NCBI GenBank assembly: GCA_009663185.1
Contig: VJZX01000013.1
Location: forward strand, 1-64,000
DNA length: 64,000 nt
Direction of reading: 5' to 3'
Source: Isoptericola halalbus
GTDB taxonomy: Bacteria; Actinomycetota; Actinomycetes; Actinomycetales; Cellulomonadaceae
In this document: positions 1-64,000 of the stretch, in pieces
How the letters are laid out: the number at the start of each line of letters is the position of its first letter
How positions within the stretch are numbered: position 1 is the stretch's first letter
Made by a program: the position numbers and the translations under genes
The notes under the pieces: model-generated
Database searches by the model: none
The model's input: the letters and a program-made list of their open reading frames with translations, nothing else
What the model was told of the DNA's origin: nothing

Positions 1-1506
1 GAGCGCGGCGAGCGGGTCGCCGCCGTCCCGGGCCTGGCGGGCCTGCGCCGTCGCGGCCTCCGCCTCGGTGTGCGCTACCGCGACGGCGGGGTCGCCCGGG
101 GCCAGCCGGCCGGCGTCGGTGATGTCCTGCGTGATCGAGGCGATGCCTCGGTCGAGCCGGGGCCCGGCCTCGGCGAGGTCCGTGCCCGCGCGCTCGACGG
201 CGTCGAGCAGCGTGACCGCCTGCCCGAGCGCGTTCTGCGCGGCACGCGCGTGCGCGACGGCGACGGCCTTCTTGCGCTTGTCCAGGGCCGCGCGGCCCTC
301 GACGACGGCCTGGCGCGCGTTCTCGGCGAGGGCGAGCGCCTGCTCGGGGTTGGTCGCGACGGACTCGAGCGCCGACGCCGGATACACGGCGCGCAGCCCG
401 GCGAGCGTCTGGCGGGCCACCTCGACGCGGTCGGTGATCTCGCCGGCCCGCTGCTCGGTCTCGTCGAGCACCTGCGGGGCGCGGGCCTGCAGCTGGCGGA
501 GGTTGTCGAACGCGGCGGTCTGGGCGTCGAGCGCGTCAGCGGCACTGTCGCAGAGCTTCAGCAGCTCGACGAGCATCTGACGCCGCTGAGGCTCGGACTC
601 CGGGATCTCGTCATCGAGCTCCTGGCGGATCCGGAACGCGCGGCCGACGTCCTGCTTGGCCTGGGCGAGCGCGGTCTCGAACTCGCGCGTCGCCTCGAGC
701 CCGAACTCGGCCTGCGCGAACCCGAGCTCCTGCTCGGACGTCCGGATCGCGTCGTCGATGCTCACGAGTGCGCTGCCGGCGCGGCGGTCCAGGTCGGCGG
801 TCGCGAGCGACTCGAGCGGGTCCTGACCGGGGGCGCCCCGACCCCGTCCGGGCCCGACGCCGGTGCCTGCCTCGGCCGCGCGCCTGCGGCCGCGGTACCA
901 CGCGTAGCCGCCCACGCCGACGAGCGCGAGCGCGCCGATGCCCACGAGCGCTCCCGTCGGGATGCCGTCGTCGCCGCCGAGCACGCCGCCCGAGCCGCCC
1001 GCGACGTCGATCGTCGCGTCCGCCGCCGCGACCGACGTACCCGCCCAGTCGTCCTCGCGCAGCGCGTCGACCGCGGCGTCCTGGATACGGTCGAGGTCGG
1101 AGTCGGTCAGCGCGATGCCCTGGTCGACGCTCAGGCCGTAGACCCGGTCCTCGGTCGCGACGGCGAGGAGCAGGTCGTCGCGACCGAGCCGCGCGTTGTT
1201 CGCCGTCGCGTCGGCCCACTCGAGGCCGTCGAGCCCGTCGAACGAGGCCACGTACACCACGAACAGCTGGTACGGCGTCTCCGTGGCGACGCGGTCGAGC
1301 GCCTCCTGCACCTCGTCCGCGCGGCCCTCGAGCGCCCCGACCTCGTCGGTGACGTCGCCCTCGATGTCGGGCAGCGGGGGCACGGCGTGCGCCGGCGCGG
1401 CGGTGAGCGTCGCGAGGGCGGTCCACGCCGCTGCGAGCAGGAAGGCAGCGACGGCTGCGGCCGCACGTCGCAGCGCGGCCGGATGCGCAGGATTCACGCG
1501 ATGCAT
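1..1506 (-). CDS. TPM-domain membrane protein, C-terminus cut by window edge
   Basis: The reading frame is open from an ATG at 1506 to base 1 without a stop, so the 3' end lies outside the window (502 codons visible). An N-terminal signal segment (LLAAAWTALATLTAAPAHA, about residues 23-42) precedes a TPM (YgcG-type, PF04536) domain at about 50-180, with the typical 'PYQLFVVYV' and 'ALTDSDL' stretches. A glycine-rich hinge and one membrane span (about 175-200, GALVGIGALALVGVGGYAWY) follow, then a long alpha-helical, probably coiled-coil, region rich in Ala, Glu, Gln and Arg. Expected topology is an extracellular TPM domain with a cytoplasmic helical tail. The function of the actinobacterial family is not established. 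Confidence 0.85.
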   Translation of the reverse strand, partial: MHRVNPAHPAALRRAAAAVAAFLLAAAWTALATLTAAPAHAVPPLPDIEGDVTDEVGALEGRADEVQEALDRVATETPYQLFVVYVASFDGLDGLEWADATANNARLGRDDLLLAVATEDRVYGLSVDQGIALTDSDLDRIQDAAVDALREDDWAGTSVAAADATIDVAGGSGGVLGGDDGIPTGALVGIGALALVGVGGYAWYRGRRRAAEAGTGVGPGRGRGAPGQDPLESLATADLDRRAGSALVSIDDAIRTSEQELGFAQAEFGLEATREFETALAQAKQDVGRAFRIRQELDDEIPESEPQRRQMLVELLKLCDSAADALDAQTAAFDNLRQLQARAPQVLDETEQRAGEITDRVEVARQTLAGLRAVYPASALESVATNPEQALALAENARQAVVEGRAALDKRKKAVAVAHARAAQNALGQAVTLLDAVERAGTDLAEAGPRLDRGIASITQDITDAGRLAPGDPAVAVAHTEAEAATAQARQARDGGDPLAAL

Positions 1507-1606
1507 CGTGTCGCGGGGGAGCGCGGCCCGCAATCGGAATGCACCATGACGTGGGGAGATATCGCTGCGGCGGGCAAACGTCGCCCGCGCACGGAGGGGG
1601 ACCATC

Positions 1607-2086
1607 GTGAAGCTCGAGGACGACGTCACGACTGCCGAGGTCTGGCGGGCGGGCGATGCGGACCACCGGTGGAGGGCAACCCTCCACGAGCCACGCATCG
1701 TCGCCCGAGGCGGTGCTCCCAGCCACGACGAGGCCGTCGACCAGGTCACGTTCGCCTGCCGCGCGCTGGCCGGTGACGCCGCCGGCTTCACCGAGCTGGA
1801 CGCGCGCGAGTACGTCGCCGGCCAGACGTGGGTGTTCGCCAGGACGATGCCCGAGAACCCGCACGAGTACGTCGTGCTCACCAGGTCCACCCGGCCGCAC
1901 CAGCACCTGGCGTTCCGTCAGCTCATCCGCGCCCGGGGGGTCGTGAGCACGTTCGGCGGCCGGGAGTTCTGCTACCTCGACATCGACGGCCACCGGTACT
2001 GGGTGCCCCCGACCGACCCGGCGCCTGACGGGCAGAGCTGGACGATCATCAACCGCAAGGCCATCCGAGCACCGGAGGAATCATGA
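1607..2086 (+). CDS. Small protein of unknown function
   Basis: The GTG start at 1607 has a strong ribosome site (GGAGGGGG, 1593-1600) and gives 159 residues. There is no signal peptide or membrane segment. The C-terminal half holds the conserved-looking segments EFCYLDIDGHRYWVPP and WTIINRK. I do not recognise the family. It converges on the oxidoreductase at 2139-3131, with 52 bases between the two stops. The upstream neighbour is divergent, so it is probably monocistronic. Confidence 0.7.
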   Translation: MKLEDDVTTAEVWRAGDADHRWRATLHEPRIVARGGAPSHDEAVDQVTFACRALAGDAAGFTELDAREYVAGQTWVFARTMPENPHEYVVLTRSTRPHQHLAFRQLIRARGVVSTFGGREFCYLDIDGHRYWVPPTDPAPDGQSWTIINRKAIRAPEES

Positions 2087-2138
2087 GGTCTGACGACACC
2101 AGCCGTGGGTGGCGCCCCGAGACGCCCCACCGGTGCGG

Positions 2139-3131
2139 TCACGCGGCCGGGTCCGCGGCCTCGCGGAGCTTGTCGAGCAGGGGCTTCGCCGCGGTGTCGA
2201 GGAACTCGTGCTGCTTCTCGTCGCCGATCTGGATGATCGCCAGGTCGGTGAAGCCGGCCTCCCAGTAGGCAGAGGCGGCCTCGACGATCGCGTCGAGGTC
2301 CGGGCCGCACGGGATGGAGCTCGCGACGTCGTCGGGCCGGACGAACGACGCGGCCCGGGCGAACGCCTCCGTCGTGGGCAGGTTGGCGTTCACGGGCCAG
2401 CCGAGCCCGTTCCAGCGGAACTGGTCGTGCGCGCGGGCGACCGCGGCGTCGGCGTCGAGGTCCCACGAGATCGGCATCTGGCCGATCTTGCGCGACGGCG
2501 GCAGGGACTTCTCGCGGCGCACCCGGTTCCACCGGTCGATCACGCTCGGCTTCGGCTGGGTCGCGATCAGGTGGTCGGCCAGCGGCGCGAACAGCTCGAC
2601 CGAGTGCCGCCCGGAGACGGCGACGCCGATCTCGACGGGAGTCTCGGGGACGTCCCACAGCCGCGCGGAGTCCACCTGGAAATGGTTCCCGCGGTAGCTG
2701 AGCAGCTCGCCGGCGAAGAGCTCGGCGATGATCTCGAGCGCCTCGTACAGCAGCTCGTGGCGCTCGTCGACGGCAGGCCAGCGCGTGCCGACCACGTGCT
2801 CGTTGAGGTTCTCGCCGGAGCCCAGTCCGAGCGTGAACCGTCCGTCGGAGAGCAGGCCGAGCGTCGCCGCCTTCTGCGCGACGACTGCCGGGTGGTAGCG
2901 CAGGGTCGGGCAGGTCACGTACGTCATGAGGCCGACGCGCTCGGTCGCGTGCGCCACCGCGCCCAGCACGCTCCACGCGTACGGGGAGTGCCCCTGCGAC
3001 TCCAGCCACGGGAAGTAGTGGTCGCTCGAGACCTCGAAGTCGAAGCCGACGCGCTCGGCAGCCACCGCGTACTCGACGAGCTGCTTCGGGCCGGACTGCT
3101 CCGTCATGAGGGTGTAGCCGAATCGAGTCAC
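2139..3131 (-). CDS. LLM-class F420-dependent oxidoreductase (TIGR03557-like, G6PDH-related)
   Basis: A 330-residue luciferase-like monooxygenase-fold protein. The N-terminus (MTRFGYTLMTEQSGP), 'VSSDHYFPW', 'VGLMTYVTCPTLRYHPA' and 'GRFTLGLGSGENLNEH' match the F420-dependent glucose-6-phosphate dehydrogenase-like group of Actinobacteria, which binds coenzyme F420 in a TIM barrel. Members transfer hydride between F420 and small substrates; the exact substrate cannot be read from sequence. Length is normal for the family. The gene is transcribed toward 1607-2086. Confidence 0.88.
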   Translation of the reverse strand: MTRFGYTLMTEQSGPKQLVEYAVAAERVGFDFEVSSDHYFPWLESQGHSPYAWSVLGAVAHATERVGLMTYVTCPTLRYHPAVVAQKAATLGLLSDGRFTLGLGSGENLNEHVVGTRWPAVDERHELLYEALEIIAELFAGELLSYRGNHFQVDSARLWDVPETPVEIGVAVSGRHSVELFAPLADHLIATQPKPSVIDRWNRVRREKSLPPSRKIGQMPISWDLDADAAVARAHDQFRWNGLGWPVNANLPTTEAFARAASFVRPDDVASSIPCGPDLDAIVEAASAYWEAGFTDLAIIQIGDEKQHEFLDTAAKPLLDKLREAADPAA

Positions 3132-3188
3132 GCCTCCACGGTGCGGCGGTGCGCCGCGTCCCGCACGTCGACCGAACGGCCGAGGGAC

Positions 3189-4868
3189 CTACGCGACGGC
3201 GTCGAGGTCCTCCGCGTCGACGATGCGGTAGGCGTACCCCTGCTCGGCGAGGAACCGCTGCCGGTGGGCGGCGAACTCCTGGTCCACGGTGTCGCGCGCG
3301 ACGACGGCGTAGAAGTGCGCCGTGCGCCCGTCGGACTTGGGCCGCATGACGCGCCCCAGCCGCTGCGCCTCCTCCTGTCGCGACCCGAACGACCCGGACA
3401 CCTGGACCGCCACGGACGCCTCGGGCAGGTCGATCGAGAAGTTCGCGACCTTGCTGACCACGAGCCGCGAGATCTCCCCGGACCGGAACGCCTCGAACAG
3501 GCGCTGGCGCTCGCGGACCGTCGTCGCGCCGGTGATGAGCGGCGCGTCGAGGTGCTCCGCCAGCTCCTCGAGCTGGTCGAGGTACTGCCCGATGACGAGC
3601 ACCTGGTCGTCCGGGTAGGAGGCGACGATCCGCTCGACGACGCGGTTCTTGCCCGGCGCGCACGCGGCGAGCCGGTACTTGTCCTCGGGCTCGGCGGTCG
3701 CGTAGACCATGCGCTCGTGCTCGGGCAGCGTGAGCCGCACCTCGACGCAGTCGGCGGGCGCGATGTAGCCCTGAGCCTCGATGTCCTTCCACGGCGCGTC
3801 GTAGCGCTTGGGCCCGATGAGGGAGAACACCTCGTCCTCGCGGCCGTCCTCGCGCACGAGCGTGGCCGTGAGCCCGAGCCGGCGGCGCGCCTGCAGGTCC
3901 GCCGTCATGCGGAAGACCGGCGCGGGCAGCAGGTGCACCTCGTCGTAGACGACGAGCCCCCAGTCCCGCGCGTCGAGCAGCTCGAGGTGCGTGTACACGC
4001 CCTTACGCCTGGTCGTGAGCACCTGGTAGGTCGCGATCGTGACGGGCTTGATCTCCTTGCGTGCGCCCGAGTACTCGCCGATCTCGTCCTCGGTGAGCGA
4101 CGTGCGGCGCACGAGCTCGTCGCGCCACTGCCGGGCGCTGACCGTGTTGGTCACGAGGATGAGCGTCGTCGTGCCGGAACGGGCCATCGCGGCGGCGCCG
4201 ACGATCGTCTTGCCCGCGCCGCACGGCAGCACGACGACGCCGGACCCGCCGTGCCAGAACCCGTCGACGGCCTGCGCCTGGTAGGGGCGCATCGCCCAGT
4301 CCTTGGCCTTCTCGTTCGGGGTGCGGGGCTTCGTCGTGGGCGACAGGGCGATCGGGTGCTTCTCGCCGTCGACGTAGCCGGCGAGGTCCTCGGCCGGCCA
4401 ACCGAGCTTGACCAGCACCTGCTTGAGGTGGCCGCGCTCGGACGGGTGCACGACGACGGTCTCGTCGTCGAGCCGTGCGCCCACCATGCCCGTGGTCCGC
4501 CGCGACTTGAGCACCTCCTCGAGCACCGCGCGGTCGGTGGACTCCAGGACGAGCCCGTGCGTCGGGTGCGACACGAGCCGCAGCCGGCCGTAGCGCGCCA
4601 TGGTCTCCGCGAGGTCGACGAGCAGCGCGTGCGGCACCGGGTAGCGCGAGTACTCGATGAGCGTGTCCACGACCTGCTCGGCGTCGTGCCCCGCGGCGCG
4701 CGCGTTCCACAGCCCGAGGTTCGTCAGGCGATACGTGTGGATGTGCTCGGGCGCGCGCTCGAGCTCGGCGAACGGCGCGATGGCGCGGCGTGCGTCGTCG
4801 CCGCGGGGGTGGTCGACCTCGAGGAGGATCGACTTGTCGCTCTGGACGATGAGCGGGCCGTCCGTCAT
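3189..4868 (-). CDS. XPB-family DNA repair helicase
   Basis: A 559-residue superfamily 2 helicase. It has an N-terminal XPB damage-recognition-like domain (about 1-180), RecA1 with Walker A PCGAGKT (215-221), the DEVH box (309-312), the XPB-specific RED triplet within LVREDGRED (about 337-345), and RecA2 with motif VI (EEAQRLGRVMRPK). This is the bacterial form of the TFIIH helicase, with ATP-dependent 3'-5' unwinding; its bacterial cell role is not fully settled. It lies 87 bp downstream of the helicase-associated protein gene, an order common in Actinobacteria, and 20-bp tandem repeats fill the gap. RBS AAAGGA precedes the ATG. Confidence 0.95.
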   Translation of the reverse strand: MTDGPLIVQSDKSILLEVDHPRGDDARRAIAPFAELERAPEHIHTYRLTNLGLWNARAAGHDAEQVVDTLIEYSRYPVPHALLVDLAETMARYGRLRLVSHPTHGLVLESTDRAVLEEVLKSRRTTGMVGARLDDETVVVHPSERGHLKQVLVKLGWPAEDLAGYVDGEKHPIALSPTTKPRTPNEKAKDWAMRPYQAQAVDGFWHGGSGVVVLPCGAGKTIVGAAAMARSGTTTLILVTNTVSARQWRDELVRRTSLTEDEIGEYSGARKEIKPVTIATYQVLTTRRKGVYTHLELLDARDWGLVVYDEVHLLPAPVFRMTADLQARRRLGLTATLVREDGREDEVFSLIGPKRYDAPWKDIEAQGYIAPADCVEVRLTLPEHERMVYATAEPEDKYRLAACAPGKNRVVERIVASYPDDQVLVIGQYLDQLEELAEHLDAPLITGATTVRERQRLFEAFRSGEISRLVVSKVANFSIDLPEASVAVQVSGSFGSRQEEAQRLGRVMRPKSDGRTAHFYAVVARDTVDQEFAAHRQRFLAEQGYAYRIVDAEDLDAVA

Positions 4869-4895
4869 GCGGTTCCTTTCGTTCGTCCTTCGTTT

Positions 4896-4975
4896 CTACC
4901 TCGCGAGAAAGTGCGCTACCTCGGCGGAAAGCGTGCTACCTCGCGGGAGAGTGCGCTACCTCGCGGGGCGTTCCT
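4896..4975. repeat. Four 20-bp tandem repeats overlapping a stop codon
   Basis: Units begin at 4896, 4916, 4936 and 4956 and share CTACCTCGSG followed by a purine-rich part and GTGCG or GCGTG. The first three are nearly identical; the fourth runs into coding sequence. The TAG stop of the 4956-7502 gene lies within the fourth unit (bases 4956-4958, reverse strand). Function unknown. Confidence 0.8.
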
Positions 4976-7502
4976 CGACCTCGGGGGCCGGGGAGACCGA
5001 CGCGATGCGGTGCACCGCGATGGTCAGCTCGGCCTCGCGGTCGGCGTCGAGCGCGCGCAGCCTGCCGCCGTCGAGCCGCAGGGGCTTGAGCTCGCGCCGC
5101 TCCAGGCCGCCGGTGCCGCCGACCATCTCGACCCACACCCGTCGCCCGTCGCGCAGCGCGTCGTGCAGGAGGCCCAACGCCTCGCCCGGGTCGTCTGTTC
5201 CGCGGCGTCCGGCACGTGCGGCCACCCGCGCCGCGGCATGGGTCTGCCCGACGGCGGCACCCGCCCGGTCCGCACCGTTGCCGGTCGCGGCGCTCGCCGC
5301 GGCCGGGGTGCCGCCGTCGGCGAAGCTCCAGCCGTCGGCGGGGCTCCACCCGTCGGTGGGGCTCCAGCCGTCGGCCGAGATGCCGCCGTCGGCGGCGCGC
5401 AGCCGCGCGACGAGCGAGGCCCGCCCCTCGTCGGTGACGGGAGACGTCGTCGCCGAGGACGTGCCGCGCCGCCCGAGGCCGGAACGGTCGACCCGCGGCA
5501 CGGCGCGCAGCCGCCCGAGCACGCGGCCGTCGGGCCCCTCGAGCGCGGACAGCAGGCCGCGCTCGCGCAGCGCGTCGTGCAGCTCGGCGGGCGGGACGGA
5601 GGCGGCGAGCACGGTCGGCGCGAGCCGGACCAGCCCGAGCGAGGCGAGCCGCGGGTCCGCGACCAGTCCGGCGAGCACGGTCGGGTCGGCGGCCCGGACG
5701 TACGACGACGCGCCGCCGATCCGCAGTGCCTCGTGGCGGCGCGCCGTGTCCCGCACGAGGTACTCGAGCGGCTGCGGCACCGGCACGGGGGACCGGCGTG
5801 CCAGCTCACCGAGCAGCTCGTCGGCGGTGGTGCCGTGGTCGAGCGCGCGCGTGACCGACGCCGGCGTGAACCGCACCGTGAGGGCCGCGCCGCGCGACTC
5901 CGCATCGGCGGCGCGCTCGAGGAGCCGCGCGAGCGCCATCGAGGGGCGGCCGGGCACGATGCCCGTGAGGTCGCCCTGCAGCAGGACCTCCTCGACCTCG
6001 AGCGGCAGCACGGCGCGCAGCGCGTCCTCGAGCGCGGTGTCGGACCGGGCGTCCCCGGGCAGATGGTCGGGCACGTGGGCGAGGAACGCCCGGCCCGGCG
6101 CGGAGATCGCGCCCGCACCGGTGACGCCCAGCAGCGCGGCCTCGCGCAGCAGGCCCGCCACCGCCGGTTCCGGCGGCACCGCGCGCGGCGTGCGCCAGCG
6201 CAGCACCGTCATGACGTCCTCGAGCCCGAGCGCGGTCCCCGGCTGCTCCGCGAGCACCGACAGCACCTGCCCGCGCAGCCGCGGCACCCACGGCCGGTGC
6301 AGGTCGGGCGACAGCGGCGCCCGGACGTTGCCCTTCTCGTCGCGCGACCCCACCTGCCACGGGGTGCGGCGCGAGCCCGCCCACGGCTCGACGAGCAGCG
6401 CCCACCGCGCCGCGTCGTCGAGCTCGTCCCACGTGTCGGCGCGCGTCGTGGGCGCGTACGACGCCGGGGCGTCGCCGTCGTCGGTCACGAGGCCGGCGCC
6501 CGCGGCGAGCTCGACGACGAACGCCGCCGTCGTCTCGTCGATGCCGATCGCCTGCGCGGTGCGCCGGAGCTCGCGCACGCCGAGGCCGCCCGCCCGCAGC
6601 ACGGGCGGCGGCTCGTCCTCCCACGCCGCGATGAGCCGGTCGACCCACCGCACCAGCTCGAGCGCCGCGCTCACGGCGTCGGAGTCGGCGCTCGCGGCGG
6701 GGACGGTGCGGCCCTCGGGCCGTGGCGCGGCGAGCTCGGGCGAGCGATGGGTGCGTCCGCCGCGCAGCGAGAGCCCGACGTCGCGCGGCAGGAGCACGTG
6801 CCGCGCGTCGGAGCGCAGCAGCAGCCCGGCGTCGACGAGCGCGTCGACCGCGCGGCGCGGCCCTGTCCCCGGAGGCGGCACGACGCCGACCGGCGGGCCC
6901 CACGCGAGCGCGTCGAGCACCTCGCGCGCGCCGGGAGGGAAGGCGTCCCCCGACGTCCGTCTCTGTCCGTCGCCTTCCGGGGCCGGATCGGTGACGGACA
7001 GAGACGCAGGTTGCTCCGACGCCGGCCGGGCGGGGCCGAGCCCGGCGGGGTACGGGCCGAGCGCCTCGTCGAGCCCGGGCGACGGTCGCAGGTCGGGCTC
7101 GCCCGGCTCGCCGGCGTCCCACAGGAGCGCGGCCTCGAGCGCCGCGTCGATCATCTGCCCGACGACGGCACGCGCGTCGGGTGCGTCTGTCGCGGTGGGC
7201 TCGGTCTCGGTCCCCACGCGGTCGGCGCCGATCGCGGCGACCACGCGCTCGGGGCTCACCGGGTCGGGGCCGCCGTCGGACAGAGCGAGGACCGCCTCGA
7301 GGAGCTGAAGCGTCCGGGCGTCGGAGTGCGCGAGCGCGCGCTCGAGGCTCGTGCGGCTCGACGCGCGCGCCGCGAGCGAGCGCAGCGTCGAGGGCGACGG
7401 CGTCGCGAGGTCGGGCCGGGCGCGGAGCAGCGCGACGAGCGCGGCGTCCGGGCGGGTGCGGATCGCGTCGGTGAAGGTGCGTGGGGCCGGCGTACTGGCC
7501 AT
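4956..7502 (-). CDS. Helicase-associated domain protein (Helicase_C_3-like) with WYL-like C-terminus
   Basis: An 848-residue protein of the actinobacterial family encoded next to XPB (PF13625, XPB/Ssl2-like helicase-associated). The central part (about residues 390-640) includes 'EVEEVLLQGDLTGIVPGRPS' and a winged-helix-like segment. The last about 80 residues (EALGLLHDALRDGRRVWVEM to the end) resemble a WYL ligand-binding domain. A low-complexity linker with repeated DGWSP/DGWSF units lies at about 715-740. At about residues 160-185 a reverse-complement-symmetric DNA element (6958-7006) is translated in frame. It probably acts with XPB in DNA repair or regulation (inference from context). 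Confidence 0.85.
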   Translation of the reverse strand: MASTPAPRTFTDAIRTRPDAALVALLRARPDLATPSPSTLRSLAARASSRTSLERALAHSDARTLQLLEAVLALSDGGPDPVSPERVVAAIGADRVGTETEPTATDAPDARAVVGQMIDAALEAALLWDAGEPGEPDLRPSPGLDEALGPYPAGLGPARPASEQPASLSVTDPAPEGDGQRRTSGDAFPPGAREVLDALAWGPPVGVVPPPGTGPRRAVDALVDAGLLLRSDARHVLLPRDVGLSLRGGRTHRSPELAAPRPEGRTVPAASADSDAVSAALELVRWVDRLIAAWEDEPPPVLRAGGLGVRELRRTAQAIGIDETTAAFVVELAAGAGLVTDDGDAPASYAPTTRADTWDELDDAARWALLVEPWAGSRRTPWQVGSRDEKGNVRAPLSPDLHRPWVPRLRGQVLSVLAEQPGTALGLEDVMTVLRWRTPRAVPPEPAVAGLLREAALLGVTGAGAISAPGRAFLAHVPDHLPGDARSDTALEDALRAVLPLEVEEVLLQGDLTGIVPGRPSMALARLLERAADAESRGAALTVRFTPASVTRALDHGTTADELLGELARRSPVPVPQPLEYLVRDTARRHEALRIGGASSYVRAADPTVLAGLVADPRLASLGLVRLAPTVLAASVPPAELHDALRERGLLSALEGPDGRVLGRLRAVPRVDRSGLGRRGTSSATTSPVTDEGRASLVARLRAADGGISADGWSPTDGWSPADGWSFADGGTPAAASAATGNGADRAGAAVGQTHAAARVAARAGRRGTDDPGEALGLLHDALRDGRRVWVEMVGGTGGLERRELKPLRLDGGRLRALDADREAELTIAVHRIASVSPAPEVEERPAR
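6958..7006. repeat. Inverted repeat inside a coding sequence
   Basis: Perfect 14-base arms CGTCTCTGTCCGTC (6958-6971) and its complement (6993-7006) are separated by 21 bases. The element lies wholly within the 4956-7502 gene and is translated as part of a Pro/Asp/Gly-rich linker. It is unrelated in sequence to the GAGCGGAC palindrome family. Confidence 0.75.
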
Positions 7503-7535
7503 CTGATCGATGCTACGCGCCCCGCCTGTGCGGGC

Positions 7536-7640
7536 TCAGGCGACGACGGCGGCGAGCTCGCCCGCCACGGTCGCGCGGCAGACGTCCTGCCACGGCGTGG
7601 GCTCGATGCCGAACCGGTCGCGCGCGGCGGGTTGCTCGGG
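7536..7640 (-). pseudogene. C-terminal fragment of an NAD-dependent epimerase/SDR-like protein
   Basis: Reading the minus strand to the TGA at 7536-7538 gives about 32 residues ending DRFGIEPTPWQDVCRATV and then GELAAVVA. This looks like the end of an actinobacterial epimerase/dehydratase (compare 'RFGxxPTPWxxVxRxTV'). No start codon or Rossmann domain lies upstream; the frame runs at once into the promoter region of the TetR-like gene. I read it as a deletion remnant. The family assignment rests on this short motif only. Confidence 0.45.
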
Positions 7641-7666
7641 GTGTGTGCCGTGCCACCCTGACGCAC

Positions 7667-8298
7667 ATGACTGAACGGACGACGGCGCGCACGGTCCGGG
7701 CCCGGGCACGGGAGGGCCTGACGCGCGAGATCCTCGCCGCGGCGCGCGAGCGACTGACCGCCGAGGGACCGGCCGCCCTCTCGCTGCGGGCCGTCGCACG
7801 CGACGTCGGGATGGTGTCGTCCGCGGTCTACCGCTACTTCCTGAGCCGCGACGCGCTGCGGACCGCGCTGATCGTCGAGTGCTACGACGAGCTGGGCGCC
7901 GCGGTCGAGAGCGCGGGGGCCGCGGTGGACCGCGCCGACCTGCCCGGACGCTGGCTCGCCGCCTGCCGGGCGGTGCGTGCGTGGTCGGTCGAGCACCCGG
8001 GGGAGTTCGCCCTGCTGTACGGCACGCCCGTGCCCGGGTACGCCGCGCCGCAGGGCGCGAGTTCGTGGTCGCGCGGGCCCTGACCACCGAGGCGCCGCCC
8101 GAGACCGTCGCGCGCACGCTCATGGCGTGGACCACGGTGTTCGGCACGGTGTCGTTCGAGCTCTTCGGGCGCCTCGTCGGCTCGGTCACCGACGCCGCGG
8201 CGTGGTTCGACGCCGTCGCGGTGCGGCTGGGCCGGGACCTGGGGATCGGCGTCGCCCGCCGCGAAACGGATGCGACGACGAGGCCCGCCGCCCGGTAG
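7667..8298 (+). pseudogene. TetR/AcrR-family regulator, broken by frameshift and internal deletion
   Basis: The ATG at 7667 opens a clear TetR N-terminus: helix-turn-helix LSLRAVARDVGMVSSAVYRY, then the ligand-domain start ending FALLYGTPVPGYAAP. That frame stops at 8083 after an unrelated tail (QGASSWSRGP). A second frame, from about 8056 to the TGA at 8296-8298, carries the rest of a WHG-type (PF13305) C-domain: ETVARTLMAWTTVFGTVSFE, LFGRLVGSVTDAAAWFDA. Compared with the family, roughly 30-45 residues between GYAAP and this block are missing, so a frame-shifting deletion near 8045-8070 is likely rather than a one-base error. The N-terminal DNA-binding part could still be made. Confidence 0.7.
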
Positions 8299-8389
8299 CC
8301 TGGGATTTCTGGCCGCACGTTCGCACGGACCCGTCAGGACGGGGCGCGCGGCCGTCCCCGAGCAATCGAACGAGTACGAAGAGGTTCAG

Positions 8390-8773
8390 GTGCCCACCGG
8401 CAAGGTCAAGTGGTACGACGAAGAGCGCGGCTTCGGATTCATCGCGGGCGACGACGGCGGCGAGGTCTTCCTGCACGCGTCGGCTCTGCCGGCCGGCTCG
8501 ACGAGCCCGAAGCCCGGTACGCGCGTGGACTACGGCGTCGCGGACGGGCGCCGCGGCCCCTCGGCGCTGTCGGTCAAGGTGCTGGACCCGGCCCCGTCGG
8601 TCGTCAAGGCCAAGCGCAAGCCGCCGTCGGAGATGGCGACCATCGTGGAGGACCTCATCACGGTCCTCGACCGCACGGGTGACCAGCTCAAGCGGGGCAA
8701 GTACCCCGAGAGCGGGGCCGCCAAGCGGGTCGCGACGCTGCTGCGCGCCGTCGCGGACGACCTCGAGGCCTGA
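8390..8773 (+). CDS. Cold-shock-domain protein with C-terminal extension
   Basis: The GTG start at 8390 (RBS GAAGAGG) gives 127 residues. Residues 1-65 are a cold-shock OB-fold with RNP-like motifs KWYDEERGFGFI and EVFLHASAL; it binds single-stranded RNA or DNA. The extra about 60 residues (KAKRKPPSEMATIVEDLI to VADDLEA) form a helical domain absent from the 65-70 residue CspA proteins but common in actinobacterial homologues. It is followed after 11 bp by the DUF3027 gene and is probably co-transcribed. Confidence 0.9.
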   Translation: MPTGKVKWYDEERGFGFIAGDDGGEVFLHASALPAGSTSPKPGTRVDYGVADGRRGPSALSVKVLDPAPSVVKAKRKPPSEMATIVEDLITVLDRTGDQLKRGKYPESGAAKRVATLLRAVADDLEA

Positions 8774-8784
8774 GAGGACAACCC

Positions 8785-9618
8785 ATGGTCACCGCTGCAG
8801 CCGACGCGCCCCCGCGGACGCGCCGTGTGAGCGCCCGGGCGCGCAACGACGCCGTCCTGCTGGGGGCGGCCGACCTGGCGCGCGCCGCTGCCGAGGAGGT
8901 CGCGGGGTCACCCTCCGACGTCGGGGAGCACCTGGGTGCGGTCGCCGAGGGCGATCGCCTCATGTCCCACCGGTTCGCCGCCGCGATGCCGGGCTACCAC
9001 GGCTGGCACTGGACCGTCACGCTCGCCCGCGTGCCGCGGGGCCGCTCCGCGACGGTGTGCGAGGTGGAGCTCCTGCCGGGCGACGAGGCGATCCTGGCGC
9101 CCGAGTGGGTGCCGTGGTCGAAGCGCCTGCGCCCCGGCGATCTCGGCCCGGGCGACACGCTGCCGTACCGGCCCGACGACCCGCGCCTCGAGCCGGGCTG
9201 GGCGGAGCTGGGCGACGACGACATCGACGACGTCGCGCGCGAGCTCGCGCTGACCCGCGCGCGCGTGCTGTCCCCGACCGGGCGCGACGCGGCGGCCGAG
9301 CGCTGGTACCGCGGGTCGCAGGGCCCGACGTCGCCGGTCGCCGTCGCGTCCGCGGCCGAGTGCATGACGTGCGCGTTCCTGGTGCCGCTGTCCGGGCCGC
9401 TGGGTCAGCTGTTCGGCGTGTGCGCCAACGAGTGGTCGCCCGACGACGGCAAGGTCGTCTCGCTCGACCACGGTTGCGGTGCCCACTCCGAGACCGACAT
9501 CGACCGGCACGGGAGCGAGTGGCCCGCGGACGCGCCGCTCATCGACGACACCGTGATCGAACCGGTCGAGCTCACCAGCGGCGACGTCGGCGCCGGCAGC
9601 GACGACGAGACCACGTGA
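8785..9618 (+). CDS. DUF3027-domain protein
   Basis: 277 residues. The start at 8785 has GAGAGG 8-13 bases upstream. The segments GYHGWHWTVTLARVPRG, ATVCEVELLPGDEAILAPEW and VPWSKRLRPGDLGPGD are typical of DUF3027 (PF11228), a conserved actinobacterial family of unknown function. CMTCAF (about 193-198) and the C-terminal CGAHSE are candidate metal-binding residues (inference). Its GTGA overlap with the next gene implies translational coupling. Confidence 0.9.
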   Translation: MVTAAADAPPRTRRVSARARNDAVLLGAADLARAAAEEVAGSPSDVGEHLGAVAEGDRLMSHRFAAAMPGYHGWHWTVTLARVPRGRSATVCEVELLPGDEAILAPEWVPWSKRLRPGDLGPGDTLPYRPDDPRLEPGWAELGDDDIDDVARELALTRARVLSPTGRDAAAERWYRGSQGPTSPVAVASAAECMTCAFLVPLSGPLGQLFGVCANEWSPDDGKVVSLDHGCGAHSETDIDRHGSEWPADAPLIDDTVIEPVELTSGDVGAGSDDETT

Positions 9619-12600
9619 CCGCGGACGCCTTCGAGACCGCCGCGCTGCGGCACGCGGTCGCGGAGGCGTGGCTCGGGTCCGGCACCCGCTTCCGCGAGGA
9701 CGCGAACACCGAGGAGGACCACGCCCGCGGCTATTACCGCGACCGCGTGGTCGTCGAGCTCGCGCAGAACGCCGCCGACGCGGCGGCCCGCGCGGGCGTG
9801 CCCGGCCGCCTGCTGCTCCGACTCGAGCGCTGTGAGCGGACTTTTGGCCCACTCTCGGACGCTGAGGCGGGCCAAAAGTCCGCTCACAGCGGGTACCGGC
9901 TGATCGCGGCCAACACCGGGGCGCCGCTCGACGCCGAGGGCGTCGCGTCGCTCGCGTCGCTCCGTGCGTCGGCCAAGCCTGCGGACAGCGGGCAGGTCGG
10001 CCGGTTCGGCGTCGGCTTCGCGGCCGTGCGCTCGGTGTCCGACGACGTCGCGGTCCGCTCGCGAACCGGGGGCGTGCGGTTCTCCCTCGCCGCGACGCGC
10101 GCGCTGCTCGACGACGTCACGTCGGGCGGGACGGAGCGCGCCGCACGGCTGCGCGCGTCGTCCGGGGAGCGCGGCGACGCGCTGCCGGTGCTCCGCCTGC
10201 CCTTCCCCGCCCCCGCGCTGGGGGAGCGGCCCGACGACGACGGCCTCGCCGAGTACGCCACCGTCGTCAAGCTGACCCTGCGCGACGAGGCTGCGGTCGA
10301 GTCCGTGCGCGCCCAGCTCGACGCCGTCGACGACGGCCTCCTCCTCGCCCTGCCGTCCCTCGCGGAACTGCTCGTCGAGCGCTGTGAGCGGACTTTTGGC
10401 CCACTCGGAGGGCCGGAAGCGGGCCAAAAGTCCGCTCACAGCGGCGAGGTGGAGCGGCTCGGCGACGTGGGGGAGCGGTGGGTCACGGAGCGACGGTCGG
10501 GCGCGTTCGATCCCGACGACGTCGCGGACCTGCCCCTCGAGCAGCGGCGCGCGGACTGGTCGCTGGTCTGGGCGGTGCCGCGAGCGGGCGCCGCCGCCCC
10601 GCAGGTCCCGCCCGTCCTGCACGCCCCCACGCCGACAGACGTGCCGCTGACGTTCCCCGCCCTGCTCGTGGCGTCCTTCCCGGTCGACCCCGGCCGCCGC
10701 CAGGTCCATCCCGGGCCTGCCGCCGCACGCCTCGCCCGGGACGCAGGCGTCGCCTACGCCGACCTGCTCGCGCGCCTCGCCGCCGACCCCGACCACCCGC
10801 GCGACGTGCTCGGCCTCGTCCCCACCGGGCTGCCGGCGTCGGACGTCGACGCCGCGATCCGCGAGGCCGCGCTCGACACGCTGCGCGGCACCCTGATCCT
10901 CGCCCCGCCGCACGTCGCGGGCGGCACCCGAACGCCCGACACGCACCACCCGGTCGCGCCGCAGGACGCCGTCGTCATCACCGGCCCTGCGGGCGAGGAC
11001 GAGTCGCTCGTCGCCGCGCTGGCCCCGGTGGTCCCCGGCCTGGTGGCACTGCCGGCCCGCCACCACGCGGTCGCCCGGACGCTCGGCGCGGCGACCGTCA
11101 GCCTCGCTGACATCGTCGACGACCTCCCCGACGGCCTGCCGCCGCACCGCTGGCACGAGATCTACGCGGCTCTTGAGCACCACGCCGCCGACCCCGGCGT
11201 CCTCGAAGCCCTCGCCGGCGCCCGCGTCCCGCTCGCCGACGGCCGCACCGTCACCGGCGTGCGCGGCACCGTCGTCCTGCCGGAGGGGGAGGACGACCCC
11301 GCGCTCGCCGCGATCGCCCGGACGCTCGGCGTGCGCGTCGTCCACCCCGACGCCGCCCACCCGCTCCTGGTCCGCGCCGGGGCCTCACGCACCGACCCGC
11401 GCAGCCTCCTCACGGACCCCGGCGTGCGCGCAACGGCGCTCGCCGCGGCCGACACGCTGCTCGACGCCGGCCCGGACGCCGTCCGCCCCGGCCCGGTCGC
11501 CGGGAGCATCGTGGGCCCGGTCGACGCCGTCGCGCAGGAGATCGTCGACGCGGTCCTCGCACTCGTCCGTCTTGCCCTGCCCGCCGACGCGTCCGTGGCC
11601 GCCGAAGCGCCCGGCGCCGGGGCCCACCCGGAGATGCCGTTCTGGCTCGGTGAGCTGCCCGTGGTCACCGCCGACGGCGAGCTCGCGCCCCTGCGTGAGA
11701 CGACGCTCCCCGGCACGTGGGCCGCCGACGTGCTCGACGCGCTCGTGCCCGTCGCCGACGACGCCGCAGCCCGGTACGGCCCCGTGTCGCTCGCCGCCGC
11801 GGGCGCGCACGCCGGCCTGGCCGTGTACACCGTGCCCGACGTCGTCACCCCGGACATCGATGACCTGCCCGGCCTCGAGCGCGACGGCGACGAGGAGCAA
11901 GGCCCCGACGACCCGGCCGGATGGCTCGCCGTGTGGTCCGACTACCTCGCCTTCCTCGCCGAGCGCCTCGGCCCGGGCGTCACGGTCGGCGACGTCGAGG
12001 CGGTCGCCGACCTCGACGCCGTCGCGGACGACGCGTGGCCAGAGGTGCTGGGCCGTCTGGCCGGTGACCCCCGCACGCGACGCGCGCTGCTCGGCGCCCC
12101 ACGCCCCGGCACCCCCTCCTACACCGCGTGGTGGATGCGGGACCGGTTCGGCGCGCCCTTCGCCCTGCACGACGACGTGCCGCTGGTCCCGCCGGCGCCC
12201 ACCGCACTGGAAGGGCTCGACGACGAGGTGCGCCGCGCGCTCGGCGGGGTCGACGGGCTTGCCGAGCTCGACGCCGGCGACTGGCCGACGGTGCTCGAGC
12301 GCCTTCCCGCAGTCGGCGCGGCGGTACCGCTGCGCGAGGCGCTCGCGGTGTGGCGAGGGCTGACGGCGGTGGCACGCGGCCTCGACCCCGATCGCCGGAC
12401 GTCGGCACTCGACCCCCTTCCCGACCGGCTGCCCGCCCTCGAGGCGGGCACCGCCGTCGTGCACGCCGCGGACGACCTCGAGGTGGCCGGCAGCGCGCGG
12501 TGGGCGCAGCTCGTGCCGGTCGTGCCGGCCGACGAGGCCGACGCAGCGGCGCTCGCGGCCCTGCTCGACCTCCCCGTCGCGGGCGACGAGGGTGTGCCGG

Positions 12601-12893
12601 AGCCGGACTCGCCGGGCGAGCGCCGGCGGACCGACCCGCGGGTCGCCGCGCTCGACCCGCGCGTCGGTGACCACTGGTGGGCGCACGACGAGCTCGTCGT
12701 CGACGGCGTCGCCGTCGCGTGGTGGGTCACCGCCGACGGCGAGCCGCACGCGACGGGGGAGCAGGCCCTGGCTCAGGCGCTCGCGGACCTGCTGGGTCGC
12801 CCGGGCCTGGCCGCGCTCCTCGAAGCGGTGATCGCCGACCCGGACCAGGCGGACGCGCTCTGGTCGGCGACCGCCTGGGACGCCGACCGCTGA
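9615..12893 (+). CDS. Sacsin-N-like (HATPase) ATP-binding protein carrying two palindrome-encoded inserts
   Basis: The GTG at 9615 overlaps the upstream stop by four bases (GTGA); 1092 residues. The N-terminal about 150 residues form a GHKL/Hsp90-type ATP site: N-box ELAQNAADAA (48-57), ANTGAPLDAEGV (about 99-110) and glycine loop GRFGVGFAAVRSVSD (about 128-142). The remainder is a long actinobacterial extension of unknown role. Residues 72-93 and 256-277 (RCERTFGPL...EAGQKSAHSG) are encoded by two nearly identical 64-bp palindromes, inserted in the same phase. The first falls in the turn between the N-box helix and the strand leading to ANTG, so the fold may tolerate it. No stop or frameshift accompanies either insert. 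Confidence 0.88.
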   Translation: MTADAFETAALRHAVAEAWLGSGTRFREDANTEEDHARGYYRDRVVVELAQNAADAAARAGVPGRLLLRLERCERTFGPLSDAEAGQKSAHSGYRLIAANTGAPLDAEGVASLASLRASAKPADSGQVGRFGVGFAAVRSVSDDVAVRSRTGGVRFSLAATRALLDDVTSGGTERAARLRASSGERGDALPVLRLPFPAPALGERPDDDGLAEYATVVKLTLRDEAAVESVRAQLDAVDDGLLLALPSLAELLVERCERTFGPLGGPEAGQKSAHSGEVERLGDVGERWVTERRSGAFDPDDVADLPLEQRRADWSLVWAVPRAGAAAPQVPPVLHAPTPTDVPLTFPALLVASFPVDPGRRQVHPGPAAARLARDAGVAYADLLARLAADPDHPRDVLGLVPTGLPASDVDAAIREAALDTLRGTLILAPPHVAGGTRTPDTHHPVAPQDAVVITGPAGEDESLVAALAPVVPGLVALPARHHAVARTLGAATVSLADIVDDLPDGLPPHRWHEIYAALEHHAADPGVLEALAGARVPLADGRTVTGVRGTVVLPEGEDDPALAAIARTLGVRVVHPDAAHPLLVRAGASRTDPRSLLTDPGVRATALAAADTLLDAGPDAVRPGPVAGSIVGPVDAVAQEIVDAVLALVRLALPADASVAAEAPGAGAHPEMPFWLGELPVVTADGELAPLRETTLPGTWAADVLDALVPVADDAAARYGPVSLAAAGAHAGLAVYTVPDVVTPDIDDLPGLERDGDEEQGPDDPAGWLAVWSDYLAFLAERLGPGVTVGDVEAVADLDAVADDAWPEVLGRLAGDPRTRRALLGAPRPGTPSYTAWWMRDRFGAPFALHDDVPLVPPAPTALEGLDDEVRRALGGVDGLAELDAGDWPTVLERLPAVGAAVPLREALAVWRGLTAVARGLDPDRRTSALDPLPDRLPALEAGTAVVHAADDLEVAGSARWAQLVPVVPADEADAAALAALLDLPVAGDEGVPEPDSPGERRRTDPRVAALDPRVGDHWWAHDELVVDGVAVAWWVTADGEPHATGEQALAQALADLLGRPGLAALLEAVIADPDQADALWSATAWDADR
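9828..9891. repeat. Palindromic element copy 1, in coding sequence
   Basis: Perfect 23-base arms (9828-9850 and 9869-9891) starting CGCTGTGAGCGGACTTTTGG, with an 18-base centre. It is inserted in frame in the 9615-12893 gene, codon phase beginning at 9828. It shares the preceding TCGAG with copy 2. Confidence 0.95.
10380..10443. repeat. Palindromic element copy 2, in coding sequence
   Basis: Arms identical to copy 1 (10380-10402 and 10421-10443), with a different 18-base centre. It is translated in the same phase as copy 1 and gives the same peptide apart from the centre. It also follows TCGAG. Confidence 0.95.
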
Positions 12894-12912
12894 GAATGCC
12901 CTGCCGGCGAGC

Positions 12913-13170
12913 CTAGTCCTCGCCGCGGTACTCGCGGCGGTGGCGCCGCTCCCAGAGCAGCCCAGCTCCGCCCAGCAGCAGCCCGATGACACAGGTGGCG
13001 ACGACCTCGGTCGTCGCACGGCCGAGGATCGCGAGCACCCCGAACACCACCAGCGCGAGCAGCCATACGGCCATGCCGGCCAGCAGGATCCGGCGCAGGT
13101 CCACGCGCAGCGGCGGGGGGCCGGGACGCCGCCGCTCCGGGTGGAGAAGGAGCGTGACGATGGAGGGCAC
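12913..13170 (-). CDS. DUF2530 small membrane protein
   Basis: 85 residues from a GTG at 13170. Two membrane spans are clear: ILLAGMAVWLLALVVFGVLA (about 28-47) and VVATCVIGLLLGGAGLLW (about 56-73), followed by a basic tail (ERRHRREYRGED). Layout and length match DUF2530 (PF10745), an actinobacterial inner-membrane family of unknown function. The gene converges on the large ATPase with only 19 bp between stops, and is divergent from the sugar transferase. Confidence 0.8.
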   Translation of the reverse strand: MPSIVTLLLHPERRRPGPPPLRVDLRRILLAGMAVWLLALVVFGVLAILGRATTEVVATCVIGLLLGGAGLLWERRHRREYRGED

Positions 13171-13245
13171 TCCCCGAGTTTATGTCGCGCCGTCAGACCG
13201 GCCACCGGACCTGCGACGGCCCGCGGACCGGCCTTCGGCGGGGCA

Positions 13246-13289
13246 CTTTCACCCACACTTTCACCCCGGGGTGAAAACCGGGGTGAAAG
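13246..13289. promoter_or_regulatory. Cluster of GGGTGAAA half-sites (candidate operator)
   Basis: A perfect 18-base palindrome TTTCACCCCGGGGTGAAA (13259-13276) is flanked by a further CTTTCACCC (13246-13254) and GGGGTGAAAG (13280-13289). That makes four half-sites arranged symmetrically, in the 220-bp region between divergent DUF2530 and the first sugar transferase. No regulator can be named from sequence. Confidence 0.6.
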
Positions 13290-13390
13290 GGGCTCGAAAC
13301 CCTGTTCACGGGACCGCTCGCCGTTCCAGATTGGAGTGCACTTCCGCGTGGTGGGGGCACCGCGGTCTCGGAGAGCAGCAGGAGATCACA

Positions 13391-14896
13391 GTGGCCCTCA
13401 GCGTCAGCACGAGCCTTGGCAGGCCCAACGTCCTGGCCGCGAGCCGGGCGGGTCGGCTCGGCGAGGTCCGCGAGGCGTTCGGGAGCCCCTCGTGGCGCGG
13501 CATCTACCGCCGACGGCTGGTCGCGACGGACGTCTTGATCCTCGCGCCGGTGGCAGCCCTCGCCGCCATCCCGGCCTGGGGCCAGCTCATGGGCGCGGGG
13601 TCGCGCGTGGTGTGGGCGCACGCACTGCTCACGGCGGCCGTCGTCGGAGGCTGGCTCGTGTCTCTCGCGCTGAGCCGTGCCTACGAGCCGTGCGTGTACG
13701 GCTCGGGTCCCACCGAGTACCAGCGTGTGTTCGACGCGACGTGGCGATACCTCGGCCTGCTCGCGCTCGTGTCGTTCGTGCTGCAGCGCCCCGGTGTGCG
13801 GACGTACCTGCTCGTGGCGTTCCCGCTCGGGACCGTCGCCGTCCTCGCCGGCCGGTGGGCCTGGCGCGGCTGGCTCCACCGCCGCCGTCGCATGGGCGGC
13901 TGGACGACGGCGGTGCTCGCGATCGGCCTGCGCGACCAGGCCGAACGGCTCGTGCGCGAGATGAACGACCGCCCCGGCTCGGGCTACCGCGTCGTGGGCG
14001 TGTGCGTGCCCCCGGGCCAGGTGCAGCCGGGCGAGGAGATCCTCGGCGTACCGGTGCTGGGCGACCTCCGCGGGGCCGGGACGATCGCCGCGCAGGTGGG
14101 CGCCGACTGCGTCGCCGTCAGCGGCTCCGACGCGATCACGGCCGAGGTCGTGCGGCGTCTGTCGTGGGAGCTCGAGCCCGTCGGCGTGGACCTCATGCTC
14201 ACCGCCGAGCTGGCCGACGTCGCGGGCCCGCGCATCACCGTCACGCCCGAGCAGTCCGTCTCGCTGCTGCACGTCGACGCGCCGCGGTTCAGCGGCCCGA
14301 AGTACGTGCTCAAGACGCTCACGGACGTGATCGGCGCCGCGGTGCTCACCGTCCTCCTGGCGCCGGTGCTGTGGCTCTCGGCGCTCGCGGTCGCTGTGAG
14401 CAGCGACGGGCCGATCTTCTACGTGCAGGAGCGCGTGGGCCGAGGTGGCCGCACCTTCCCGATGCTCAAGTTCCGCACCATGCGCGTCGGTGCCGACGAC
14501 GACCACCGCGTGCTCGCCGGCGAGAGCGACGGCAACGGCGTGCTGTTCAAACGACGCGACGACCCGCGCGTCACCCCCGTGGGCCGGTTCCTGCGCCGGT
14601 ACTCGCTCGACGAGCTGCCGCAGCTGTTGAACGTGCTCGCCGGCCAGATGTCGCTCGTCGGGCCGCGCCCCCCGCTGGCTCGCGAGGTGTCCAAGTACGA
14701 GGCACGCATGCGACGTCGGCTCCTGGTCAAGCCCGGCATGACCGGGCTCTGGCAGGTCGGCGGACGCTCGGACCTGTCCTGGGAGGAGACCGTGCGTCTC
14801 GACGTCTTCTACGCCGAGAACTGGACACCGTTTGGCGACCTGCTCATCCTCGCCCGCACCGCCAAGGCCGTGTTCGGCGCCCGCGGGGCGTACTGA
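13391..14896 (+). CDS. Exopolysaccharide polyprenyl glycosylphosphotransferase (first copy)
   Basis: The GTG start at 13391 has GGAG at 13381; 501 residues. The N-terminal half has four or five membrane spans (about 40-130), then a CoA-binding-like Rossmann domain (ATTVLAIGLR region to about 300). The C-terminal bacterial sugar transferase domain (about 305-501) contains QERVGRGGRTFPMLKFRTM, DELPQLLNVLAGQMSLVGPR and LVKPGMTGLWQVGGRSDLSW. It transfers a sugar-1-phosphate to undecaprenyl phosphate, the first step of a polysaccharide repeat unit (WbaP/CpsE class). A second paralogue lies at 20177-21664. Confidence 0.93.
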   Translation: MALSVSTSLGRPNVLAASRAGRLGEVREAFGSPSWRGIYRRRLVATDVLILAPVAALAAIPAWGQLMGAGSRVVWAHALLTAAVVGGWLVSLALSRAYEPCVYGSGPTEYQRVFDATWRYLGLLALVSFVLQRPGVRTYLLVAFPLGTVAVLAGRWAWRGWLHRRRRMGGWTTAVLAIGLRDQAERLVREMNDRPGSGYRVVGVCVPPGQVQPGEEILGVPVLGDLRGAGTIAAQVGADCVAVSGSDAITAEVVRRLSWELEPVGVDLMLTAELADVAGPRITVTPEQSVSLLHVDAPRFSGPKYVLKTLTDVIGAAVLTVLLAPVLWLSALAVAVSSDGPIFYVQERVGRGGRTFPMLKFRTMRVGADDDHRVLAGESDGNGVLFKRRDDPRVTPVGRFLRRYSLDELPQLLNVLAGQMSLVGPRPPLAREVSKYEARMRRRLLVKPGMTGLWQVGGRSDLSWEETVRLDVFYAENWTPFGDLLILARTAKAVFGARGAY

Positions 14897-14936
14897 TCAT
14901 GATCGGTGTGCAGAAGCCGGGAGCAGAGGTACGGGA

Positions 14937-15335
14937 ATGAGTGATCGCGACGAGTTCCTCGCCTGGGTTGATGGCCCGCTGTACGAGGCTGAGCTCGCAC
15001 TGCACAACGGTGACCCGGCGCCACGGCGGGCACAGTGGTCCCGCAACGAGCCGGTGAGCGTCCTGGGTGCATGGCGCAACGCCTACGGCCAGGAGCAGAT
15101 CGACGAGCTCTTCACCCACCTCGGCAAGAGCTTCTCCGACTGCAGGTCGTTCGCCTTCGACACACAGGCGTACGACGTCGTGGGCGACATGGCATACACG
15201 GCGGGCCTGGAGCACACCGCGGTGTCGGTGGACGGGCAACCGCGCACCTACACGCTGCGGGTCACCCAGGTGTACCGGCGCGAGAACGGCGGGTGGAGGG
15301 TCGCCCACCGCCACGGCGACACGGCGACGGCTTGA
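14937..15335 (+). CDS. SnoaL/NTF2-like (DUF4440-type) protein
   Basis: 132 residues from the ATG at 14937. The alpha+beta pattern, with 'VLGAWRNAYGQEQIDELFTH' early and a C-terminal strand pair ending VYRRENGGWRVAHRHGD, is typical of SnoaL-like NTF2-fold proteins (YybH/DUF4440 group). These are small cone-shaped domains that bind small ligands or act as enzymes. It lies 40 bp after the sugar transferase on the same strand; a metabolic link is not evident. Confidence 0.75.
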   Translation: MSDRDEFLAWVDGPLYEAELALHNGDPAPRRAQWSRNEPVSVLGAWRNAYGQEQIDELFTHLGKSFSDCRSFAFDTQAYDVVGDMAYTAGLEHTAVSVDGQPRTYTLRVTQVYRRENGGWRVAHRHGDTATA

Positions 15336-15442
15336 GCGTGGACGGCCGTGAGCTCAGGGCGTCTGCTCCTGTGTGTTAAATCGCAGTCACGATCCGCGTA
15401 TCGCGTCCTGCGCGCTCCTCCGCCTCTGGCACCATTGCGGCC

Positions 15443-16900
15443 ATGGCGAACCAGACCATCGCGCGGCCGACGACCGAGCTGAGCGCGATCGACCGCTTCT
15501 TCAAGATCACGGAGCGCGGCTCGACGATCGGGACCGAGATCCGCGGCGGTCTCGTCACCTTCTTCGCGATGAGCTACATCGTCGTGCTCAACCCGCTCAT
15601 CATCGGCACGGTCCCGGACGGCACCGGCCAGTTCCTTGGCGGCGGCACCGAGGGCCCCAACCTCGGCATGATCGCCGCGGCCACGGCGCTGGTCGCGGGC
15701 CTGGTCACGATCGCGATGGGCGTGTTCGCCAACTTCCCGATCGCGCTCGCGACGGGCCTCGGGCTCAACGCCGTCGTCGCGTACTCGATCGCCAGCCTCG
15801 AGGGCGTCACCTGGGCCGACGCCATGGGCCTCGTCGTCATCGAGGGCCTCATCATCCTGGCGCTCGTGCTCACCGGCTTCCGCGAGGCCGTGTTCAAGGC
15901 CGTCCCGGTCGAGCTCAAGACGGCGATCAGCGTCGGCATCGGTCTGTTCATCGCGCTCATCGGCTTCGTCAACGCCGGGTTCGTCAGCCCGGGCGTGGGC
16001 ACCGTCGTCACGCTCGGCAACCTGGGCACCTGGCCGGTCCTGGTGTTCGTCGTCGGGTTGGTGCTGACGATCGTGCTGTTCGTCCGCAAGGTGCGCGGCG
16101 CGATGCTCATCGCGATCGTCACCGCCACGGCGCTCGCTGTCGTCATCGAGAACACGCTGCACGTCGGCGCCAAGACCGAGGACAACCCGAACGGCTTCAA
16201 CCTCAACGCCCCGGCGTTCGACGGTGTTGTCACCGTTCCGGACTTCGGTCTGCTCGGGCAGTTCTCGCTGCTGGGGTCGTTCGAGAACATCGCGACGGTC
16301 ACGGTGATCCTGCTCGTGTTCTCGCTGCTGCTCGCCGACTTCTTCGACACGATGGGCACGATGGTGGCCGTCGGCGGCGAGGCCGGCCTGCTCGACGAGA
16401 AGGGCAACCCGCCGCGGACCCGTCAGATCCTCGTCGTCGACTCGCTCGCCGCCGTCGCCGGTGGTGCGGGCAGCGTCTCGTCCAACACCGCGTACGTCGA
16501 GTCGACGTCGGGCGTCGGCGAGGGTGCGCGCACCGGTCTCGCGTCGGTCGTCACGGGCGTCGCGTTCCTGCTCGCGACGTTCCTGTCGCCGATCGTCGCG
16601 CTCGTGCCCTACGAGGCGGCCGCGCCCGCGCTCGTGTTCGTCGGCTACCTGATGATGGCCCAGGTCGCGGCGATCTCGTGGAAGAACGTCGAGATCGCGA
16701 TCCCCGCGTTCCTCACGATCGTCATCATGCCGTTCACGTACTCGATCGCCGACGGCATCGGTGCCGGCTTCATCGCGTTCGTGCTCATCAAGCTCGCGCT
16801 GGGCAAGGTCCGTCAGGTGCACCCGCTGATGTGGGTCGCCTCGGCGCTGTTCCTCGTGTACTTCACGCTCGAGCCCATCCAGGCGGCGCTGGGCATCTGA
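15443..16900 (+). CDS. NCS2-family (AzgA-type) purine permease
   Basis: 485 residues, about 12-14 membrane segments. The N-terminus (FFKITERGSTIGTEIRGGL, VTFFAMSYIVVLNPLI), FANFPIALATGLGLNA, and ADFFDTMGTMVAVGGEAGLL near residue 300 are hallmarks of the adenine/guanine/hypoxanthine permeases (AdeP/GhxP/PbuG type), which are proton symporters. SVSSNTAYVESTSGVGEGARTG follows the second signature. The gene lies inside the exopolysaccharide region but its function is unrelated. Confidence 0.93.
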   Translation: MANQTIARPTTELSAIDRFFKITERGSTIGTEIRGGLVTFFAMSYIVVLNPLIIGTVPDGTGQFLGGGTEGPNLGMIAAATALVAGLVTIAMGVFANFPIALATGLGLNAVVAYSIASLEGVTWADAMGLVVIEGLIILALVLTGFREAVFKAVPVELKTAISVGIGLFIALIGFVNAGFVSPGVGTVVTLGNLGTWPVLVFVVGLVLTIVLFVRKVRGAMLIAIVTATALAVVIENTLHVGAKTEDNPNGFNLNAPAFDGVVTVPDFGLLGQFSLLGSFENIATVTVILLVFSLLLADFFDTMGTMVAVGGEAGLLDEKGNPPRTRQILVVDSLAAVAGGAGSVSSNTAYVESTSGVGEGARTGLASVVTGVAFLLATFLSPIVALVPYEAAAPALVFVGYLMMAQVAAISWKNVEIAIPAFLTIVIMPFTYSIADGIGAGFIAFVLIKLALGKVRQVHPLMWVASALFLVYFTLEPIQAALGI

Positions 16901-16920
16901 CCTCGGGCTGCGGTCGCGGG

Positions 16921-17472
16921 TCAGCTCCGCAGGGCCGTGACCAGCCGCCCCACGTGGGCGGTGATCTGCGCGTACGAGGTCGCGTAGACGCCGTCCGCCT
17001 GCCGGTACGGGTCGACGACGTCGTCGTCCAGGTGCCTGCCGGCGAACAGGTGGCGACGCGCCTGCGCGGCGGACACGAGCGACCGCAGCCGTTCGGCGTC
17101 GGTGACACCGGTGACCGTCCCGGGCGGCACCTCGGCGGCCAGCCGCGCCAGCTCGCCCAGCGACAGCGTGCGGCGCAGCGCGAGCGGCTCGAGCTCGAGC
17201 ACCTCGCTCCGGTGCTGCGCGGTGAGCGTGAGAACGAGGTCGGCGGACTGCACGGCGTCGGCCGTCAGCGGGCGGGAACGGAAGGCTGAGGCGTCGATCC
17301 GGTCGGCCGCCAGCAGCCGGGCCATCGGCTCGTGCACGGGCGCGTCGACAAGCCCCCGCGTCCCCGCGCTCGTGACGACGACGGACTCGTCCAGCTCTCG
17401 CCGCAGCAGCGCCTCGACGGCGGGCGAGCGGCAGATGTTGCCGGTGCACACGCACAACAGCTGCAGCGGCAC
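16921..17472 (-). CDS. Low-molecular-weight protein-tyrosine phosphatase (Wzb-like)
   Basis: 183 residues. The catalytic P-loop C9-T-G-N-I-C-R15-S is at the N-terminus, and the general-acid Asp is in VVDPYR near the C-terminus. Family members dephosphorylate tyrosine residues. In exopolysaccharide loci this enzyme reverses the autokinase (here 28552-30126), so it probably tunes polymer export. It is on the opposite strand to the cluster and converges with the permease (20 bp apart). Confidence 0.92.
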   Translation of the reverse strand: MPLQLLCVCTGNICRSPAVEALLRRELDESVVVTSAGTRGLVDAPVHEPMARLLAADRIDASAFRSRPLTADAVQSADLVLTLTAQHRSEVLELEPLALRRTLSLGELARLAAEVPPGTVTGVTDAERLRSLVSAAQARRHLFAGRHLDDDVVDPYRQADGVYATSYAQITAHVGRLVTALRS

Positions 17473-17575
17473 GGATGTCCTTTCAGCTAGTCAAGGCGCG
17501 GTGGTGGGAGGGCATGGGTAATCTAACGCGGGCCGAGGTCAGTGACGATGTGCCGGTCGACGACGGGGGTAGTGG

Positions 17576-19429
17576 GTGGCGCACGAAGGCTGGGGTTCTG
17601 GCTGGTCGGGCGTCGCTCCGCCGGTCGCACCACCGCGCGCACGGCTCGGGCGTCCCGCGCCGGCCCTCCGCAGGGAGCACCGGCGCAAGACCCTGCGCAG
17701 GGTGCTGTGGACCGTCGTCGGGCTCGTGGTCCTGATCCTCGCCCTCGCGGTGTGGCTGGCGGTCGACGTGATGCGCGCCCGCGCGGCGATGGAGGAGGTC
17801 TCGGGGACGATCCTCGGCCTCGAGCAGCGTCTGCGCGAGGACCCGCGGGCTGCGGCGGCCGACCTCACGTCCCTGCAGGCAGCTTCTGAGCGCGCGGCGT
17901 CGGCGACGAGCGGCCCCCTGTGGACGCTGGCCGGGGGAGCCCCGTGGCTTGGCGACGACGTGCGGGCGCTGACTGCGATCACCAGCACCGTCGACCGGCT
18001 GGCCTCGGACGTCCTGCCCCGCCTGTCCGACGCGGCGCAGGCTGTGACGCCTGACCGGCTGGCCCCCCAGGACGGGCGGATCGAGCTGCAGCCGCTCGTC
18101 GACGTGCGTGACGACGTCGTCGCGGCGGACACGGCCGTGGGCTCGGCAATCGAGCGCGTCGCCGCAATCCCGCGCGAGGGACTGGTCGGCCCGCTCGCCG
18201 AGGCCGCAGACCTGCTGAATGCCCAGCTGACGGACGTGCGGATGACGACGGCGACGGCGGCGCGCGCGGTGCAGCTTCTCCCGCCGATGCTCGGTACCGA
18301 TGGGCCGCGGGAGTGGCTGATCCTGGCGCAGAACAACGCGGAGCCGCGCGCGACGGGCGGCATCCCGGGCGCCGTGCTCCTGGTCCGTGCCGACGACGGC
18401 GAGCTGACGTTCGTCGACCAGGCCGGCGCGGTTGACTTCGGACGGTTCGATGAGCCCGTGCTCGAGCTGAGCCCGGCGGAGAACGCACTCTTCGGCCCCG
18501 AGCTGGGCCAGTACGTGCAGGACGTGAACTTCACTCCCGACTTCCCGCGGACGGCGGAGCTGGCCCGCGAGATGTGGCAGACCACTCGCGACGGGGACCC
18601 GCGCGGCGTGCTGTCGATCGACCCCGTGGTGCTGCAGTCGCTGCTCGCCGCGACGGGACCGGTGACCTTTCAGGATCCGGACGGGGCCGACGTCACGCTG
18701 ACCGGTCAGGACGCGGCGGCCTTCCTGCTTTCTGAGATCTACGAGCAGTACGAGGATCCGCAGGTGCAGGACGAGGTCTTCGCCTCCGCCGCCGAGGCTG
18801 TGTTCTCGAGGCTGACGTCGGGCGACCTGGACGCCGCCCGCGTGATCGATGCTCTGGTGTCGGCCGCCCGGGACGGGCGCCTGATGGTGTGGTCGGAGGT
18901 GGAGAGTGAGCAGGATCACATACGCGGTACGGTCCTCTCCGGCGAGCTCCGCGGAGCGGTGCCCACAGCGGCAGGCGGAGTCGCTCCGGAGGTAGGCGTC
19001 TACCTCAACATGTCGACGGCCGGGAAGGTCGGGTACTACCTCCGCACGACGGCGACGGTCGAGGACGCCACGGAGCGCCCGGACGGATCGCAGGAATTCG
19101 TACTGCGCGTGCGGCTCGAGAACACGCTCAGCGAGGGGCGGGCCGACGACCTGCCACGATACGTGCTCGGCTCGGGGCCGGAGGATGGCACGATCCGGAC
19201 GAACCTCCTTGTCTACGCGCCGCTCAATGGCGGGATCCGTGAGGCGCGGTCGGTGAACTCGGGCGCCGAAGGTGTTCTCGCACAGGAGCACGATGGCATC
19301 GTCGTCGGTGCCCGGACGGTCACGGTGGCCCCCGGGGAGATGCAGGAGCTCGAGTACCGGATCGTCTCCGGGAAGGGCCAGCGAGGGAATGTGCGGGTGC
19401 GCCTGACCCCGGGGAGCGCCGTCGACTGA
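17576..19429 (+). CDS. DUF4012-domain membrane-anchored protein
   Basis: 617 residues from a GTG at 17576. One membrane span (VLWTVVGLVVLILALAVWLA, about 43-62) follows a basic cytoplasmic N-terminus; the rest is extracytoplasmic. The DUF4012 domain (PF13196) begins around 190 with 'LLPPMLGTDGPREWLILAQN' and 'EPRATGGIPGAVLLV'. The family is common beside actinobacterial surface-polysaccharide genes; its enzymatic role is unproven. A LytR-like ligation role is speculative. It lies upstream of the LPQTG protein gene. Confidence 0.88.
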   Translation: MAHEGWGSGWSGVAPPVAPPRARLGRPAPALRREHRRKTLRRVLWTVVGLVVLILALAVWLAVDVMRARAAMEEVSGTILGLEQRLREDPRAAAADLTSLQAASERAASATSGPLWTLAGGAPWLGDDVRALTAITSTVDRLASDVLPRLSDAAQAVTPDRLAPQDGRIELQPLVDVRDDVVAADTAVGSAIERVAAIPREGLVGPLAEAADLLNAQLTDVRMTTATAARAVQLLPPMLGTDGPREWLILAQNNAEPRATGGIPGAVLLVRADDGELTFVDQAGAVDFGRFDEPVLELSPAENALFGPELGQYVQDVNFTPDFPRTAELAREMWQTTRDGDPRGVLSIDPVVLQSLLAATGPVTFQDPDGADVTLTGQDAAAFLLSEIYEQYEDPQVQDEVFASAAEAVFSRLTSGDLDAARVIDALVSAARDGRLMVWSEVESEQDHIRGTVLSGELRGAVPTAAGGVAPEVGVYLNMSTAGKVGYYLRTTATVEDATERPDGSQEFVLRVRLENTLSEGRADDLPRYVLGSGPEDGTIRTNLLVYAPLNGGIREARSVNSGAEGVLAQEHDGIVVGARTVTVAPGEMQELEYRIVSGKGQRGNVRVRLTPGSAVD

Positions 19430-19562
19430 CGCTGCTTCTGGGTTTCCAGTCGCCCGAGTGAGGTGCGCATCACAGGATGCCGTGATTCGCTTGCCCCGGG
19501 CGCCGTTGAGTCGCAGCGGCGTCCGTGCCTAGTTCACGGGCTCACAAGCAGGGGGACGCAAG

Positions 19563-20093
19563 ATGAATCTGCGACGCATTACATCCGTTGTCCTGGTCGG
19601 CGGCTTCCTCGCCGCCGCGCCGGCGGTCGCCGTTGCCTACGAGGCTGACGAGTACGACGTCGCGACCAGCGACACCACACCCGAGGTCGGCGAGCCGTTC
19701 ACGGTCACCGTCGAGGGCCCGGACGGCAACCCTGAGATCACGCTCACGATCTCCTCGCCGACCGTCCCCGACAGCGCGATCGAGATCGCCGGTGAGCAGT
19801 CGCTCACCAAGGCGACGACCGACGGCGTGGCCACCTTCACCGTCACGCTCGAGGAGGAGGCGACCTACACGCTGGTCGCTACCGACGCGGACGGCACGGT
19901 GCTGTCCACGCAGACGATCACCGCCGTGGAGGACGCGGCCGCCGCACCGGGTGACCCAGGTGCCGACGGCGGCGGGATGCTGCCACAGACGGGCTCGGAC
20001 GCGATGGCGTACATCGCCGGTGCCGTGCTCCTCGTCGCGGGCGGCGCGGCGGCCGTGGTCTACACGAGCCGACGCCGGCACACCCGCGTCTGA
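19563..20093 (+). CDS. Small LPQTG cell-wall-anchored protein
   Basis: 176 residues. Signal peptide (ITSVVLVGGFLAAAPAVAVA, about 6-25), one Ig-like beta domain (about 30-125), a Gly/Ala/Asp linker, then the sorting signal: LPQTG (about 143-147), hydrophobic span AYIAGAVLLVAGGAAAVVY and basic tail SRRRHTRV. This is a standard sortase substrate linked to peptidoglycan. No sortase gene is in the window. Located between the DUF4012 protein and the second sugar transferase, it may be a wall-bound partner of the polysaccharide (inference). RBS GGGGGA precedes the ATG. Confidence 0.9.
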   Translation: MNLRRITSVVLVGGFLAAAPAVAVAYEADEYDVATSDTTPEVGEPFTVTVEGPDGNPEITLTISSPTVPDSAIEIAGEQSLTKATTDGVATFTVTLEEEATYTLVATDADGTVLSTQTITAVEDAAAAPGDPGADGGGMLPQTGSDAMAYIAGAVLLVAGGAAAVVYTSRRRHTRV

Positions 20094-20176
20094 CGCGATG
20101 GTCGATGCTCCGGGGGCGGCGTGGGGGCGCCCTCCCGGAGCATGCCTTTCCCTGAAGCATGGATGTGGGGGCAACC

Positions 20177-21664
20177 ATGACCATCGAGAAGGAAGTTGAA
20201 CGGCCTGCGCCTATCGCGGTTGGGACGCCTGTGCACCGTCCGCGGGCGATGCACTGGGAACGCTTGGTGCGGCGTCGGACGGCGGCCGCCGACGCGATCG
20301 CGGTTCTCCTGGCTGTGGGGACGGCATACATCGTAAGGTTCGACACTCCGGCGGTTTACGACCTCGGCGACATGGAGATCGGGGAACTCTACGCTCTCCT
20401 CTCCATCGGCCTCTTCATCGGCTGGCTGGTCGCACTTCGTATGGCCGATGCGCGCGACCTCAAGCTCCTGGGGGCCGGCCCTCAGGAGTACGCGCGGGTC
20501 AGCAACGCCACGCTTGCGTTCTTCGGCGTAGTGGCGGTCGTCGCCTACCTGGTCAAGTACGACCTAGCGCGCGGGTACGTGGCCATTGCTCTGCCGCTGG
20601 GGATCGTGCTCCTGAGTCTGGAGCGGTTCATCCTTCGACGGATCCTCGTCCGCGAGCGGGAGCAAGGACGCCACCTCTCGACAGCGCTCGTGGTGGGCGG
20701 ACGAGACACGGTGGCGCACCTCATCGGCGAGCTGCGTCGTAATCCGCAAGCAGGGTTCGACGTCGTGGCTGCCTGCGTCCCGGGTGCAGACGCGGCTTCG
20801 GACGAGGACATCGACGGCATCCCGGTCGTCGGCTCGGTTCCGAACGCAGCCGACTTTGCCGGCCGCAATGCGATCGACGCCATCGTCGTGACCGGCTCGG
20901 ACCTCGTCACGCCACCTGTTCTCAAGCGGATCGCCTGGGACCTCGAGCCATACGGGACAGACCTCGTACTCGCGCCCGCGTTGACGGACGTGGCCGGCCC
21001 GCGGATCCACACGCGGCCTGTGGTGGGCGTTCCTCTTCTGCACGTCGAGGCGCCCGGGTACTCGGGACCCCAGCACGTCCTCAAGCGAGTGTTCGACGTC
21101 GTCGGGGCGTCGCTTCTAGTTGTGCTCTTCTTGGTACCGCTGCTTCTGACCGCCATCGCCATCAAGGCGACGAGCCGCGGTCCGGCGTTCTTCCGCCAGG
21201 AGCGCATTGGCGTTGGGGGGAAGCCTTTCACCGTGCTCAAGTTCCGCTCGATGGTGGTGAATGCAGAATCACACCTCGAAGACGTGCTGGGGGAAGGTAA
21301 CATCGGAGTCTTCTACAAGCCCAAGAACGACCCGCGGGTGACTCGCGTCGGCCGATTCATCCGGCGGTACTCGATCGACGAACTTCCGCAGCTGTTCAAC
21401 GTCCTGAGCGGAAGCATGAGCCTGGTCGGGCCACGCCCGCAGGTGCGGATCGAGGTGGAGCAATACGACGACGAGGTAGGTCGACGGCTTCTCGTCAAAC
21501 CTGGGGTGACTGGACTCTGGCAGGTCTCCGGGCGCAACAACCTCACCCTCGAGGAGAGCGTGCGCCTCGATCTCTACTACGTCGAGAACTGGAGTATGGC
21601 TGGAGACCTGATGATCTTGCTGCGAACGCTTCGAGCGGTGGTGGGTCGTGACGGCGCGTACTAG
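20177..21664 (+). CDS. Exopolysaccharide polyprenyl glycosylphosphotransferase (second copy)
   Basis: The ATG at 20177 is preferred because GGGGG (20166-20171) sits five bases upstream; an in-frame ATG at 20159 is possible. 495 residues: N-terminal membrane bundle, Rossmann-like middle, and C-terminal sugar transferase domain with [39 protein letters not shown] and [20 protein letters not shown]. Same architecture as 13391-14896, ending in the same '..GAY'. It probably starts the repeat unit made by the adjacent glycosyltransferases. Confidence 0.93.
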
Positions 21665-21773
21665 CCTGCCAGACCCTGATGGAAGTTGCTACTGAGGCTG
21701 GCGGTGCCGCTGGGCTTCCAGGTTGTGCAACGAGTCGACCACGGGCACCACACGATAAGGGGGTAGACGCGCC

Positions 21774-23075
21774 GTGCACCTCGTGGTGTCCCTTGCGATC
21801 GCAGCGCTCTCGGTCATCGTTCTGAAAGGCTCGATCTCCCGACTGTTTGAGCAGGTACGAGTTCCTGGGCGCGGCGCAATCGGCCTTGCTACGATCGCCC
21901 TAATATGGGGCGGATTCTTCAGCGACACTTCGGCGGCGGCCGGGCGCCCCGGCGCAAAGCTAGCGATGATCTTTGTGTTCGGCGCGCTCGTTCTCGTTGC
22001 GCCGCGCACACAACCGAGCGGGCCAGGTCGTCCGACATTGAACCCGATGGTTGCCATCGTGTTCTTGTGGCTCTGGCTGTTCCTCACCAATGCCGTACGC
22101 AACCCGGACCTTCCAGGCATCCTCCTCGCTGGCCGCTTCGCTTCCGGGTTGCCATGGATCGTCCTACTGCTGAGTTGGCGCCGTACGCCAATCAACCCGG
22201 AGCTATTGTCTGCCGTGGCGAGCAGCGGCTTAGCTCTCGTGGGAATTACCGCGCCATTCCTCCGTGAATCTGGATGGCGCGCGTGCGATCAGTACAAGTG
22301 CGGTGTTTTCGGAGGTTCGTTTGTCGGCCCGTTCACTTCAGAAAACTACATCGGCCAGCAGGCAATTCTGGTTGGCGCGCTCGCACTCGTGTCACTGGGC
22401 TGGAAGCGTTCACGTCAAGTCCAGATCCTGGTCGTTCTGCTGCTCGCGGCGACCGAATCACGAACCGCTCAAGTTGCCCTAGTTGCGGCGCTTGCCGCGC
22501 TACTCCTCGTGGGCCTCCACCGCTTCATCACGCGGCGCTCGTCATCGGGACCGCTCGCTTCAACCGTCGTCGCACTGCTGACGCCCTCCCTGTTTGTGAC
22601 AGCAGCCCTCGCGCTCTTCTTTCGGGCCGAGCCAGGGAGTTATAGCAATCGCGGCAACATCTGGATTCGGGCGCGTTCCGTGCTCCAGGACGACCTGGTC
22701 ACTGGATTGGGAATAGACCGCTGGGACCAGTTGCAGGCGGTCGGAGCGCTACCGGTCCACTATCCCCACAGCGTGTACGTTCTTATCATGTTCGCTGGAG
22801 GAGCGATCGGGCTCGTTGCGTTCGTCGCGTGGGTCTTGACATGCATTAGGGCGACGGCGCGCGGCTCCAAAGGTCCCTTCGCGGCACTTGTGTTCAGCGT
22901 TGTGTTCTTGACCGTGGGTCTGCTCGAAGTCACTTGGAATCCGCTGACCGTTGACGGTCTTACATGGCACGCGTTGGCACTGATATCGCTCACCAGTCCT
23001 GCAAGGATGGGTCACGAAAGAGCACTCCTTGGTAGGATCCGGCGTCGGCAACCCATCAGTCGGGAGCTCGTGTGA
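21774..23075 (+). CDS. Wzy/O-antigen-ligase-like polysaccharide polymerase
   Basis: 433 residues from GTG 21774, with about 10-11 membrane segments and a large periplasmic loop in the C-terminal half (SYSNRGNIWIRARSVLQDDL, then GIDRWDQLQAVGALPVHYPH). This loop, with Arg and His residues and 'HYPHSVYV', matches the O-antigen ligase/Wzy superfamily (compare 'PHNxyl'). It likely polymerises undecaprenyl-linked repeat units outside the membrane. GC content is visibly lower than in flanking genes. The stop overlaps the next start (GTGA). Confidence 0.8.
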   Translation: MHLVVSLAIAALSVIVLKGSISRLFEQVRVPGRGAIGLATIALIWGGFFSDTSAAAGRPGAKLAMIFVFGALVLVAPRTQPSGPGRPTLNPMVAIVFLWLWLFLTNAVRNPDLPGILLAGRFASGLPWIVLLLSWRRTPINPELLSAVASSGLALVGITAPFLRESGWRACDQYKCGVFGGSFVGPFTSENYIGQQAILVGALALVSLGWKRSRQVQILVVLLLAATESRTAQVALVAALAALLLVGLHRFITRRSSSGPLASTVVALLTPSLFVTAALALFFRAEPGSYSNRGNIWIRARSVLQDDLVTGLGIDRWDQLQAVGALPVHYPHSVYVLIMFAGGAIGLVAFVAWVLTCIRATARGSKGPFAALVFSVVFLTVGLLEVTWNPLTVDGLTWHALALISLTSPARMGHERALLGRIRRRQPISRELV

Positions 23076-24157
23076 ACTTGCGGATAGTGTTCATTGTCTC
23101 CGCTCTCGAGCCGCGGCTGGGCCTTGAGCGCGCCGTTATCGATTTGGCACATGCACTGGTGGAGAGTGCCACGGTCGAAATCTTGTGCATCGGAGGTCCT
23201 GTTCCATCGGACATAGATGAAAGAGTAGGAGTCTCGACGCTCGGTATGAACCTACTTCGCTGGAGGCGCGTCGCATCGATCAGGCGGATCCGCCGGTGGC
23301 TGCGCCGAACGCGAGCGGACCAGGTCGGCGTAAGGTGCGTGTATGTGGCGTGTGGTGTCTGGACTGCACTCCCGGCGCTGCTCGCCGGCCATAGGGGTGT
23401 CATCGTCTGGGAGCATTCGCTAAGTCGTGGCCGTACGAGGATCTTGGCGGAGAGGCGCTTGGCGGTGGCACAGCTCCTGGCTAGGTCACTCTACCCGCGT
23501 GCGCCGCTGGTCGTCGCTGTCAGCGAAGCATTGGCCAATGACATGCGTGGCTGGTCGTCGAGGATGTCGGAACGCGTGATCAGCATCCCGAACGTGGTGA
23601 ACCAACCACCGGCGCCGCTGCCTACGCCAGATCCGGATCTGCCGCTTCGGGTGTTGGCGGTCGGATCGTTGACCCAATTGAAGAACCAGGAACTTCTCGT
23701 GGACGCGATGAAGCACCTTCCCACTTCCGCGAAGGCTTGGATTGTCGGCTCGGGCCCATATGAGGTTAAACTGAGGCAGCGCATCCAAAGCCTGGGTCTA
23801 GCTGATCGCGTGCTCCTGAAGGGATTCCAGGACGGTCGAGAACTAGTGTCGGCTTTCAGGTGGGCGAATGTGTTTGCCCACCCGTCACTAAGCGAGACTT
23901 TCGGCATGGTGCTCTTTGAGGCGGCTCACCACGGGCTTCCCGTCGTTGCCCTCGACCGACCCGTGATGGCTGATGTCGTCGGATCGCTTGTTCCAGGGAT
24001 GGTGTCCACGCTGGACCCTGCGTCGTTTGGGAACTGCCTGAAGGTGGTGCGCTCCAAAGTGACTGAAGGGGACATCGCCGAGGGCAAACGACTCCGAGCC
24101 GAGTACTGCTCATCGGCGAGTGTTGCCGCACGCTGGATGGAGGCGCTTCAAGAATGA
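23072..24157 (+). CDS. Family 4 glycosyltransferase
   Basis: 361 residues, GT-B fold. The C-terminal nucleotide-sugar domain shows RVLAVGSLTQLKNQELLVDA (about 190-209), AWIVGSGPYEVKLRQRI and the EX7E-like HPSLSETFGMVLFEAAHHG (about 271-289). It is a retaining transferase adding one sugar to a lipid-linked intermediate; donor unknown. It overlaps both neighbours by four bases (GTGA and ATGA), so it is translationally coupled. Confidence 0.9.
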   Translation: MNLRIVFIVSALEPRLGLERAVIDLAHALVESATVEILCIGGPVPSDIDERVGVSTLGMNLLRWRRVASIRRIRRWLRRTRADQVGVRCVYVACGVWTALPALLAGHRGVIVWEHSLSRGRTRILAERRLAVAQLLARSLYPRAPLVVAVSEALANDMRGWSSRMSERVISIPNVVNQPPAPLPTPDPDLPLRVLAVGSLTQLKNQELLVDAMKHLPTSAKAWIVGSGPYEVKLRQRIQSLGLADRVLLKGFQDGRELVSAFRWANVFAHPSLSETFGMVLFEAAHHGLPVVALDRPVMADVVGSLVPGMVSTLDPASFGNCLKVVRSKVTEGDIAEGKRLRAEYCSSASVAARWMEALQE

Positions 24158-25143
24158 TGGACGAACTGGAGCTGGAGCAGGTGGGCACCGGGGTGGACTG
24201 GGCGGAGCTCGAGAGGGCAGGGGTTTCCGTCGTCATCCCCACGGTTCTGAGACCTGAACTGTACCGGGCACTCGATTCGGTTCGTAGACAGACCTTCACC
24301 GGGGAGGTACAGGTGGTTGTAGTTCTCGACCTTCCGGGTGATGTCGACGTTGGGCGGCTTCGCAACTTCCTGGCGGACGGTGATGTAGTTGTCTTCACTG
24401 GAGGTGGACGCGGCGCCGGATACGCGCGCAACCTAGGTGTGCAGGCTGCCGAAGGACGATGGGTTGCGTTCCTTGACGATGATGATGAGTGGCTGGCAGA
24501 GAAGCTCGAGAGCCAGCTGCTATTGGCGGAGACAGTCCGGCGGCCGGAAAGAACAGTGGTTTCGTCACGTGCAGTGTACGGGAACGTAGCGAGCTCCGCG
24601 GGGTCAACACCAGTCCCGCGCCAACTTATCGACGGCGAGCGCGTGGAGGACTACCTCTTCTTCAAGCGAACGCCTTCGGTCGGACGCGCGACCCTGTTCA
24701 CGCCTACGCTCCTTGTTTCTCGGCGCCTCGCAGAAGAAGTCGCGTGGGCGACAGACCTCCCCCGCCATCAAGATTGGGACTGGCTCGTACGGTTGCGTCG
24801 GGCCGGTGCTGACATAGTGCAGCATCCGGACGTCTTGGTCAGAGTCTGGCCCGGGAGCGCTGATTCAATTTCCTCCGGAGCGGATTGGCAAACATCGTGT
24901 CACTGGGTCGCCTCTCAGGATGATTGGAGTCGACGCACGAGGAGTGACTTTATTGCTAGCGTGACGCTCCGATACGCGCTGCAAGCTCGATCATGGACGG
25001 GAGTCAGGACGTCGATACGTGAAATCTCACGTACTCGACGCCTTCCGAGCTTGGAAGCGAGTGGTTCGGCGCTGATCGGCGTCATACCGCGCCGACTCAT
25101 CAATCGCTTGCTTGCTGGTTGGCGAAGATCCGCGCGGCGATAG
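24154..25143 (+). CDS. Family 2 glycosyltransferase
   Basis: 329 residues, GT-A fold. [20 protein letters not shown] (about 24-43), then [28 protein letters not shown] with the DDD metal-binding cluster (about 109-112), and a later DWDWLVRL segment typical of the acceptor side. An inverting transferase using a nucleotide sugar. Starts with ATGA overlap; the stop is followed by a strong ribosome site (GAGGAGGG, 25143-25150) for the acyltransferase. Confidence 0.9.
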
Positions 25144-25156
25144 AGGAGGGTTTCCC

Positions 25157-25750
25157 ATGTGGCGGCTCGGACTACTATGCTTCTACGCTCTTACGCGATG
25201 GCTTCCGCCTTCGTGGTATCCAGGTGGGAGACTTTGGCGCGTCGCGCGTGCATGGACCGCGGGTAGTGCATTGATGAATCGGGGCCGATCGGTCAACATC
25301 GAGCATGGCGCGTACATCGGCCTTGGCCGGAGCCTATCCATAGGCGACAGGTCAAGCGTTGGAGTGCGCGCGGAGATTCACGGCCCGGCGACGATTGGTC
25401 GAGACGTCATGATGGGTCCTGAGGTACTCGTGTACGCTCTCGCGCATGGCACTGAGCGTCTAGATATTCCAATGATTGACCAAGGATATGCGCCGCCGAG
25501 GCCCGTCACGATCTGCGACGATGTTTGGATCGGTGCCCGCGCGATCATTCTGCCAGGAGTCACGGTAGGCAGCGGGTCCGTTGTAGGTGCGGGCGCTGTT
25601 GTGACGAAGGACGTCCCGCCTCACTCAATCTGTGTCGGGAATCCCGCGCGTGTGGTGAGGGCTCGGGACGGCGCGAAGGGATCCGATCGGAACCCCGCTG
25701 GTCGAGATGCATATGCGAACGGGCATGGCTACGATGGCACGCTCTCATAG
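25157..25750 (+). CDS. Hexapeptide-repeat acyltransferase (WcaF/Maa-like)
   Basis: The ATG at 25157 follows GAGGAGGG by six bases; 197 residues. A left-handed beta-helix made of hexapeptide turns runs from '[20 protein letters not shown]' to '[20 protein letters not shown]' with end cap VGNPARVVR. The probable catalytic His is in YALAHGTER. Family members O-acetylate sugars using acetyl-CoA, so it likely decorates the polysaccharide. The 3' end overlaps the flippase start. Confidence 0.88.
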
Positions 25751-27005
25751 GGCCTCGGGAATTGGCGGCGCGTTCGGCCGCATGACCGGTGTGCTTCTTG
25801 CGGGCCAATTCGCGAGGGTGGCAGTGCAGGCAGCATACTTCGTCGTCTTGGCTAGGTCCCTCGGTGTAAGAGCGTTTGGGGAGTTTGCGGCGATAGTCGC
25901 GCTGTCGGCGCTTCTGGTTCCGTTCAGCGCCCTCGGGAGCATCGTCCTTCTCATACGAAACGTTGCACGCGACGCGAGCTCAGCTGCAGCGCAGTGGGGG
26001 AACGCGGTCGTCCTGACGCTGACTTCGGGCAGCCTGATGGCGCTGGTGCTGGCATCGCTCGCGCCGGTCGTCGCGCCTCCCGGCGTTTCGGTTCCGACGG
26101 TGATGCTCGTCGCGCTTTCGGAACTGGTTCTCGCACGCCTCGTCGAGACGGCCGGGCTCGTTGCTCAGGCTCAAGACCGGCCCAGCCGACTTGCCATCTA
26201 TCCAGTGATGCTCAACGGCCTGCGATTGGGTGCCGTTCTATGGCTCGGCAGCGCGGGTAGTCTGGGCCTGGAAAGGTGGGCGGTCGTGTACACATTGGCT
26301 TCGGCTGTCGTCGCTTGTGTTGCCGTAGGAGAAGTTACCTACTCGATCGGACGCTTCACGACGGACTTGCGCTCGTACGCAGCGGAGTGGCGCGACGGCA
26401 TGCTGTTTGCGGCCGGCCTCTCCGCGCAGACAATCTATAACGATATTGACAAAGCGATGCTCGGGAGGCTCTCTGGCGGATTCGAGACGGGGTTGTATGC
26501 GGCAGCGTACCGGGTGATTGATATGCTCTATACGCCTGTTCGTGCAGTCGCATCTGCCGCATATCCGCGCTTCTTCCGATATGGGGCCGCCGGACCCGCA
26601 TCTGCGGTTCGCTTCGCGCGCAGTCTAGCGCCGTTCGTCGTCGGATATTGCCTTCTGGCATCGATCACTCTGTTCTTTGCGGCGGATCTCGTTGCGGTCG
26701 TGCTGGGTCCAGAATACGGGGCTGCAGGCGCCTTCATTCGCGCGCTTGCCATCCTGCCGCTGCTCCGGGGAGTGGCTTACCTTGCTGCTGACAGCCTCGC
26801 GGGTATAGGGAGACAGGGGGCGCGGACTCTGCTTCAAATCGCAACGGCGATTCTCAACCTTCTCCTTAACGTTTGGCTGATCCCGAGCCATGGGGCGGTT
26901 GGCGCGGTGATTTCAAGCGTGCTGTGCGATGCGCTGCTGGCGGCGGGATTCTGGGTGATTCTTTTAAGACTCCGACGTCGTGAGGTGACCTGGGGTGCGC
27001 CGTAG
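25707..27005 (+). CDS. Wzx-like polysaccharide flippase
   Basis: 432 residues if started at 25707, overlapping the acyltransferase by 44 bases. Nearby ATGs at 25713, 25725 and 25734 are also in frame, and none has a clear ribosome site. About 12-14 membrane segments in the MATE-like oligosaccharide flippase superfamily: '[20 protein letters not shown]', '[20 protein letters not shown]' and the tail '[20 protein letters not shown]' are typical. It moves the lipid-linked repeat unit across the membrane to the Wzy-like polymerase. Confidence 0.88.
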
Positions 27006-27197
27006 GACACCGTCCGGGTGCTCACCGCTTTCGCGGCTGTGGGACGCAGCGAGAGTTTCCGCAGGACCGCGTGTATGCCGGTTGGTGCGGGCTCGAGCTT
27101 CGTCGGGCACGTCGGCGCGACGGTCGTTACGATCAGTGCTGTTCGGCGTCCTGTTGCGGACTTCCCTCCGACCTGCGCCGAGTAGAGAGGACTCGCC

Positions 27198-28460
27198 GTG
27201 TCGGTTGATCTTGTCGTCCTTGGCCTGGGCTACGTAGGGCTTCCGCTAGTCGAGGCGGCTGTCCAAGCGGGGCTCAAGGTTATCGGCTACGACGTAAACC
27301 GCCGGGTGGTCGACGGTCTGAACTCCGGGCACTCGCACGTGGACGACATCTCGAACGCGGCGGTGGCCGAGCTCTTGGATCGTGGCTTCAGCGCAACGAT
27401 GGACGAGCGTGAGATCCAGGATGCCCGCGTCGCCGTAATCTGCGTGCCGACTCCGCTGTCCGTCGACGGTAGGCCGGAGTTGGGGGCGGTTCGGTCTGCG
27501 GCCGAAGCAGTAGCGCGCAACCTTTCGCCAGGCACATTGGTCGTACTCGAGTCGACGACCTACCCAGGGACGACGCAGGAGGTCATCGAGCCAATCCTTG
27601 TGGAGGGGAGTGGCCTGGTGGCGGGCGTGGACTTCTACCTGGCGTTTTCTCCAGAGCGCATCGATCCAGGCAACCAGGTGTACGGATTGGCAAACACGCC
27701 GAAAGTAGTGGGTGGTGTCACGAAAGGAGCTACCCGGCGTGCGGCGGACTTCTACCGAAGATTCGTCGATACCGTCGTACCAGCGAAGAGCGCCCGTGAA
27801 GCAGAGACCGCCAAGTTGCTTGAGAATACGTACCGCCACATAAATATCGCGTTGGTCAATGAGATGGCCCGATTCTGTCACGAGCTAGACATTGACCTGT
27901 GGGATGTCATCAACTTGGCCAAGACGAAGCCGTTCGGGTTCCAGGCGTTCTACCCGGGTCCAGGCGTCGGCGGACATTGCATTCCGATCGATCCAAATTA
28001 TCTCAGCCACCGTGTGAAGTCGAGACTGGGCTATCCGTTCCGATTCGTAGAACTTGCGCAGGAGATCAACGCCACGATGCCGACCTACGTTGCGCGGCGT
28101 GCCCAGGACATCCTCAACCTCGACTCCAAGCCTCTCCGAGGATCGAGTGTCCTGTTGCTCGGCATTACCTACAAGCCCGATATTTCTGATCAGCGAGAAT
28201 CGCCAGCCGTCCCGTTGGCCCAGGCGCTGCGGGTGCAGGGGGCGGACGTCCAGTTCCACGATCCGAATGTTGAAAGGTGGCTCGTCACCGGGGACCTTCT
28301 TGACCGGGTTGCAGACCTTGATGCGGCTGTGGGGCGAGCAGACCTCGTGATCCTTGTGCAAAATCACAGAGCTTATGACGCAGACGCTCTCGCAGCGGCC
28401 TCTAAACGCTTCTTCGATACGAAGGGTGTTACGTCCGGCCTAAATTCGTTTCGCCTTTAG
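27198..28460 (+). CDS. UDP-sugar dehydrogenase (UDP-ManNAc/UDP-glucose dehydrogenase family)
   Basis: 420 residues from GTG 27198, with RBS GAGAGGA. N-terminal Rossmann fold GLGYVGLPLVEAAVQAG. The centre has ESTTYPGTTQEV, 'AFSPERIDPGN' and AKLLENTYRHINIALVNEM. The catalytic Cys is in PGPGVGGHCIPIDPNYL, and the C-terminal NAD(P)-like domain starts with 'LLGITYKPDISDQRESPA'. It oxidises the C6 alcohol of a UDP-hexose twice to a uronic acid, supplying an acidic sugar. WecC-type features are suggested but the substrate is not certain. The 192 bp upstream hold no gene. Confidence 0.92.
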   Translation: MSVDLVVLGLGYVGLPLVEAAVQAGLKVIGYDVNRRVVDGLNSGHSHVDDISNAAVAELLDRGFSATMDEREIQDARVAVICVPTPLSVDGRPELGAVRSAAEAVARNLSPGTLVVLESTTYPGTTQEVIEPILVEGSGLVAGVDFYLAFSPERIDPGNQVYGLANTPKVVGGVTKGATRRAADFYRRFVDTVVPAKSAREAETAKLLENTYRHINIALVNEMARFCHELDIDLWDVINLAKTKPFGFQAFYPGPGVGGHCIPIDPNYLSHRVKSRLGYPFRFVELAQEINATMPTYVARRAQDILNLDSKPLRGSSVLLLGITYKPDISDQRESPAVPLAQALRVQGADVQFHDPNVERWLVTGDLLDRVADLDAAVGRADLVILVQNHRAYDADALAAASKRFFDTKGVTSGLNSFRL

Positions 28461-28551
28461 TGTGCAGATTTCTGGTCGTTCCGCGTGGTCACGTTGTATG
28501 GCTCGGCTGTTCCACGTGACGCCGGCGTGCTGAGTCGAATGAGGAGATCCA

Positions 28552-30126
28552 ATGGAATTGACCGACTATCTCAGCTTGGTTCGCAAGCGATGGTTGCTGG
28601 TAGTGGCGGCGGTCGCACTCGGAGCGATGGTCGCGCTCGTGGTTTCCCTCGTGATGCCGTCTGTGTACACAGCGCGCTCCCAGGTCTTTGTGTCGGTACA
28701 GGGATCGGATACAACTTCAGATCTGTTCCAGGGTTCAAATTTCACTGTCCGGCAGGTAAAGTCGTACACCGAGCTCGTCACTTCCCCCCCGGTCCTGCAG
28801 CCAGTTATCGATGAGCTTGGTCTGTCCGAGGACGCTTCTGAGCTTGCCGAGAAGGTGAGTGCTGAATCTCCTCTGGACACAGTCCTCATCAATGTCACGG
28901 CAAGTGATGAGTCTCCGGATCAGGCCGCGGGGATCGCGAACGCGATCGCATCGAGTCTGGGCCAGGTCGTGACGGAGCTGGAAACCCCTGGAGACGGTGG
29001 AGCTTCCCCCGTCCAGATCAGCACGGTGCGGACGGCAGACATACCCGATGAGCCGTCGTCTCCCAACGTCAAGCTGAACCTTGCGCTTGGAGTCTTAGTG
29101 GGTCTTGCGGTGGGCCTTGGTGTCGCGGTGCTTCGCGAGTTGCTCGATACCCGTGTGCGCACCGTCGAGGACGTCGAGGCCGTCACGGACACGTCCGTTC
29201 TCGGGGTCATCGGTTACGAGCCGGACGCACCAAACCGCCCTCTGATTGTCCAAGAGTCGCCGCAGTCGATGCGGGCCGAGGCGTTCCGGCGACTACGCAC
29301 GAACCTGCAGTTCCTGGCTGTCGAAGGCCAGAACAACGCCATCGTGATGACCTCGGCACTGCCTGGCGAGGGCAAGAGCACCACCACGATCAACCTGGCG
29401 ATCACGCTGGCCGACGCCGGCCAGCGCGTGGCGCTCGTCGACGCCGACCTTCGCCGGCCGTCGATCGCCAAGTACATGGGAATCGAGGGCTCCGTCGGCC
29501 TCACCACGGTGCTCATCGGACGCGCCGGCCTGGAGGATGTCATCCAGCCGTGGGGTAACGGCAACCTTGACGTGATCACGTCCGGCCAGGTTCCACCGAA
29601 CCCGAGCGAGCTGCTGGGGTCCCGCAGGATGGCCGCGTTCGTCGAGGAGCTGACATCGCACTACGACGTCGTGCTCATCGACACCTCACCCCTGCTGCCG
29701 GTCACGGACGGCGCCATCTTGGCTCGGCTGGTCGGTGGCGCCGTGGTCGTCGTCGGCGCGGGCACGATCCACAGGGCGCAGCTCGAGGACGCGATCGAGG
29801 CGCTCACGACGGTCAACGCCAAGGTGCTCGGCATGGTGGTGAACCGGGTGCCGGTCCGCAGTGGCGGTGCCTACGCGTACCACTACTACGACTACACGAG
29901 CGAGGAGGCGCCCCAGCCCGACCGCAAGGGCAAGCGCCATCTACCCACCAGTGCGGGAGCGGTCGGCGCGCTCGGGGGTGCCGGGCGTCGCAGAAGCGCG
30001 CCGCGTCGACGTCTGCAGCGCAACCCGGCGGTGCCGACTCCCGCACCACTCGCCGACGCGGAACGGCCGCGTGTCCCCGTTCACTTCCCGCCGGTGCGCG
30101 CGGGCGAGGAGGACGAGCGGCAGTGA
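28552..30126 (+). CDS. Polysaccharide co-polymerase/tyrosine autokinase (Wzz plus BY-kinase fusion)
   Basis: 524 residues. The N-terminal Wzz domain has two membrane spans (about 14-34 and 178-196). The C-terminal bacterial tyrosine kinase has Walker A PGEGKST (271-277, Lys275), Walker A' ALVDADLRRP (about 294-303) and a Walker B-like VVLIDTSPLL. The tyrosine cluster AYAYHYYDY (about 440-448) is the probable autophosphorylation site, followed by a basic disordered tail. It controls chain length and export; the phosphatase at 16921-17472 is the likely counterpart. It overlaps the next gene by GTGA. Confidence 0.93.
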   Translation: MELTDYLSLVRKRWLLVVAAVALGAMVALVVSLVMPSVYTARSQVFVSVQGSDTTSDLFQGSNFTVRQVKSYTELVTSPPVLQPVIDELGLSEDASELAEKVSAESPLDTVLINVTASDESPDQAAGIANAIASSLGQVVTELETPGDGGASPVQISTVRTADIPDEPSSPNVKLNLALGVLVGLAVGLGVAVLRELLDTRVRTVEDVEAVTDTSVLGVIGYEPDAPNRPLIVQESPQSMRAEAFRRLRTNLQFLAVEGQNNAIVMTSALPGEGKSTTTINLAITLADAGQRVALVDADLRRPSIAKYMGIEGSVGLTTVLIGRAGLEDVIQPWGNGNLDVITSGQVPPNPSELLGSRRMAAFVEELTSHYDVVLIDTSPLLPVTDGAILARLVGGAVVVVGAGTIHRAQLEDAIEALTTVNAKVLGMVVNRVPVRSGGAYAYHYYDYTSEEAPQPDRKGKRHLPTSAGAVGALGGAGRRRSAPRRRLQRNPAVPTPAPLADAERPRVPVHFPPVRAGEEDERQ

Positions 30127-30644
30127 CGGCCCGGCGCACCCGGCTGTTTGCGGGTGCGGTCACCGTCCTGGCGGTGGTCGTGCTCGCCGCGTGCGGTCGT
30201 GGCGGCACGGGAGGTCCAACGGCGCCGCCCGTCGATACCCCGACGGGCTACGACGTCGCCCACTCAGAGCCGGAGGACTACGCGGCCGCCGTCGTCGAGG
30301 AGACCAACGCCGCGCGCGCAGCCGAAGGGCTCGACGCGCTCGCGACGTCGGACTGTGCGGAAGAGCAGGCCCTCGCCCGGGCCGAGGCGCTGCGCGGCAA
30401 GCCGCTCGAGCACGCCCCGCTGACCTCCGTGCAGGACGCGTGCGACCCGCCGTCGGGCCTCACCGCGGAGAACCTCAGCCGGGCGGCAGCGGAGCCCGCC
30501 GACGTCGTGCAGGCCTGGCTGGAGTCACCCGGGCATCGCAACAACGTTCTGGGCCCCGAGCTCACGCAGGTCGGGGTGTCGTGCGTGCCCGACGTCGACG
30601 ACGGGCAAGACGTGATGCTCTGCTCGCAAGTCTTCCTCGGCTGA
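30123..30644 (+). CDS. CAP (SCP/PR1)-domain lipoprotein
   Basis: 173 residues from GTG 30123, overlapping the kinase stop by four bases. Lipobox VVLAAC (Cys about 22) predicts lipid attachment outside the membrane. The CAP domain (about 55-170) shows 'VVEETNAARAAEGLDAL', 'AENLSRAAAEPADVVQAWLE' and SPGHRNNVLGPELTQVGVSC, with the usual His and Glu pair. Actinobacterial CAP proteins are secreted; activity is generally unknown. Position suggests co-expression with the kinase. It converges with the next gene, six bases apart. Confidence 0.9.
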   Translation: MTARRTRLFAGAVTVLAVVVLAACGRGGTGGPTAPPVDTPTGYDVAHSEPEDYAAAVVEETNAARAAEGLDALATSDCAEEQALARAEALRGKPLEHAPLTSVQDACDPPSGLTAENLSRAAAEPADVVQAWLESPGHRNNVLGPELTQVGVSCVPDVDDGQDVMLCSQVFLG

Positions 30645-30649
30645 CGTGC

Positions 30650-31123
30650 TCAGGCAGCGGTGTCGAGCGCGACCCGGCCGTCGGCGAACGCCATGTTCGT
30701 CACGACGGTGCCGGGCTGCTTCGCCGCCAGCAGGCTCTGGACGTCGAGCGCGATGCGGGCGTCCGGACGGATCTCGACCGATCCGGGCGGCAGGCCCCGG
30801 TGGGCCACGACCTTCTCGACCCGGCCGGCGGCGAGGCCGAGCAGCTTGTGGGCCGGCAGCCCGCCCACGCTCGCGTCCACGGCAAGGACGGCGACGCCGC
30901 CGTCGAAGCTCTCGACGCGCAGCTTCGAGCGAACGGCGGGGACGAGCCGGGTGGCGAGCTGGAGCGGGCCCGGGAGGTCCTTCACCTGGCGGGCGTCGGC
31001 GACGACCTCGAGCTCGTCGCCGGTGCCTCCCACCGACGTCACGAACCGCGGCAGGTTCTTGCCGATCAGGCCCAGGGTGCTCAGCGTCTCTGCGAGGGAG
31101 TATTCGGTACGCACGGCGGACAC
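30650..31123 (-). CDS. Conserved-looking protein of unknown function
   Basis: 157 residues; ATG at 31123. No signal peptide or membrane span. The pattern of alternating hydrophobic strands (DELEVVADARQVKDL, SKLRVESFDGGVAVLAVDAS, GSVEIRPDARIALDVQSLL) suggests a beta-rich lipid- or ligand-binding fold, vaguely like the LmeA/DUF2993 pattern, but I do not claim that family. Codon composition is as in neighbouring real genes. The gene is convergent with the CAP lipoprotein. Confidence 0.65.
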   Translation of the reverse strand: MSAVRTEYSLAETLSTLGLIGKNLPRFVTSVGGTGDELEVVADARQVKDLPGPLQLATRLVPAVRSKLRVESFDGGVAVLAVDASVGGLPAHKLLGLAAGRVEKVVAHRGLPPGSVEIRPDARIALDVQSLLAAKQPGTVVTNMAFADGRVALDTAA

Positions 31124-31157
31124 AGTAGCGGAATGGGCGTTGCGGGCATACCGGCAT

Positions 31158-32348
31158 CTACCGGGCCGCAGTGTCGCCCCCGACCTCGCCCGCTCGGACC
31201 TCGGTCGCCAGGCGCACCAGCTCGGCCTTCATCCAGGGATATGGATCGATGAGTGGTTCTGAGGCCCCGAGCTCCTGCGCCAAGGTCCGGACGGCGGGAC
31301 CCGCGACGTAGTGCCGACCCTTGGTCTGACCTACCGGCTTGAGGAGCTCCGCGTCGACGAGAGCCTTGAAGTCGCGGCTCGCAGTGCGAGCATCGACCCC
31401 TGTCTGGTCCACGTACGTGGGCCGTCGCAGGCGGAAGCCGAGCAGCGCGGAGTAGAGCGCGTCGAGCGCACGGTCCGGAAGCCCTCGGCTGCTGAGGACA
31501 TCGTCGAGGAGCTCGTACGCCCGTTGCGCCCGCCGCAGGCGTCTGCGGACCGTTTGCGCCTGCATGTGATGTGCTCGGAGATTGAAGCTGACCCACAGGT
31601 GTGCGTCGCCGTCAGGACGCCAACGCCCGTGTCCTGTGACGGTGAGGACTCGGTAGTAGTCCTCGGTGTTGGCTCCCAACCACTCTTCGATGCTCGCGAA
31701 CTCCGGCTCCGCCACACCGCGACGGGCGAGCACGAGCGTCTGGAGCGCACGGGCCATCCGTCCGTTGCCGTCGCGGAACGGGTGGATCATGACGAGGTTG
31801 AGGTGTGCCATCGCGGCGTGAACCAGCGGATCGTCGCCGTCCGCACGGTTCAGGTCGGCCACGATCTCCTCCATCAGGTGCGGCACCGTGTCGGCTTCCG
31901 GACCCGTGTACACCGCGCGCCCCGAGCTCTCGTCGTGCACGTAGATATCACCGCGTCTGTACTGCCCCGGGCTCTTGCTCAGGTCGTGCGCAAGCATCAT
32001 GAAATGCATCGAGCGAAGCGCCGACGCGTCGAGCTGGAAGTGGTCGTCCTTCGCCATCGCCAGGACATAGCCGAGGGCTTGGCGGTAGCCGCGGATCTCC
32101 GCGAACGTTCGCTGGTCCGCGCTCAGAGGTTCCTCGTCGTCGAGAGCCGCATCGGCGTCGTCCAGGGCGACGTGGTAGCCCTCGATGCTGTTCGAGCCCT
32201 GGATCGCCCGCGCGATCGCGGTTCGCCGAAGCCGACCCGTCCAACGGCGAGGCACGCGAAGGTGCTCGGCCAGCTCGTAGCGCATGGCCGAGATCTCCCC
32301 GAGGACTCGCAGATCGTCGAGGTCGAGGTCTGGTGCTGCGTACAGCAT
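31158..32348 (-). CDS. Fic-family enzyme with autoinhibitory motif and C-terminal winged-helix region
   Basis: The start at 32348 (MLYAAPD) is chosen because AGGAC lies seven bases upstream; an in-frame ATG at 32375 lacks a ribosome site. 396 residues. Inhibitory helix SNSIEG (about 52-57), matching [ST]xxxE[GN], precedes the Fic core with HPFRDGNGR (about 189-197), the complete catalytic motif for AMP transfer to protein hydroxyls. This is therefore a class II, self-inhibited Fic protein. The last about 110 residues, with 'TGVDARTASRDFKALVDAEL', look like a winged helix, so it may bind DNA. An inverted repeat covers its ribosome site. Confidence 0.9.
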   Translation of the reverse strand: MLYAAPDLDLDDLRVLGEISAMRYELAEHLRVPRRWTGRLRRTAIARAIQGSNSIEGYHVALDDADAALDDEEPLSADQRTFAEIRGYRQALGYVLAMAKDDHFQLDASALRSMHFMMLAHDLSKSPGQYRRGDIYVHDESSGRAVYTGPEADTVPHLMEEIVADLNRADGDDPLVHAAMAHLNLVMIHPFRDGNGRMARALQTLVLARRGVAEPEFASIEEWLGANTEDYYRVLTVTGHGRWRPDGDAHLWVSFNLRAHHMQAQTVRRRLRRAQRAYELLDDVLSSRGLPDRALDALYSALLGFRLRRPTYVDQTGVDARTASRDFKALVDAELLKPVGQTKGRHYVAGPAVRTLAQELGASEPLIDPYPWMKAELVRLATEVRAGEVGGDTAAR

Positions 32349-32354
32349 GGTGGC

Positions 32355-32381
32355 TGTCCTAATGTCTCGATTCATAGGACA
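32355..32381. promoter_or_regulatory. TGTCCTA-N13-TAGGACA inverted repeat at fic start
   Basis: Perfect seven-base arms at 32355-32361 and 32375-32381. The element covers the ribosome site used for the ATG at 32348, so a bound protein would block translation or transcription. The Fic protein has a possible winged-helix domain of its own; autoregulation is inference. Confidence 0.5.
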
Positions 32382-32494
32382 CGGGCCAAATCCAGCGGTC
32401 CGTGTCGCAAGAATAGAGACATTGTGCCATGGACTGCCGGCGGCGTGTCGCTCATGTGGGCCGCGAGGGTGCGCGCGGTGTCGGCCTTGGCGCT

Positions 32495-32517
32495 GGTCGT
32501 TACCGAGGGTAATGACC
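32495..32517. promoter_or_regulatory. MarR-type operator upstream of marR-MFS operon
   Basis: Inverted repeat GGTC-x-TTACC-GAG-GGTAA-x-GACC, 13 bases before the GTG at 32531. Size and symmetry fit MarR dimers, which usually repress their own operon. A further CTAAGGTAAG follows. Confidence 0.65.
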
Positions 32518-32530
32518 TAAGGTAAGAACC

Positions 32531-33043
32531 GTGCCGAACCCTCCCCCCGCCGCCCCGACGCCGGCCGGGGCCGGCGCTCCCGCCGCCGCACCGTCGTCGG
32601 GCACCAAGATCCCGCGCGACCGCACACGACCCGGCGCCCTCGGCGGCGAGCTGCGCGTGGCCCTGACCCGTATCTCCCGCCGCCTGCGCACGCAGCGCGG
32701 AGAGGCCGACCTGCCCGAGGGCCAGTTCGGCGTCCTGACCGTGCTCCACAAGCACGGCGAGCTGAGCCCTGGCGCGCTCGCCGAGCACGAACGCATCAAG
32801 CCGCCGTCGATGACCCGCATGGTCAACACGCTGGCCGAGCTGGGTCTGGTCGAGAAGACCGAGCACCCGACCGACCGCCGCCAGGTCGTCGTCCGGCTGA
32901 CCGAAGCGGGCGCGCGCGAGGTCGCCGAGACCCGCCGGCGGCGAGACGCCTGGCTCACCCAGCAGCTGTCCCACCTGACCCCCGACGAGAGAGAGACCTT
33001 GGCCCGAGCTACCGACCTCCTGATCCGGATCGCCGCACGATGA
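32531..33043 (+). CDS. MarR-family transcriptional regulator
   Basis: 170 residues from GTG 32531. A disordered Pro/Ala-rich N-terminus (about 30 residues) precedes the winged helix: 'LPEGQFGVLTVLHKHGELSP', recognition helix region HERIKPPSMTRMVNTLAELG, and wing VEKTEHPTDRRQVVVRLTEA. It overlaps the MFS gene by ATGA, so regulator and exporter are coupled. Probably represses both through the 32495-32517 repeat and is released by an exported compound (family knowledge; ligand unknown). Confidence 0.93.
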   Translation: MPNPPPAAPTPAGAGAPAAAPSSGTKIPRDRTRPGALGGELRVALTRISRRLRTQRGEADLPEGQFGVLTVLHKHGELSPGALAEHERIKPPSMTRMVNTLAELGLVEKTEHPTDRRQVVVRLTEAGAREVAETRRRRDAWLTQQLSHLTPDERETLARATDLLIRIAAR

Positions 33044-34371
33044 GCGCGACGTTCTCCTCCCTGAGATACCGCAACTACCGCATCTGGTTCGGCGCAGCCC
33101 TCGTCGCCAACATCGGCACGTGGATGCAGCGCATCGCCCAGGACTGGGTCGTCCTGACCGAGCTCACGCACAACTCCGGCGTCGCCGTCGGCATCACGAC
33201 GGCGCTGCAGTTCCTCCCGTTCCTCGTGCTGTCGCCGTGGGCCGGCCTGCTCGCCGACCGCCTCCCGCGCCGTCGGCTCCTCATGGCCACGCAGGGCGGC
33301 ATGGGCGTGCTCGCCCTGGCCCTCGGCGCGCTCGTGCTGTCCGGGCACGTCGAGCTGTGGCACGTGTACGTCTTCGCGCTGCTGCTCGGCGTCGTCGCCG
33401 CGCTCGACAACCCCGTCCGGCAGACGTTCGTGGCCGAGATGGTGCCCGCCGACAGGCTGCCCAACGCCGTGGGCCTCAACAGCGCCTCGTTCAACGCCGC
33501 GCGCCTGCTCGGCCCGGGCGTCGCGGGCCTGCTCATCGCCGCCGTCGGCGCCGGCTGGGTGTTCATCATCAACGGCGTGACGTTCGGCGCGACGATCGCG
33601 GCCCTCGCGCTCATGCACGTGCGCGAGCTGCGCACGCTGCCGTCCGCGCCACGGGCCAAGGGCCAGATCCGCGAGGGCGTGCGCTACGTGAGCGGCCGCA
33701 CCGACATCGTCGTGATCATGGTCGTCATGGCCGTGGTCTCGACGTTCGGCCTCAACTTCCAGCTGACGTCGGCCCTGATGGCGCGCGTCGAGTTCGGCAA
33801 GGGCGCGGGGGAGTTCGGGATCCTCGGGTCGGTGCTGGCCATCGGGTCGCTGACGGGCGCGCTGCTGGCCGCCCGGCGCGACCGGCCGCGCGTGCGGCTC
33901 GTGATCGGGTCCGCGTTCGCGTTCGCAGTCACGACGGCGGTCATGGCGCTCATGCCCACCTACGAGCTGTACATGCTCGCGTGCATCCCGGTCGGCCTGG
34001 CGTCGCTCACCATGATGACCGCGGCGGTCTCGACCATCCAGACGTCGACCGACCCGGTCATGCGCGGGCGCGTGATGGCGCTCTACATGATGGTCTTCCT
34101 CGGCGCGACGCCGGTCGGGTCACCGGTCGTGGGCTGGATCGGCGAGGCGGTCGGCCCCCGCTGGGCGATCCTCGTGGGCTCGATCGCGACGTTCCTCGTC
34201 GCGGCCGGCGCCACCGTGTGGACCGTGCGCAACTGGCACCTCAAGGTGCGCTACCACCTGGTCCGGCGGCCCCACCTCGAGGTCGTCTACCTCGAGGCGG
34301 GCGCCTCCCGCAAAGGGCTGCGCAGCGAGCTGCGCCGCGCCGACGCCAAGGACGCGGTGAAGGCGGCCTAG
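33040..34371 (+). CDS. MFS exporter (DHA3/enterobactin-exporter-like)
   Basis: 443 residues, about 12 membrane spans. 'FSSLRYRNYRIWFGAALVAN' followed by IGTWMQRIAQDWVVLTELT is the N-terminal signature of the MFS_3/EntS group; the family loop GLLADRLPRRRLLMATQ lies between helices 2 and 3. Likely proton-driven export of a drug or metabolite. A soluble basic tail of about 45 residues ends the protein. Translationally coupled to the MarR gene. Confidence 0.92.
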   Translation: MSATFSSLRYRNYRIWFGAALVANIGTWMQRIAQDWVVLTELTHNSGVAVGITTALQFLPFLVLSPWAGLLADRLPRRRLLMATQGGMGVLALALGALVLSGHVELWHVYVFALLLGVVAALDNPVRQTFVAEMVPADRLPNAVGLNSASFNAARLLGPGVAGLLIAAVGAGWVFIINGVTFGATIAALALMHVRELRTLPSAPRAKGQIREGVRYVSGRTDIVVIMVVMAVVSTFGLNFQLTSALMARVEFGKGAGEFGILGSVLAIGSLTGALLAARRDRPRVRLVIGSAFAFAVTTAVMALMPTYELYMLACIPVGLASLTMMTAAVSTIQTSTDPVMRGRVMALYMMVFLGATPVGSPVVGWIGEAVGPRWAILVGSIATFLVAAGATVWTVRNWHLKVRYHLVRRPHLEVVYLEAGASRKGLRSELRRADAKDAVKAA

Positions 34372-34408
34372 GCGTACCCGGCCAGGACGTTCGTGGCAGT
34401 CCAGGTCC

Positions 34409-34531
34409 TGTAGAAGGAGGACCTCCGGGCTGAGTGGAGATGTCTGAAGTCTTCACAGTCCGGAGGTCCTCGTGTCCCACGCTAACGCCCGCCTGACCGT
34501 TCGGGGCAGGCTGTTGATCGTCGAACGTCGC
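34409..34531 (+). mobile_element. Solo end of an IS481-family element with transposase start
   Basis: From TGTAGAAGGAGGACC (34409 onwards) there is a 12-bp inverted repeat (GAGGACCTCCGG 34417-34428 and complement 34460-34471). A GTG at 34472 follows that begins SHANARLTVRGRLLIVER, the characteristic IS481-type transposase N-terminus. Similarity ends after about 20 codons (about 34531) and unrelated DNA follows. Only the left end remains, with no catalytic DDE domain and no partner end in the window. Confidence 0.7.
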
Positions 34532-34552
34532 AGGCGAGTCCTGGGATGCGCG

Positions 34553-35257
34553 TCAGCGAAGAGAGAAGTCCACGACCTCGACGACGGCATCGTTCGGCAT
34601 CGCCGGGTAGTGCCGGCGCAATCCGGTGACGTAGTCATCGACGGATCCGTCGGAAGCGATCCGCAGCCGGTCTGGGGTGAGCTCGTCGAGGCGGTAGCGC
34701 TGAACGCTCGTGATCTGCGCGGGCAGCGGTGGCCGTTCGTCGTCCTCGAAGTACAGCAGGACCGGTCCCGTGCTCCAGGTCTCGTCCCAACGAACCGATG
34801 AGGTCTTGGTCTTCTCAGCGACGGCCTCGTAGTACCGCCGGTTGAGGCGGAGAATCCGCTGCGCGTCGGCGTCGGGGAAGAAGTACGTGTCGGGCAGAAG
34901 CTTCGCGATCGGACGCATCCGCGGCCCGTCTGGGGTCGGCACCGCGACCACCAGGTCGGGGTGCAGATCGAGCATGGCTTGGCGGCACCGCCCGCAGGGC
35001 GGGATGAGACCCCGCGATCGATCCCCCGCTGCCGCCATCGCGACCAGCGGCCCGGCGTGTGCGGCTGCGGCCACCCCCATCGCCACGAACTCTGCGCACG
35101 GGCCACCCGTGAAGTGGTAGACGTTCACTCCCATGTGGAAGCGGCCCTGTGTATCGAGGGCTGCGGCAGCGACGGTGTGGTTGAGGTCGTCACCGAGCTC
35201 GGCAGCGCGTGATTCAGCAGCAGCAATGAGACGCAACTCGGAGCGCAGCGGTTTCAT
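34553..35257 (-). CDS. Blasticidin-S-deaminase-like cytidine deaminase fused to ASCH-like domain
   Basis: 234 residues. Residues 1-130 match fungal blasticidin-S deaminase closely by eye: GVNVYHFTGGPCAE (43-56), then RGLIPPCGRCRQAMLDLHP (82-100). Zinc ligands C54, C88, C91 and catalytic E56 fall at the same numbers as in that enzyme. Residues about 131-234 (ILRLNRRYYEAVAEKTKTSS, VLLYFEDDE, ITSVQRYRLDELT) look like an ASCH domain, an RNA- or nucleoside-binding fold. Likely deaminates a free or modified cytidine-type nucleoside; the true substrate is unknown. Adjacent to the IS481 remnant. Confidence 0.82.
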   Translation of the reverse strand: MKPLRSELRLIAAAESRAAELGDDLNHTVAAAALDTQGRFHMGVNVYHFTGGPCAEFVAMGVAAAAHAGPLVAMAAAGDRSRGLIPPCGRCRQAMLDLHPDLVVAVPTPDGPRMRPIAKLLPDTYFFPDADAQRILRLNRRYYEAVAEKTKTSSVRWDETWSTGPVLLYFEDDERPPLPAQITSVQRYRLDELTPDRLRIASDGSVDDYVTGLRRHYPAMPNDAVVEVVDFSLR

Positions 35258-35418
35258 GGCTCATCTTTGCAGGCAGCCCACGCCTTCGGCCGCCTCGCAG
35301 CCGCTACCGCAGCTGCCCCAACTACGCGCCCCGCATGATCCTTGCTCGCCGCGGACCCGCGTCCCCCACCGGGCCGCCGAAGAGCCGGAGATCCGCTGTT
35401 CGTCGTGCTGGCCGCCGG

Positions 35419-35470
35419 GCTAGTGCTACAGCCGCGGGGCACGGTCACGATCTACGGCTGTAGTACTAGC
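35419..35470. terminator. Hairpin downstream of the MHYT gene
   Basis: Arms GCTAGTGCTACAGCCG (35419-35434) and CGGCTGTAGTACTAGC (35455-35470) pair with one mismatch around a 20-base loop. It lies just beyond the stop of the minus-strand MHYT gene (35482) and before the start region of the deaminase gene. There is no T-run. Confidence 0.5.
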
Positions 35471-35481
35471 GGTCTCCATAC

Positions 35482-36297
35482 CTAACGCGTCGTGAGGCGC
35501 GGCGCCGAGGCGCGGGCGGCGCGCTCCTTGGCGAGCCGGATGCGCTCCTCGAGCTCCTCCTGCTCGCGCATCTCCGCCTCGGTCGGCCACATCGCCACGA
35601 TGAACGTGAGCGTCAGCGTCAGGCCGACGATGACCAGGAGGAGCGGGCCGATGAGGTTGAACATCGTCACGCCCTCGCGCGGGATGCCCGGCGACCCGGT
35701 CACGTGCACGGCGGCCATGCCCGTGTAGTGCATGCCCGCGACGGCGACGCCCATGACCATCGCGGCGCCCGCCGTCGCGAGCCAGCCGCGCACGTGCACC
35801 GTGAGCCACAGGGCCGCGGTCGCCGCGACCACGGCGATGACGACCGAGACGCCGACGATCCAGCCCGTGTAGTGGATGTGCCCCGTCAGGCGCATCGCGG
35901 CCATGCCCATGTAGTGCATGGCGGCCACACCCAGGCCCGCGATGATGCCGCCACCGAGGAGGTAGGGGAGCCGGTCGCCCTTGAAGCCGACGAGGAACAA
36001 GCCGGCCGCGACGACGGCGATGGCCACCAGGGCACTGAAGATCGTCGTCGCCATGTCGTAGTTGATCGGCATGCCCTCGACCGTGAAGCCGAGCATGGCG
36101 ACGAAGTGCATGACCCAGATCGCCGTGCCGCCGATGGCGACGGCGCCCACGAAGAGCCACACGACACGCTCGAGCGGCGTGCGTGCGGCGCGGGCGCGTG
36201 AGGTCGACGACAGGCCCGTGGCCGCGCCGATGCACGACGTCACGTAGGCGAGCAACGGCGTCACGAAGCCGTAGGTGAAGTGGTCTAGCTCGAGCAT
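35482..36297 (-). CDS. MHYT-domain membrane protein
   Basis: Start ATG 36297 (MLELDHFTYGF) is preferred because GAGGGG lies five bases upstream; an upstream ATG at 36321 is possible. 271 residues, about seven membrane spans. The repeated MHxM/MHYxGM motifs (IWVMHFVAML, AAMHYMGMAAM, AGMHYTGMAAV) define the MHYT sensor domain (PF03707), proposed to bind copper or diatomic gases. The C-terminal about 40 residues are charged and helical, with no GGDEF/EAL output domain, so this is a stand-alone sensor. Confidence 0.92.
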   Translation of the reverse strand: MLELDHFTYGFVTPLLAYVTSCIGAATGLSSTSRARAARTPLERVVWLFVGAVAIGGTAIWVMHFVAMLGFTVEGMPINYDMATTIFSALVAIAVVAAGLFLVGFKGDRLPYLLGGGIIAGLGVAAMHYMGMAAMRLTGHIHYTGWIVGVSVVIAVVAATAALWLTVHVRGWLATAGAAMVMGVAVAGMHYTGMAAVHVTGSPGIPREGVTMFNLIGPLLLVIVGLTLTLTFIVAMWPTEAEMREQEELEERIRLAKERAARASAPRLTTR

Positions 36298-36378
36298 GCG
36301 TGCCCCTCGGGAGTTCGGCAATGTTCGGTCTAGTCGGGGAAACCTAGCAGGGCCCGGCCGTCGTGCCCAGGCCGCTGG

Positions 36379-37515
36379 TCAGGAAAGACGTCCGACGAGG
36401 TGGTCGACGCACGCGGTCAGCGCACGCACGTCGTCCGGTTCGACCGCGGGAAATGTACCGATACGAAGCTGGTTGCGGCCGAGCTTGCGGTACGGGAAGA
36501 CGTCGAGAACTCCGTTGTCGCGCAGGGCCCCGATGAGGGTCCCGGCGTCGATCGCCTCGTCGAGGTCGATCGTCGCGACGACGGTCGAGCGCTCAGCGGG
36601 CTCCCTGACGAACGGTGTGGCCCAGTCGCGCTGCTCGGCCCAGGAGTACACGACGCCGGACGACTCCGTGCTGCGCGCCACGGCCCAGTCGAGACCGCCC
36701 CGGTCGAGCAGCCACTCGACCTGGTCGGCGAGCATGACGAGCGTCGCCACGGCGGGCGTGTTGAGCGTCTGGTCCTGGCGCGAGTTCGCCAGCGCCGTGG
36801 TGAGCGAGAGGAACTCGGGGACCCAGCGGCCGCGCGTGCCGGCGTCGGCCTCCACCTCTTCGGCTCGCGCGACGGCGGCGGGCGAGCAGATCGCGAGCCA
36901 CAGTCCGCCGTCGGAGGCGAAGACCTTCTGCGGCGCGAAGTAGTAGACGTCCGTCTGTGCGACGTCGACGGGGAGCGCGCCGGCGCCGGACGTGGCGTCG
37001 ACGACCAGGAGACCGTCGTCGGGTGCGGCGACACGCTCGATCGCAACCATGGCGCCCGTCGAGGTCTCGTTGTGCGGTGTCGCGTAGACGTCGACGTCGC
37101 CGGCCGGCCGCAGCCGGGCGACCGTGCCCGGCTCGGCGGTGATCACCTCGGAGTCCTCGAGGAACGGGGCGCGGCGCGTGGCGGCCGCGAACTTGGCACC
37201 GAACTCGCCGAACGCGGCATGCTGCGCCTTGCGCCGCACGAGGCACGCAGTCGCGACCTCCCAGAACGCCGTCGAGCCGCCGTTGCCGAGCGCGACCTCG
37301 TACCCGTCCGGGAGGCCGAACAGCTCAGTCAGGCCCACGCGCACCCGACGCACGAGGTCCCTGACGGGCGCCTGCCTGTGCGAGGTGCCCAGGACGGGCG
37401 ACGCCGGGTCGCCCGCGGCAAGCAGAGCCTCGGCCTGCGCCGCGCGCACCTTGGACGGCCCGGAGCCGAACCGGCCGTCCGCGGGCAGCAACGACGGGGG
37501 AATCACGATGGGCAT
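36379..37515 (-). CDS. serC: Phosphoserine aminotransferase
   Basis: 378 residues from the ATG at 37515. The N-terminus PADGRFGSGPSKVR, 'VLGTSHRQAPVR', the PLP-ribose Asp in VVDATSGAG (D173) and Schiff-base Lys197 in FAPQKVFASDGG mark the actinobacterial SerC type (class V aminotransferase). It converts 3-phosphohydroxypyruvate and glutamate to phosphoserine in serine biosynthesis. It is divergent from the DtxR-family gene with a 39-bp spacer. Confidence 0.95.
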   Translation of the reverse strand: MPIVIPPSLLPADGRFGSGPSKVRAAQAEALLAAGDPASPVLGTSHRQAPVRDLVRRVRVGLTELFGLPDGYEVALGNGGSTAFWEVATACLVRRKAQHAAFGEFGAKFAAATRRAPFLEDSEVITAEPGTVARLRPAGDVDVYATPHNETSTGAMVAIERVAAPDDGLLVVDATSGAGALPVDVAQTDVYYFAPQKVFASDGGLWLAICSPAAVARAEEVEADAGTRGRWVPEFLSLTTALANSRQDQTLNTPAVATLVMLADQVEWLLDRGGLDWAVARSTESSGVVYSWAEQRDWATPFVREPAERSTVVATIDLDEAIDAGTLIGALRDNGVLDVFPYRKLGRNQLRIGTFPAVEPDDVRALTACVDHLVGRLS

Positions 37516-37554
37516 GGCGAATAGACTAGGGCCGGGCCGAACGAGGGAGTGGAC

Positions 37555-38277
37555 GTGACCGACCTGATCGACACCACCGAGATGTATCTCAAGACGATCT
37601 ACGAGCTCGACGAGGAGGGCATCACCCCACTTCGCGCGCGCATCGCGGAGCGTCTGGGGCACTCGGGCCCGACGGTGTCACAGACGGTCGCGCGCATGGA
37701 GCGCGACGGGCTCGTCGTCGTGACGGGCGACCGTCACCTCGAGCTCACCGACGCCGGCCAGGCCAAGGCGACGCGCGTCATGCGCAAGCACCGACTCGCC
37801 GAGCGGCTGCTCACCGACGTCATCAAGCTCGACTGGGAGCAGGTCCACACCGAGGCGTGCCGCTGGGAGCACGTGATGAGCGACCTCGTCGAGAGGCGAC
37901 TCGTGACACTGCTCGACCACCCGCACCACGACCCGTACGGCAACCCGATCCCTGGACTCTCGGAGCTCGGCGAGCAGTACGAGGACGTGCCCTTCCTCGA
38001 GGGAGTGCAGTCGCTGCCGGCGCTGTTTGCCGGGCGTGCTCCGTCCGCGCCGGGGGCTCCCGAGGGCGAGGTGGCCGTGCGGCTGCAGCGGATCGCCGAG
38101 CCGCTGCAGGTCGACGTCGAGCTGCTGTCACGGCTGTCTCGCGACGGCCTCGTGCCAGGGGCGCAGATCACGGCCCGGTACGACGGCGTGGCCTACACCG
38201 TCGCGGTGGACGGCGCGGAGACCGTCCTCGACCTTCCCGAGGACCTCGCCAAGCACCTCTTCGTCGCCGCGCGGTGA
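37555..38277 (+). CDS. DtxR/IdeR-family metal-dependent regulator
   Basis: The GTG at 37555 is preferred over 37549 because GGGAG is correctly spaced and homologues begin 'xDLxDTTEMYL'. 240 residues. Winged helix with IAERLGHSGPTVSQTVARME (about 30-49); dimer and metal domain with 'RWEHVMSDLVERRLVTLL' and 'HDPYGNPIPG', containing the Cys/Glu/His primary-site residues (EACRWEH); C-terminal SH3-like FeoA domain. It represses iron-uptake genes when bound to ferrous iron, or manganese genes if the MntR type. Confidence 0.92.
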   Translation: MTDLIDTTEMYLKTIYELDEEGITPLRARIAERLGHSGPTVSQTVARMERDGLVVVTGDRHLELTDAGQAKATRVMRKHRLAERLLTDVIKLDWEQVHTEACRWEHVMSDLVERRLVTLLDHPHHDPYGNPIPGLSELGEQYEDVPFLEGVQSLPALFAGRAPSAPGAPEGEVAVRLQRIAEPLQVDVELLSRLSRDGLVPGAQITARYDGVAYTVAVDGAETVLDLPEDLAKHLFVAAR

Positions 38278-38363
38278 CCCCTTCGGGTACCGCCTCTTGC
38301 GACACGCAGACGGTCTGTCTGCGCAGGTCACGGCGTTGCGATGCTCGTTCCGTGATCGGAGCG

Positions 38364-38392
38364 TGACATCGGGGGGTGAAATCCGGTACGGT
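38364..38392 (+). promoter_or_regulatory. Promoter of the first NlpC/P60 gene
   Basis: -35 TGACAT (38364-38369), 17-base spacer, -10 TACGGT (38387-38392). The same arrangement with a matching upstream GTGATCGRARCGTGACAT occurs at 43499-43526 before the paralogue. Start of RNA expected near 38399, just before the riboswitch. Confidence 0.6.
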
Positions 38393-38427
38393 CGGACCGC
38401 TCGCAGAGGCAACCTCTGAGAGTGCTC

Positions 38428-38602
38428 GGTCGGACGCCGAACCCTGTCACCGATCGAGGACCACGGACGACCGCACGGCAGGGGCGGGGGACCCACATTC
38501 GGGCACCGGACACGGTGTCCTTGGGGTGAAGCCGGCCGGACCTTGGTCCGGACGGCCGGGTGCTTTCTCCCACCCGAACCCGACAGCTGACCTCGCAGGC
38601 GC
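38428..38602 (+). promoter_or_regulatory. c-di-AMP riboswitch (ydaO-yuaA class), first copy
   Basis: Conserved blocks in order: CCGAACCCTGTCACCG, GGCGGGGGACCCACATTCGG, CCTTGGGGTGAAGCCGG, a variable GC stem, GCTTTCTCCCACCCGAACCC, and GACAGCTGACCTCGCAGGCG. These match the ydaO consensus, including the GGGGTGAA and CCCGAACCCGACAGCT core. In Actinobacteria the class typically precedes resuscitation factors and NlpC/P60 hydrolases and turns them off when cyclic di-AMP is high. It ends 16 bases before the hydrolase start. Confidence 0.88.
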
Positions 38603-38617
38603 CAGGAGAGGTAGAAC

Positions 38618-39367
38618 GTGACCGCAGGTACCCGTGGGCGCCATCGCGCTGCTCGCCGTCCGATCGCCGTCGCTCCCAGCTCTGCCGCCGGCCGCCGTGC
38701 CGCGGTCGTCGCCACCGCCGGTGGCCTGCTGATCTCGACCCTGGGCACCGGGTCCGCCGCGCACGCCGCGCCGGTGGACAACGACGCGGCGAACAAGCTC
38801 AGCACCGTCGACCTCGCCGCACTGACCGACCAGGCGCGCCAGGCCCTCGCGGCCGCACCCGTCGTGACCGTCGCCGGCGACGCCGAGGTCTCGGTCGAGA
38901 GGATCCGCCTCGACAAGGTCGAGGACGCCATCACCCCGGCGCCCGAGCCGGAGCCGGAGCCCGTCGTCGTCGAGACGACCACCTCGACGGAGTCGACCGC
39001 GTCGGCCAGCGTCTCGGTCCCGGACTCGGCGATCGGCTCGACCATCATCTCGATCGCGTCGCGCTACGTGGGCGTCCCCTACGTCTGGGGCGGAGAGTCG
39101 CCGAGCGGCTTCGACTGCTCGGGCTTCACCTGGTACGTCTACCAGCAGGCGGGCATCAGCATCCCCCGCGACTCGACCTCGCAGCGCTACGCCGGCACCG
39201 TCGTGCCGTTCTCGCAGGCGCAGCCGGGCGACATCATCTGGACGCCGGGCCACATCGGCCTCTACGCCGGCGGCAACATGCAGATCGACGCGCCGCGCCC
39301 CGGCAAGACGATCCAGTTCCGCAGCATCTGGCAGTCGAACCCCACCTTCATCCGGATCGCCTCCTGA
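38618..39367 (+). CDS. Secreted NlpC/P60 peptidoglycan endopeptidase, first copy
   Basis: The GTG at 38618 follows AGGAGAGG; 249 residues. A basic N-terminus and a long signal segment (AAVVATAGGLLISTLGTGSA to AHA, about 29-50) are followed by a mature helix, a PEPEPEP linker, and the NlpC/P60 domain (about 140-249) with catalytic Cys167 in FDCSGFTWYV and His212 in PGHIGLY. It cleaves D-gamma-glutamyl-diaminopimelate-type peptide bonds in the wall. Controlled by the c-di-AMP riboswitch upstream, linking wall hydrolysis to osmotic or turgor signalling. Confidence 0.93.
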   Translation: MTAGTRGRHRAARRPIAVAPSSAAGRRAAVVATAGGLLISTLGTGSAAHAAPVDNDAANKLSTVDLAALTDQARQALAAAPVVTVAGDAEVSVERIRLDKVEDAITPAPEPEPEPVVVETTTSTESTASASVSVPDSAIGSTIISIASRYVGVPYVWGGESPSGFDCSGFTWYVYQQAGISIPRDSTSQRYAGTVVPFSQAQPGDIIWTPGHIGLYAGGNMQIDAPRPGKTIQFRSIWQSNPTFIRIAS

Positions 39368-39390
39368 GTCTCGTTTCCTGAGGTCGTCCC

Positions 39391-39428
39391 ACGACGCCCC
39401 GTCGCGCTTGAGCGCGGCGGGGCGTCGT
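39391..39428 (+). terminator. Terminator hairpin after the first NlpC/P60 gene
   Basis: A near-perfect stem ACGACGCCCCGTCGCGC / GCGCGGCGGGGCGTCGT with a TTGA loop, 24 bases after the stop. A weak T-rich tail (CGTTGTGG) follows. Confidence 0.75.
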
Positions 39429-39471
39429 CGTTGTGGGCTCGGCCCGGCGACCTGCGGCTCGTCCTCCGGCG

Positions 39472-39504
39472 CCGCCGTCGCGCCGCCGTCGCGCCGCCGT
39501 CGCG
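39472..39504. repeat. Three 11-bp tandem units; otherwise empty spacer
   Basis: CCGCCGTCGCG is repeated three times. It lies in the 414-bp spacer 39368-39781, whose remaining content upstream of the copper promoter shows no convincing gene on either strand. Confidence 0.7.
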
Positions 39505-39702
39505 CCCTGCGGAGCTCGCGCCGAGGCTTGAGCAACGCGCGCGGGGCTCCGATCCCGGCCGCGCCGATCGGGTCGCTGCCGGCCGGTGCGCGGTGGTGAC
39601 CAGTGCGCCGGGATCCTCGATGCTGGTCCGCCCGGCGGCGTCCGCCGGCAGCACCCTGTGGGCGGCGACCACGGAATCGCTCTTCCATCTCCCACTCCTT
39701 GG

Positions 39703-39760
39703 TTGACGGGCATACCCGTGCGGGGTATAAGTTGAAGTCTCACATACCCCCTAGGGGTAT
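39703..39760 (+). promoter_or_regulatory. Copper promoter with two CsoR-type operators
   Basis: -35 TTGACG (39703-39708), 17-base spacer, -10 TATAAG (39726-39731). Two 17-base operators, ATACCCGTGCGGGGTAT (39712-39728) and ATACCCCCTAGGGGTAT (39744-39760), overlap the -10 and the probable RNA start. The sequence matches the CsoR/RicR pattern TACCCnnnnnGGGTA. Copper(I) binding to CsoR would release repression. No csoR gene is in the window. Confidence 0.8.
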
Positions 39761-39781
39761 CAAGACGGAGGAGCAGGACGA

Positions 39782-39823
39782 ATGAACATCCAGTTCGAGC
39801 ACGAAGCGGCGGCGGTCCGATGA
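39782..39823 (+). CDS. 13-codon leader peptide coupled to the copper operon
   Basis: An ATG with a strong ribosome site (GGAGGAGCAGG) encodes [13 protein letters not shown] and stops at TGA 39821-39823, overlapping the ATG of the next gene (ATGA, 39820-39823). The next gene has no separate good ribosome site, so the leader may deliver ribosomes to it. It could also be a relic of a larger gene. Confidence 0.5.
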   Translation: MNIQFEHEAAAVR

Positions 39824-40776
39824 ACGCGACCGGGCGCATCGGCGTCTACGCGGCCGGACTCGTCGTCGTGTTCGCGGCCTCGGCGGCGGTCGCGAGCGCG
39901 GTCGCTCCCGACAGCGCCGGCACCCCCGGGACCCCGTCACGGCAGGGGCACGACGCGGGACACACCTCTCCACGTGCCGCACCGTCTGTGCGAGGGCTCT
40001 CCGTCGCGCAGGACGGATACCTGCTCGGGGAGGTGGCCGCTCCGTCAGGCGTCGGCGAGGAGGGCGAGCTCGCGTTCCGCATCACCGACCAGCACGGCGG
40101 GGCCCTCACCGACTACGCCGTCTCGCACGGCAAGGAGCTGCACCTGATCGTGGTGCGCTCGGACGGGACGCACTTCCGCCACGTGCATCCGGAGCGGGAC
40201 GCCGACGGGGTCTGGTCGCTGCCGTGGACGTGGGACGCCGCCGGTAGCTACCGCGTGTACGCGGACTTCGTGCCGGGCGACACCGGCGAGGCATCTGCAG
40301 TCACGCTGACCCGCACGGTGGAGGTCTCCGGCGACTACGCCCCGGCCGAGACCACGCCGTCGACCACCGCGTCCGTGGACGGGTACGACGTCACGCTGCA
40401 CGGAGAGCTGCGCGCGGGCGCTGCAGTCGAGCTGACCGCGGAGGTCACGCGCGACGGCGAGCCGGTCACGACGCTCGAGCCCTACCTCGGGGCGTTCGGC
40501 CACCTCGTCGCCCTGCGCGAGGGCGACCTCGCCTACCTGCACGTGCACCCCGAGGGTGACGAGCCCGACGCCGGGGACCGCTCGGGCCCCTCCGTCACGT
40601 TCGTGACCGAGGCGCCGACCGAGGGCCGCTATCTGCTCTACCTCGACTTCCAGGTCGACGGACAGGTGCGCACGGCCCCCTTCACCGTCGACACCACCGG
40701 CTCCGTCCGCGACGAGCGCGACGAGCGCGACGACGAGACCGCCGTCGGGCACGGCACGACCGACCACGACCACTGA
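39820..40776 (+). CDS. Secreted protein of the copper cassette with duplicated HxHP motif
   Basis: 318 residues. Signal segment ([20 protein letters not shown], about 9-28), then two related beta-rich domains: the first with [19 protein letters not shown] (about 106-124), the second with [20 protein letters not shown] (about 226-245). The HVHPE repeats and His/Met/Asp-rich ends ([15 protein letters not shown]) suggest periplasmic-side copper binding. The family is often found before CopA in Actinobacteria; I cannot name a characterised function. It is 11 bp from copA. Confidence 0.85.
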
Positions 40777-40787
40777 GAGGCGGAGCG

Positions 40788-43277
40788 ATGACCACGTCCT
40801 CCACCCGGCCCGAGACGCCGGGCACGATCGTCGAGCTCGAGATCGGCGGGATGACCTGCGCCTCCTGCGCGATGCGCGTCGAGAAGAAGCTCAACAAGCT
40901 CGACGGCGTGACTGCGACCGTCAACTACGCGACCGAGAAGGCCCAGGTGACCGTCGCGGACGGCGTCGAGGTCGCCGCCCTGATCGCCGAGGTCGAGAAG
41001 ACCGGCTACACCGCCGCCCTGCCGCGCCGCGAGCAGCCGGACGCCGGCGACACGGGCGAGACCCGCGACGGCGACGGCCCCGACGAGGAGCTCACCTCGC
41101 TCCGCCACCGGCTGGTGGGCGCCGTGGTGCTCTCCGTGCCGGTCATCGCGATGGCGATGACCCCGGCGTTGCAGTTCACCTCCTGGCAGTGGGCGTCGCT
41201 GACGCTCGCCGCCCCCGTCGTCGTGTGGGCGGCCTGGCCGTTCCACCGGGCCGCCTGGACCAACCTGCGCCACGGCGCGGCGACCATGGACACGCTGATC
41301 TCGCTCGGCACGACGGCGGCTCTGCTGTGGTCGGTGTATGCGCTGTTCTTCGGCACGGCGGGGACGCCGGGCATGACCCATCCGTTCGAGCTGACGATCA
41401 GCCGCAGCGACGGCGCCGCGAACATCTACCTCGAGGTCGCCGCCGGCGTGACCATGTTCATCCTCGCCGGCCGCTACTTCGAGAAGCGTTCGAAGCGGCA
41501 GGCCGGAGCAGCCCTGCGTGCACTGCTCGAGCTCGGCGCGAAGGACGTCGCCGTGCTGCGCGACGGCGTCGAGTCGCGCGTCCCGGTGGACCAGCTGCGC
41601 GTCGGCGAGGAGTTCGTCGTCCGGCCCGGCGAGAAGATCGCGACCGACGGCGTCGTGACCTCCGGATCCTCCGCCGTCGACGTCTCGATGCTCACGGGCG
41701 AGTCCGTCCCGGTCGAGGTCGGCGCGGGCGACGCCGTGACGGGTGCGACGGTCAACGCGGGCGGCCGGCTGGTCGTGCGGGCGGCACGGGTCGGTGCCGA
41801 CACGCAGCTGGCGCAGATGGCGCGCCTCGTCGAGGACGCGCAGTCCGGCAAGGCGGACGTGCAGCGCCTCGCGGACCGGATCTCCGGCGTCTTCGTGCCG
41901 ATCGTCATCGCGATCGCGGTCGGGGCGCTCGGCGCCTGGATCGGCGCGGGGGCGCCGCTCTCGGCCGGGCTCACCGCGGCGGTGGCCGTGCTGATCATCG
42001 CCTGCCCGTGCGCGCTCGGGCTCGCGACGCCGACGGCGCTGCTCGTCGGCACCGGGCGCGGGGCGCAGCTGGGCATCCTCATCAAGGGTCCCGAGGTCCT
42101 CGAGTCGACACGCGCCGTCGACACCGTGGTGCTCGACAAGACCGGGACGGTGACCACCGGCCGGATGAGCCTGGTCGACGTCGTGACGGCGGCCGGCACG
42201 GACCGCGCCGAGCTGCTGCGGCTCGCCGGGGCCCTCGAGCACGCGTCCGAGCACCCGATCGCACGTGCCGTCGCCACGGCCGCGGCCGCCGAGGTCGGAC
42301 CCCTGCCGGTGCTTGAGGGCTTCGCGAACGTCGAGGGCAGGGGTGTCCAGGGCGTCGTCGACGGCCACGCCGTGCTGGTCGGCCGCGAGTCCCTCCTGGC
42401 CGACTGGTCCCAGCGGCTGACGCCGGACCTGGCCGAGGCGAAGTCGCGCGCCGAGGGGCGCGGAGAGACCGCCGTGGCGGTCGGCTGGGACGGCGAGGCG
42501 CGCGGTCTGCTGGTCGTGGCCGACACGGTGAAGCCCACCAGCGCCGAGGCGGTACGGCAGCTCAAGGACCTGGGGCTGACCCCGGTCCTGCTGAGCGGCG
42601 ACAACGCCGCGGTGGCGGAGCGGATCGCTGCCGACGTCGGGATCGAGCACGTCGTCGCGGAGGTCCTGCCGCAGGACAAGGTCGACGTCGTCGCGCGGCT
42701 CCAGGCAGAGGGCAAGGTCGTCGCGATGGTCGGCGACGGCGTCAACGACGCGGCCGCACTGGCGCAGGCCGACCTCGGCCTCGCGATGGGGACGGGCACC
42801 GACGTCGCGATCGAGGCCTCGGACCTGACCCTCGTCCGCGGCGACCTGCGCAGCGCGGCCGACGCCATCCGACTCTCCCGCCGGACGCTGGCGACGATCA
42901 GGACGAACCTCTTCTGGGCGTTCGCCTACAACGTCGCCGCCATTCCGCTGGCGGCTCTCGGCCTGCTCAACCCGATGCTCGCCGGAGCGGCGATGGCGTT
43001 CTCCAGCGTCTTTGTCGTCGGCAACAGCCTGAGACTGCGCTCCTTCCGGAGCCTGTCGCCCGGCGTGTCCGCGGCACCCGCCGTGCGACGCGCCCGGACG
43101 CCGCGGCTGACCTACCGATCCGTTCACGACGAGGGGACGCACCATGTGCCAGCACCACGACCACGGCCATCAGCACGGCCACCAGCCCTCGCACCAGCAC
43201 GCCGCTCCGGCGGATCAGCCGGGCGACGAGCTCTCCGAGTGCCCCGTCATGCCGGGCAGCATGGCGGTCAAGGCTGA
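40788..43277 (+). CDS. copA: Copper-translocating P1B-type ATPase
   Basis: 829 residues as the frame stands. N-terminal HMA domain with GMTCASC (about 21-27), eight membrane segments, the CPC metal site in [12 protein letters not shown] (about 404-415), phosphorylation motif DKTGT (about 447-451), SEHP (about 487-490) and hinge [10 protein letters not shown]. It exports Cu(I) using ATP. After the last helix ([13 protein letters not shown]) the frame continues about 70 residues as a basic, Pro-rich tail that overlaps the next gene by 134 bases in another frame. The normal stop has probably been lost by a late frameshift. Confidence 0.93.
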
Positions 43278-43392
43278 CGCCGAGGCCGCCGGGCTCGTCC
43301 GGGCGCACGACGGACGCACGTACTGGCTGTGCTGCGCCGCGTGCGGCCCGGTGTTCGACGCCGATCCCGCGCTTGACGCGGCGGCGTCATGA
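43144..43392 (+). CDS. Small His-rich YHS-like metal protein
   Basis: 82 residues. A His-rich N-terminus ([16 protein letters not shown]), then [20 protein letters not shown] and [16 protein letters not shown], giving a CP..C-C-A-A-C pattern like the YHS/TRASH metal domains. Likely a copper or zinc chaperone or buffer for CopA. It overlaps the 3' part of copA in a different frame; being real coding, it supports the view that the copA tail is adventitious. Confidence 0.85.
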
Positions 43393-43498
43393 CGAGGGCG
43401 GGTCGTGTCTGAGCCGGCCGCAGGCGGCGTCGCCGCCCACGCCGGAGGGACACCGAGGACGGGGAAAGAGAGGTGCGTAACAGACCGTGATCGAAACG

Positions 43499-43526
43499 TG
43501 ACATTGATTCGGAACTCCGCTACGGT
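43499..43526 (+). promoter_or_regulatory. Promoter of the second NlpC/P60 gene
   Basis: -35 TGACAT (43499-43504), 16-base spacer, -10 TACGGT (43521-43526), equivalent to 38364-38392. Upstream, GTAAC-N5-GTGAT-N6-GTGAC (from 43477) forms direct repeats of the kind bound by MtrA-type response regulators. Confidence 0.6.
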
Positions 43527-43555
43527 TTCAACCACTCGTCGGGTGACCACCCGTC

Positions 43556-43737
43556 GAGGCTTCGACCGGACGCCGAGTCCTGCCACCGGTCGGGGACCCC
43601 CTGACAGACACGGCAGGAGCGGGGGAACCACCTTCGGGCGCCAGAGATGGCGTCCTTGGGGTGAAGCCCGAGGGACCTCGGTCCCGACGGCCGGGTGCTT
43701 TCTCCCACCCGAACCCGACAGCTCACCTCGTAGGCGA
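43556..43737 (+). promoter_or_regulatory. c-di-AMP riboswitch (ydaO-yuaA class), second copy
   Basis: Same blocks as the first copy: CGCCGAGTCCTGCCACCG, GAGCGGGGGAACCACCTTCG, CCTTGGGGTGAAGCCC, GCTTTCTCCCACCCGAACCC and GACAGCTCACCTCGTAGGCG. The variable stem differs from the first copy, so both were kept under selection. It ends 16 bases before the hydrolase start. Confidence 0.88.
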
Positions 43738-43752
43738 CAGGAGAGGGAACAC

Positions 43753-44526
43753 GTGAACGAAGTACCCACGCGCGCCCGGCACCGCGCCGCGCGCCGTCCG
43801 CTCACGCCGATCAGCAAGCTCGCCCAGGACGTCAGCTCCTCGACCACCGGCCGCCGCGCCGCCGTCGTCGCCGCCGCCGGTGGTCTTCTGATGTCGACGT
43901 TCACCACCGCCACGGCCGCCCATGCCGCACCTGTCGCCGACGACGCGGCGAACAAGCTCAACACCGTCGACCTCGGTGCCCTGACCGACCAGGCCCGCGC
44001 GGCCCTCGAGGCGGCCCCCGTCGTCACGGTCGCGAACGACGCGAAGGTCTCGGTCGACACCCTCAGCCTCAAGAAGGTCGAGAACGCGATCACCCCGGCT
44101 CCTGAGCCGGAGCCCGAGCCGGAGCCCGAGCCCGAGCCCGTCGAGACCACGACCGAGGTCAGCGTCGCGGCGTCGTCGTCGATCGGTGACCAGGTCGCGT
44201 CGCTCGCCCAGCGCTACATCGGCACCCCGTACGTGGTCGGCGGCGCCAGCCCGTCCGGCTTCGACTGCTCGGGTCTCATCACGTACGTCTACTCGCAGTT
44301 CGGCGTCTCGCTCCCGCGTACGTCGAGCGACATGCGTTACGCCAGCAACGTGACGGTCGTCTCGGCGTCCGAGGCGCAGCCGGGCGACCTCATCTGGTCG
44401 CCGGGCCACATCTCGATCTACATCGGAGGCGGCCAGCAGGTCGAGGCGACCCGTCCCGGTGGCTGGATCGTCCGTCAGAGCAGCCTCTGGCAGTCGAGCC
44501 CGACCTTCCTGCGCGTCGACAGCTGA
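43753..44526 (+). CDS. Secreted NlpC/P60 peptidoglycan endopeptidase, second copy
   Basis: GTG at 43753 (GAGAGGGAA upstream); 257 residues. Same layout as 38618-39367: basic start, signal segment, PAPEPEPEPEPEPEP linker, catalytic Cys172 in FDCSGLITYVYS and His219 in PGHISIYIGG. The two proteins share the DDAANKLNTVDLGALTDQAR-type mature N-terminus, so they are paralogues. Riboswitch-controlled in the same way. Confidence 0.93.
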   Translation: MNEVPTRARHRAARRPLTPISKLAQDVSSSTTGRRAAVVAAAGGLLMSTFTTATAAHAAPVADDAANKLNTVDLGALTDQARAALEAAPVVTVANDAKVSVDTLSLKKVENAITPAPEPEPEPEPEPEPVETTTEVSVAASSSIGDQVASLAQRYIGTPYVVGGASPSGFDCSGLITYVYSQFGVSLPRTSSDMRYASNVTVVSASEAQPGDLIWSPGHISIYIGGGQQVEATRPGGWIVRQSSLWQSSPTFLRVDS

Positions 44527-44538
44527 CGACTTCTTCAT

Positions 44539-44605
44539 CATGGGCGCGGCCCCCGGCCCTGCTCGTCCGGCATCGCGCCGGCGGCAGGCGGGGGCCGCGC
44601 CCATG
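44539..44605 (+). terminator. Long hairpin after the second NlpC/P60 gene
   Basis: Stem CATGGGCGCGGCCCCCG / CGGGGGCCGCGCCCATG encloses a further GC-rich stem-loop. It starts 13 bases after the stop and separates the gene from the universal stress protein gene. Confidence 0.7.
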
Positions 44606-44731
44606 TGCGCAGCACCCTGATGTGTGGCGCGCCGCGCGCGCTTTGCTGTGCCTTGGTGTGCCTTTCGCTACGCTTGAACGGCGACGGGTCCCCGAGGCAG
44701 TGGTCCCGGTCACGCAGACGGGAGGCGTGAG

Positions 44732-45679
44732 ATGACACGACCGGAGGTCGTCCTGGTGGGCGTCGACGGTTCGGCGGCGAGCCTGCACGCGTTGGACTGG
44801 GCGACGGCGTACGCGAGGCGTGTGGGGTGGTCCCTGCACATGGTGTGCAGCTACTCGCTGCCGTCCTTCACGGCGGCGTCGCTCGACGGCGGCTACGCGG
44901 CGCTCGACGACACGGCGATCCAGGAGGGTGCCAAGGCGGTTCTGGCCGAGGCGCAGGCTCGGGTCGCGGACAGCGGCGTCCCGGTGACGGCGACGGTCGC
45001 GACCGGCGACGCCGCCGGCGTGCTGGTCGAGATGTCCAAGGAGCATGGCCTGGCGGTGGTCGGGACGCGGGGCCGTGGTGGCTTCACGGAGCGGCTGCTC
45101 GGGACGGTGTCGTCGGCGCTGCCCGCTCACGCGCACTGCCCCACGGTGGTCGTGCCGCACCGGGCCTCAGAGGGATCGGTCGACCCGAACCGTCGTGACG
45201 GCGACATGATCCAGGAGGTGCGCCGCATCGTCGTCGGCGTCGACGGATCACCCTCCGCCGAGGTGGCCCTCCGGCACGCCGTGGCGCAGGCGAAGGTCTG
45301 GGAGGCGGAGCTCGTCGCCGTGGCGGGCGTGCCCCTCGGCAGCGGGGCGGGGATCCTGGCGTGGCTGCCCTCGCAGATCGACCACGAGCAGGTGCTCGCA
45401 GACATCAAGGCCGGTCTGGACGCCATCGTCGACCGGTTCGAGGCCGAGAACCCGGGCATGACGATCAAGCGGCACGTGCTCGACGGCTCGGGGGCCGAGC
45501 TGTTGACGGAGTTCTCCGCGGCGGCCGATCTCATCGTCGTGGGCTCGCGCGGGCGCGGCGGCTTCCGCGGGCTGCTGCTGGGCTCCACGAGCCAGGCGGT
45601 GCTGCACCATTCCCAGTGCCCCGTGCTGGTCGTGACCCGCAAGTGCGACGAGGAGCTCCGCGAAGACGAGGTTGCCTGA
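44732..45679 (+). CDS. Two-domain universal stress protein
   Basis: 315 residues; RBS GGGAGG before the ATG. Two UspA domains (about 1-145 and 160-303), each with the ATP-binding pattern G-x2-G-x9-G-[ST]: GTRGRGGFTERLLGTVSSAL and GSRGRGGFRGLLLGSTSQAV. Both start with the VGVDGS strand. ATP-binding type, typical of actinobacterial dormancy or stress regulons. The 3' end is followed at once by palindromic element copy 3. Confidence 0.94.
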   Translation: MTRPEVVLVGVDGSAASLHALDWATAYARRVGWSLHMVCSYSLPSFTAASLDGGYAALDDTAIQEGAKAVLAEAQARVADSGVPVTATVATGDAAGVLVEMSKEHGLAVVGTRGRGGFTERLLGTVSSALPAHAHCPTVVVPHRASEGSVDPNRRDGDMIQEVRRIVVGVDGSPSAEVALRHAVAQAKVWEAELVAVAGVPLGSGAGILAWLPSQIDHEQVLADIKAGLDAIVDRFEAENPGMTIKRHVLDGSGAELLTEFSAAADLIVVGSRGRGGFRGLLLGSTSQAVLHHSQCPVLVVTRKCDEELREDEVA

Positions 45680-45680
45680 T

Positions 45681-45742
45681 GTTGTGAGCGGGCTGTTGGC
45701 CCACTCTCGCACGCTCTAGTGGGCCAAAAGCCCGCTCACAAC
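45681..45742. repeat. Palindromic element copy 3, between convergent genes
   Basis: 25-base arms (45681-45705, 45718-45742) with one mismatch and a 12-base centre; core TTGTGAGCGGGCTGTTGGCC. It lies two bases after one gene and contains the TGA stop of the convergent gene (45736-45738). It could act as a two-way terminator, though no T-run is present. Confidence 0.93.
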
Positions 45743-46653
45743 CGCACGCGGCGCACCGTGGCGCGGTGGATCGCCGAACGGACGCGATCGATGAGCCCCG
45801 CGGGGTCGTGAGTGATGTCGTCAGCGACGACGACGATGACCGTCCACCCGAGCTCCTCGAGCCGGCGACGCCGCTGGATGTCGTCTCGCCACTGCGCCTT
45901 GTCGGTGCGGTGCTGGTCACCGTCGTACTCGATGGCGATCCTGTACTGCGGGTAGAACATGTCGACGCGCTTGACGTAGTCGCCGTCGGGCGCCCACACG
46001 ATCTCGTTGACGACGGGGCACGGCAGGTTGGCGGCGACGAGCAGCAGGCGGGTGCGCGTCTCCATGACGGAGTCGGTGCCCGGGCGCATGCGCCCGATCT
46101 GCTCGCGCACCTGGACGATGCCCTTGACCTTGTGCGTGCGCTCGGCCAGGTCGGTCAGCTCGGCGATCGTGGTGCGCCGGCTCTTGCGGCGCATCATCGC
46201 GTCGCCGAGCACCACGACGTCGTCGGGCAGACGCAGGCCGGTCGCGACGTGCACGAACGTCTGGGCAGGCGAGGTCACCAGCAGGTCGCCGACCTTGACC
46301 GTCGCGAGGAAGGACTGCCGAGACCAGTGCGCGACGACGCCATCCCGGTCCGGGCGTGCGTCCGGGTCCCGGGTGACGACGTGGACGTCCTCGTCGTCCT
46401 CCAGGGTCCAGGGAACGTCGATGCCGAGCAGGCGCAGGGCGGTCACATGGCTGAACGCGACCCCGTCGTCGAGCACCTCTGCGAGGGCACGACACCGGGT
46501 CGCCAGTTCGTCGGAGGCCCCGGCCGGCAGGCGCACCCCGGTGAACGGTACTTGCCAGGTCTTGGAGCGCAGGCGCTTGCGCGTCAGCCCCGAGCGGAGT
46601 GCGTCGCGCACGGTGATCGGCGCGTCGGGTTCGTCAGGGATGGGTCTGAGCAT
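45736..46653 (-). CDS. DUF559 endonuclease-like protein
   Basis: 305 residues from ATG 46653. N-terminal winged-helix/AbiEi-like region ('VTALRLLGIDVPW'), and a C-terminal Vsr-like nuclease fold (about 205-300) with VKRVDMFYPQYRIAIEYDGD (catalytic D..E-x-DG), 'QHRTDKAQWRDDIQRRRRLE' and GWTVIVVVADDI. This layout is very common in Actinobacteria in many copies; function unproven, sometimes labelled AbiEi antitoxin. The stop codon lies inside palindromic element copy 3. Confidence 0.85.
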   Translation of the reverse strand: MLRPIPDEPDAPITVRDALRSGLTRKRLRSKTWQVPFTGVRLPAGASDELATRCRALAEVLDDGVAFSHVTALRLLGIDVPWTLEDDEDVHVVTRDPDARPDRDGVVAHWSRQSFLATVKVGDLLVTSPAQTFVHVATGLRLPDDVVVLGDAMMRRKSRRTTIAELTDLAERTHKVKGIVQVREQIGRMRPGTDSVMETRTRLLLVAANLPCPVVNEIVWAPDGDYVKRVDMFYPQYRIAIEYDGDQHRTDKAQWRDDIQRRRRLEELGWTVIVVVADDITHDPAGLIDRVRSAIHRATVRRVRL

Positions 46654-46709
46654 GCATCGCAGGGTGCCCGAACGCAGGCCAACCCCGCCGCGGCTATCCA
46701 CAGCCCCCG

Positions 46710-46765
46710 TGTGAGCGGACGTTGGCCCACTCTCGCTCGCGAGAGTGGGCCCAAGTCCGCTCACA
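46710..46765. repeat. Palindromic element copy 4
   Basis: About 27-base arms (46710-46736, 46739-46765) with two mismatches around a two-base centre; core GTGAGCGGACGTTGGCCCAC. It lies in the 122-bp space after the ABC permease stop and before the DUF559 gene, both on the minus strand. Confidence 0.92.
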
Positions 46766-46775
46766 GCGACGAGGG

Positions 46776-47609
46776 TCAGCGGCGGGTGCGGTAGAGGTGC
46801 ATCGTGATGGGCCCGAACACGGCGGTGAGCACTACGGCCGAGATGAGCACCCACACGATCTCGCCCCCGTCGGGCTGCCCGGCCATGAGCCCTCGCACGG
46901 CCGTGACCAGGTGCGACACCGGGTTGATGTCGACGAAGCGCTGGAGCGCCGTCGGCATGGTCGACGGGTCCACGAAGATGTTCGACGCGAACGTGAGCGG
47001 CATGAGCACCATCATCGACACGCCCATCACCGCGTTCGGCGTGCGCAGCAGCAGGCCCAGGATCGTGAAGATCCAGCTCAGCGAGAACGCGAACACGAGC
47101 AGCAGCGCCACGCCCAGCAGCACGCCGACCGCGCCGCCGTCGGGCCGGAAGCCGATGATGAGCCCCAGCCCGATGCACATGACCGACGCGACCGAGTACC
47201 GCACCGTGTCACCGAGCAGTGCGCCCACGATCGGAGCCGGCCGCCAGATCGGCAGCGAGCGGAACCGGTCGAACACGCCCTTGGTGATGTCGGTGTTGAG
47301 CGTGTAGCCCGTATATACGGTCACGATCACGATCGTCTGCACCAGGATCCCGGGCAGCAGGAACTGGATGTACGCGGTCGTCGAGCCGGCCAGCGCCCCG
47401 CCGAACAGGTAGGTGAACATCAGTGTGAAGATGACGGGCGTGACGAGGACGTCGAACAGCTGCTCGGGCACGTGCTTGATCTTGAGCAGCGCGCGCCAGC
47501 CGAACGTCAGTGTCGTCGACAGGGCCGACGGGCGTGCCGGGCGCTCGCTCAGCGCCACGGCCTGACGCAGGCTCGTGGTGGTCACTCGGGCCTCGGCGGA
47601 CGTGGTCAT
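46776..47609 (-). CDS. ABC-2-type permease (DrrB-like)
   Basis: 277 residues, six membrane spans. [20 protein letters not shown] at the start, [39 protein letters not shown] and '[14 protein letters not shown]' are DrrB-type signatures. It forms the membrane part of a drug or lipid exporter with the ATPase whose 3' end it overlaps by four bases. Confidence 0.93.
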
Positions 47610-48697
47610 CGGGACACCTCCTCTGCAGCGACGGTCTCCCGCTCGCGGTCGCCGTCGGAGTCCTCGTCGGGCAGCGGCTTGCCCGTGATCGTCAGGAACA
47701 CCTCGTCGAGGCTCGGCTGCCCGAGCGTGAACTCCGGCACCGCGATCCCCGCCTCGTCCAGGGCGGGGAGGATCTGCGCGACGGCGTGCGCGCCGTGGTC
47801 GGGCACGCGCGCGGTCAGCGCGTACGGGTCGGTCGGCAGCGTCGGCTCGGTCCCCAGCAGTCGCTCGACGACGACGGCCGCCTGCGCGCGCTGCGTGGCG
47901 TCGGCCAGGCGCATGGTCACCGAGCCCTGGCCGACCGACCGCTTGAGCTCGGTCGACGTGCCCTCGGCGATGACCTTGCCGTGGTCGATGACGGCGATGC
48001 GGTCGGCGAGCTGGTCCGCCTCCTCGAGGTACTGCGTGGTCAGCAGCACGGTCGCCCCGTCCTCGACGAGCACGCGCACGATGTCCCAGACCTGGTTGCG
48101 GCTGCGCGGGTCGAGCCCAGTGGTCGGCTCGTCGAGGAACAGCACGCGCGGCGCGAGGACGAGCGACGCCGCGAGGTCGATCCGCCGTCGCATGCCGCCC
48201 GAGTAGGTCTTGACCTGCCGCGCGCCCGCGTCCGAGAGGCTGAACGCCTCGAGCAGGCCGGCGACGCGACGTCGCGCTGCCGCGCCCTTGAAGCCGTAGA
48301 GGCGCGCGAGCATGAGCAGGTTCTCGACGCCGGTGAGGTCCTCGTCGACCGAGGCGTACTGCCCGGTGAGCCCGACGGCGGCCCGCACGGCGTCGGCATC
48401 GCGGGTGACGTCGTGGCCCAGCACGCGGGCCGTGCCGGCGTCGGGCTGGAGCAGCGTCGCGAGCATCCGCACGACCGTCGTCTTGCCGGCGCCGTTCGGT
48501 CCGAGCAGGCCGAAGACGCTTCCCGTCGGGATCGCGAGGTCGATGCCGTCGACAGCCTTGGTGACCTTCTTGCCGGACGTGAAGTGCTTGACGAGGCCGG
48601 TCGCCTCGACGGCGAGGTTCGGGCGGGTCGCGCCCGCCGGGGTGTGGCTCGCGACCTGCGTGTGGTTCGCGCGCTGCTCGATCGTGTCGTCGGACAT
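47606..48697 (-). CDS. ABC exporter ATP-binding protein (DrrA-like)
   Basis: 363 residues. Walker [10 protein letters not shown] (about 65-73), signature [12 protein letters not shown], Walker [13 protein letters not shown], then the DrrA-type C-terminal domain (about 250-330) with '[10 protein letters not shown]'. Drives the partner permease. Translationally coupled (ATGA overlap). Substrate cannot be deduced; family members export anthracyclines or glycolipids. Confidence 0.94.
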
Positions 48698-48761
48698 CAG
48701 GGGATCCCCTTCGTGTGGCTTGGATCACGCTAAGACGTACGACGCGCCACCGACAGGGAAT

Positions 48762-49157
48762 TCATCGCTCGGCGTAGGGCTCGCGCAGCACCCCGCGGAC
48801 CATGTCGAGGATCGCGTCGTCGTCGAGGCCCGACGCGCGGGCACGAGCCACGAGGCGCCGCACGTCCTCGACCAGCGGTTCGCGCGCGGGTTCGCGGCCC
48901 TGCCCGCGCGACGCCGCGCCGTCGGCGACCGCCGTGCCGGTCCGACGTCGGGACGTCACGACGCCGGACGCCTCGAGCTCGCGGTACGCGCGCTGCACGG
49001 TCCCGACGGCGATGCCGAGGTCGCGCGCGAGGTCGCGCGACGCCGGCAGGCGGTCGCCGGGCGCGAGCGCGCCGACCGCGACGAGCCCCGCGACCTGGCT
49101 GCGGATCTGCTCGTAGACGGGTGTGGGGGAGGTGAGGTCGACGGTGATGTCGCTCAT
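48762..49157 (-). CDS. GntR-family regulator (YtrA-like, short type)
   Basis: 131 residues. Winged helix with 'YEQIRSQVAGLVAVGALAPG', DRLPASRDLARDLGIAVGTV and QRAYRELEASGVVTSRRRTG, then a short about 50-residue helical dimerisation tail as in YtrA-type repressors. The start overlaps the upstream membrane protein stop (four bases), so they are one operon. YtrA-type genes usually repress neighbouring transporter operons; the DrrAB genes downstream may belong to this regulon (inference). Confidence 0.9.
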   Translation of the reverse strand: MSDITVDLTSPTPVYEQIRSQVAGLVAVGALAPGDRLPASRDLARDLGIAVGTVQRAYRELEASGVVTSRRRTGTAVADGAASRGQGREPAREPLVEDVRRLVARARASGLDDDAILDMVRGVLREPYAER

Positions 49158-50083
49158 GCGGGACCCGTCGGCCGCCGGTGCACGACGGCGGTGACGACGC
49201 CGACGACCGAGGCGATCCCGACGACGATCCCGACCACGGCGAGACCCACGGCGAGTGCGACGAGGCCGGGCGTGTGGAACGTCTCGCCCGACGCGGACAC
49301 CGGCCCGGCGGCGTTCGAGAGCGCGGCCCCCATGATCAGCAGCAGGAGCGCCGTCGTCACGCCGACGCAGAGCTGGACGCCGGCGAGGATGCGCGCCGCG
49401 GACGTGCGCCGCACCGCGTCGTCGTGCGGACGCGGCACCTCCGCGAGCGGCGCCCGCCGGGCCACCACCCGCAGCGTGCCCGCCGTCGCCAGCAGGGTCA
49501 GGGCCAGGCCGACGAGCAGCGGCACCCCGTACGCCCAGCCGGGGTAGGGCCCGCTCGCGCCGGTGATCACGCTGCCGTCGGCCGTGACGCGGACGGGGTG
49601 CGGCACGGCGGTGCCGTCGGTCGTCGCGGTCAGGCCCGCGACGACGAGCGTCACGGCCAGCAGCCCCGCCGCCGCGAGGAGCCACCGCAGGCGCCGGCCG
49701 CCCAGGTCGCGCACGGTGCGGCGCTTCAGGGGAGCCGAGCGAACGGCGCCGCGTGGCCGCGGCCAGGTGAGCTCGCCCGTGGCGCGCACCGCGCAGTACA
49801 CGAGCGCCACGGCGAAGGGCCCGACCGCCAGGGCTCCTCCCGCGACCTTGGGTCCCGGGAGCCAGGACGCCGACCATGTGACCGGCAGGCTGAGCACGGC
49901 GGCCGTGGTCGCGACGGCCGCGAGGATGCTGGCCGCGGCGATCCAGGTCTCGTGGCGCAGCGCCGTCCGCGCGGCCGCGCCGTCGTCGACCCCGCGTCGC
50001 CCGGCCGCCCACAGCACCAGGACCGCGACGAGCCCGGGAACGAGGACGAACAGCGTCCCGACGATCACGGCGTTCAGGGCCAC
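49154..50083 (-). CDS. Multi-span membrane protein, function unknown
   Basis: GTG at 50083 is chosen because GGAGG sits six bases upstream; 309 residues. Six to eight hydrophobic spans, including FVLVPGLVAVLVLWAAG, WIAAASILAAVATTAAVLSL, LRWLLAAAGLLAVTLVVAGL and GLVALAVGLAVVGIVVGIAS. A DUF1648-like role (permease partner of a GntR regulator) fits the context, but the signature is not clear. Confidence 0.75.
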   Translation of the reverse strand: MALNAVIVGTLFVLVPGLVAVLVLWAAGRRGVDDGAAARTALRHETWIAAASILAAVATTAAVLSLPVTWSASWLPGPKVAGGALAVGPFAVALVYCAVRATGELTWPRPRGAVRSAPLKRRTVRDLGGRRLRWLLAAAGLLAVTLVVAGLTATTDGTAVPHPVRVTADGSVITGASGPYPGWAYGVPLLVGLALTLLATAGTLRVVARRAPLAEVPRPHDDAVRRTSAARILAGVQLCVGVTTALLLLIMGAALSNAAGPVSASGETFHTPGLVALAVGLAVVGIVVGIASVVGVVTAVVHRRPTGPA

Positions 50084-50101
50084 GACAAACCTCCAATGAA
50101 C

Positions 50102-50119
50102 CAATGAGTTGCATCATTG
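50102..50119. promoter_or_regulatory. CAATGA-N6-TCATTG inverted repeat
   Basis: Six-base arms (50102-50107, 50114-50119), with an extra direct CCAATGA copy at 50092-50098. It lies just upstream of the membrane-protein/GntR operon and 50 bases before the divergent hydrolase. Candidate GntR binding site. Confidence 0.4.
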
Positions 50120-50169
50120 AATCAGCCGAGAGATCACGGGGCAACCCCGCCGCCGTTAGGGTGTCGCGC

Positions 50170-51549
50170 ATGTCCAGGAGTGTCGCCGACCACGTCAACG
50201 CCGCCTACCTCGCCGACTGGGCCGGCACCCAGGCCGGGTTCGCCCGCGTGCCCGGCGTCCAGCTCGCCGTGCTCGTGGGGGACGAGGTCGTGCTCGACGC
50301 CGCGTGGGGCGTCGCCGACGTCAGCACCGGCGAGCAGCTGCGCACGGACCACGTCTTCCGCGTCGCGTCGCACTCGAAGACGTTCACGGCCGTCGCGGTC
50401 GCGCGGCTGGCCGAGCGCGGCCTGCTGCGCCTCGACGACCCGCTCGAGGCGTACGTCCCGGAGCTCGAGGGGTCCGCCGTCGGGCACGTGACGGTGCGCG
50501 AAGCGCTCGGCCACACGGCGGGCGTTCTCCGCGACGGGCACGACGCCGACTTCTGGCAGCTCGGCGCCCCGTTCCCCGACCGTGCGGCCCTGCTGACCGC
50601 GGTGCTCGACGGCGAGGTGTTCGGCCGGGGCGAGCACTTCAAGTACTCCAACCTCGCCTACGGGCTGCTCGGCCTCGTGATCCGCGCCGTCACGGGCGTC
50701 CCGTACGCCGAGCACGTGGGCGCCGACCTGCTCCAACCCCTCGGCCTGGCCGACACCTTCCCCGAGCTCGACGACGAGATCGCGGGCCGCTGCGTCACCG
50801 GGCACAGCGGTCGCAGCCCGCACGACGACCGCCGCATCCCGGTCGCGCCGGTGACGACCGGCGGGCTCGCCGCGGCGACCGGGTACTGCTCGACGGCTCG
50901 CGACCTCGTGCGCTGGGCCGCCGCGCTGGGCGAGGGATCGGGCCTGCTGCGGCCCGAGACGCGCCGGCTGCTGCACCGCGACGAGTCCGTGATCGAGCAG
51001 CCGCATGCGCGCGTGCGCCGCTACGGGCTCGGGTTCGAGGCGCGCAAGATCGAGGGGCGACGCGTCGTCGGGCACTCGGGCGCGTTCCCGGGGCAGAGCA
51101 CCCGCACGTGGTGGGACCCTGCCGGGCGCGTCGCCGTCTCCGTGCTGACCAACGCTGTCGACGGGCCGGCCGACGGCATCGCGACCGGGCTGTTCGAGCT
51201 GGTCGTGAAGGCTCTGGACGGTGCCGGAGAAGGTGCCGTCACCAACCTCGACCACTGGACCGGTCGCTTCGCCAACCTGTGGGGCCTCAGGGACGTCGTC
51301 CGCCTCGGCGACCGGCTGTGGCTGATCAACCCGCGCGAGCCGGACCCCCTCACGGGAGCCGAACCGCTCACCGTCGACGGCGACGTGCTGCGTCCCGAGC
51401 CGCACGCGGGCTTCGGCCCGGTCGGCGAGCCCGTGCACGTGCTGCGGGACGACGACGGCACTCCGGCCGCGATCGTCGTCGGCGGGGTGACGTCGTGGCG
51501 CGCCGAGGACTACGAGCGCCAGCGCCAGGCCCACCTGGCGTCGTTGTAG
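50170..51549 (+). CDS. Serine hydrolase of the beta-lactamase/DD-peptidase (class C-like) fold
   Basis: ATG at 50170; 459 residues. Catalytic SxxK is S67-H-S-K70, Tyr motif YSN (159-161), and HSG near residue 302 in GHSGAFPGQ replaces KTG. An extra about 100-residue C-terminal domain follows. Cytoplasmic by sequence (no signal peptide), so more likely an esterase or peptidase than a beta-lactamase. Followed immediately by palindromic element copy 5. Confidence 0.9.
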   Translation: MSRSVADHVNAAYLADWAGTQAGFARVPGVQLAVLVGDEVVLDAAWGVADVSTGEQLRTDHVFRVASHSKTFTAVAVARLAERGLLRLDDPLEAYVPELEGSAVGHVTVREALGHTAGVLRDGHDADFWQLGAPFPDRAALLTAVLDGEVFGRGEHFKYSNLAYGLLGLVIRAVTGVPYAEHVGADLLQPLGLADTFPELDDEIAGRCVTGHSGRSPHDDRRIPVAPVTTGGLAAATGYCSTARDLVRWAAALGEGSGLLRPETRRLLHRDESVIEQPHARVRRYGLGFEARKIEGRRVVGHSGAFPGQSTRTWWDPAGRVAVSVLTNAVDGPADGIATGLFELVVKALDGAGEGAVTNLDHWTGRFANLWGLRDVVRLGDRLWLINPREPDPLTGAEPLTVDGDVLRPEPHAGFGPVGEPVHVLRDDDGTPAAIVVGGVTSWRAEDYERQRQAHLASL

Positions 51550-51611
51550 GTTGTGAGCGGACTTTTGGCCCACTCTCGGTCGCGAGAGTGGGCCAAAAGT
51601 CCGCTCACAAC
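51550..51611. repeat. Palindromic element copy 5, between convergent genes
   Basis: Perfect 29-base arms (51550-51578 and 51583-51611) around GTCG; starts GTTGTGAGCGGACTTTTGG. It fills the entire space between the convergent hydrolase and aminotransferase stops. This is the most complete copy and the best candidate for the intact form. Confidence 0.96.
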
Positions 51612-51612
51612 A

Positions 51613-52923
51613 TCAGCGGGTGGCGGCCTCGGCCGCGGCGAGCAGGACGCACGTCGCGACGCCGTCCATCGCGGCGCGCACCTCGTCGAGCGGCGGCATC
51701 GACGGCGCGAGGCGGATGCTGCTGTCGAGCGGGTCCTTGCCGTACGGCCAGGTCGCCCCCGCCGGCGTCAGCGCGATACCGGCCGCCTTGGCGAGCTCGA
51801 CGACGCGTGACGCCGTGCCAGGCACCACGTCCAGGGCGACGAAGTAGCCGCCCTCCGGCTCGGTCCACGTGGCCACGGCGGCGTCGCCGAGCCGATCGGA
51901 GAGGATCTCGACGACGGCGCGGAACTTCGGGGCGAGGATCTCGCGGTGCCGCCGCATGTGCTCGCGGACGGCCTCGGCGTCCGTGAAGAACAGCGCGTGC
52001 CGCAGCTGGTTGACCTTGTCGGGCCCGATCGAGCGGATCGCCAGGTGCTTGCGGAACCACGCGATGTTCCCCGGCGAGGAGGCGAGGAACGCGACGCCCG
52101 CGCCCGCGAACGAGACCTTCGACGTCGAGGCGTACATCAGCACGCGGTCGGGGTTGCCGGCCTCGGCGGCTAGGTCGATCGCGTTCGCGGACTTCGTCTC
52201 GTGCTCGGTCAGGTGGTGCACCGCGTAGGCGTTGTCCCAGATGATGCGGAAGTCCGGCGCGGCGGTCGGCATCGAGACGAGCCGGCGCGCCACCGCCTCG
52301 GACACGACGGCGCCGTCCGGGTTCGAGTAGGTCGGCACGACCCACATGCCCTTGATGCTCGGGTCGTCCGCGACGAGCGCGGCGACCGCCTCGGCGTCGG
52401 GCCCGTCCGGCGTCATCGGCACCGTGACCATGCGGATGCCGAGCTCCTCGCAGACAGCGAAGTGCCGGTCGTAGCCTGGCACGGGGCACACGAACGTGAT
52501 CTGCTCCTCGCGCGACCACGGCCGCTCGCCACCCGGCACGCCGAACAGCAGCGCCTGCACGATCGTGTCGTACATGAGCGTGAGCGACGCGTTGCCCTGC
52601 GCGAGGAGCTGCTCGACCGGCACCCCGAGCAGCTCGGCGAAGACCCGGCGCAGCTGCGGCAGCCCGTCGAGGCCGCCGTAGTTGCGCACGTCCGTGCCGG
52701 TGTCGTCGGTGTGGACGCCCTCGCCCGGCAGGGCGAGCAGCGGCTCGGCGAGGTCGAGCTGCTGCGCGGACGGCTTGCCGCGCGTCAGATCGAGCTTCAG
52801 GCCGCGGGCCTGCAGCTCGGCGTACTGCTGCTGTAGCTCGGGCAGGCGAGCGGCGAGCGCGGGATCGAGCTCCCCGGTCATGGCCGCGGCGGTCGTGGGC
52901 TCAGGCGAGGGCTTGGTGCTCAC
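51613..52923 (-). CDS. MocR-type aminotransferase (Aminotran_MocR, PF12897)
   Basis: 436 residues if the GTG at 52923 is used; an ATG further in (near 52881) is also plausible. GKPSAQQLDLAEPLLALPG, NYGGLDGLPQLRRVFAELLG and PTYSNPDGAVVSEAVARRL match a family of aspartate-type aminotransferases lacking the GntR domain. Schiff-base Lys in YASTSKVSFAGAG. Likely makes or breaks down aspartate or alanine-type amino acids. Ten bases downstream of the SRPBCC gene, so probably co-transcribed. Confidence 0.88.
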   Translation of the reverse strand: MSTKPSPEPTTAAAMTGELDPALAARLPELQQQYAELQARGLKLDLTRGKPSAQQLDLAEPLLALPGEGVHTDDTGTDVRNYGGLDGLPQLRRVFAELLGVPVEQLLAQGNASLTLMYDTIVQALLFGVPGGERPWSREEQITFVCPVPGYDRHFAVCEELGIRMVTVPMTPDGPDAEAVAALVADDPSIKGMWVVPTYSNPDGAVVSEAVARRLVSMPTAAPDFRIIWDNAYAVHHLTEHETKSANAIDLAAEAGNPDRVLMYASTSKVSFAGAGVAFLASSPGNIAWFRKHLAIRSIGPDKVNQLRHALFFTDAEAVREHMRRHREILAPKFRAVVEILSDRLGDAAVATWTEPEGGYFVALDVVPGTASRVVELAKAAGIALTPAGATWPYGKDPLDSSIRLAPSMPPLDEVRAAMDGVATCVLLAAAEAATR

Positions 52924-52933
52924 ACCGCGGACT

Positions 52934-53434
52934 CTACCGGGCCCGGCGGTCGAGCCGCCGGTCCAGTCGTGCGAGCGAGACGTACATGAGCACACGCAGG
53001 AACAGTCCCACGGCCGCGGCGTTCAGCCGGCGGGGCCACGGACCGGAGAGGTACGCCTCCTCCCACCACACGACGCGGCACCGGTGGCCGTCCACCGGCA
53101 CGACGTCGAAGCCCGCGTCGCCGAGGAGCATCGGCCCCAGCTTGTGCAGCCGCGTGCGCCCGACGCGGCCGGCGGCGGTCGACGGGGTGGTGAGCTGCTC
53201 CACGACCATCCGGTCGGCGAACCCGCGCGCTCCGCGCCGGGCCCCCGGGCCGCTGACCATGGTGAACTCGTCGCCCACGGCCGGGCCGGCGGACACCCCG
53301 CCGTCGAGCCGCGTCAGCGGGATCCAGCGCGGATGGGTGCGCGGGTCGGCGACCCACGCGTAGGCGACCGACGCCTCGACCGGGACGAGACGAGTGACCT
53401 CGACCCGGCGGGCGCGGGGACCGCCGTCGGGCAC
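52934..53434 (-). CDS. SRPBCC-family (polyketide cyclase-like) protein
   Basis: 166 residues from GTG 53434. Helix-grip fold pattern: VEVTRLVPVEASVAYAWVAD at the N-terminus, central strands ending VVPVDGHRCRVVWWEEAYL, and a long C-terminal helix RRLNAAAVGLFLRVLMY. Binds a hydrophobic ligand; function unknown. The preceding spacer 53435-53530 holds a 62-bp palindrome. Confidence 0.85.
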   Translation of the reverse strand: MPDGGPRARRVEVTRLVPVEASVAYAWVADPRTHPRWIPLTRLDGGVSAGPAVGDEFTMVSGPGARRGARGFADRMVVEQLTTPSTAAGRVGRTRLHKLGPMLLGDAGFDVVPVDGHRCRVVWWEEAYLSGPWPRRLNAAAVGLFLRVLMYVSLARLDRRLDRRAR

Positions 53435-53455
53435 GCTACTGCTCCACGCTCGAGC

Positions 53456-53517
53456 GCCGACGGCGAGAGATTGTCACGAAACTCGGCCGCGTTTCGTGAC
53501 AATCTCTAGCCGTCGGC
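53456..53517. repeat. 62-bp palindrome of a different sequence family
   Basis: 27-base arms (53456-53482, 53491-53517) with one mismatch and an eight-base centre; core AGATTGTCACGAAAC. It occupies the space between two minus-strand genes. Same overall size as the GAGCGGAC family but unrelated in sequence. Confidence 0.9.
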
Positions 53518-53530
53518 CGCCGGGGCACGG

Positions 53531-54274
53531 TCAGAGCTCCACGACACGCGGGAAGTGGTCCGGCGGCAGTCCGAACGCCTTGCGCGACTGCGCCACGACG
53601 CCGTGTCCCAGGGCGCGCCCGCCCACGACGCCGACCACCGCGCCCACGCCGAACGGCAGCAGCCGGCCGAGCGCGAGCGTGCCCTGCTTGGCCACCTGCC
53701 GACGCAGGAACCGGTGCGCGAGCGCCTTGTTGACCCGCTTGAGCGTGGTCTGCGGCATCGAGGTGAGCAGCACCTTGCCCCACGCGACGTTCGAGCCGCC
53801 GACCGCCTTCTCGACGTCCTTCGCGCCCTGGTCACCCAGCACGGTCGCGAGCAGGAGCGCCCGGCGCCGCGGGACGTCCTCGACGTCGATGCCGTGCACG
53901 TCCGCCACCGCGAGCGAGAAGGCCGCCGACGCCGCGAAGAAGGTCGCGATGTCGCCCGTGGTGAGCGCGGTGGCCGCTGCGGTGCCGACCGTCGGCACGG
54001 CCGCGGCCGCGCCGACCGCGCCTCCCGCCGTCCCGACGAGCGCCAGGTACTCCTTCTCGAGCATGCGGACGATCTGCGCGGGGCTCGCCTCGGGGTTGCG
54101 CCGGCGCAGCCTGTCGACGTGCCTGTGGATCGTCGCCGCGGGGATCGTCACGGCCTTGTCGAGCAGCGCGTCGAGCATCGGCGTCGGCCGGTACCTGGCC
54201 CAGCCTTCGACGTCGGTCGAGCTCTGCTTCACGACGACGTCGCCCGCCGGGGTGTCCGGCTCGCGTCCGCTCAT
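53531..54274 (-). CDS. EcsC-like protein
   Basis: 247 residues. A mostly helical, glycine- and alanine-rich protein with YLALVGTAGGAVGAAAAVPT, VGTAAATALTTGDIATFF and 'RRQVAKQGTLALGRLLPFGVG' followed by VGAVVGVVGGRALGHGVVAQ, the pattern of EcsC-family (PF12787) membrane-associated proteins. Function in Actinobacteria unknown. It lies downstream of the OsmC gene with 32 bp between them, so may be in one transcript. Confidence 0.75.
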   Translation of the reverse strand: MSGREPDTPAGDVVVKQSSTDVEGWARYRPTPMLDALLDKAVTIPAATIHRHVDRLRRRNPEASPAQIVRMLEKEYLALVGTAGGAVGAAAAVPTVGTAAATALTTGDIATFFAASAAFSLAVADVHGIDVEDVPRRRALLLATVLGDQGAKDVEKAVGGSNVAWGKVLLTSMPQTTLKRVNKALAHRFLRRQVAKQGTLALGRLLPFGVGAVVGVVGGRALGHGVVAQSRKAFGLPPDHFPRVVEL

Positions 54275-54306
54275 GAGGTGCTCCCGGGGTCGGAGGTCGG
54301 TCGGGG

Positions 54307-54864
54307 TCAGTCCGACTCATCCTCCGAGGTGTCGCGGTCGTCCGCACGCGGCGGGCCGAACACCGCGGCCGGCACGTCCGCGCCGGCCTTGAGCGTGCGC
54401 CCCACGGTGCAGACCCGGTCGATCGAGCGCTGCGCGAGCAGGAGCGTCTTGGTGCGCGTCGCGTCGTCAAGCGAGGACAGGTCGATCTCGAACCGCTCGG
54501 TCAGGACCGGGTAGCGGTCCTCGGCCATGTCCTTGGGGTCCTCGACGCGGATCGTGACCTCGTAGTCGTCGCCGAGCACGCGCGAGAACTTGGTGTCGCT
54601 GCTCATGCCGGCGCACGCGGCGAGCGCGATCTTGAGCAGCTCGCCGGGCGTGAACACGGCGCCGGCGCTCGCGGGGCCGATCTCGACGGAGGCGCCGCGG
54701 GCGGTGTAGCCGCGGTAGGTCCGCGTGCCGGTGCGCTCGACCCACAGGGGGTCCGTCGGCGACGGCGTCACGGCGAGGTCCTCGGCGGACTGGGGCGCGG
54801 GGCCGGGCTCGGCGCTCGGCAAAGGGCCGGCCTGGCTGCGCGGGGCGGTGGTCTGGTCCGTCAT
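54307..54864 (-). CDS. OsmC-family peroxide-detoxifying protein
   Basis: 185 residues with a disordered about 35-residue N-terminus and an acidic tail. The redox Cys pair is in 'LKIALAACAGMSSD' and 'DRVCTVGRTLKAG'. OsmC/Ohr-type enzymes reduce organic hydroperoxides. The second Cys context (RVCTVGRTL) is typical of the YhfA-like OsmC group rather than Ohr. Confidence 0.88.
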   Translation of the reverse strand: MTDQTTAPRSQAGPLPSAEPGPAPQSAEDLAVTPSPTDPLWVERTGTRTYRGYTARGASVEIGPASAGAVFTPGELLKIALAACAGMSSDTKFSRVLGDDYEVTIRVEDPKDMAEDRYPVLTERFEIDLSSLDDATRTKTLLLAQRSIDRVCTVGRTLKAGADVPAAVFGPPRADDRDTSEDESD

Positions 54865-54946
54865 GGGGTAGATCCTCCCACTGGTCGGGGTCTCTCACCC
54901 GAACGCTCCGGATGCCGTCGGCAGTCCCGGACCTTGGTTGCCGTGG

Positions 54947-56254
54947 TCAGGGCCGGCGGGCGTGCTCGTCCGCAAGGTGCGCGACGGCGGCCGCGAGCGC
55001 CGCGATGCCGCGTGCCACGTCCTGGTGCGACACCGCCTCGGCGGGGTGGTGGCTGATCCCGTCGGGGTTGCGGAGGAACAGCATGCCGACGTCGGTGATG
55101 CCGCCCAGCGCCATGCCGTCGTGCCCGGCGGGGCTGAACAACGTCGGCGGCTCGCCCGGCCCGGCGTCCGGTGCCGTGGCGATGCCGGCGCGCAGGACGT
55201 CGGCCAGCAGCGGGTCGCAGGTCACCGCGGCGGCGCTGTGCACCTGGCGGGCGTCCCAGCGCAGTCCGCGGCGGCCGGCGATCTCGTCGAGCGTCGCGGT
55301 GATCGCGCTCCACGTCAGGTCGCGCGCCGAGTCGAGCTCGCCGCGCAGGTCGAGCGTGAGGCGCGCCTCGCCGGGCACCACGTTCATCGCGCCAGCCGGC
55401 GTGTCGAGCCGCCCCACGGTGCCGATGACGTGGCGCTCGGCCCGGCACAGCCGCTCGACGGCGACCACGGCCTCGCTCGCCCCGAGCAGCGCGTCGTGCC
55501 GCGCCTCGTACGGCGTGCCGCCCGCGTGCCGCGCCTCGCCGTGCACGGCGATCTCGAACCGCCGTGCCCCCGCGATCGACGAGACGACGGCGAGCGGGAG
55601 CCCGGCGTCGTCGAGCACGGGACCCTGCTCGATGTGCGCCTCGAGGTACCCGACCAGGGACCCCGGCCGCCGCGCGGCCTCGCTCACCCGGTCCGGGTCG
55701 AGTCCGAAGTCGCCGAACGCCTGCCGCAGCCCGACGCCGTTCGCGTCGGTCAGGTCCCACCACGCCGGGTCCCACACGCCGCCGACGGCGGAGCTGCCGA
55801 GCAGCGCCTTGCCGAACCGCGTGCCCTCCTCGTCCCAGAAGCCGGCGACCTCGAGCGCGAACGGGAGGCTCTCCAGGCGGGGCCGCAGCAGCCGGGCGAC
55901 CTCGATCGCCACGAGCACGCCCACGATGCCGTCGTACCGGCCGGCGTCGGGCACCGTGTCGAGGTGCGAGCCGAGCAGCAGCGCCGGGGCGTCGGGGTCC
56001 GCTGCGAGCGCTCGCGGGCCGACGACGGTGCGGCCCACCAGGTTCCCCGCCGCGTCCTGAGCCGCCTCGAGCCCGGCCTCCCGCATCCAGCCGGCGGCGA
56101 GCCGGTTCGCCGCGGCGTGCTCACGGGAGAGGTACACCCGCTCGATCCGCCGCGCGGCCGAGGAGACCTCGGCCAGCTCGTCGCAGCGCGCCATGACCCG
56201 GCGTGCGGCGGCGTCGACGGCGGCCGGGTCGAGGTCGAGCAGCATGGCGGGCAT
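54947..56254 (-). CDS. Allantoate amidohydrolase/N-carbamoylase-like M20 amidase
   Basis: 435 residues; TGATG overlap with the gene before. Metal-binding motifs in order: LGSHLDTVPDAGRYDGIVG (about 90-108), WDEEGTRFG, EAHIEQGPVLD and FSPAGHDGMALG. The latter two mark the allantoate amidohydrolase, hydantoinase and ureidoglycolate group of M20 peptidases, which cleave a carbamoyl-type amide. Last gene of the four-gene operon. Exact substrate (allantoate or another N-carbamoyl compound) not determined. Confidence 0.88.
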   Translation of the reverse strand: MPAMLLDLDPAAVDAAARRVMARCDELAEVSSAARRIERVYLSREHAAANRLAAGWMREAGLEAAQDAAGNLVGRTVVGPRALAADPDAPALLLGSHLDTVPDAGRYDGIVGVLVAIEVARLLRPRLESLPFALEVAGFWDEEGTRFGKALLGSSAVGGVWDPAWWDLTDANGVGLRQAFGDFGLDPDRVSEAARRPGSLVGYLEAHIEQGPVLDDAGLPLAVVSSIAGARRFEIAVHGEARHAGGTPYEARHDALLGASEAVVAVERLCRAERHVIGTVGRLDTPAGAMNVVPGEARLTLDLRGELDSARDLTWSAITATLDEIAGRRGLRWDARQVHSAAAVTCDPLLADVLRAGIATAPDAGPGEPPTLFSPAGHDGMALGGITDVGMLFLRNPDGISHHPAEAVSHQDVARGIAALAAAVAHLADEHARRP

Positions 56255-57486
56255 CAGGCGCCTGCCCCCGCGAACACCTCGACCGCGGCGTCGACGCCGC
56301 CGCCGTGCTTGACCGGGACACCGGCCCGGCGCAGCACCTGCTCGAGCGCGGCGAGGGTCGTGATCACGGCGTCCCGCCGCGCGTTGTAGCCCATGGTGCC
56401 GATGCGCCACACGCGCCCGTGCAGCGGGCCGAACGACGTCCCGATCTCGATCCCGTAGTCGGCCAGCAGCTCGCCGCGCACCGCGTCGCCGTTCACCCCG
56501 GCGGGGATCTCGACCGCCACGACGTTGTTCATCTTGTGCGCGACGTCGCCGAAGACCTCGAGCCCCAGCCCGAGCACGCCGGCCAGCATCGCCGAGCCGG
56601 CGACCCGGTGCCGCTCGACGACGGCGTCGCGGCCCTCGTCGAGGAGGACCCGCGCGCACTCCCGCGCCGCGTACAGCATGCTCGTCGCCTCGGTGTGGTG
56701 GTTGAGCCGTCGCGGCCCCCAGTAGTCGAGGATCATGCCGAGGTCGAAGTAGTTGGACCGGACGAAGTCGCCGTGCGAGGCGTCGACGTCGGTCGCCTCA
56801 CGCAGCCCGGCCTCGATCCGCGCCCGGGAGCGCACCACCGCGACGGCCCGCTCCGACAGCGTCAGCGGCGCCGACCCGGGAGGTCCCGAGAGGCACTTCT
56901 GCAGGCCGGCGCTCGCGGCGTCGACGCCCCAGGCGTCCGCCTCGAACGGGTTGCCGCCCAAGGAGGCCGTCGCATCCGTGTAGAACAGCGCGCCGTGCTT
57001 GGCGGCCAGCGCCCCGACCTCCTCGAGCGGCTGGTTCATGGTCGTCGAGGTGTCGCCCTGCACGAGCGCGATCAGGTGCGGGCGCACGCGGGCCAGCGCG
57101 TCGTCGAGCACGGACGGCGGGAACACCTGCCCCCACTCGGTCTCGATCGTGTGCACCTCGGCGCCGGCACGGCCAGCGATCTCGGCCAGCAGGTGCCCGA
57201 AGCGGCCGAACACGGGCACCAGCACCCGCTCGCCGGGCCGCACGAGCGACACCAGGGCGGCCTCGATCCCGGCGCGCGAGGTGCCGTCGACGAGCACGGT
57301 CGCCTCGTTCCGCGTCCCGAACACCCGGCGGTACAGCTCCTGCGTCTCGTTCATGTACCCCGTCATCGCGGGGTCGAACTGGCCGACCATCGCCGCCGAC
57401 ATGGCCCGCAGCACGCGGGGGTCGGCGTCCACGGGGCCGGGGCCCATGAGGAGGCGGGCGGGCGGGTCGATCGGCAGGCTGGTCAT
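56254..57486 (-). CDS. Class V aminotransferase, ureidoglycine-glyoxylate (PucG)-like
   Basis: 410 residues. 'LLMGPGPVDADPRVLRAMS' at the start, FYTDATASLGGNPFEADAWG with the PLP Asp171, and Schiff-base Lys197 in GLQKCLSGPPG. Similar to alanine/serine-glyoxylate aminotransferases; 'NYFDLGMILDYWG' and the operon context (amidases acting on ureide-like substrates) favour the PucG type, which transaminates (S)-ureidoglycine with glyoxylate. Overlaps the upstream gene by four bases. Confidence 0.87.
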   Translation of the reverse strand: MTSLPIDPPARLLMGPGPVDADPRVLRAMSAAMVGQFDPAMTGYMNETQELYRRVFGTRNEATVLVDGTSRAGIEAALVSLVRPGERVLVPVFGRFGHLLAEIAGRAGAEVHTIETEWGQVFPPSVLDDALARVRPHLIALVQGDTSTTMNQPLEEVGALAAKHGALFYTDATASLGGNPFEADAWGVDAASAGLQKCLSGPPGSAPLTLSERAVAVVRSRARIEAGLREATDVDASHGDFVRSNYFDLGMILDYWGPRRLNHHTEATSMLYAARECARVLLDEGRDAVVERHRVAGSAMLAGVLGLGLEVFGDVAHKMNNVVAVEIPAGVNGDAVRGELLADYGIEIGTSFGPLHGRVWRIGTMGYNARRDAVITTLAALEQVLRRAGVPVKHGGGVDAAVEVFAGAGA

Positions 57487-59114
57487 GAGCTGCTTCCTGG
57501 TTCTGCGGCCGTAGCTTCTGCGGGGGTGGCTTCTGCGGTGGTGGCGAGCGCGCGTGCACGGCGCACGAGCGCGAGGTCGGTGCCGGGGGCCCCGAGCAGG
57601 CACACACCCACGGGGGCGGAGCCGAGCGGCGAGTCGACCGTGAGGAACGGCGCGGACAGCGCGGGCAGCCCGCCGACGCCGGCGAGCGTGGTCATGCGGA
57701 GCGTCGCGGCACGCGTGGCCTCGACGTCGGCCTGGGGTGCGGTGCGCGACGGAGCGGGGCCGGGCACGGTCGGCACCACGACGACGGCGTCGGTCACGAG
57801 GGCGCGGAGGCGCAGGCGGGCCTCGGCGAGCGACTCGCGCGCCACCGCCTCCTGGTCGGGCGTGACGAGGGCCGCGGCCTCGAACCGGTCGACGATCCCC
57901 GGACCGAGAGCCCCCCGGTGCTCGGCGGCCCAGGCGCCGTGGTTGCGCCACGCCTCGGCGGCCTGCACCACGCGGAACGTCTCGGCGAGCGCTGCCACCT
58001 CGCCACTGTCGTCGCGGAGGTCGACGAGCTCGACCGAGCTGACCTGCGGGTGCGCGGCGACGGCGTCGAGCCACTCGCGGAACGCGGTGCGCGTGGGCTG
58101 CTCGAGCGCGTCGACCAGCTGCACGGGGACGCGCACGCGCGTCGGCAGGTGCCCGGTTTCGGCGGCCTGACCGGCCAGCGCCCACGCGGCGACCCGCTCG
58201 AGGGTGGCGCCGTCGCGCGTCAGCCAGCCCACGGTGTCGAACGACTGCGCGAGCGGCACCAGGCCGTCGCGCGCCACGAGCCCGTGCGTGGTGCGCAGCC
58301 CCCACAGCCCCTGGTAGGACGCGGGCACGCGGATCGAGCCCGCCGTGTCGGTGGCCAGCCCGACGTCGACCTGCCCCGTCGCGACGGCGCTCGCGGGGCC
58401 CGACGACGAGCCGCCCGGGAGCGCACCGGGGAGCGCGCCGTTGGGCGGGGTCCCGTAGTGGGCGTTGGCGCCGGCGATCGAGTAGGCGAGCTCGTCGGTG
58501 CGCGCGATGCCCGCCACCGACGCGCCGCCGCGCAGCAGGTCCGCGACGGCAGGCGCCGTCGTCGTCTCCGGGCGGCGGGAGGCGAGCCAGGCGGGGTTGC
58601 CCGCGCCGACGCGCTGACCCGCGATCGCGAACAGGTCCTTGACCGCGACGGACAGGCCGGCGAGCGGGCCGTCGGGGGCGCCGGGCACGAGCGGGTCGCC
58701 GACGACGCGCCACACCGACCGGTCGAGAGCCGGGGCGCGCGCGGTGACGTGCGCGGCGGTGATGCGCCAGCGCCCGTCGAGGCGCTGCCACAGCTGGGTC
58801 TGCAGGCCGCGCCCGCCGTCGCGGAACGCCGAGACCGACACGAGCAGCGCCGCGTCGTCGCCCAGCATGCGGGTCTCGAGGCGCACGATGTCGCGCGGCG
58901 GGATGCCGCCGCGCGCGGCGCGGAAGGCCGCGATCTGCTCGTGCCCCACGAGCAGCCCGGCGCCGTCGCCGCGCAGCGTGCCCGGGCCTGGGGCGAAGGC
59001 GGCGTCGAGCGCCGCGACGTCGTCGGCCAGCAGCGCGGCCTCGTACGCCTCGAACGCGACGAGCAGGTCCGCGGGCGGGGCGGCTGCGGTCGCCGCCGTA
59101 GGCTCGGCGCTCAT
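57483..59114 (-). CDS. AtzH-like/amidase fusion protein
   Basis: 543 residues. Residues about 15-125 are an NTF2-fold AtzH/DUF3225 domain (AFEAYEAALLADDVAALDAA, HEQIAAFRAARGGI). Residues about 130-520 are an amidase-signature enzyme with Lys159 (VAVKDLF), cis-Ser in GGSSSGP (234-240) and nucleophile Ser260 in TDTAGSIRVPAS. Together these resemble the cyanuric-acid/biuret pathway pieces AtzH plus an AtzE/AtzF-type amidase fused into one chain. The C-terminus is an Ala/Pro-rich tail. Confidence 0.87.
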   Translation of the reverse strand: MSAEPTAATAAAPPADLLVAFEAYEAALLADDVAALDAAFAPGPGTLRGDGAGLLVGHEQIAAFRAARGGIPPRDIVRLETRMLGDDAALLVSVSAFRDGGRGLQTQLWQRLDGRWRITAAHVTARAPALDRSVWRVVGDPLVPGAPDGPLAGLSVAVKDLFAIAGQRVGAGNPAWLASRRPETTTAPAVADLLRGGASVAGIARTDELAYSIAGANAHYGTPPNGALPGALPGGSSSGPASAVATGQVDVGLATDTAGSIRVPASYQGLWGLRTTHGLVARDGLVPLAQSFDTVGWLTRDGATLERVAAWALAGQAAETGHLPTRVRVPVQLVDALEQPTRTAFREWLDAVAAHPQVSSVELVDLRDDSGEVAALAETFRVVQAAEAWRNHGAWAAEHRGALGPGIVDRFEAAALVTPDQEAVARESLAEARLRLRALVTDAVVVVPTVPGPAPSRTAPQADVEATRAATLRMTTLAGVGGLPALSAPFLTVDSPLGSAPVGVCLLGAPGTDLALVRRARALATTAEATPAEATAAEPGSSS

Positions 59115-60241
59115 GGCGCTACCCCGTCGTCCACGGCGTCGACGGCCGCGAAGTCGGCGAGCCGGATTCGTGCGTGCGCGCCGCAGACCTGGTCCACGAC
59201 CTGCGAGACGTCGAAGTTCGTGCCCGCCGACAGGTACGCGTAGGCCAGGTGCTCGGCCATGCCGTACCGGGCCTGGAGCAGCGCGAGCGCTTCGCGGACG
59301 CACTCGCGGAGTGCCTCGCCGAGGTCGGCGTCCTGCCCCGTGGGGACCAGGTGCTCGGGCGTGCGCAGCAGCGGGTACCGCGGTGACCCGTAGGCCGCCA
59401 CGGCGAGCTCGCGCGGGACGACGTCGAGCCGCACCGTCAGGCGCAGCGACGCCTCGAGCGCGGTGAGCGCGACCTCGCCGTCGCCCTGAGCGAAGTGCGG
59501 GTCGCCCACGTACACGAGGGCATCATCGACCTGTACAGGCAGGTAGACCGTCGAGCCGGCGGTCAGCAGGTTGATGTCGATGTTGCCCCCGTGCCGGCCC
59601 GGCGGCACCGAGTGCGGTCGCTCGTCGCCGGGCACCGCGACCCCGACGATCCCGGGGAACGGAGCGAGCGGCAGCTCGACCACAGGTTCGCCGTCGTCGA
59701 CCAGCGGCAGGACGCCGACGAGCGTGCCGTCCGCGCGTTCGCGCACCGGCGTGAACACGCTGACGTCCTGGGGGCCGCGGGGCAGCTCGCCGGGGAGCGC
59801 GCCGCGGCCGTGGCGGTTCGAGACGACGCCGTAGGGCACGCGCGGCGTCGCGTCGAGGACGGTGACGGCGAGGAGGTCGCCGGGCCGCGCGCCGGCGACG
59901 GCGATCGGTCCCGTGACGACGTGCGGACCGTCGGCGGCCGCGTCGCGCGGTGCGTGCGCCGCGATCTCTACCGCGTCGTCGAGCACCAGCTCGCGCGGCA
60001 CGCCGTGCGAGCCGAAGTACGTCACCGGGTCGCCTCCCTGGTCAGGTAGCAGGCCCTCGTGGCTGACGGTGTCGATCGTCACCGTGGCCCCCGGCTCGAC
60101 GACCAGGACGGGGACGTCGGCTGCGCAGGGGAGACGGCCCCACAGCACCGTCGCGGGCGACGACGGCAGATAGTGGTCGCCGGGCACCGTGCCGGCCCCC
60201 GACTGGAGCGCCGTGGCCGCGGCGAGCGCCTGCGTCGTCAT
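59111..60241 (-). CDS. Acetamidase/formamidase-family protein
   Basis: 376 residues; RBS GGGAGGA upstream of the ATG. 'PSSPATVLWGRLPCAADVPV', VTGPIAVAGARPGDLLAV, PPGRHGGNIDINLLTAGSTV, PVQVDDALVYVGDPHFAQGD and EHLAYAYLSAGTNFDVSQVV are family signatures (FmdA_AmdA, PF03069). It releases ammonia from short amides or formamide. First gene of the operon. Confidence 0.92.
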   Translation of the reverse strand: MTTQALAAATALQSGAGTVPGDHYLPSSPATVLWGRLPCAADVPVLVVEPGATVTIDTVSHEGLLPDQGGDPVTYFGSHGVPRELVLDDAVEIAAHAPRDAAADGPHVVTGPIAVAGARPGDLLAVTVLDATPRVPYGVVSNRHGRGALPGELPRGPQDVSVFTPVRERADGTLVGVLPLVDDGEPVVELPLAPFPGIVGVAVPGDERPHSVPPGRHGGNIDINLLTAGSTVYLPVQVDDALVYVGDPHFAQGDGEVALTALEASLRLTVRLDVVPRELAVAAYGSPRYPLLRTPEHLVPTGQDADLGEALRECVREALALLQARYGMAEHLAYAYLSAGTNFDVSQVVDQVCGAHARIRLADFAAVDAVDDGVAP

Positions 60242-60293
60242 GAGATCCTCCCGTTCGCGTCGACGGGTCGACCGTAACAGCCCGCTCGCGAAT

Positions 60294-60304
60294 TGGTCCG
60301 ACCA
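60294..60304. promoter_or_regulatory. FadR/GntR-type operator 1
   Basis: TGGTCCGACCA, a perfect match to the TNGTNNNACNA consensus of FadR-family regulators. It lies 53 bases upstream of the formamidase start. Confidence 0.65.
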
Positions 60305-60356
60305 GTTACACAGGATTAACAAGGTAGCCTCGCAGTTGCAACACCTCTTCGCCACG

Positions 60357-60369
60357 TTGGTAGGACCAA
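60357..60369. promoter_or_regulatory. FadR/GntR-type operator 2
   Basis: TTGGTAGGACCAA, the same consensus, 24 bases before the symporter ATG. The two sites are 64 bases apart centre to centre, about six helical turns, in the shared region of the divergent operons. Confidence 0.65.
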
Positions 60370-60392
60370 TTTCTCGCGTGAGAGGACCGAAC

Positions 60393-61739
60393 ATGGCAAG
60401 CCCGAGCTCGACGCCCGACACGGGGGCCGGCACGCCGCCCGTACGGCAGCCGTTGTACAAGTCCTTGTTCGCCCAGATCCTCGTCGCGATCGTGCTCGGC
60501 ATCGCGGTCGGCGCCCTGCTGCCCGACGTCGGCGCGCAGCTCAAGCCGCTCGGCGACGCCTTCATCCGGCTCATCAAGATGATCATCGCGCCGCTGATCT
60601 TCCTCGTGATCGTCACGGGCATCGCCCACGTGGGAGACGTCAAGGCCGTGGGGCGCGTCGGTGTCAAGGCGCTCGTCTACTTCCTCGTCGCCTCGACGTT
60701 CGCGCTCATCTTCGGCATGGTCGTCGGCAACGTCGTCAAGCCGGGGGCCGGCCTGAACATCGACCCCGCCACGCTCGACGCGACGGCCGTGGAGGAGAAG
60801 ACGCAGGGCGGGGCGCTCCCGACCGCGTCGGACTTCCTGCTCGAGGTCATCCCGACGTCGGTCTTCGGGGCCTTCGCGGAGAACGTGCTGCTGCAGGTGC
60901 TGTTCTTCTCCGTCTTCGTGGGTGCCGCCGTCGTCGTCATCGGGCGCGACAAGGTCGCGCCGTTCATGGACCTGCTCGACTCCGGCATGGCGATCATCTT
61001 CACGATCATGCGCTGGATCATGCGCGTGGCGCCGGTCGGCGCGTTCGGCGCGATGGCGTTCATCATCGGTCAGTACGGCCTGGCCACGCTCAGCACCTAC
61101 GCGGTGCTCATCGCCGCCTGCTACGGCGCGGCGGCGATCTTCATCGTGCTCCTGTTCCTGGCCTCCTGGGGTCTCGCCCGCGTGCCGCTGTGGCAGTTCG
61201 TGAAGTTCTCGCGCCAGGAGTTCGCGCTCGCGCTCGGCACGGCGTCCACCGAGTCGGTGCTGCCGCGCATCGTCACCAAGCTGACGGCCGCCGGCGTGCC
61301 CCGCTCCGTCTCCGGCCTCGTGGTCCCTACGGGCTACTCGTTCAACCTCGACGGGGCGGCGATCTACCTGGCGATCTCGCTGCTGTTCCTCGCGCAGGCC
61401 TTCGGCATCGACCTCACGCTGGGCGAGCAGCTCGGCGCGCTCGGGATCCTGCTGCTCACCTCGAAGGGCATGGCCGGCGTGCCCGGCTCGTCGTTCCTCG
61501 CGCTGTCGGCCACGGCGACCGCGCTCGGCATCTTCCCCGTCGCGGGCGTGGCGCTGCTGCTGGGCGCCGACCGGATCATGGACTCGATGCGCGTCTCGGT
61601 GAACCTGCTGGGCAACTGCGTCGCCGCGTTCGTCGTCGCCCGTTGGGAGGGCACGATGGACGACGAGCAGATGCGCCGCACGTTCGCCGCCGACGACGTC
61701 GAGACGCTGCCGCTCGAGCCCGTGCCCGTGCCCGCCTGA
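60393..61739 (+). CDS. Dicarboxylate/amino-acid:cation symporter (DAACS family)
   Basis: 448 residues from ATG 60393 (RBS AGAGGA). Eight membrane spans plus two re-entrant loops; FIRLIKMIIAPLIFLVIVTG at the N-terminal part, LALGTASTESVLPRIVTKL as the first serine-rich hairpin, 'GYSFNLDGAAIYLAISLLFL' and the second hairpin GMAGVPGSSFLALSATATAL. Takes up C4-dicarboxylates or glutamate/aspartate with protons or sodium. Divergent from the amidase operon, and both share FadR-type operators. Confidence 0.93.
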   Translation: MASPSSTPDTGAGTPPVRQPLYKSLFAQILVAIVLGIAVGALLPDVGAQLKPLGDAFIRLIKMIIAPLIFLVIVTGIAHVGDVKAVGRVGVKALVYFLVASTFALIFGMVVGNVVKPGAGLNIDPATLDATAVEEKTQGGALPTASDFLLEVIPTSVFGAFAENVLLQVLFFSVFVGAAVVVIGRDKVAPFMDLLDSGMAIIFTIMRWIMRVAPVGAFGAMAFIIGQYGLATLSTYAVLIAACYGAAAIFIVLLFLASWGLARVPLWQFVKFSRQEFALALGTASTESVLPRIVTKLTAAGVPRSVSGLVVPTGYSFNLDGAAIYLAISLLFLAQAFGIDLTLGEQLGALGILLLTSKGMAGVPGSSFLALSATATALGIFPVAGVALLLGADRIMDSMRVSVNLLGNCVAAFVVARWEGTMDDEQMRRTFAADDVETLPLEPVPVPA

Positions 61740-61764
61740 GGGTGAAACCCCCATGTGGCCAGAG

Positions 61765-61793
61765 GGTGCGGGCCGCCGACGGCGGCCCGCACC
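61765..61793 (+). terminator. Terminator hairpin after the symporter gene
   Basis: Perfect 13-base stem GGTGCGGGCCGCC / GGCGGCCCGCACC with a GAC loop, 25 bases after the stop. Confidence 0.8.
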
Positions 61794-61829
61794 ATCGTCG
61801 CCAGACAGGGCGTCGGACTCCGTGGTGGG

Positions 61830-62369
61830 ATGGCTTCTGTGGTGCTACTGGTGAACCATCGAGCGGAGTGGGCCGACGCGTTCCGCACTGAGGCGGCGCG
61901 TATCGGTGCGTGCCTGGGTCCGAAGGCGGTGGAGGTCGACCACATCGGCAGCACTGCGGTCCCGGGACTCGTCGCGAAGCCGGTGATCGACCTCGCGGTG
62001 CGGGCGGCGGCGGGCGTCGACCCGTTCTCCCTGGGACCGGAGCTCGCCACGATCGGGTACGCGCAGCACTGGGGTGGCCCGACGAACCACGGTGTCTACG
62101 TGCGGTCCGCCGACGGGGAGAGGACGCACATCCTGCACGCGTTCGCGGAGGACGAGTGGGAACATTGTCACCAGCGACTGTTCCGCGACAGGTTGCTGCG
62201 GGACTCCCAGGCTCGTCGACGGTATGCCGAGCTGAAGCAGTCGCTCGCGAACCGGCATGTGGGCGGGCGGGACTACACCGCGGCCAAGCGCGGGCTCGTC
62301 GAGCAGCTGGTGAACGACGAGCGTGCCCGCCGGGGGCTGCCGTGGGTGGCCGTCTGGGACAAGGAGTGA
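61830..62369 (+). CDS. GrpB-family (nucleotidyltransferase-like) protein
   Basis: 179 residues from ATG 61830. 'VEVDHIGSTAVPGLVAKPVI' with DLAV is the GrpB/UPF0157 signature (nucleotidyltransferase-like GS..D.D fold), followed by HILHAFAEDEWEHCHQRLFR. The family adds nucleotides to unknown acceptors. Its stop is 25 bp from the regulator's start. Confidence 0.9.
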   Translation: MASVVLLVNHRAEWADAFRTEAARIGACLGPKAVEVDHIGSTAVPGLVAKPVIDLAVRAAAGVDPFSLGPELATIGYAQHWGGPTNHGVYVRSADGERTHILHAFAEDEWEHCHQRLFRDRLLRDSQARRRYAELKQSLANRHVGGRDYTAAKRGLVEQLVNDERARRGLPWVAVWDKE

Positions 62370-62394
62370 GCACGCCAGCAGCCAGCAGGACCTC

Positions 62395-63135
62395 ATGGCA
62401 CAGAAACGGCCCGGGATGACCACTGCCGAGACCCCCTCCGGGATGCTCACGCGCACGCGCGGGCCGCTCGCGGACGACATCGTGCGGCACGTCGAGCGGC
62501 GCATCGCGTCCGGCGGACTGAGCGCCGGGGCGAAGCTCCCGCCCGAGCGAGAGCTGGCCGCCGAGCTCGGCGTCTCGCGCTCGGCGCTGCGCGAAGCCCT
62601 CATGCGGCTGCAGGCGGCCGGGCTGGTCGAGCGGAGACAGGGCAGCGGCACGCGGATCGCCGAGTCCGCCCGGGTCGCCGAGACGATCGGCCGACAGCTC
62701 GGAGCCGCCGGCGCGAGCGCCGCGCACGCCGCCGAGCTGCGCGACCTCGTCGAGCCTCAGGTGGCCGGGCTGGCCGCCACACGCGTCGGGCCCGACGAGC
62801 TCGCCGCGCTGCACACGATCCTGCGGGGCTCCGCGGGCGAGACCGATCCCGACCGTTCGCTGCAGCTCGACCTTGACTTCCACCTCGCCGTGGCGCGCGC
62901 GGCCCGCAACCCCCTGCTCGAGTCGCTGTGCGACTTCACCGCGACCCAGACGCTGTCCGCCCGCGTGCACTCGCACCTGGACGAGGCCGGTCGGCGCCTC
63001 TCGCACCACGGCCACGCGCGCGTGCTGGCCGCGCTCGAGGACGGTGATGCTGTCGCCGCCCGCGTGGCCATGGCCGGCCACCTGCGCGAGATCCACGAGC
63101 TCATCGCCGCCCGCGCGGCCGAATCCCGCGGCTGA
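62395..63135 (+). CDS. FadR-type GntR regulator (FCD domain)
   Basis: 246 residues from ATG 62395 (AGGAC upstream). Winged helix with LPPERELAAELGVSRSALRE (about 44-63) and FCD ligand domain with LRDLVEPQVAGLAATRVGP, 'LDLDFHLAVARAARNPLLES' (metal-binding Asp/His) and HHGHARVLAALEDGDAVAAR. Likely controls the divergent amidase/symporter promoters through the TGGTNNNACCA sites, sensing an organic acid (inference from motif and location). Confidence 0.9.
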   Translation: MAQKRPGMTTAETPSGMLTRTRGPLADDIVRHVERRIASGGLSAGAKLPPERELAAELGVSRSALREALMRLQAAGLVERRQGSGTRIAESARVAETIGRQLGAAGASAAHAAELRDLVEPQVAGLAATRVGPDELAALHTILRGSAGETDPDRSLQLDLDFHLAVARAARNPLLESLCDFTATQTLSARVHSHLDEAGRRLSHHGHARVLAALEDGDAVAARVAMAGHLREIHELIAARAAESRG

Positions 63136-63219
63136 CACCCCTGTCGAGCCGCAACCCCGGCGATGCCGCGCCGACGATCGCTCCCGAGGCGCCGACGACG
63201 ACCGACCTACACTGACGGC

Positions 63220-64000
63220 ATGACCGCGCCATCGCCGTCGGGCACCCTGATCCCCACGCCGTACGAGGACCTCCTGCGGGACGTCCTCGAGACCGGGACG
63301 CACAAGTCCGACCGGACGGGGACGGGCACGCGCAGCGTGTTCGGGCGGCAGCTCCGTTACGACCTGTCGGCCGGGTTCCCGCTGATCACGACCAAGCGCG
63401 TGCACCTGAAGTCGGTGGCGTACGAGCTGCTGTGGTTCCTGCGCGGGGAATCCAACGTGCGCTGGCTGCACGAGAACGGCGTGACCATCTGGGACGAGTG
63501 GGCCTCGCCCGACGGCGAGCTCGGCCCGGTCTACGGCGTGCAGTGGCGCTCGTGGCCGACGCCGGACGGCCAGCACGTCGACCAGATCCAAGGCGTGATC
63601 GACCAGATCCGCGTCAGCCCGGACTCTCGTCGGCTGATCGTGAGCGCGTGGAACGTCGCCGAGCTCGCCGACATGGCGCTGCCGCCGTGCCACCTGCTGT
63701 TCCAGTTCTACGTGGCCGACGGGAAGCTGAGCTGCCAGCTCTACCAGCGGTCGGCGGACCTGTTCCTCGGGGTGCCGTTCAACATCGCCTCGTACTCGCT
63801 GCTCACGCACATGGTCGCGGCCCAGACGGGGCTCGACGTCGGTGAGTTCGTGTGGACGGGCGGCGACTGCCACGTCTACGACAATCACGTGTCGCAGGTA
63901 CGCGAGCAGCTCGCGCGCCAGCCGTACCCGTACCCGAAGCTGCGCCTCGCGCCGCGCGACTCGATCTTCGACTACACGTACGAGGACATCGAGGTGCTCG
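63220..64000 (+). CDS. thyA: Thymidylate synthase, 3' end cut by the window
   Basis: 260 codons visible from ATG 63220. '[20 protein letters not shown]', [51 protein letters not shown], and catalytic Cys157 in [12 protein letters not shown] with '[20 protein letters not shown]'. It methylates dUMP to dTMP using methylenetetrahydrofolate. The conserved last portion lies past base 64000. Confidence 0.97.

Follow-up and report, generated by a model that had tools for sequence, protein, structure and literature searches.

A palindromic repeat of fixed length forms a genome-wide family in Isoptericola, and the two inserts that interrupt the sacsin-like ATPase gene of the window (the whole 64,000-nucleotide stretch of DNA analyzed, whose coordinates are used throughout) are dispersed, non-autonomous copies of this 62- to 64-bp repeat. 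Two further copies in the window enclose the gene of a DUF559/MTES_1575 endonuclease. By analogy with REPtrons, we consider it probable that nuclease and palindromes make up a selfish system of that kind around an unrelated nuclease; their association is observed, and from it we infer that the palindromes are mobilized.

Results

Two palindromes in frame in an ATPase gene

The host gene (positions 9615 to 12893, plus strand) encodes a sacsin/Hsp90-like GHKL ATPase of 1,092 aa. It matched the NCBIfam model NF047352 above its cut-off (72.5 bits, cut-off 50), the Pfam SACS family below the Pfam cut-off (E = 7e-6), and the anti-phage TmtA models of PADLOC over part of the length only (4e-32); we take TmtA to be a component of the anti-phage system named Tiamat. 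The gene contains two palindromes of 64 bp, one at positions 9828 to 9891 (site S1, residues about 72 to 93) and one at 10380 to 10443 (site S2, residues about 256 to 277), each with perfect arms (23/23) around an 18-nt center; no strand is assigned to these or to the other palindromes of the window described below. As the original prediction had it, the arms of the two copies are identical, and coordinates and translation bore out that both are read in the same phase, in the frame of the gene and without a stop, as R-C-E-R-T-F-G-P-L...E-A-G-Q-K-S-A-H-S-G. Matches to the arm numbered 8 in the window versus a mean of 0.01 in 100 shuffles, and in three sequences as long as the window, generated by a first-order Markov model, no palindrome reached a score of 14, while both ATPase copies score 23. 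Three more copies, likewise anticipated at gene ends, were located at junctions J1 (45681 to 45742, directly behind a Usp gene), J2 (46710 to 46765, slightly decayed) and J3 (51550 to 51611, a fully paired 29-bp stem between convergent genes).

An AF2 model of the first 430 aa of the ATPase (pLDDT 88, pTM 0.88) matched the folds of sacsin SR1 and Hsp90. In this model the S1 insert falls between the strands 64-72 and 94-100 and the S2 insert between the strands 249-256 and 278-283, so that both are predicted to be β-hairpin loops; their low confidence (pLDDT about 55 to 71) is as expected of floppy loops. We compared 30 homologue loci. Both inserts are present in G000 (the window's own genome) and in G007, and in G015 the first copy is whole and the second lies at a contig edge; most of the homologues lack the inserts. 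The two clean 22-residue gaps that had been predicted in alignments with insert-free homologues were not seen, because both loops vary in length anyway. The peptide itself occurred across these loci only where this palindrome is present, recognizably former or cut by an edge, the last being the second site of G015, where the DNA is cut by the contig edge.

Site S2 holds different palindromes in different genomes. Family A, to which the window copies belong, is found there in G000 and G007, as a decayed copy in G006 and as an edge in G015; B-like elements (family B is described below) occupy the site in G001, G008, G009, G012 and G016, and the palindrome at the site in G019, from another genus, is unrelated and 72 bp long. 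All of these palindromes keep the frame, and A and B are in different phases. A single S2 insertion inherited by all was rejected across the 30 homologue loci by the mixture of A, B-like and unrelated palindromes and by the unequal phases of A and B.

These comparisons also bear on whether the inserts were selected as coding peptide, as originally suggested. Between G000 and G007 the ATPase gene differs at 554/3075 sites and the insert center at 15/36, whereas the arms differ at 4/88 sites, which amount to two compensated pairs. That the inserted peptides are selected for ATPase function is barely credible to us: sequence change is faster in the center than in the gene, with the arms conserved, the inserts are missing from most homologues compared and are modeled as low-confidence loops, and the peptide at the site is a different one where the palindrome is a different one, all of which outweighs the retention of both copies by G000 and G007 and of the first copy, with the edge of the second, by G015. 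In a Micrococcales metagenome-assembled genome, a gene of this ATPase family holds an unrelated 66-bp palindrome (L166, 4457-4522), also in frame but at a different site.

Repeat families in Isoptericola and beyond

Family A (GYTGTGAGCGG...TTGGCCC) has an 18-nt center and a repeat length fixed at 62 to 64 bp. Strict two-arm copies were found in 8/18 genomes of the genus, with at least 23 in G000, 22 in G005, 15 in G007, 9 in G015, 8 in G006, 6 in G001, 2 in G004 and 1 in G011, the true numbers possibly being higher, since assembly gaps adjoin some of the copies (N or poly-G runs: L019, L026 and G005). Searched with a single A arm and at most two mismatches, 7/38 genomes matched, the own genome included, and every one was an Isoptericola. 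Gaps of poly-G or N were seen at palindromes in G005 (contig C20, near 320 kb), L019 and L026; hairpins seem to break sequencing, and such repeats are therefore probably undercounted.

Related families are found in other species, and palindromic units overall measure about 51 to 79 bp. Family B (TTGTGGGCGCGATTTCTGGCCC, about 72 to 75 bp) occurs in G001, G008, G009 and G012 and weakly in G016 and G014. In G014, the arm of family D matched 16 times on one strand and 17 times on the other, and family E was seen twice within the 80 kb of that genome examined, at the flanks of the endonuclease gene described below and nowhere else; family H is shared by G002 and G017. The unrelated family C was found in 3/81 genomes of the wider bacterial family.

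Positions of the copies and coding phase

With genes called by a simple codon-usage caller written for this analysis, 5/23 copies of the own genome are coding, in four genes: the ATPase (two copies), a CT_A_B carboxyltransferase-type gene, an ABC transporter gene and MoeA. The repeat is thus in frame in several unrelated genes of this genome, and further cases were found in G005, G007 and G015. Coding copies made up 13/63 in copy-bearing loci of G000, G005, G007, G015 and G001, which were fetched because copies lie there, and with 2/4 strict window copies the count is 15/67. The claim that a palindromic element is carried in frame in coding genes of an actinobacterium was therefore supported by other coding copies genome-wide. 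Neither outcome named beforehand as refuting it came about: other coding copies exist, and among the 30 homologue loci the peptide kept to sites of this palindrome, present or former, or to a contig edge. Aligned with a solved homologue, the first copy in the biotin carboxylase gene of G005 appears as a clean 20-residue gap; the MoeA insert shows as 17 residues split over two gaps. Like the ATPase gene, the biotin carboxylase gene (L206) is interrupted twice in frame, its two copies lying 1.6 kb from each other.

The proposal that only one of six frames is tolerated did not hold. The first core base of the 15 coding copies is at codon position 2 in 12 and at position 1 in 3, so that two of three phases are in use, and a single-phase rule is not supported after collapsing orthologues by eye either (7 versus 3 in the two phases). 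Position 3, found in none, is the phase that would read TGA.

Non-coding copies of families A and B showed a REP-like preference for gene 3' ends and avoidance of divergent promoters: in 69/74 of those sampled, the caller placed a gene's 3' end no more than 30 bp away, and 1/74 lies between divergent genes. Gene ends and protein loops would be the places where insertion is survivable. Position behind stop codons also invites the explanation that the palindromes are bidirectional transcription terminators, selected at gene ends and homogenized by gene conversion, with accidental coding copies. Three window copies fold at -52.8, -50.9 and -60.2 kcal/mol, as such terminators might, and in G003 and G013, where the endonuclease gene described below was not found, the corresponding junction, g33/g35, has another, unrelated hairpin (judged by eye). 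A simple scan found no T-rich tail at the palindromes, and no intrinsic terminator (GC hairpin plus U-tract) was detected there within 44500-54500 under narrow stem and loop limits. Moreover, ordinary terminators are not expected to be alike genome-wide, to be in frame or to surround one type of nuclease in many genera, and we regard this explanation as quite unlikely.

Pairing of the arms and different palindromes at the same addresses

The two arms of a palindrome mostly change together. Among 64 distinct full-length copies of family A, columns 11 to 16, which were free in the search pattern, are Watson-Crick paired in 49 to 63 copies with 2 to 4 pair types; columns 4 to 10 and 17 to 21 were fixed by the pattern and are uninformative on pairing.

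Different families at one and the same site were also observed away from the ATPase. At one site of the CT_A_B gene, family A is present in G000 and G007, imperfect in G001 and decayed in G004 and G006; G014 has a family-D copy of equal length and phase at the same site, and 10/16 genomes aligned have no insert there. Of 25 conserved junctions of G000 and G001, 4 have a palindrome in both, 1 in G000 only, none in G001 only and 20 in neither (P = 4e-4), and at the four shared junctions the palindrome is A in G000 and B in G001. In a sample of 25 elements from 7 genomes, the mean arm distance (of 20 nt) was 1.63 within a genome versus 6.59 at the same locus between genomes (0/2000 permutations); arms cluster by genome, not by locus. 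G014 and G011, which are included in this statistic, are partly exceptional in that their J3 arms are unlike their J1 and J2 arms. Different palindromes at the same addresses, together with likeness within genomes, mark a short repeat that evolves in concert. The in-frame copies of the ATPase gene and the copies around an endonuclease gene, described next, suggest that these are tiny mobile elements of a family little known so far, which keep their addresses while their sequence is rewritten between one species and another.

An endonuclease gene between two palindromes

Between J1 and J2 lies g34 (45736 to 46653, minus strand), which encodes a 305-aa endonuclease with a REase_MTES_1575/DUF559 domain at about residues 226 to 295. 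The original prediction made no mention of this gene. The J1 palindrome overlaps the end of its open reading frame and provides its stop codon, TGA; J2 is its other flank. Both Pfam matches were above cut-off (PF18741, 5e-11; PF04480, 1.7e-6). Residues D231, E242, D244 and G245 are invariant in 15 relatives, and we take the acidic motif to be PD-(D/E)XK. A profile search gave weak matches over the catalytic part to 3hrl, an endonuclease-like protein (E = 0.0015), and to 3r3p, a mobile intron protein (E = 0.02), which is presumably I-Bth0305I with a Vsr fold. A mobile intron protein differs from g34 in its setting: no intron or intein was seen here, the flanks are palindromes, and dispersed copies occur without the nuclease gene. 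A single-sequence structure model of g34 reached pLDDT 36 and was set aside.

Orthologues of g34 were found in 11/18 genomes of the genus; the reading frame of the G017 copy is apparently broken, and a remnant of another copy accompanies the orthologue of G009. Relative to its neighbors the gene is inverted in 2/11 genomes (G000 and G011) and not in the other 9, and recombination between its two palindromes could account for the inversion. In the tree, the A lineage takes in the G001 gene with weak support (92/89), yet the palindrome of G001 is B-like; horizontal co-transfer of g34 and palindrome was rejected as the tree keeps G001 out of the B lineage, with modest support.

With the remnant excluded, 11/13 loci of the g34 clade have matching palindromes on both sides and 2/13 on one side. 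The flanks resemble copies elsewhere in the genome or region in G000, G007, G001, G008, G009, G012, G002 and G017. In G014, g34 is flanked by family E and the abundant dispersed family is D; in G011, the other palindromes in the region examined are unlike the g34 flanks. Among distant g34 paralogues, 3 of 12 usable loci (15 given) are double-flanked by palindromes of another kind. We also considered 31 standalone MTES_1575 genes of other genera, hand-picked by open reading frame length among the matches listed: 13 are double-flanked, each by a single family (8 groups by eye), and 18 are not. The palindromes at these flanks mostly differ from those of Isoptericola, and those of one group (L450) have ends common to family B.

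To other genes the pattern hardly extends. Among 599 called Isoptericola genes of 500 to 2000 bp in 14 regions, 7 are double-flanked by one family, all 7 are g34, and none of the 592 others is; by the same rule, 1/115 other genes from the other genera is double-flanked (Fisher P = 7e-19 and 2e-9 for the controls 0/592 and 1/115). In the one control match (L467) no Pfam domain was found, and the palindromes on its two sides are alike at their ends only. The best 30 MTES_1575 loci among the matches listed, 29 with open frames above 850 aa, include none (0/30) with a same-family pair, and these long proteins we take for helicases. Outside the window's bacterial family, 1 of 26 usable loci is flanked (29 given, 3 without a usable open reading frame), and the claim is therefore limited to that family. 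The association of endonuclease and palindromes is strong where present, and it is neither universal nor wide.

The same data allow another reading, in which ordinary REP- or MITE-like elements are spread by another enzyme and the endonuclease gene merely travels along, with palindromes serving it as places to land or recombine. The 18/31 standalone endonucleases without a double flank, among the matches listed, are what this would lead one to expect, as are the abundance of family D around a g34 flanked by family E in G014 and the genomes that hold copies and in which g34 was not found, namely G006 (8 copies) and G015 (9), both fragmented drafts, and G005 (22), with an assembly gap at the locus. 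But the double flanks are nearly confined to these nucleases (0/592 and 1/115 among others) and recur with other palindromes elsewhere, and Y1_Tnp (PF01797) was found in none of the 18 genomes of the genus. Mobilization by RAYT or IS200/IS605 enzymes was rejected on this result, the same profile having matched 5/14 control genomes; a resident RAYT is thus unlikely as the mover. For MITEs, the comparison gave a nuclease as the gene between two copies, and no transposase unit was met among the loci examined. We find this reading of the endonuclease as a passenger unlikely, if deserving of attention.

One copy of family A in the own genome (L197, contig C54 near 10044) starts 5 bp behind a gene with a PF18741 domain; among long PF18741 genes of other genera, a palindrome of any kind lies close to the stop in 2/30, which is approximate since some stops were not reached.

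Discussion

The reading we favor, a selfish system resembling a REPtron, draws on the likeness in arrangement. The endonuclease and its flanking palindromes would be autonomous as a unit, in the way that a REPtron is made up of a RAYT gene with its REPs. The palindrome that a nuclease recognizes, and then nicks or cuts, may be its own, probably in extruded form as a hairpin or cruciform, and repair from other copies would spread and homogenize the palindrome family. Copies would persist at places that tolerate them: downstream of stop codons, with the hairpin perhaps acting as a terminator, and in protein loops, if length and phase preserve the frame. A broader version is more tentative, and we would sooner doubt than endorse it: that DUF559/MTES_1575 endonucleases and the palindromes they recognize are a class of selfish element, in which each nuclease lineage owns one palindrome and in which cutting and copying overwrite older palindromes at the same addresses, such that genomes swap families even in protein genes. 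Several points weigh against the REPtron-like reading. Neither transposition nor target duplication nor a strain-level empty site was seen, and 62 bp is little length for a repeat to be repaired from another copy. The 18/31 standalone endonucleases without a double flank, the single flanked locus among 26 outside the bacterial family and the genomes with copies in which g34 was not found weigh on the same side, as does G011 with its differing palindromes. Against strict pairing of nuclease and palindrome stand G001, where a g34 placed weakly in the A lineage is accompanied by a B-like palindrome, and G014, where the abundant family D does not flank g34.

A role of the palindrome as a protective or regulatory site of the nuclease, an operator or decoy retained as in an addiction module, would fit palindromes that adjoin and partly overlap the ends of the nuclease gene and arms held by compensated changes. 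Alone, however, it gives no account of how copies came to occupy tens of sites, coding genes among them, and copies are present in genomes where g34 was not found; we think it very doubtful.

Compared with known systems, the repeat resembles REPs in its positions and REPtrons in flanking an enzyme gene. REPs are found at gene 3' ends and convergent junctions, with some intragenic, in the available part of PMC3733652, and the Isoptericola palindromes are distributed likewise. That source describes REPs as 20 to 40 bp with a GTAG or CGTC tag and reports intragenic REPs from several phyla, its main text, as far as available, never using the word Actinobacteria. By inspection by eye, no constant unpaired GTAG or CGTC tag was found beside the stem among aligned copies. 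In REPtrons, according to the part of PMC8266576 at hand, palindrome and enzyme co-evolve, the enzyme is a TnpA-REP of the HUH superfamily, and its gene lies between two palindrome copies with other copies scattered. An enzyme gene flanked by its own palindromes was found here as well, with another enzyme class: unlike in REPtrons, the unit is about 51 to 79 bp, the genomes of the genus yielded no Y1_Tnp, and it is a DUF559/MTES_1575 nuclease gene that the palindromes flank.

The analogy to Rickettsia palindromic elements (RPEs) drawn in the original prediction fits in effect, RPEs being short palindromic repeats in frame in unrelated protein genes (parts of PMC10969869 and PMC3733652), but membership by descent is not supported. 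RPEs belong to a different phylum and their unit is longer (about 150 bp in the available portion of PMC10969869). Their repeats are described as becoming less identical with age (PMC6649704, in part), whereas the Isoptericola arms largely stay paired and alike within a genome. A nuclease neighbor is not named for RPEs in the available portions of PMC10969869, PMC3733652 and PMC6649704, and the comparison is by description only. Mitochondria of Nematomorpha also have perfect palindromes in coding genes, with template switching discussed as the source of arm identity (PMC6649704, same portion); these differ in being animal mitochondria and in that the arms encode conserved protein sequence, and that portion does not mention a repeat family with a nuclease. 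A literature search, from whose scope subscription journals mostly fell out, yielded no report of Isoptericola palindromes or of DUF559 genes with palindromic repeats.

The candidate enzymes are common. PF18741 domains occur in 100/101 genomes of the window's bacterial family, long multi-domain proteins included, and g34 relatives in 75/198 genomes of the phylum. If each such nuclease owns a palindrome, DUF559/MTES_1575 genes would gain a role and REP-like repeats a second enzyme class. If true, concerted evolution of short repeats would become testable in a bacterium. The inserts also show that repeat DNA has repeatedly made protein loops longer in Actinomycetota.

Other elements of the window

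An Rfam scan for known RNA families found nothing at the palindromes; two c-di-AMP riboswitches (RF00379, 66 and 63.5 bits) lie elsewhere only, on the plus strand at 38425-38615 and 43561-43752, 5 kb apart. An unrelated 62-bp intergenic palindrome with the arm GCCGACGGCGAGAGATTGTCACGAAAC is located at 53456-53517, with none at that junction in G001, and possibly represents another family. Palindromes with a common CGTCTCTG occur in four genomes, at 6958-7006 of the window and in regions of G010, G013 and G017, and are perhaps a second superfamily.
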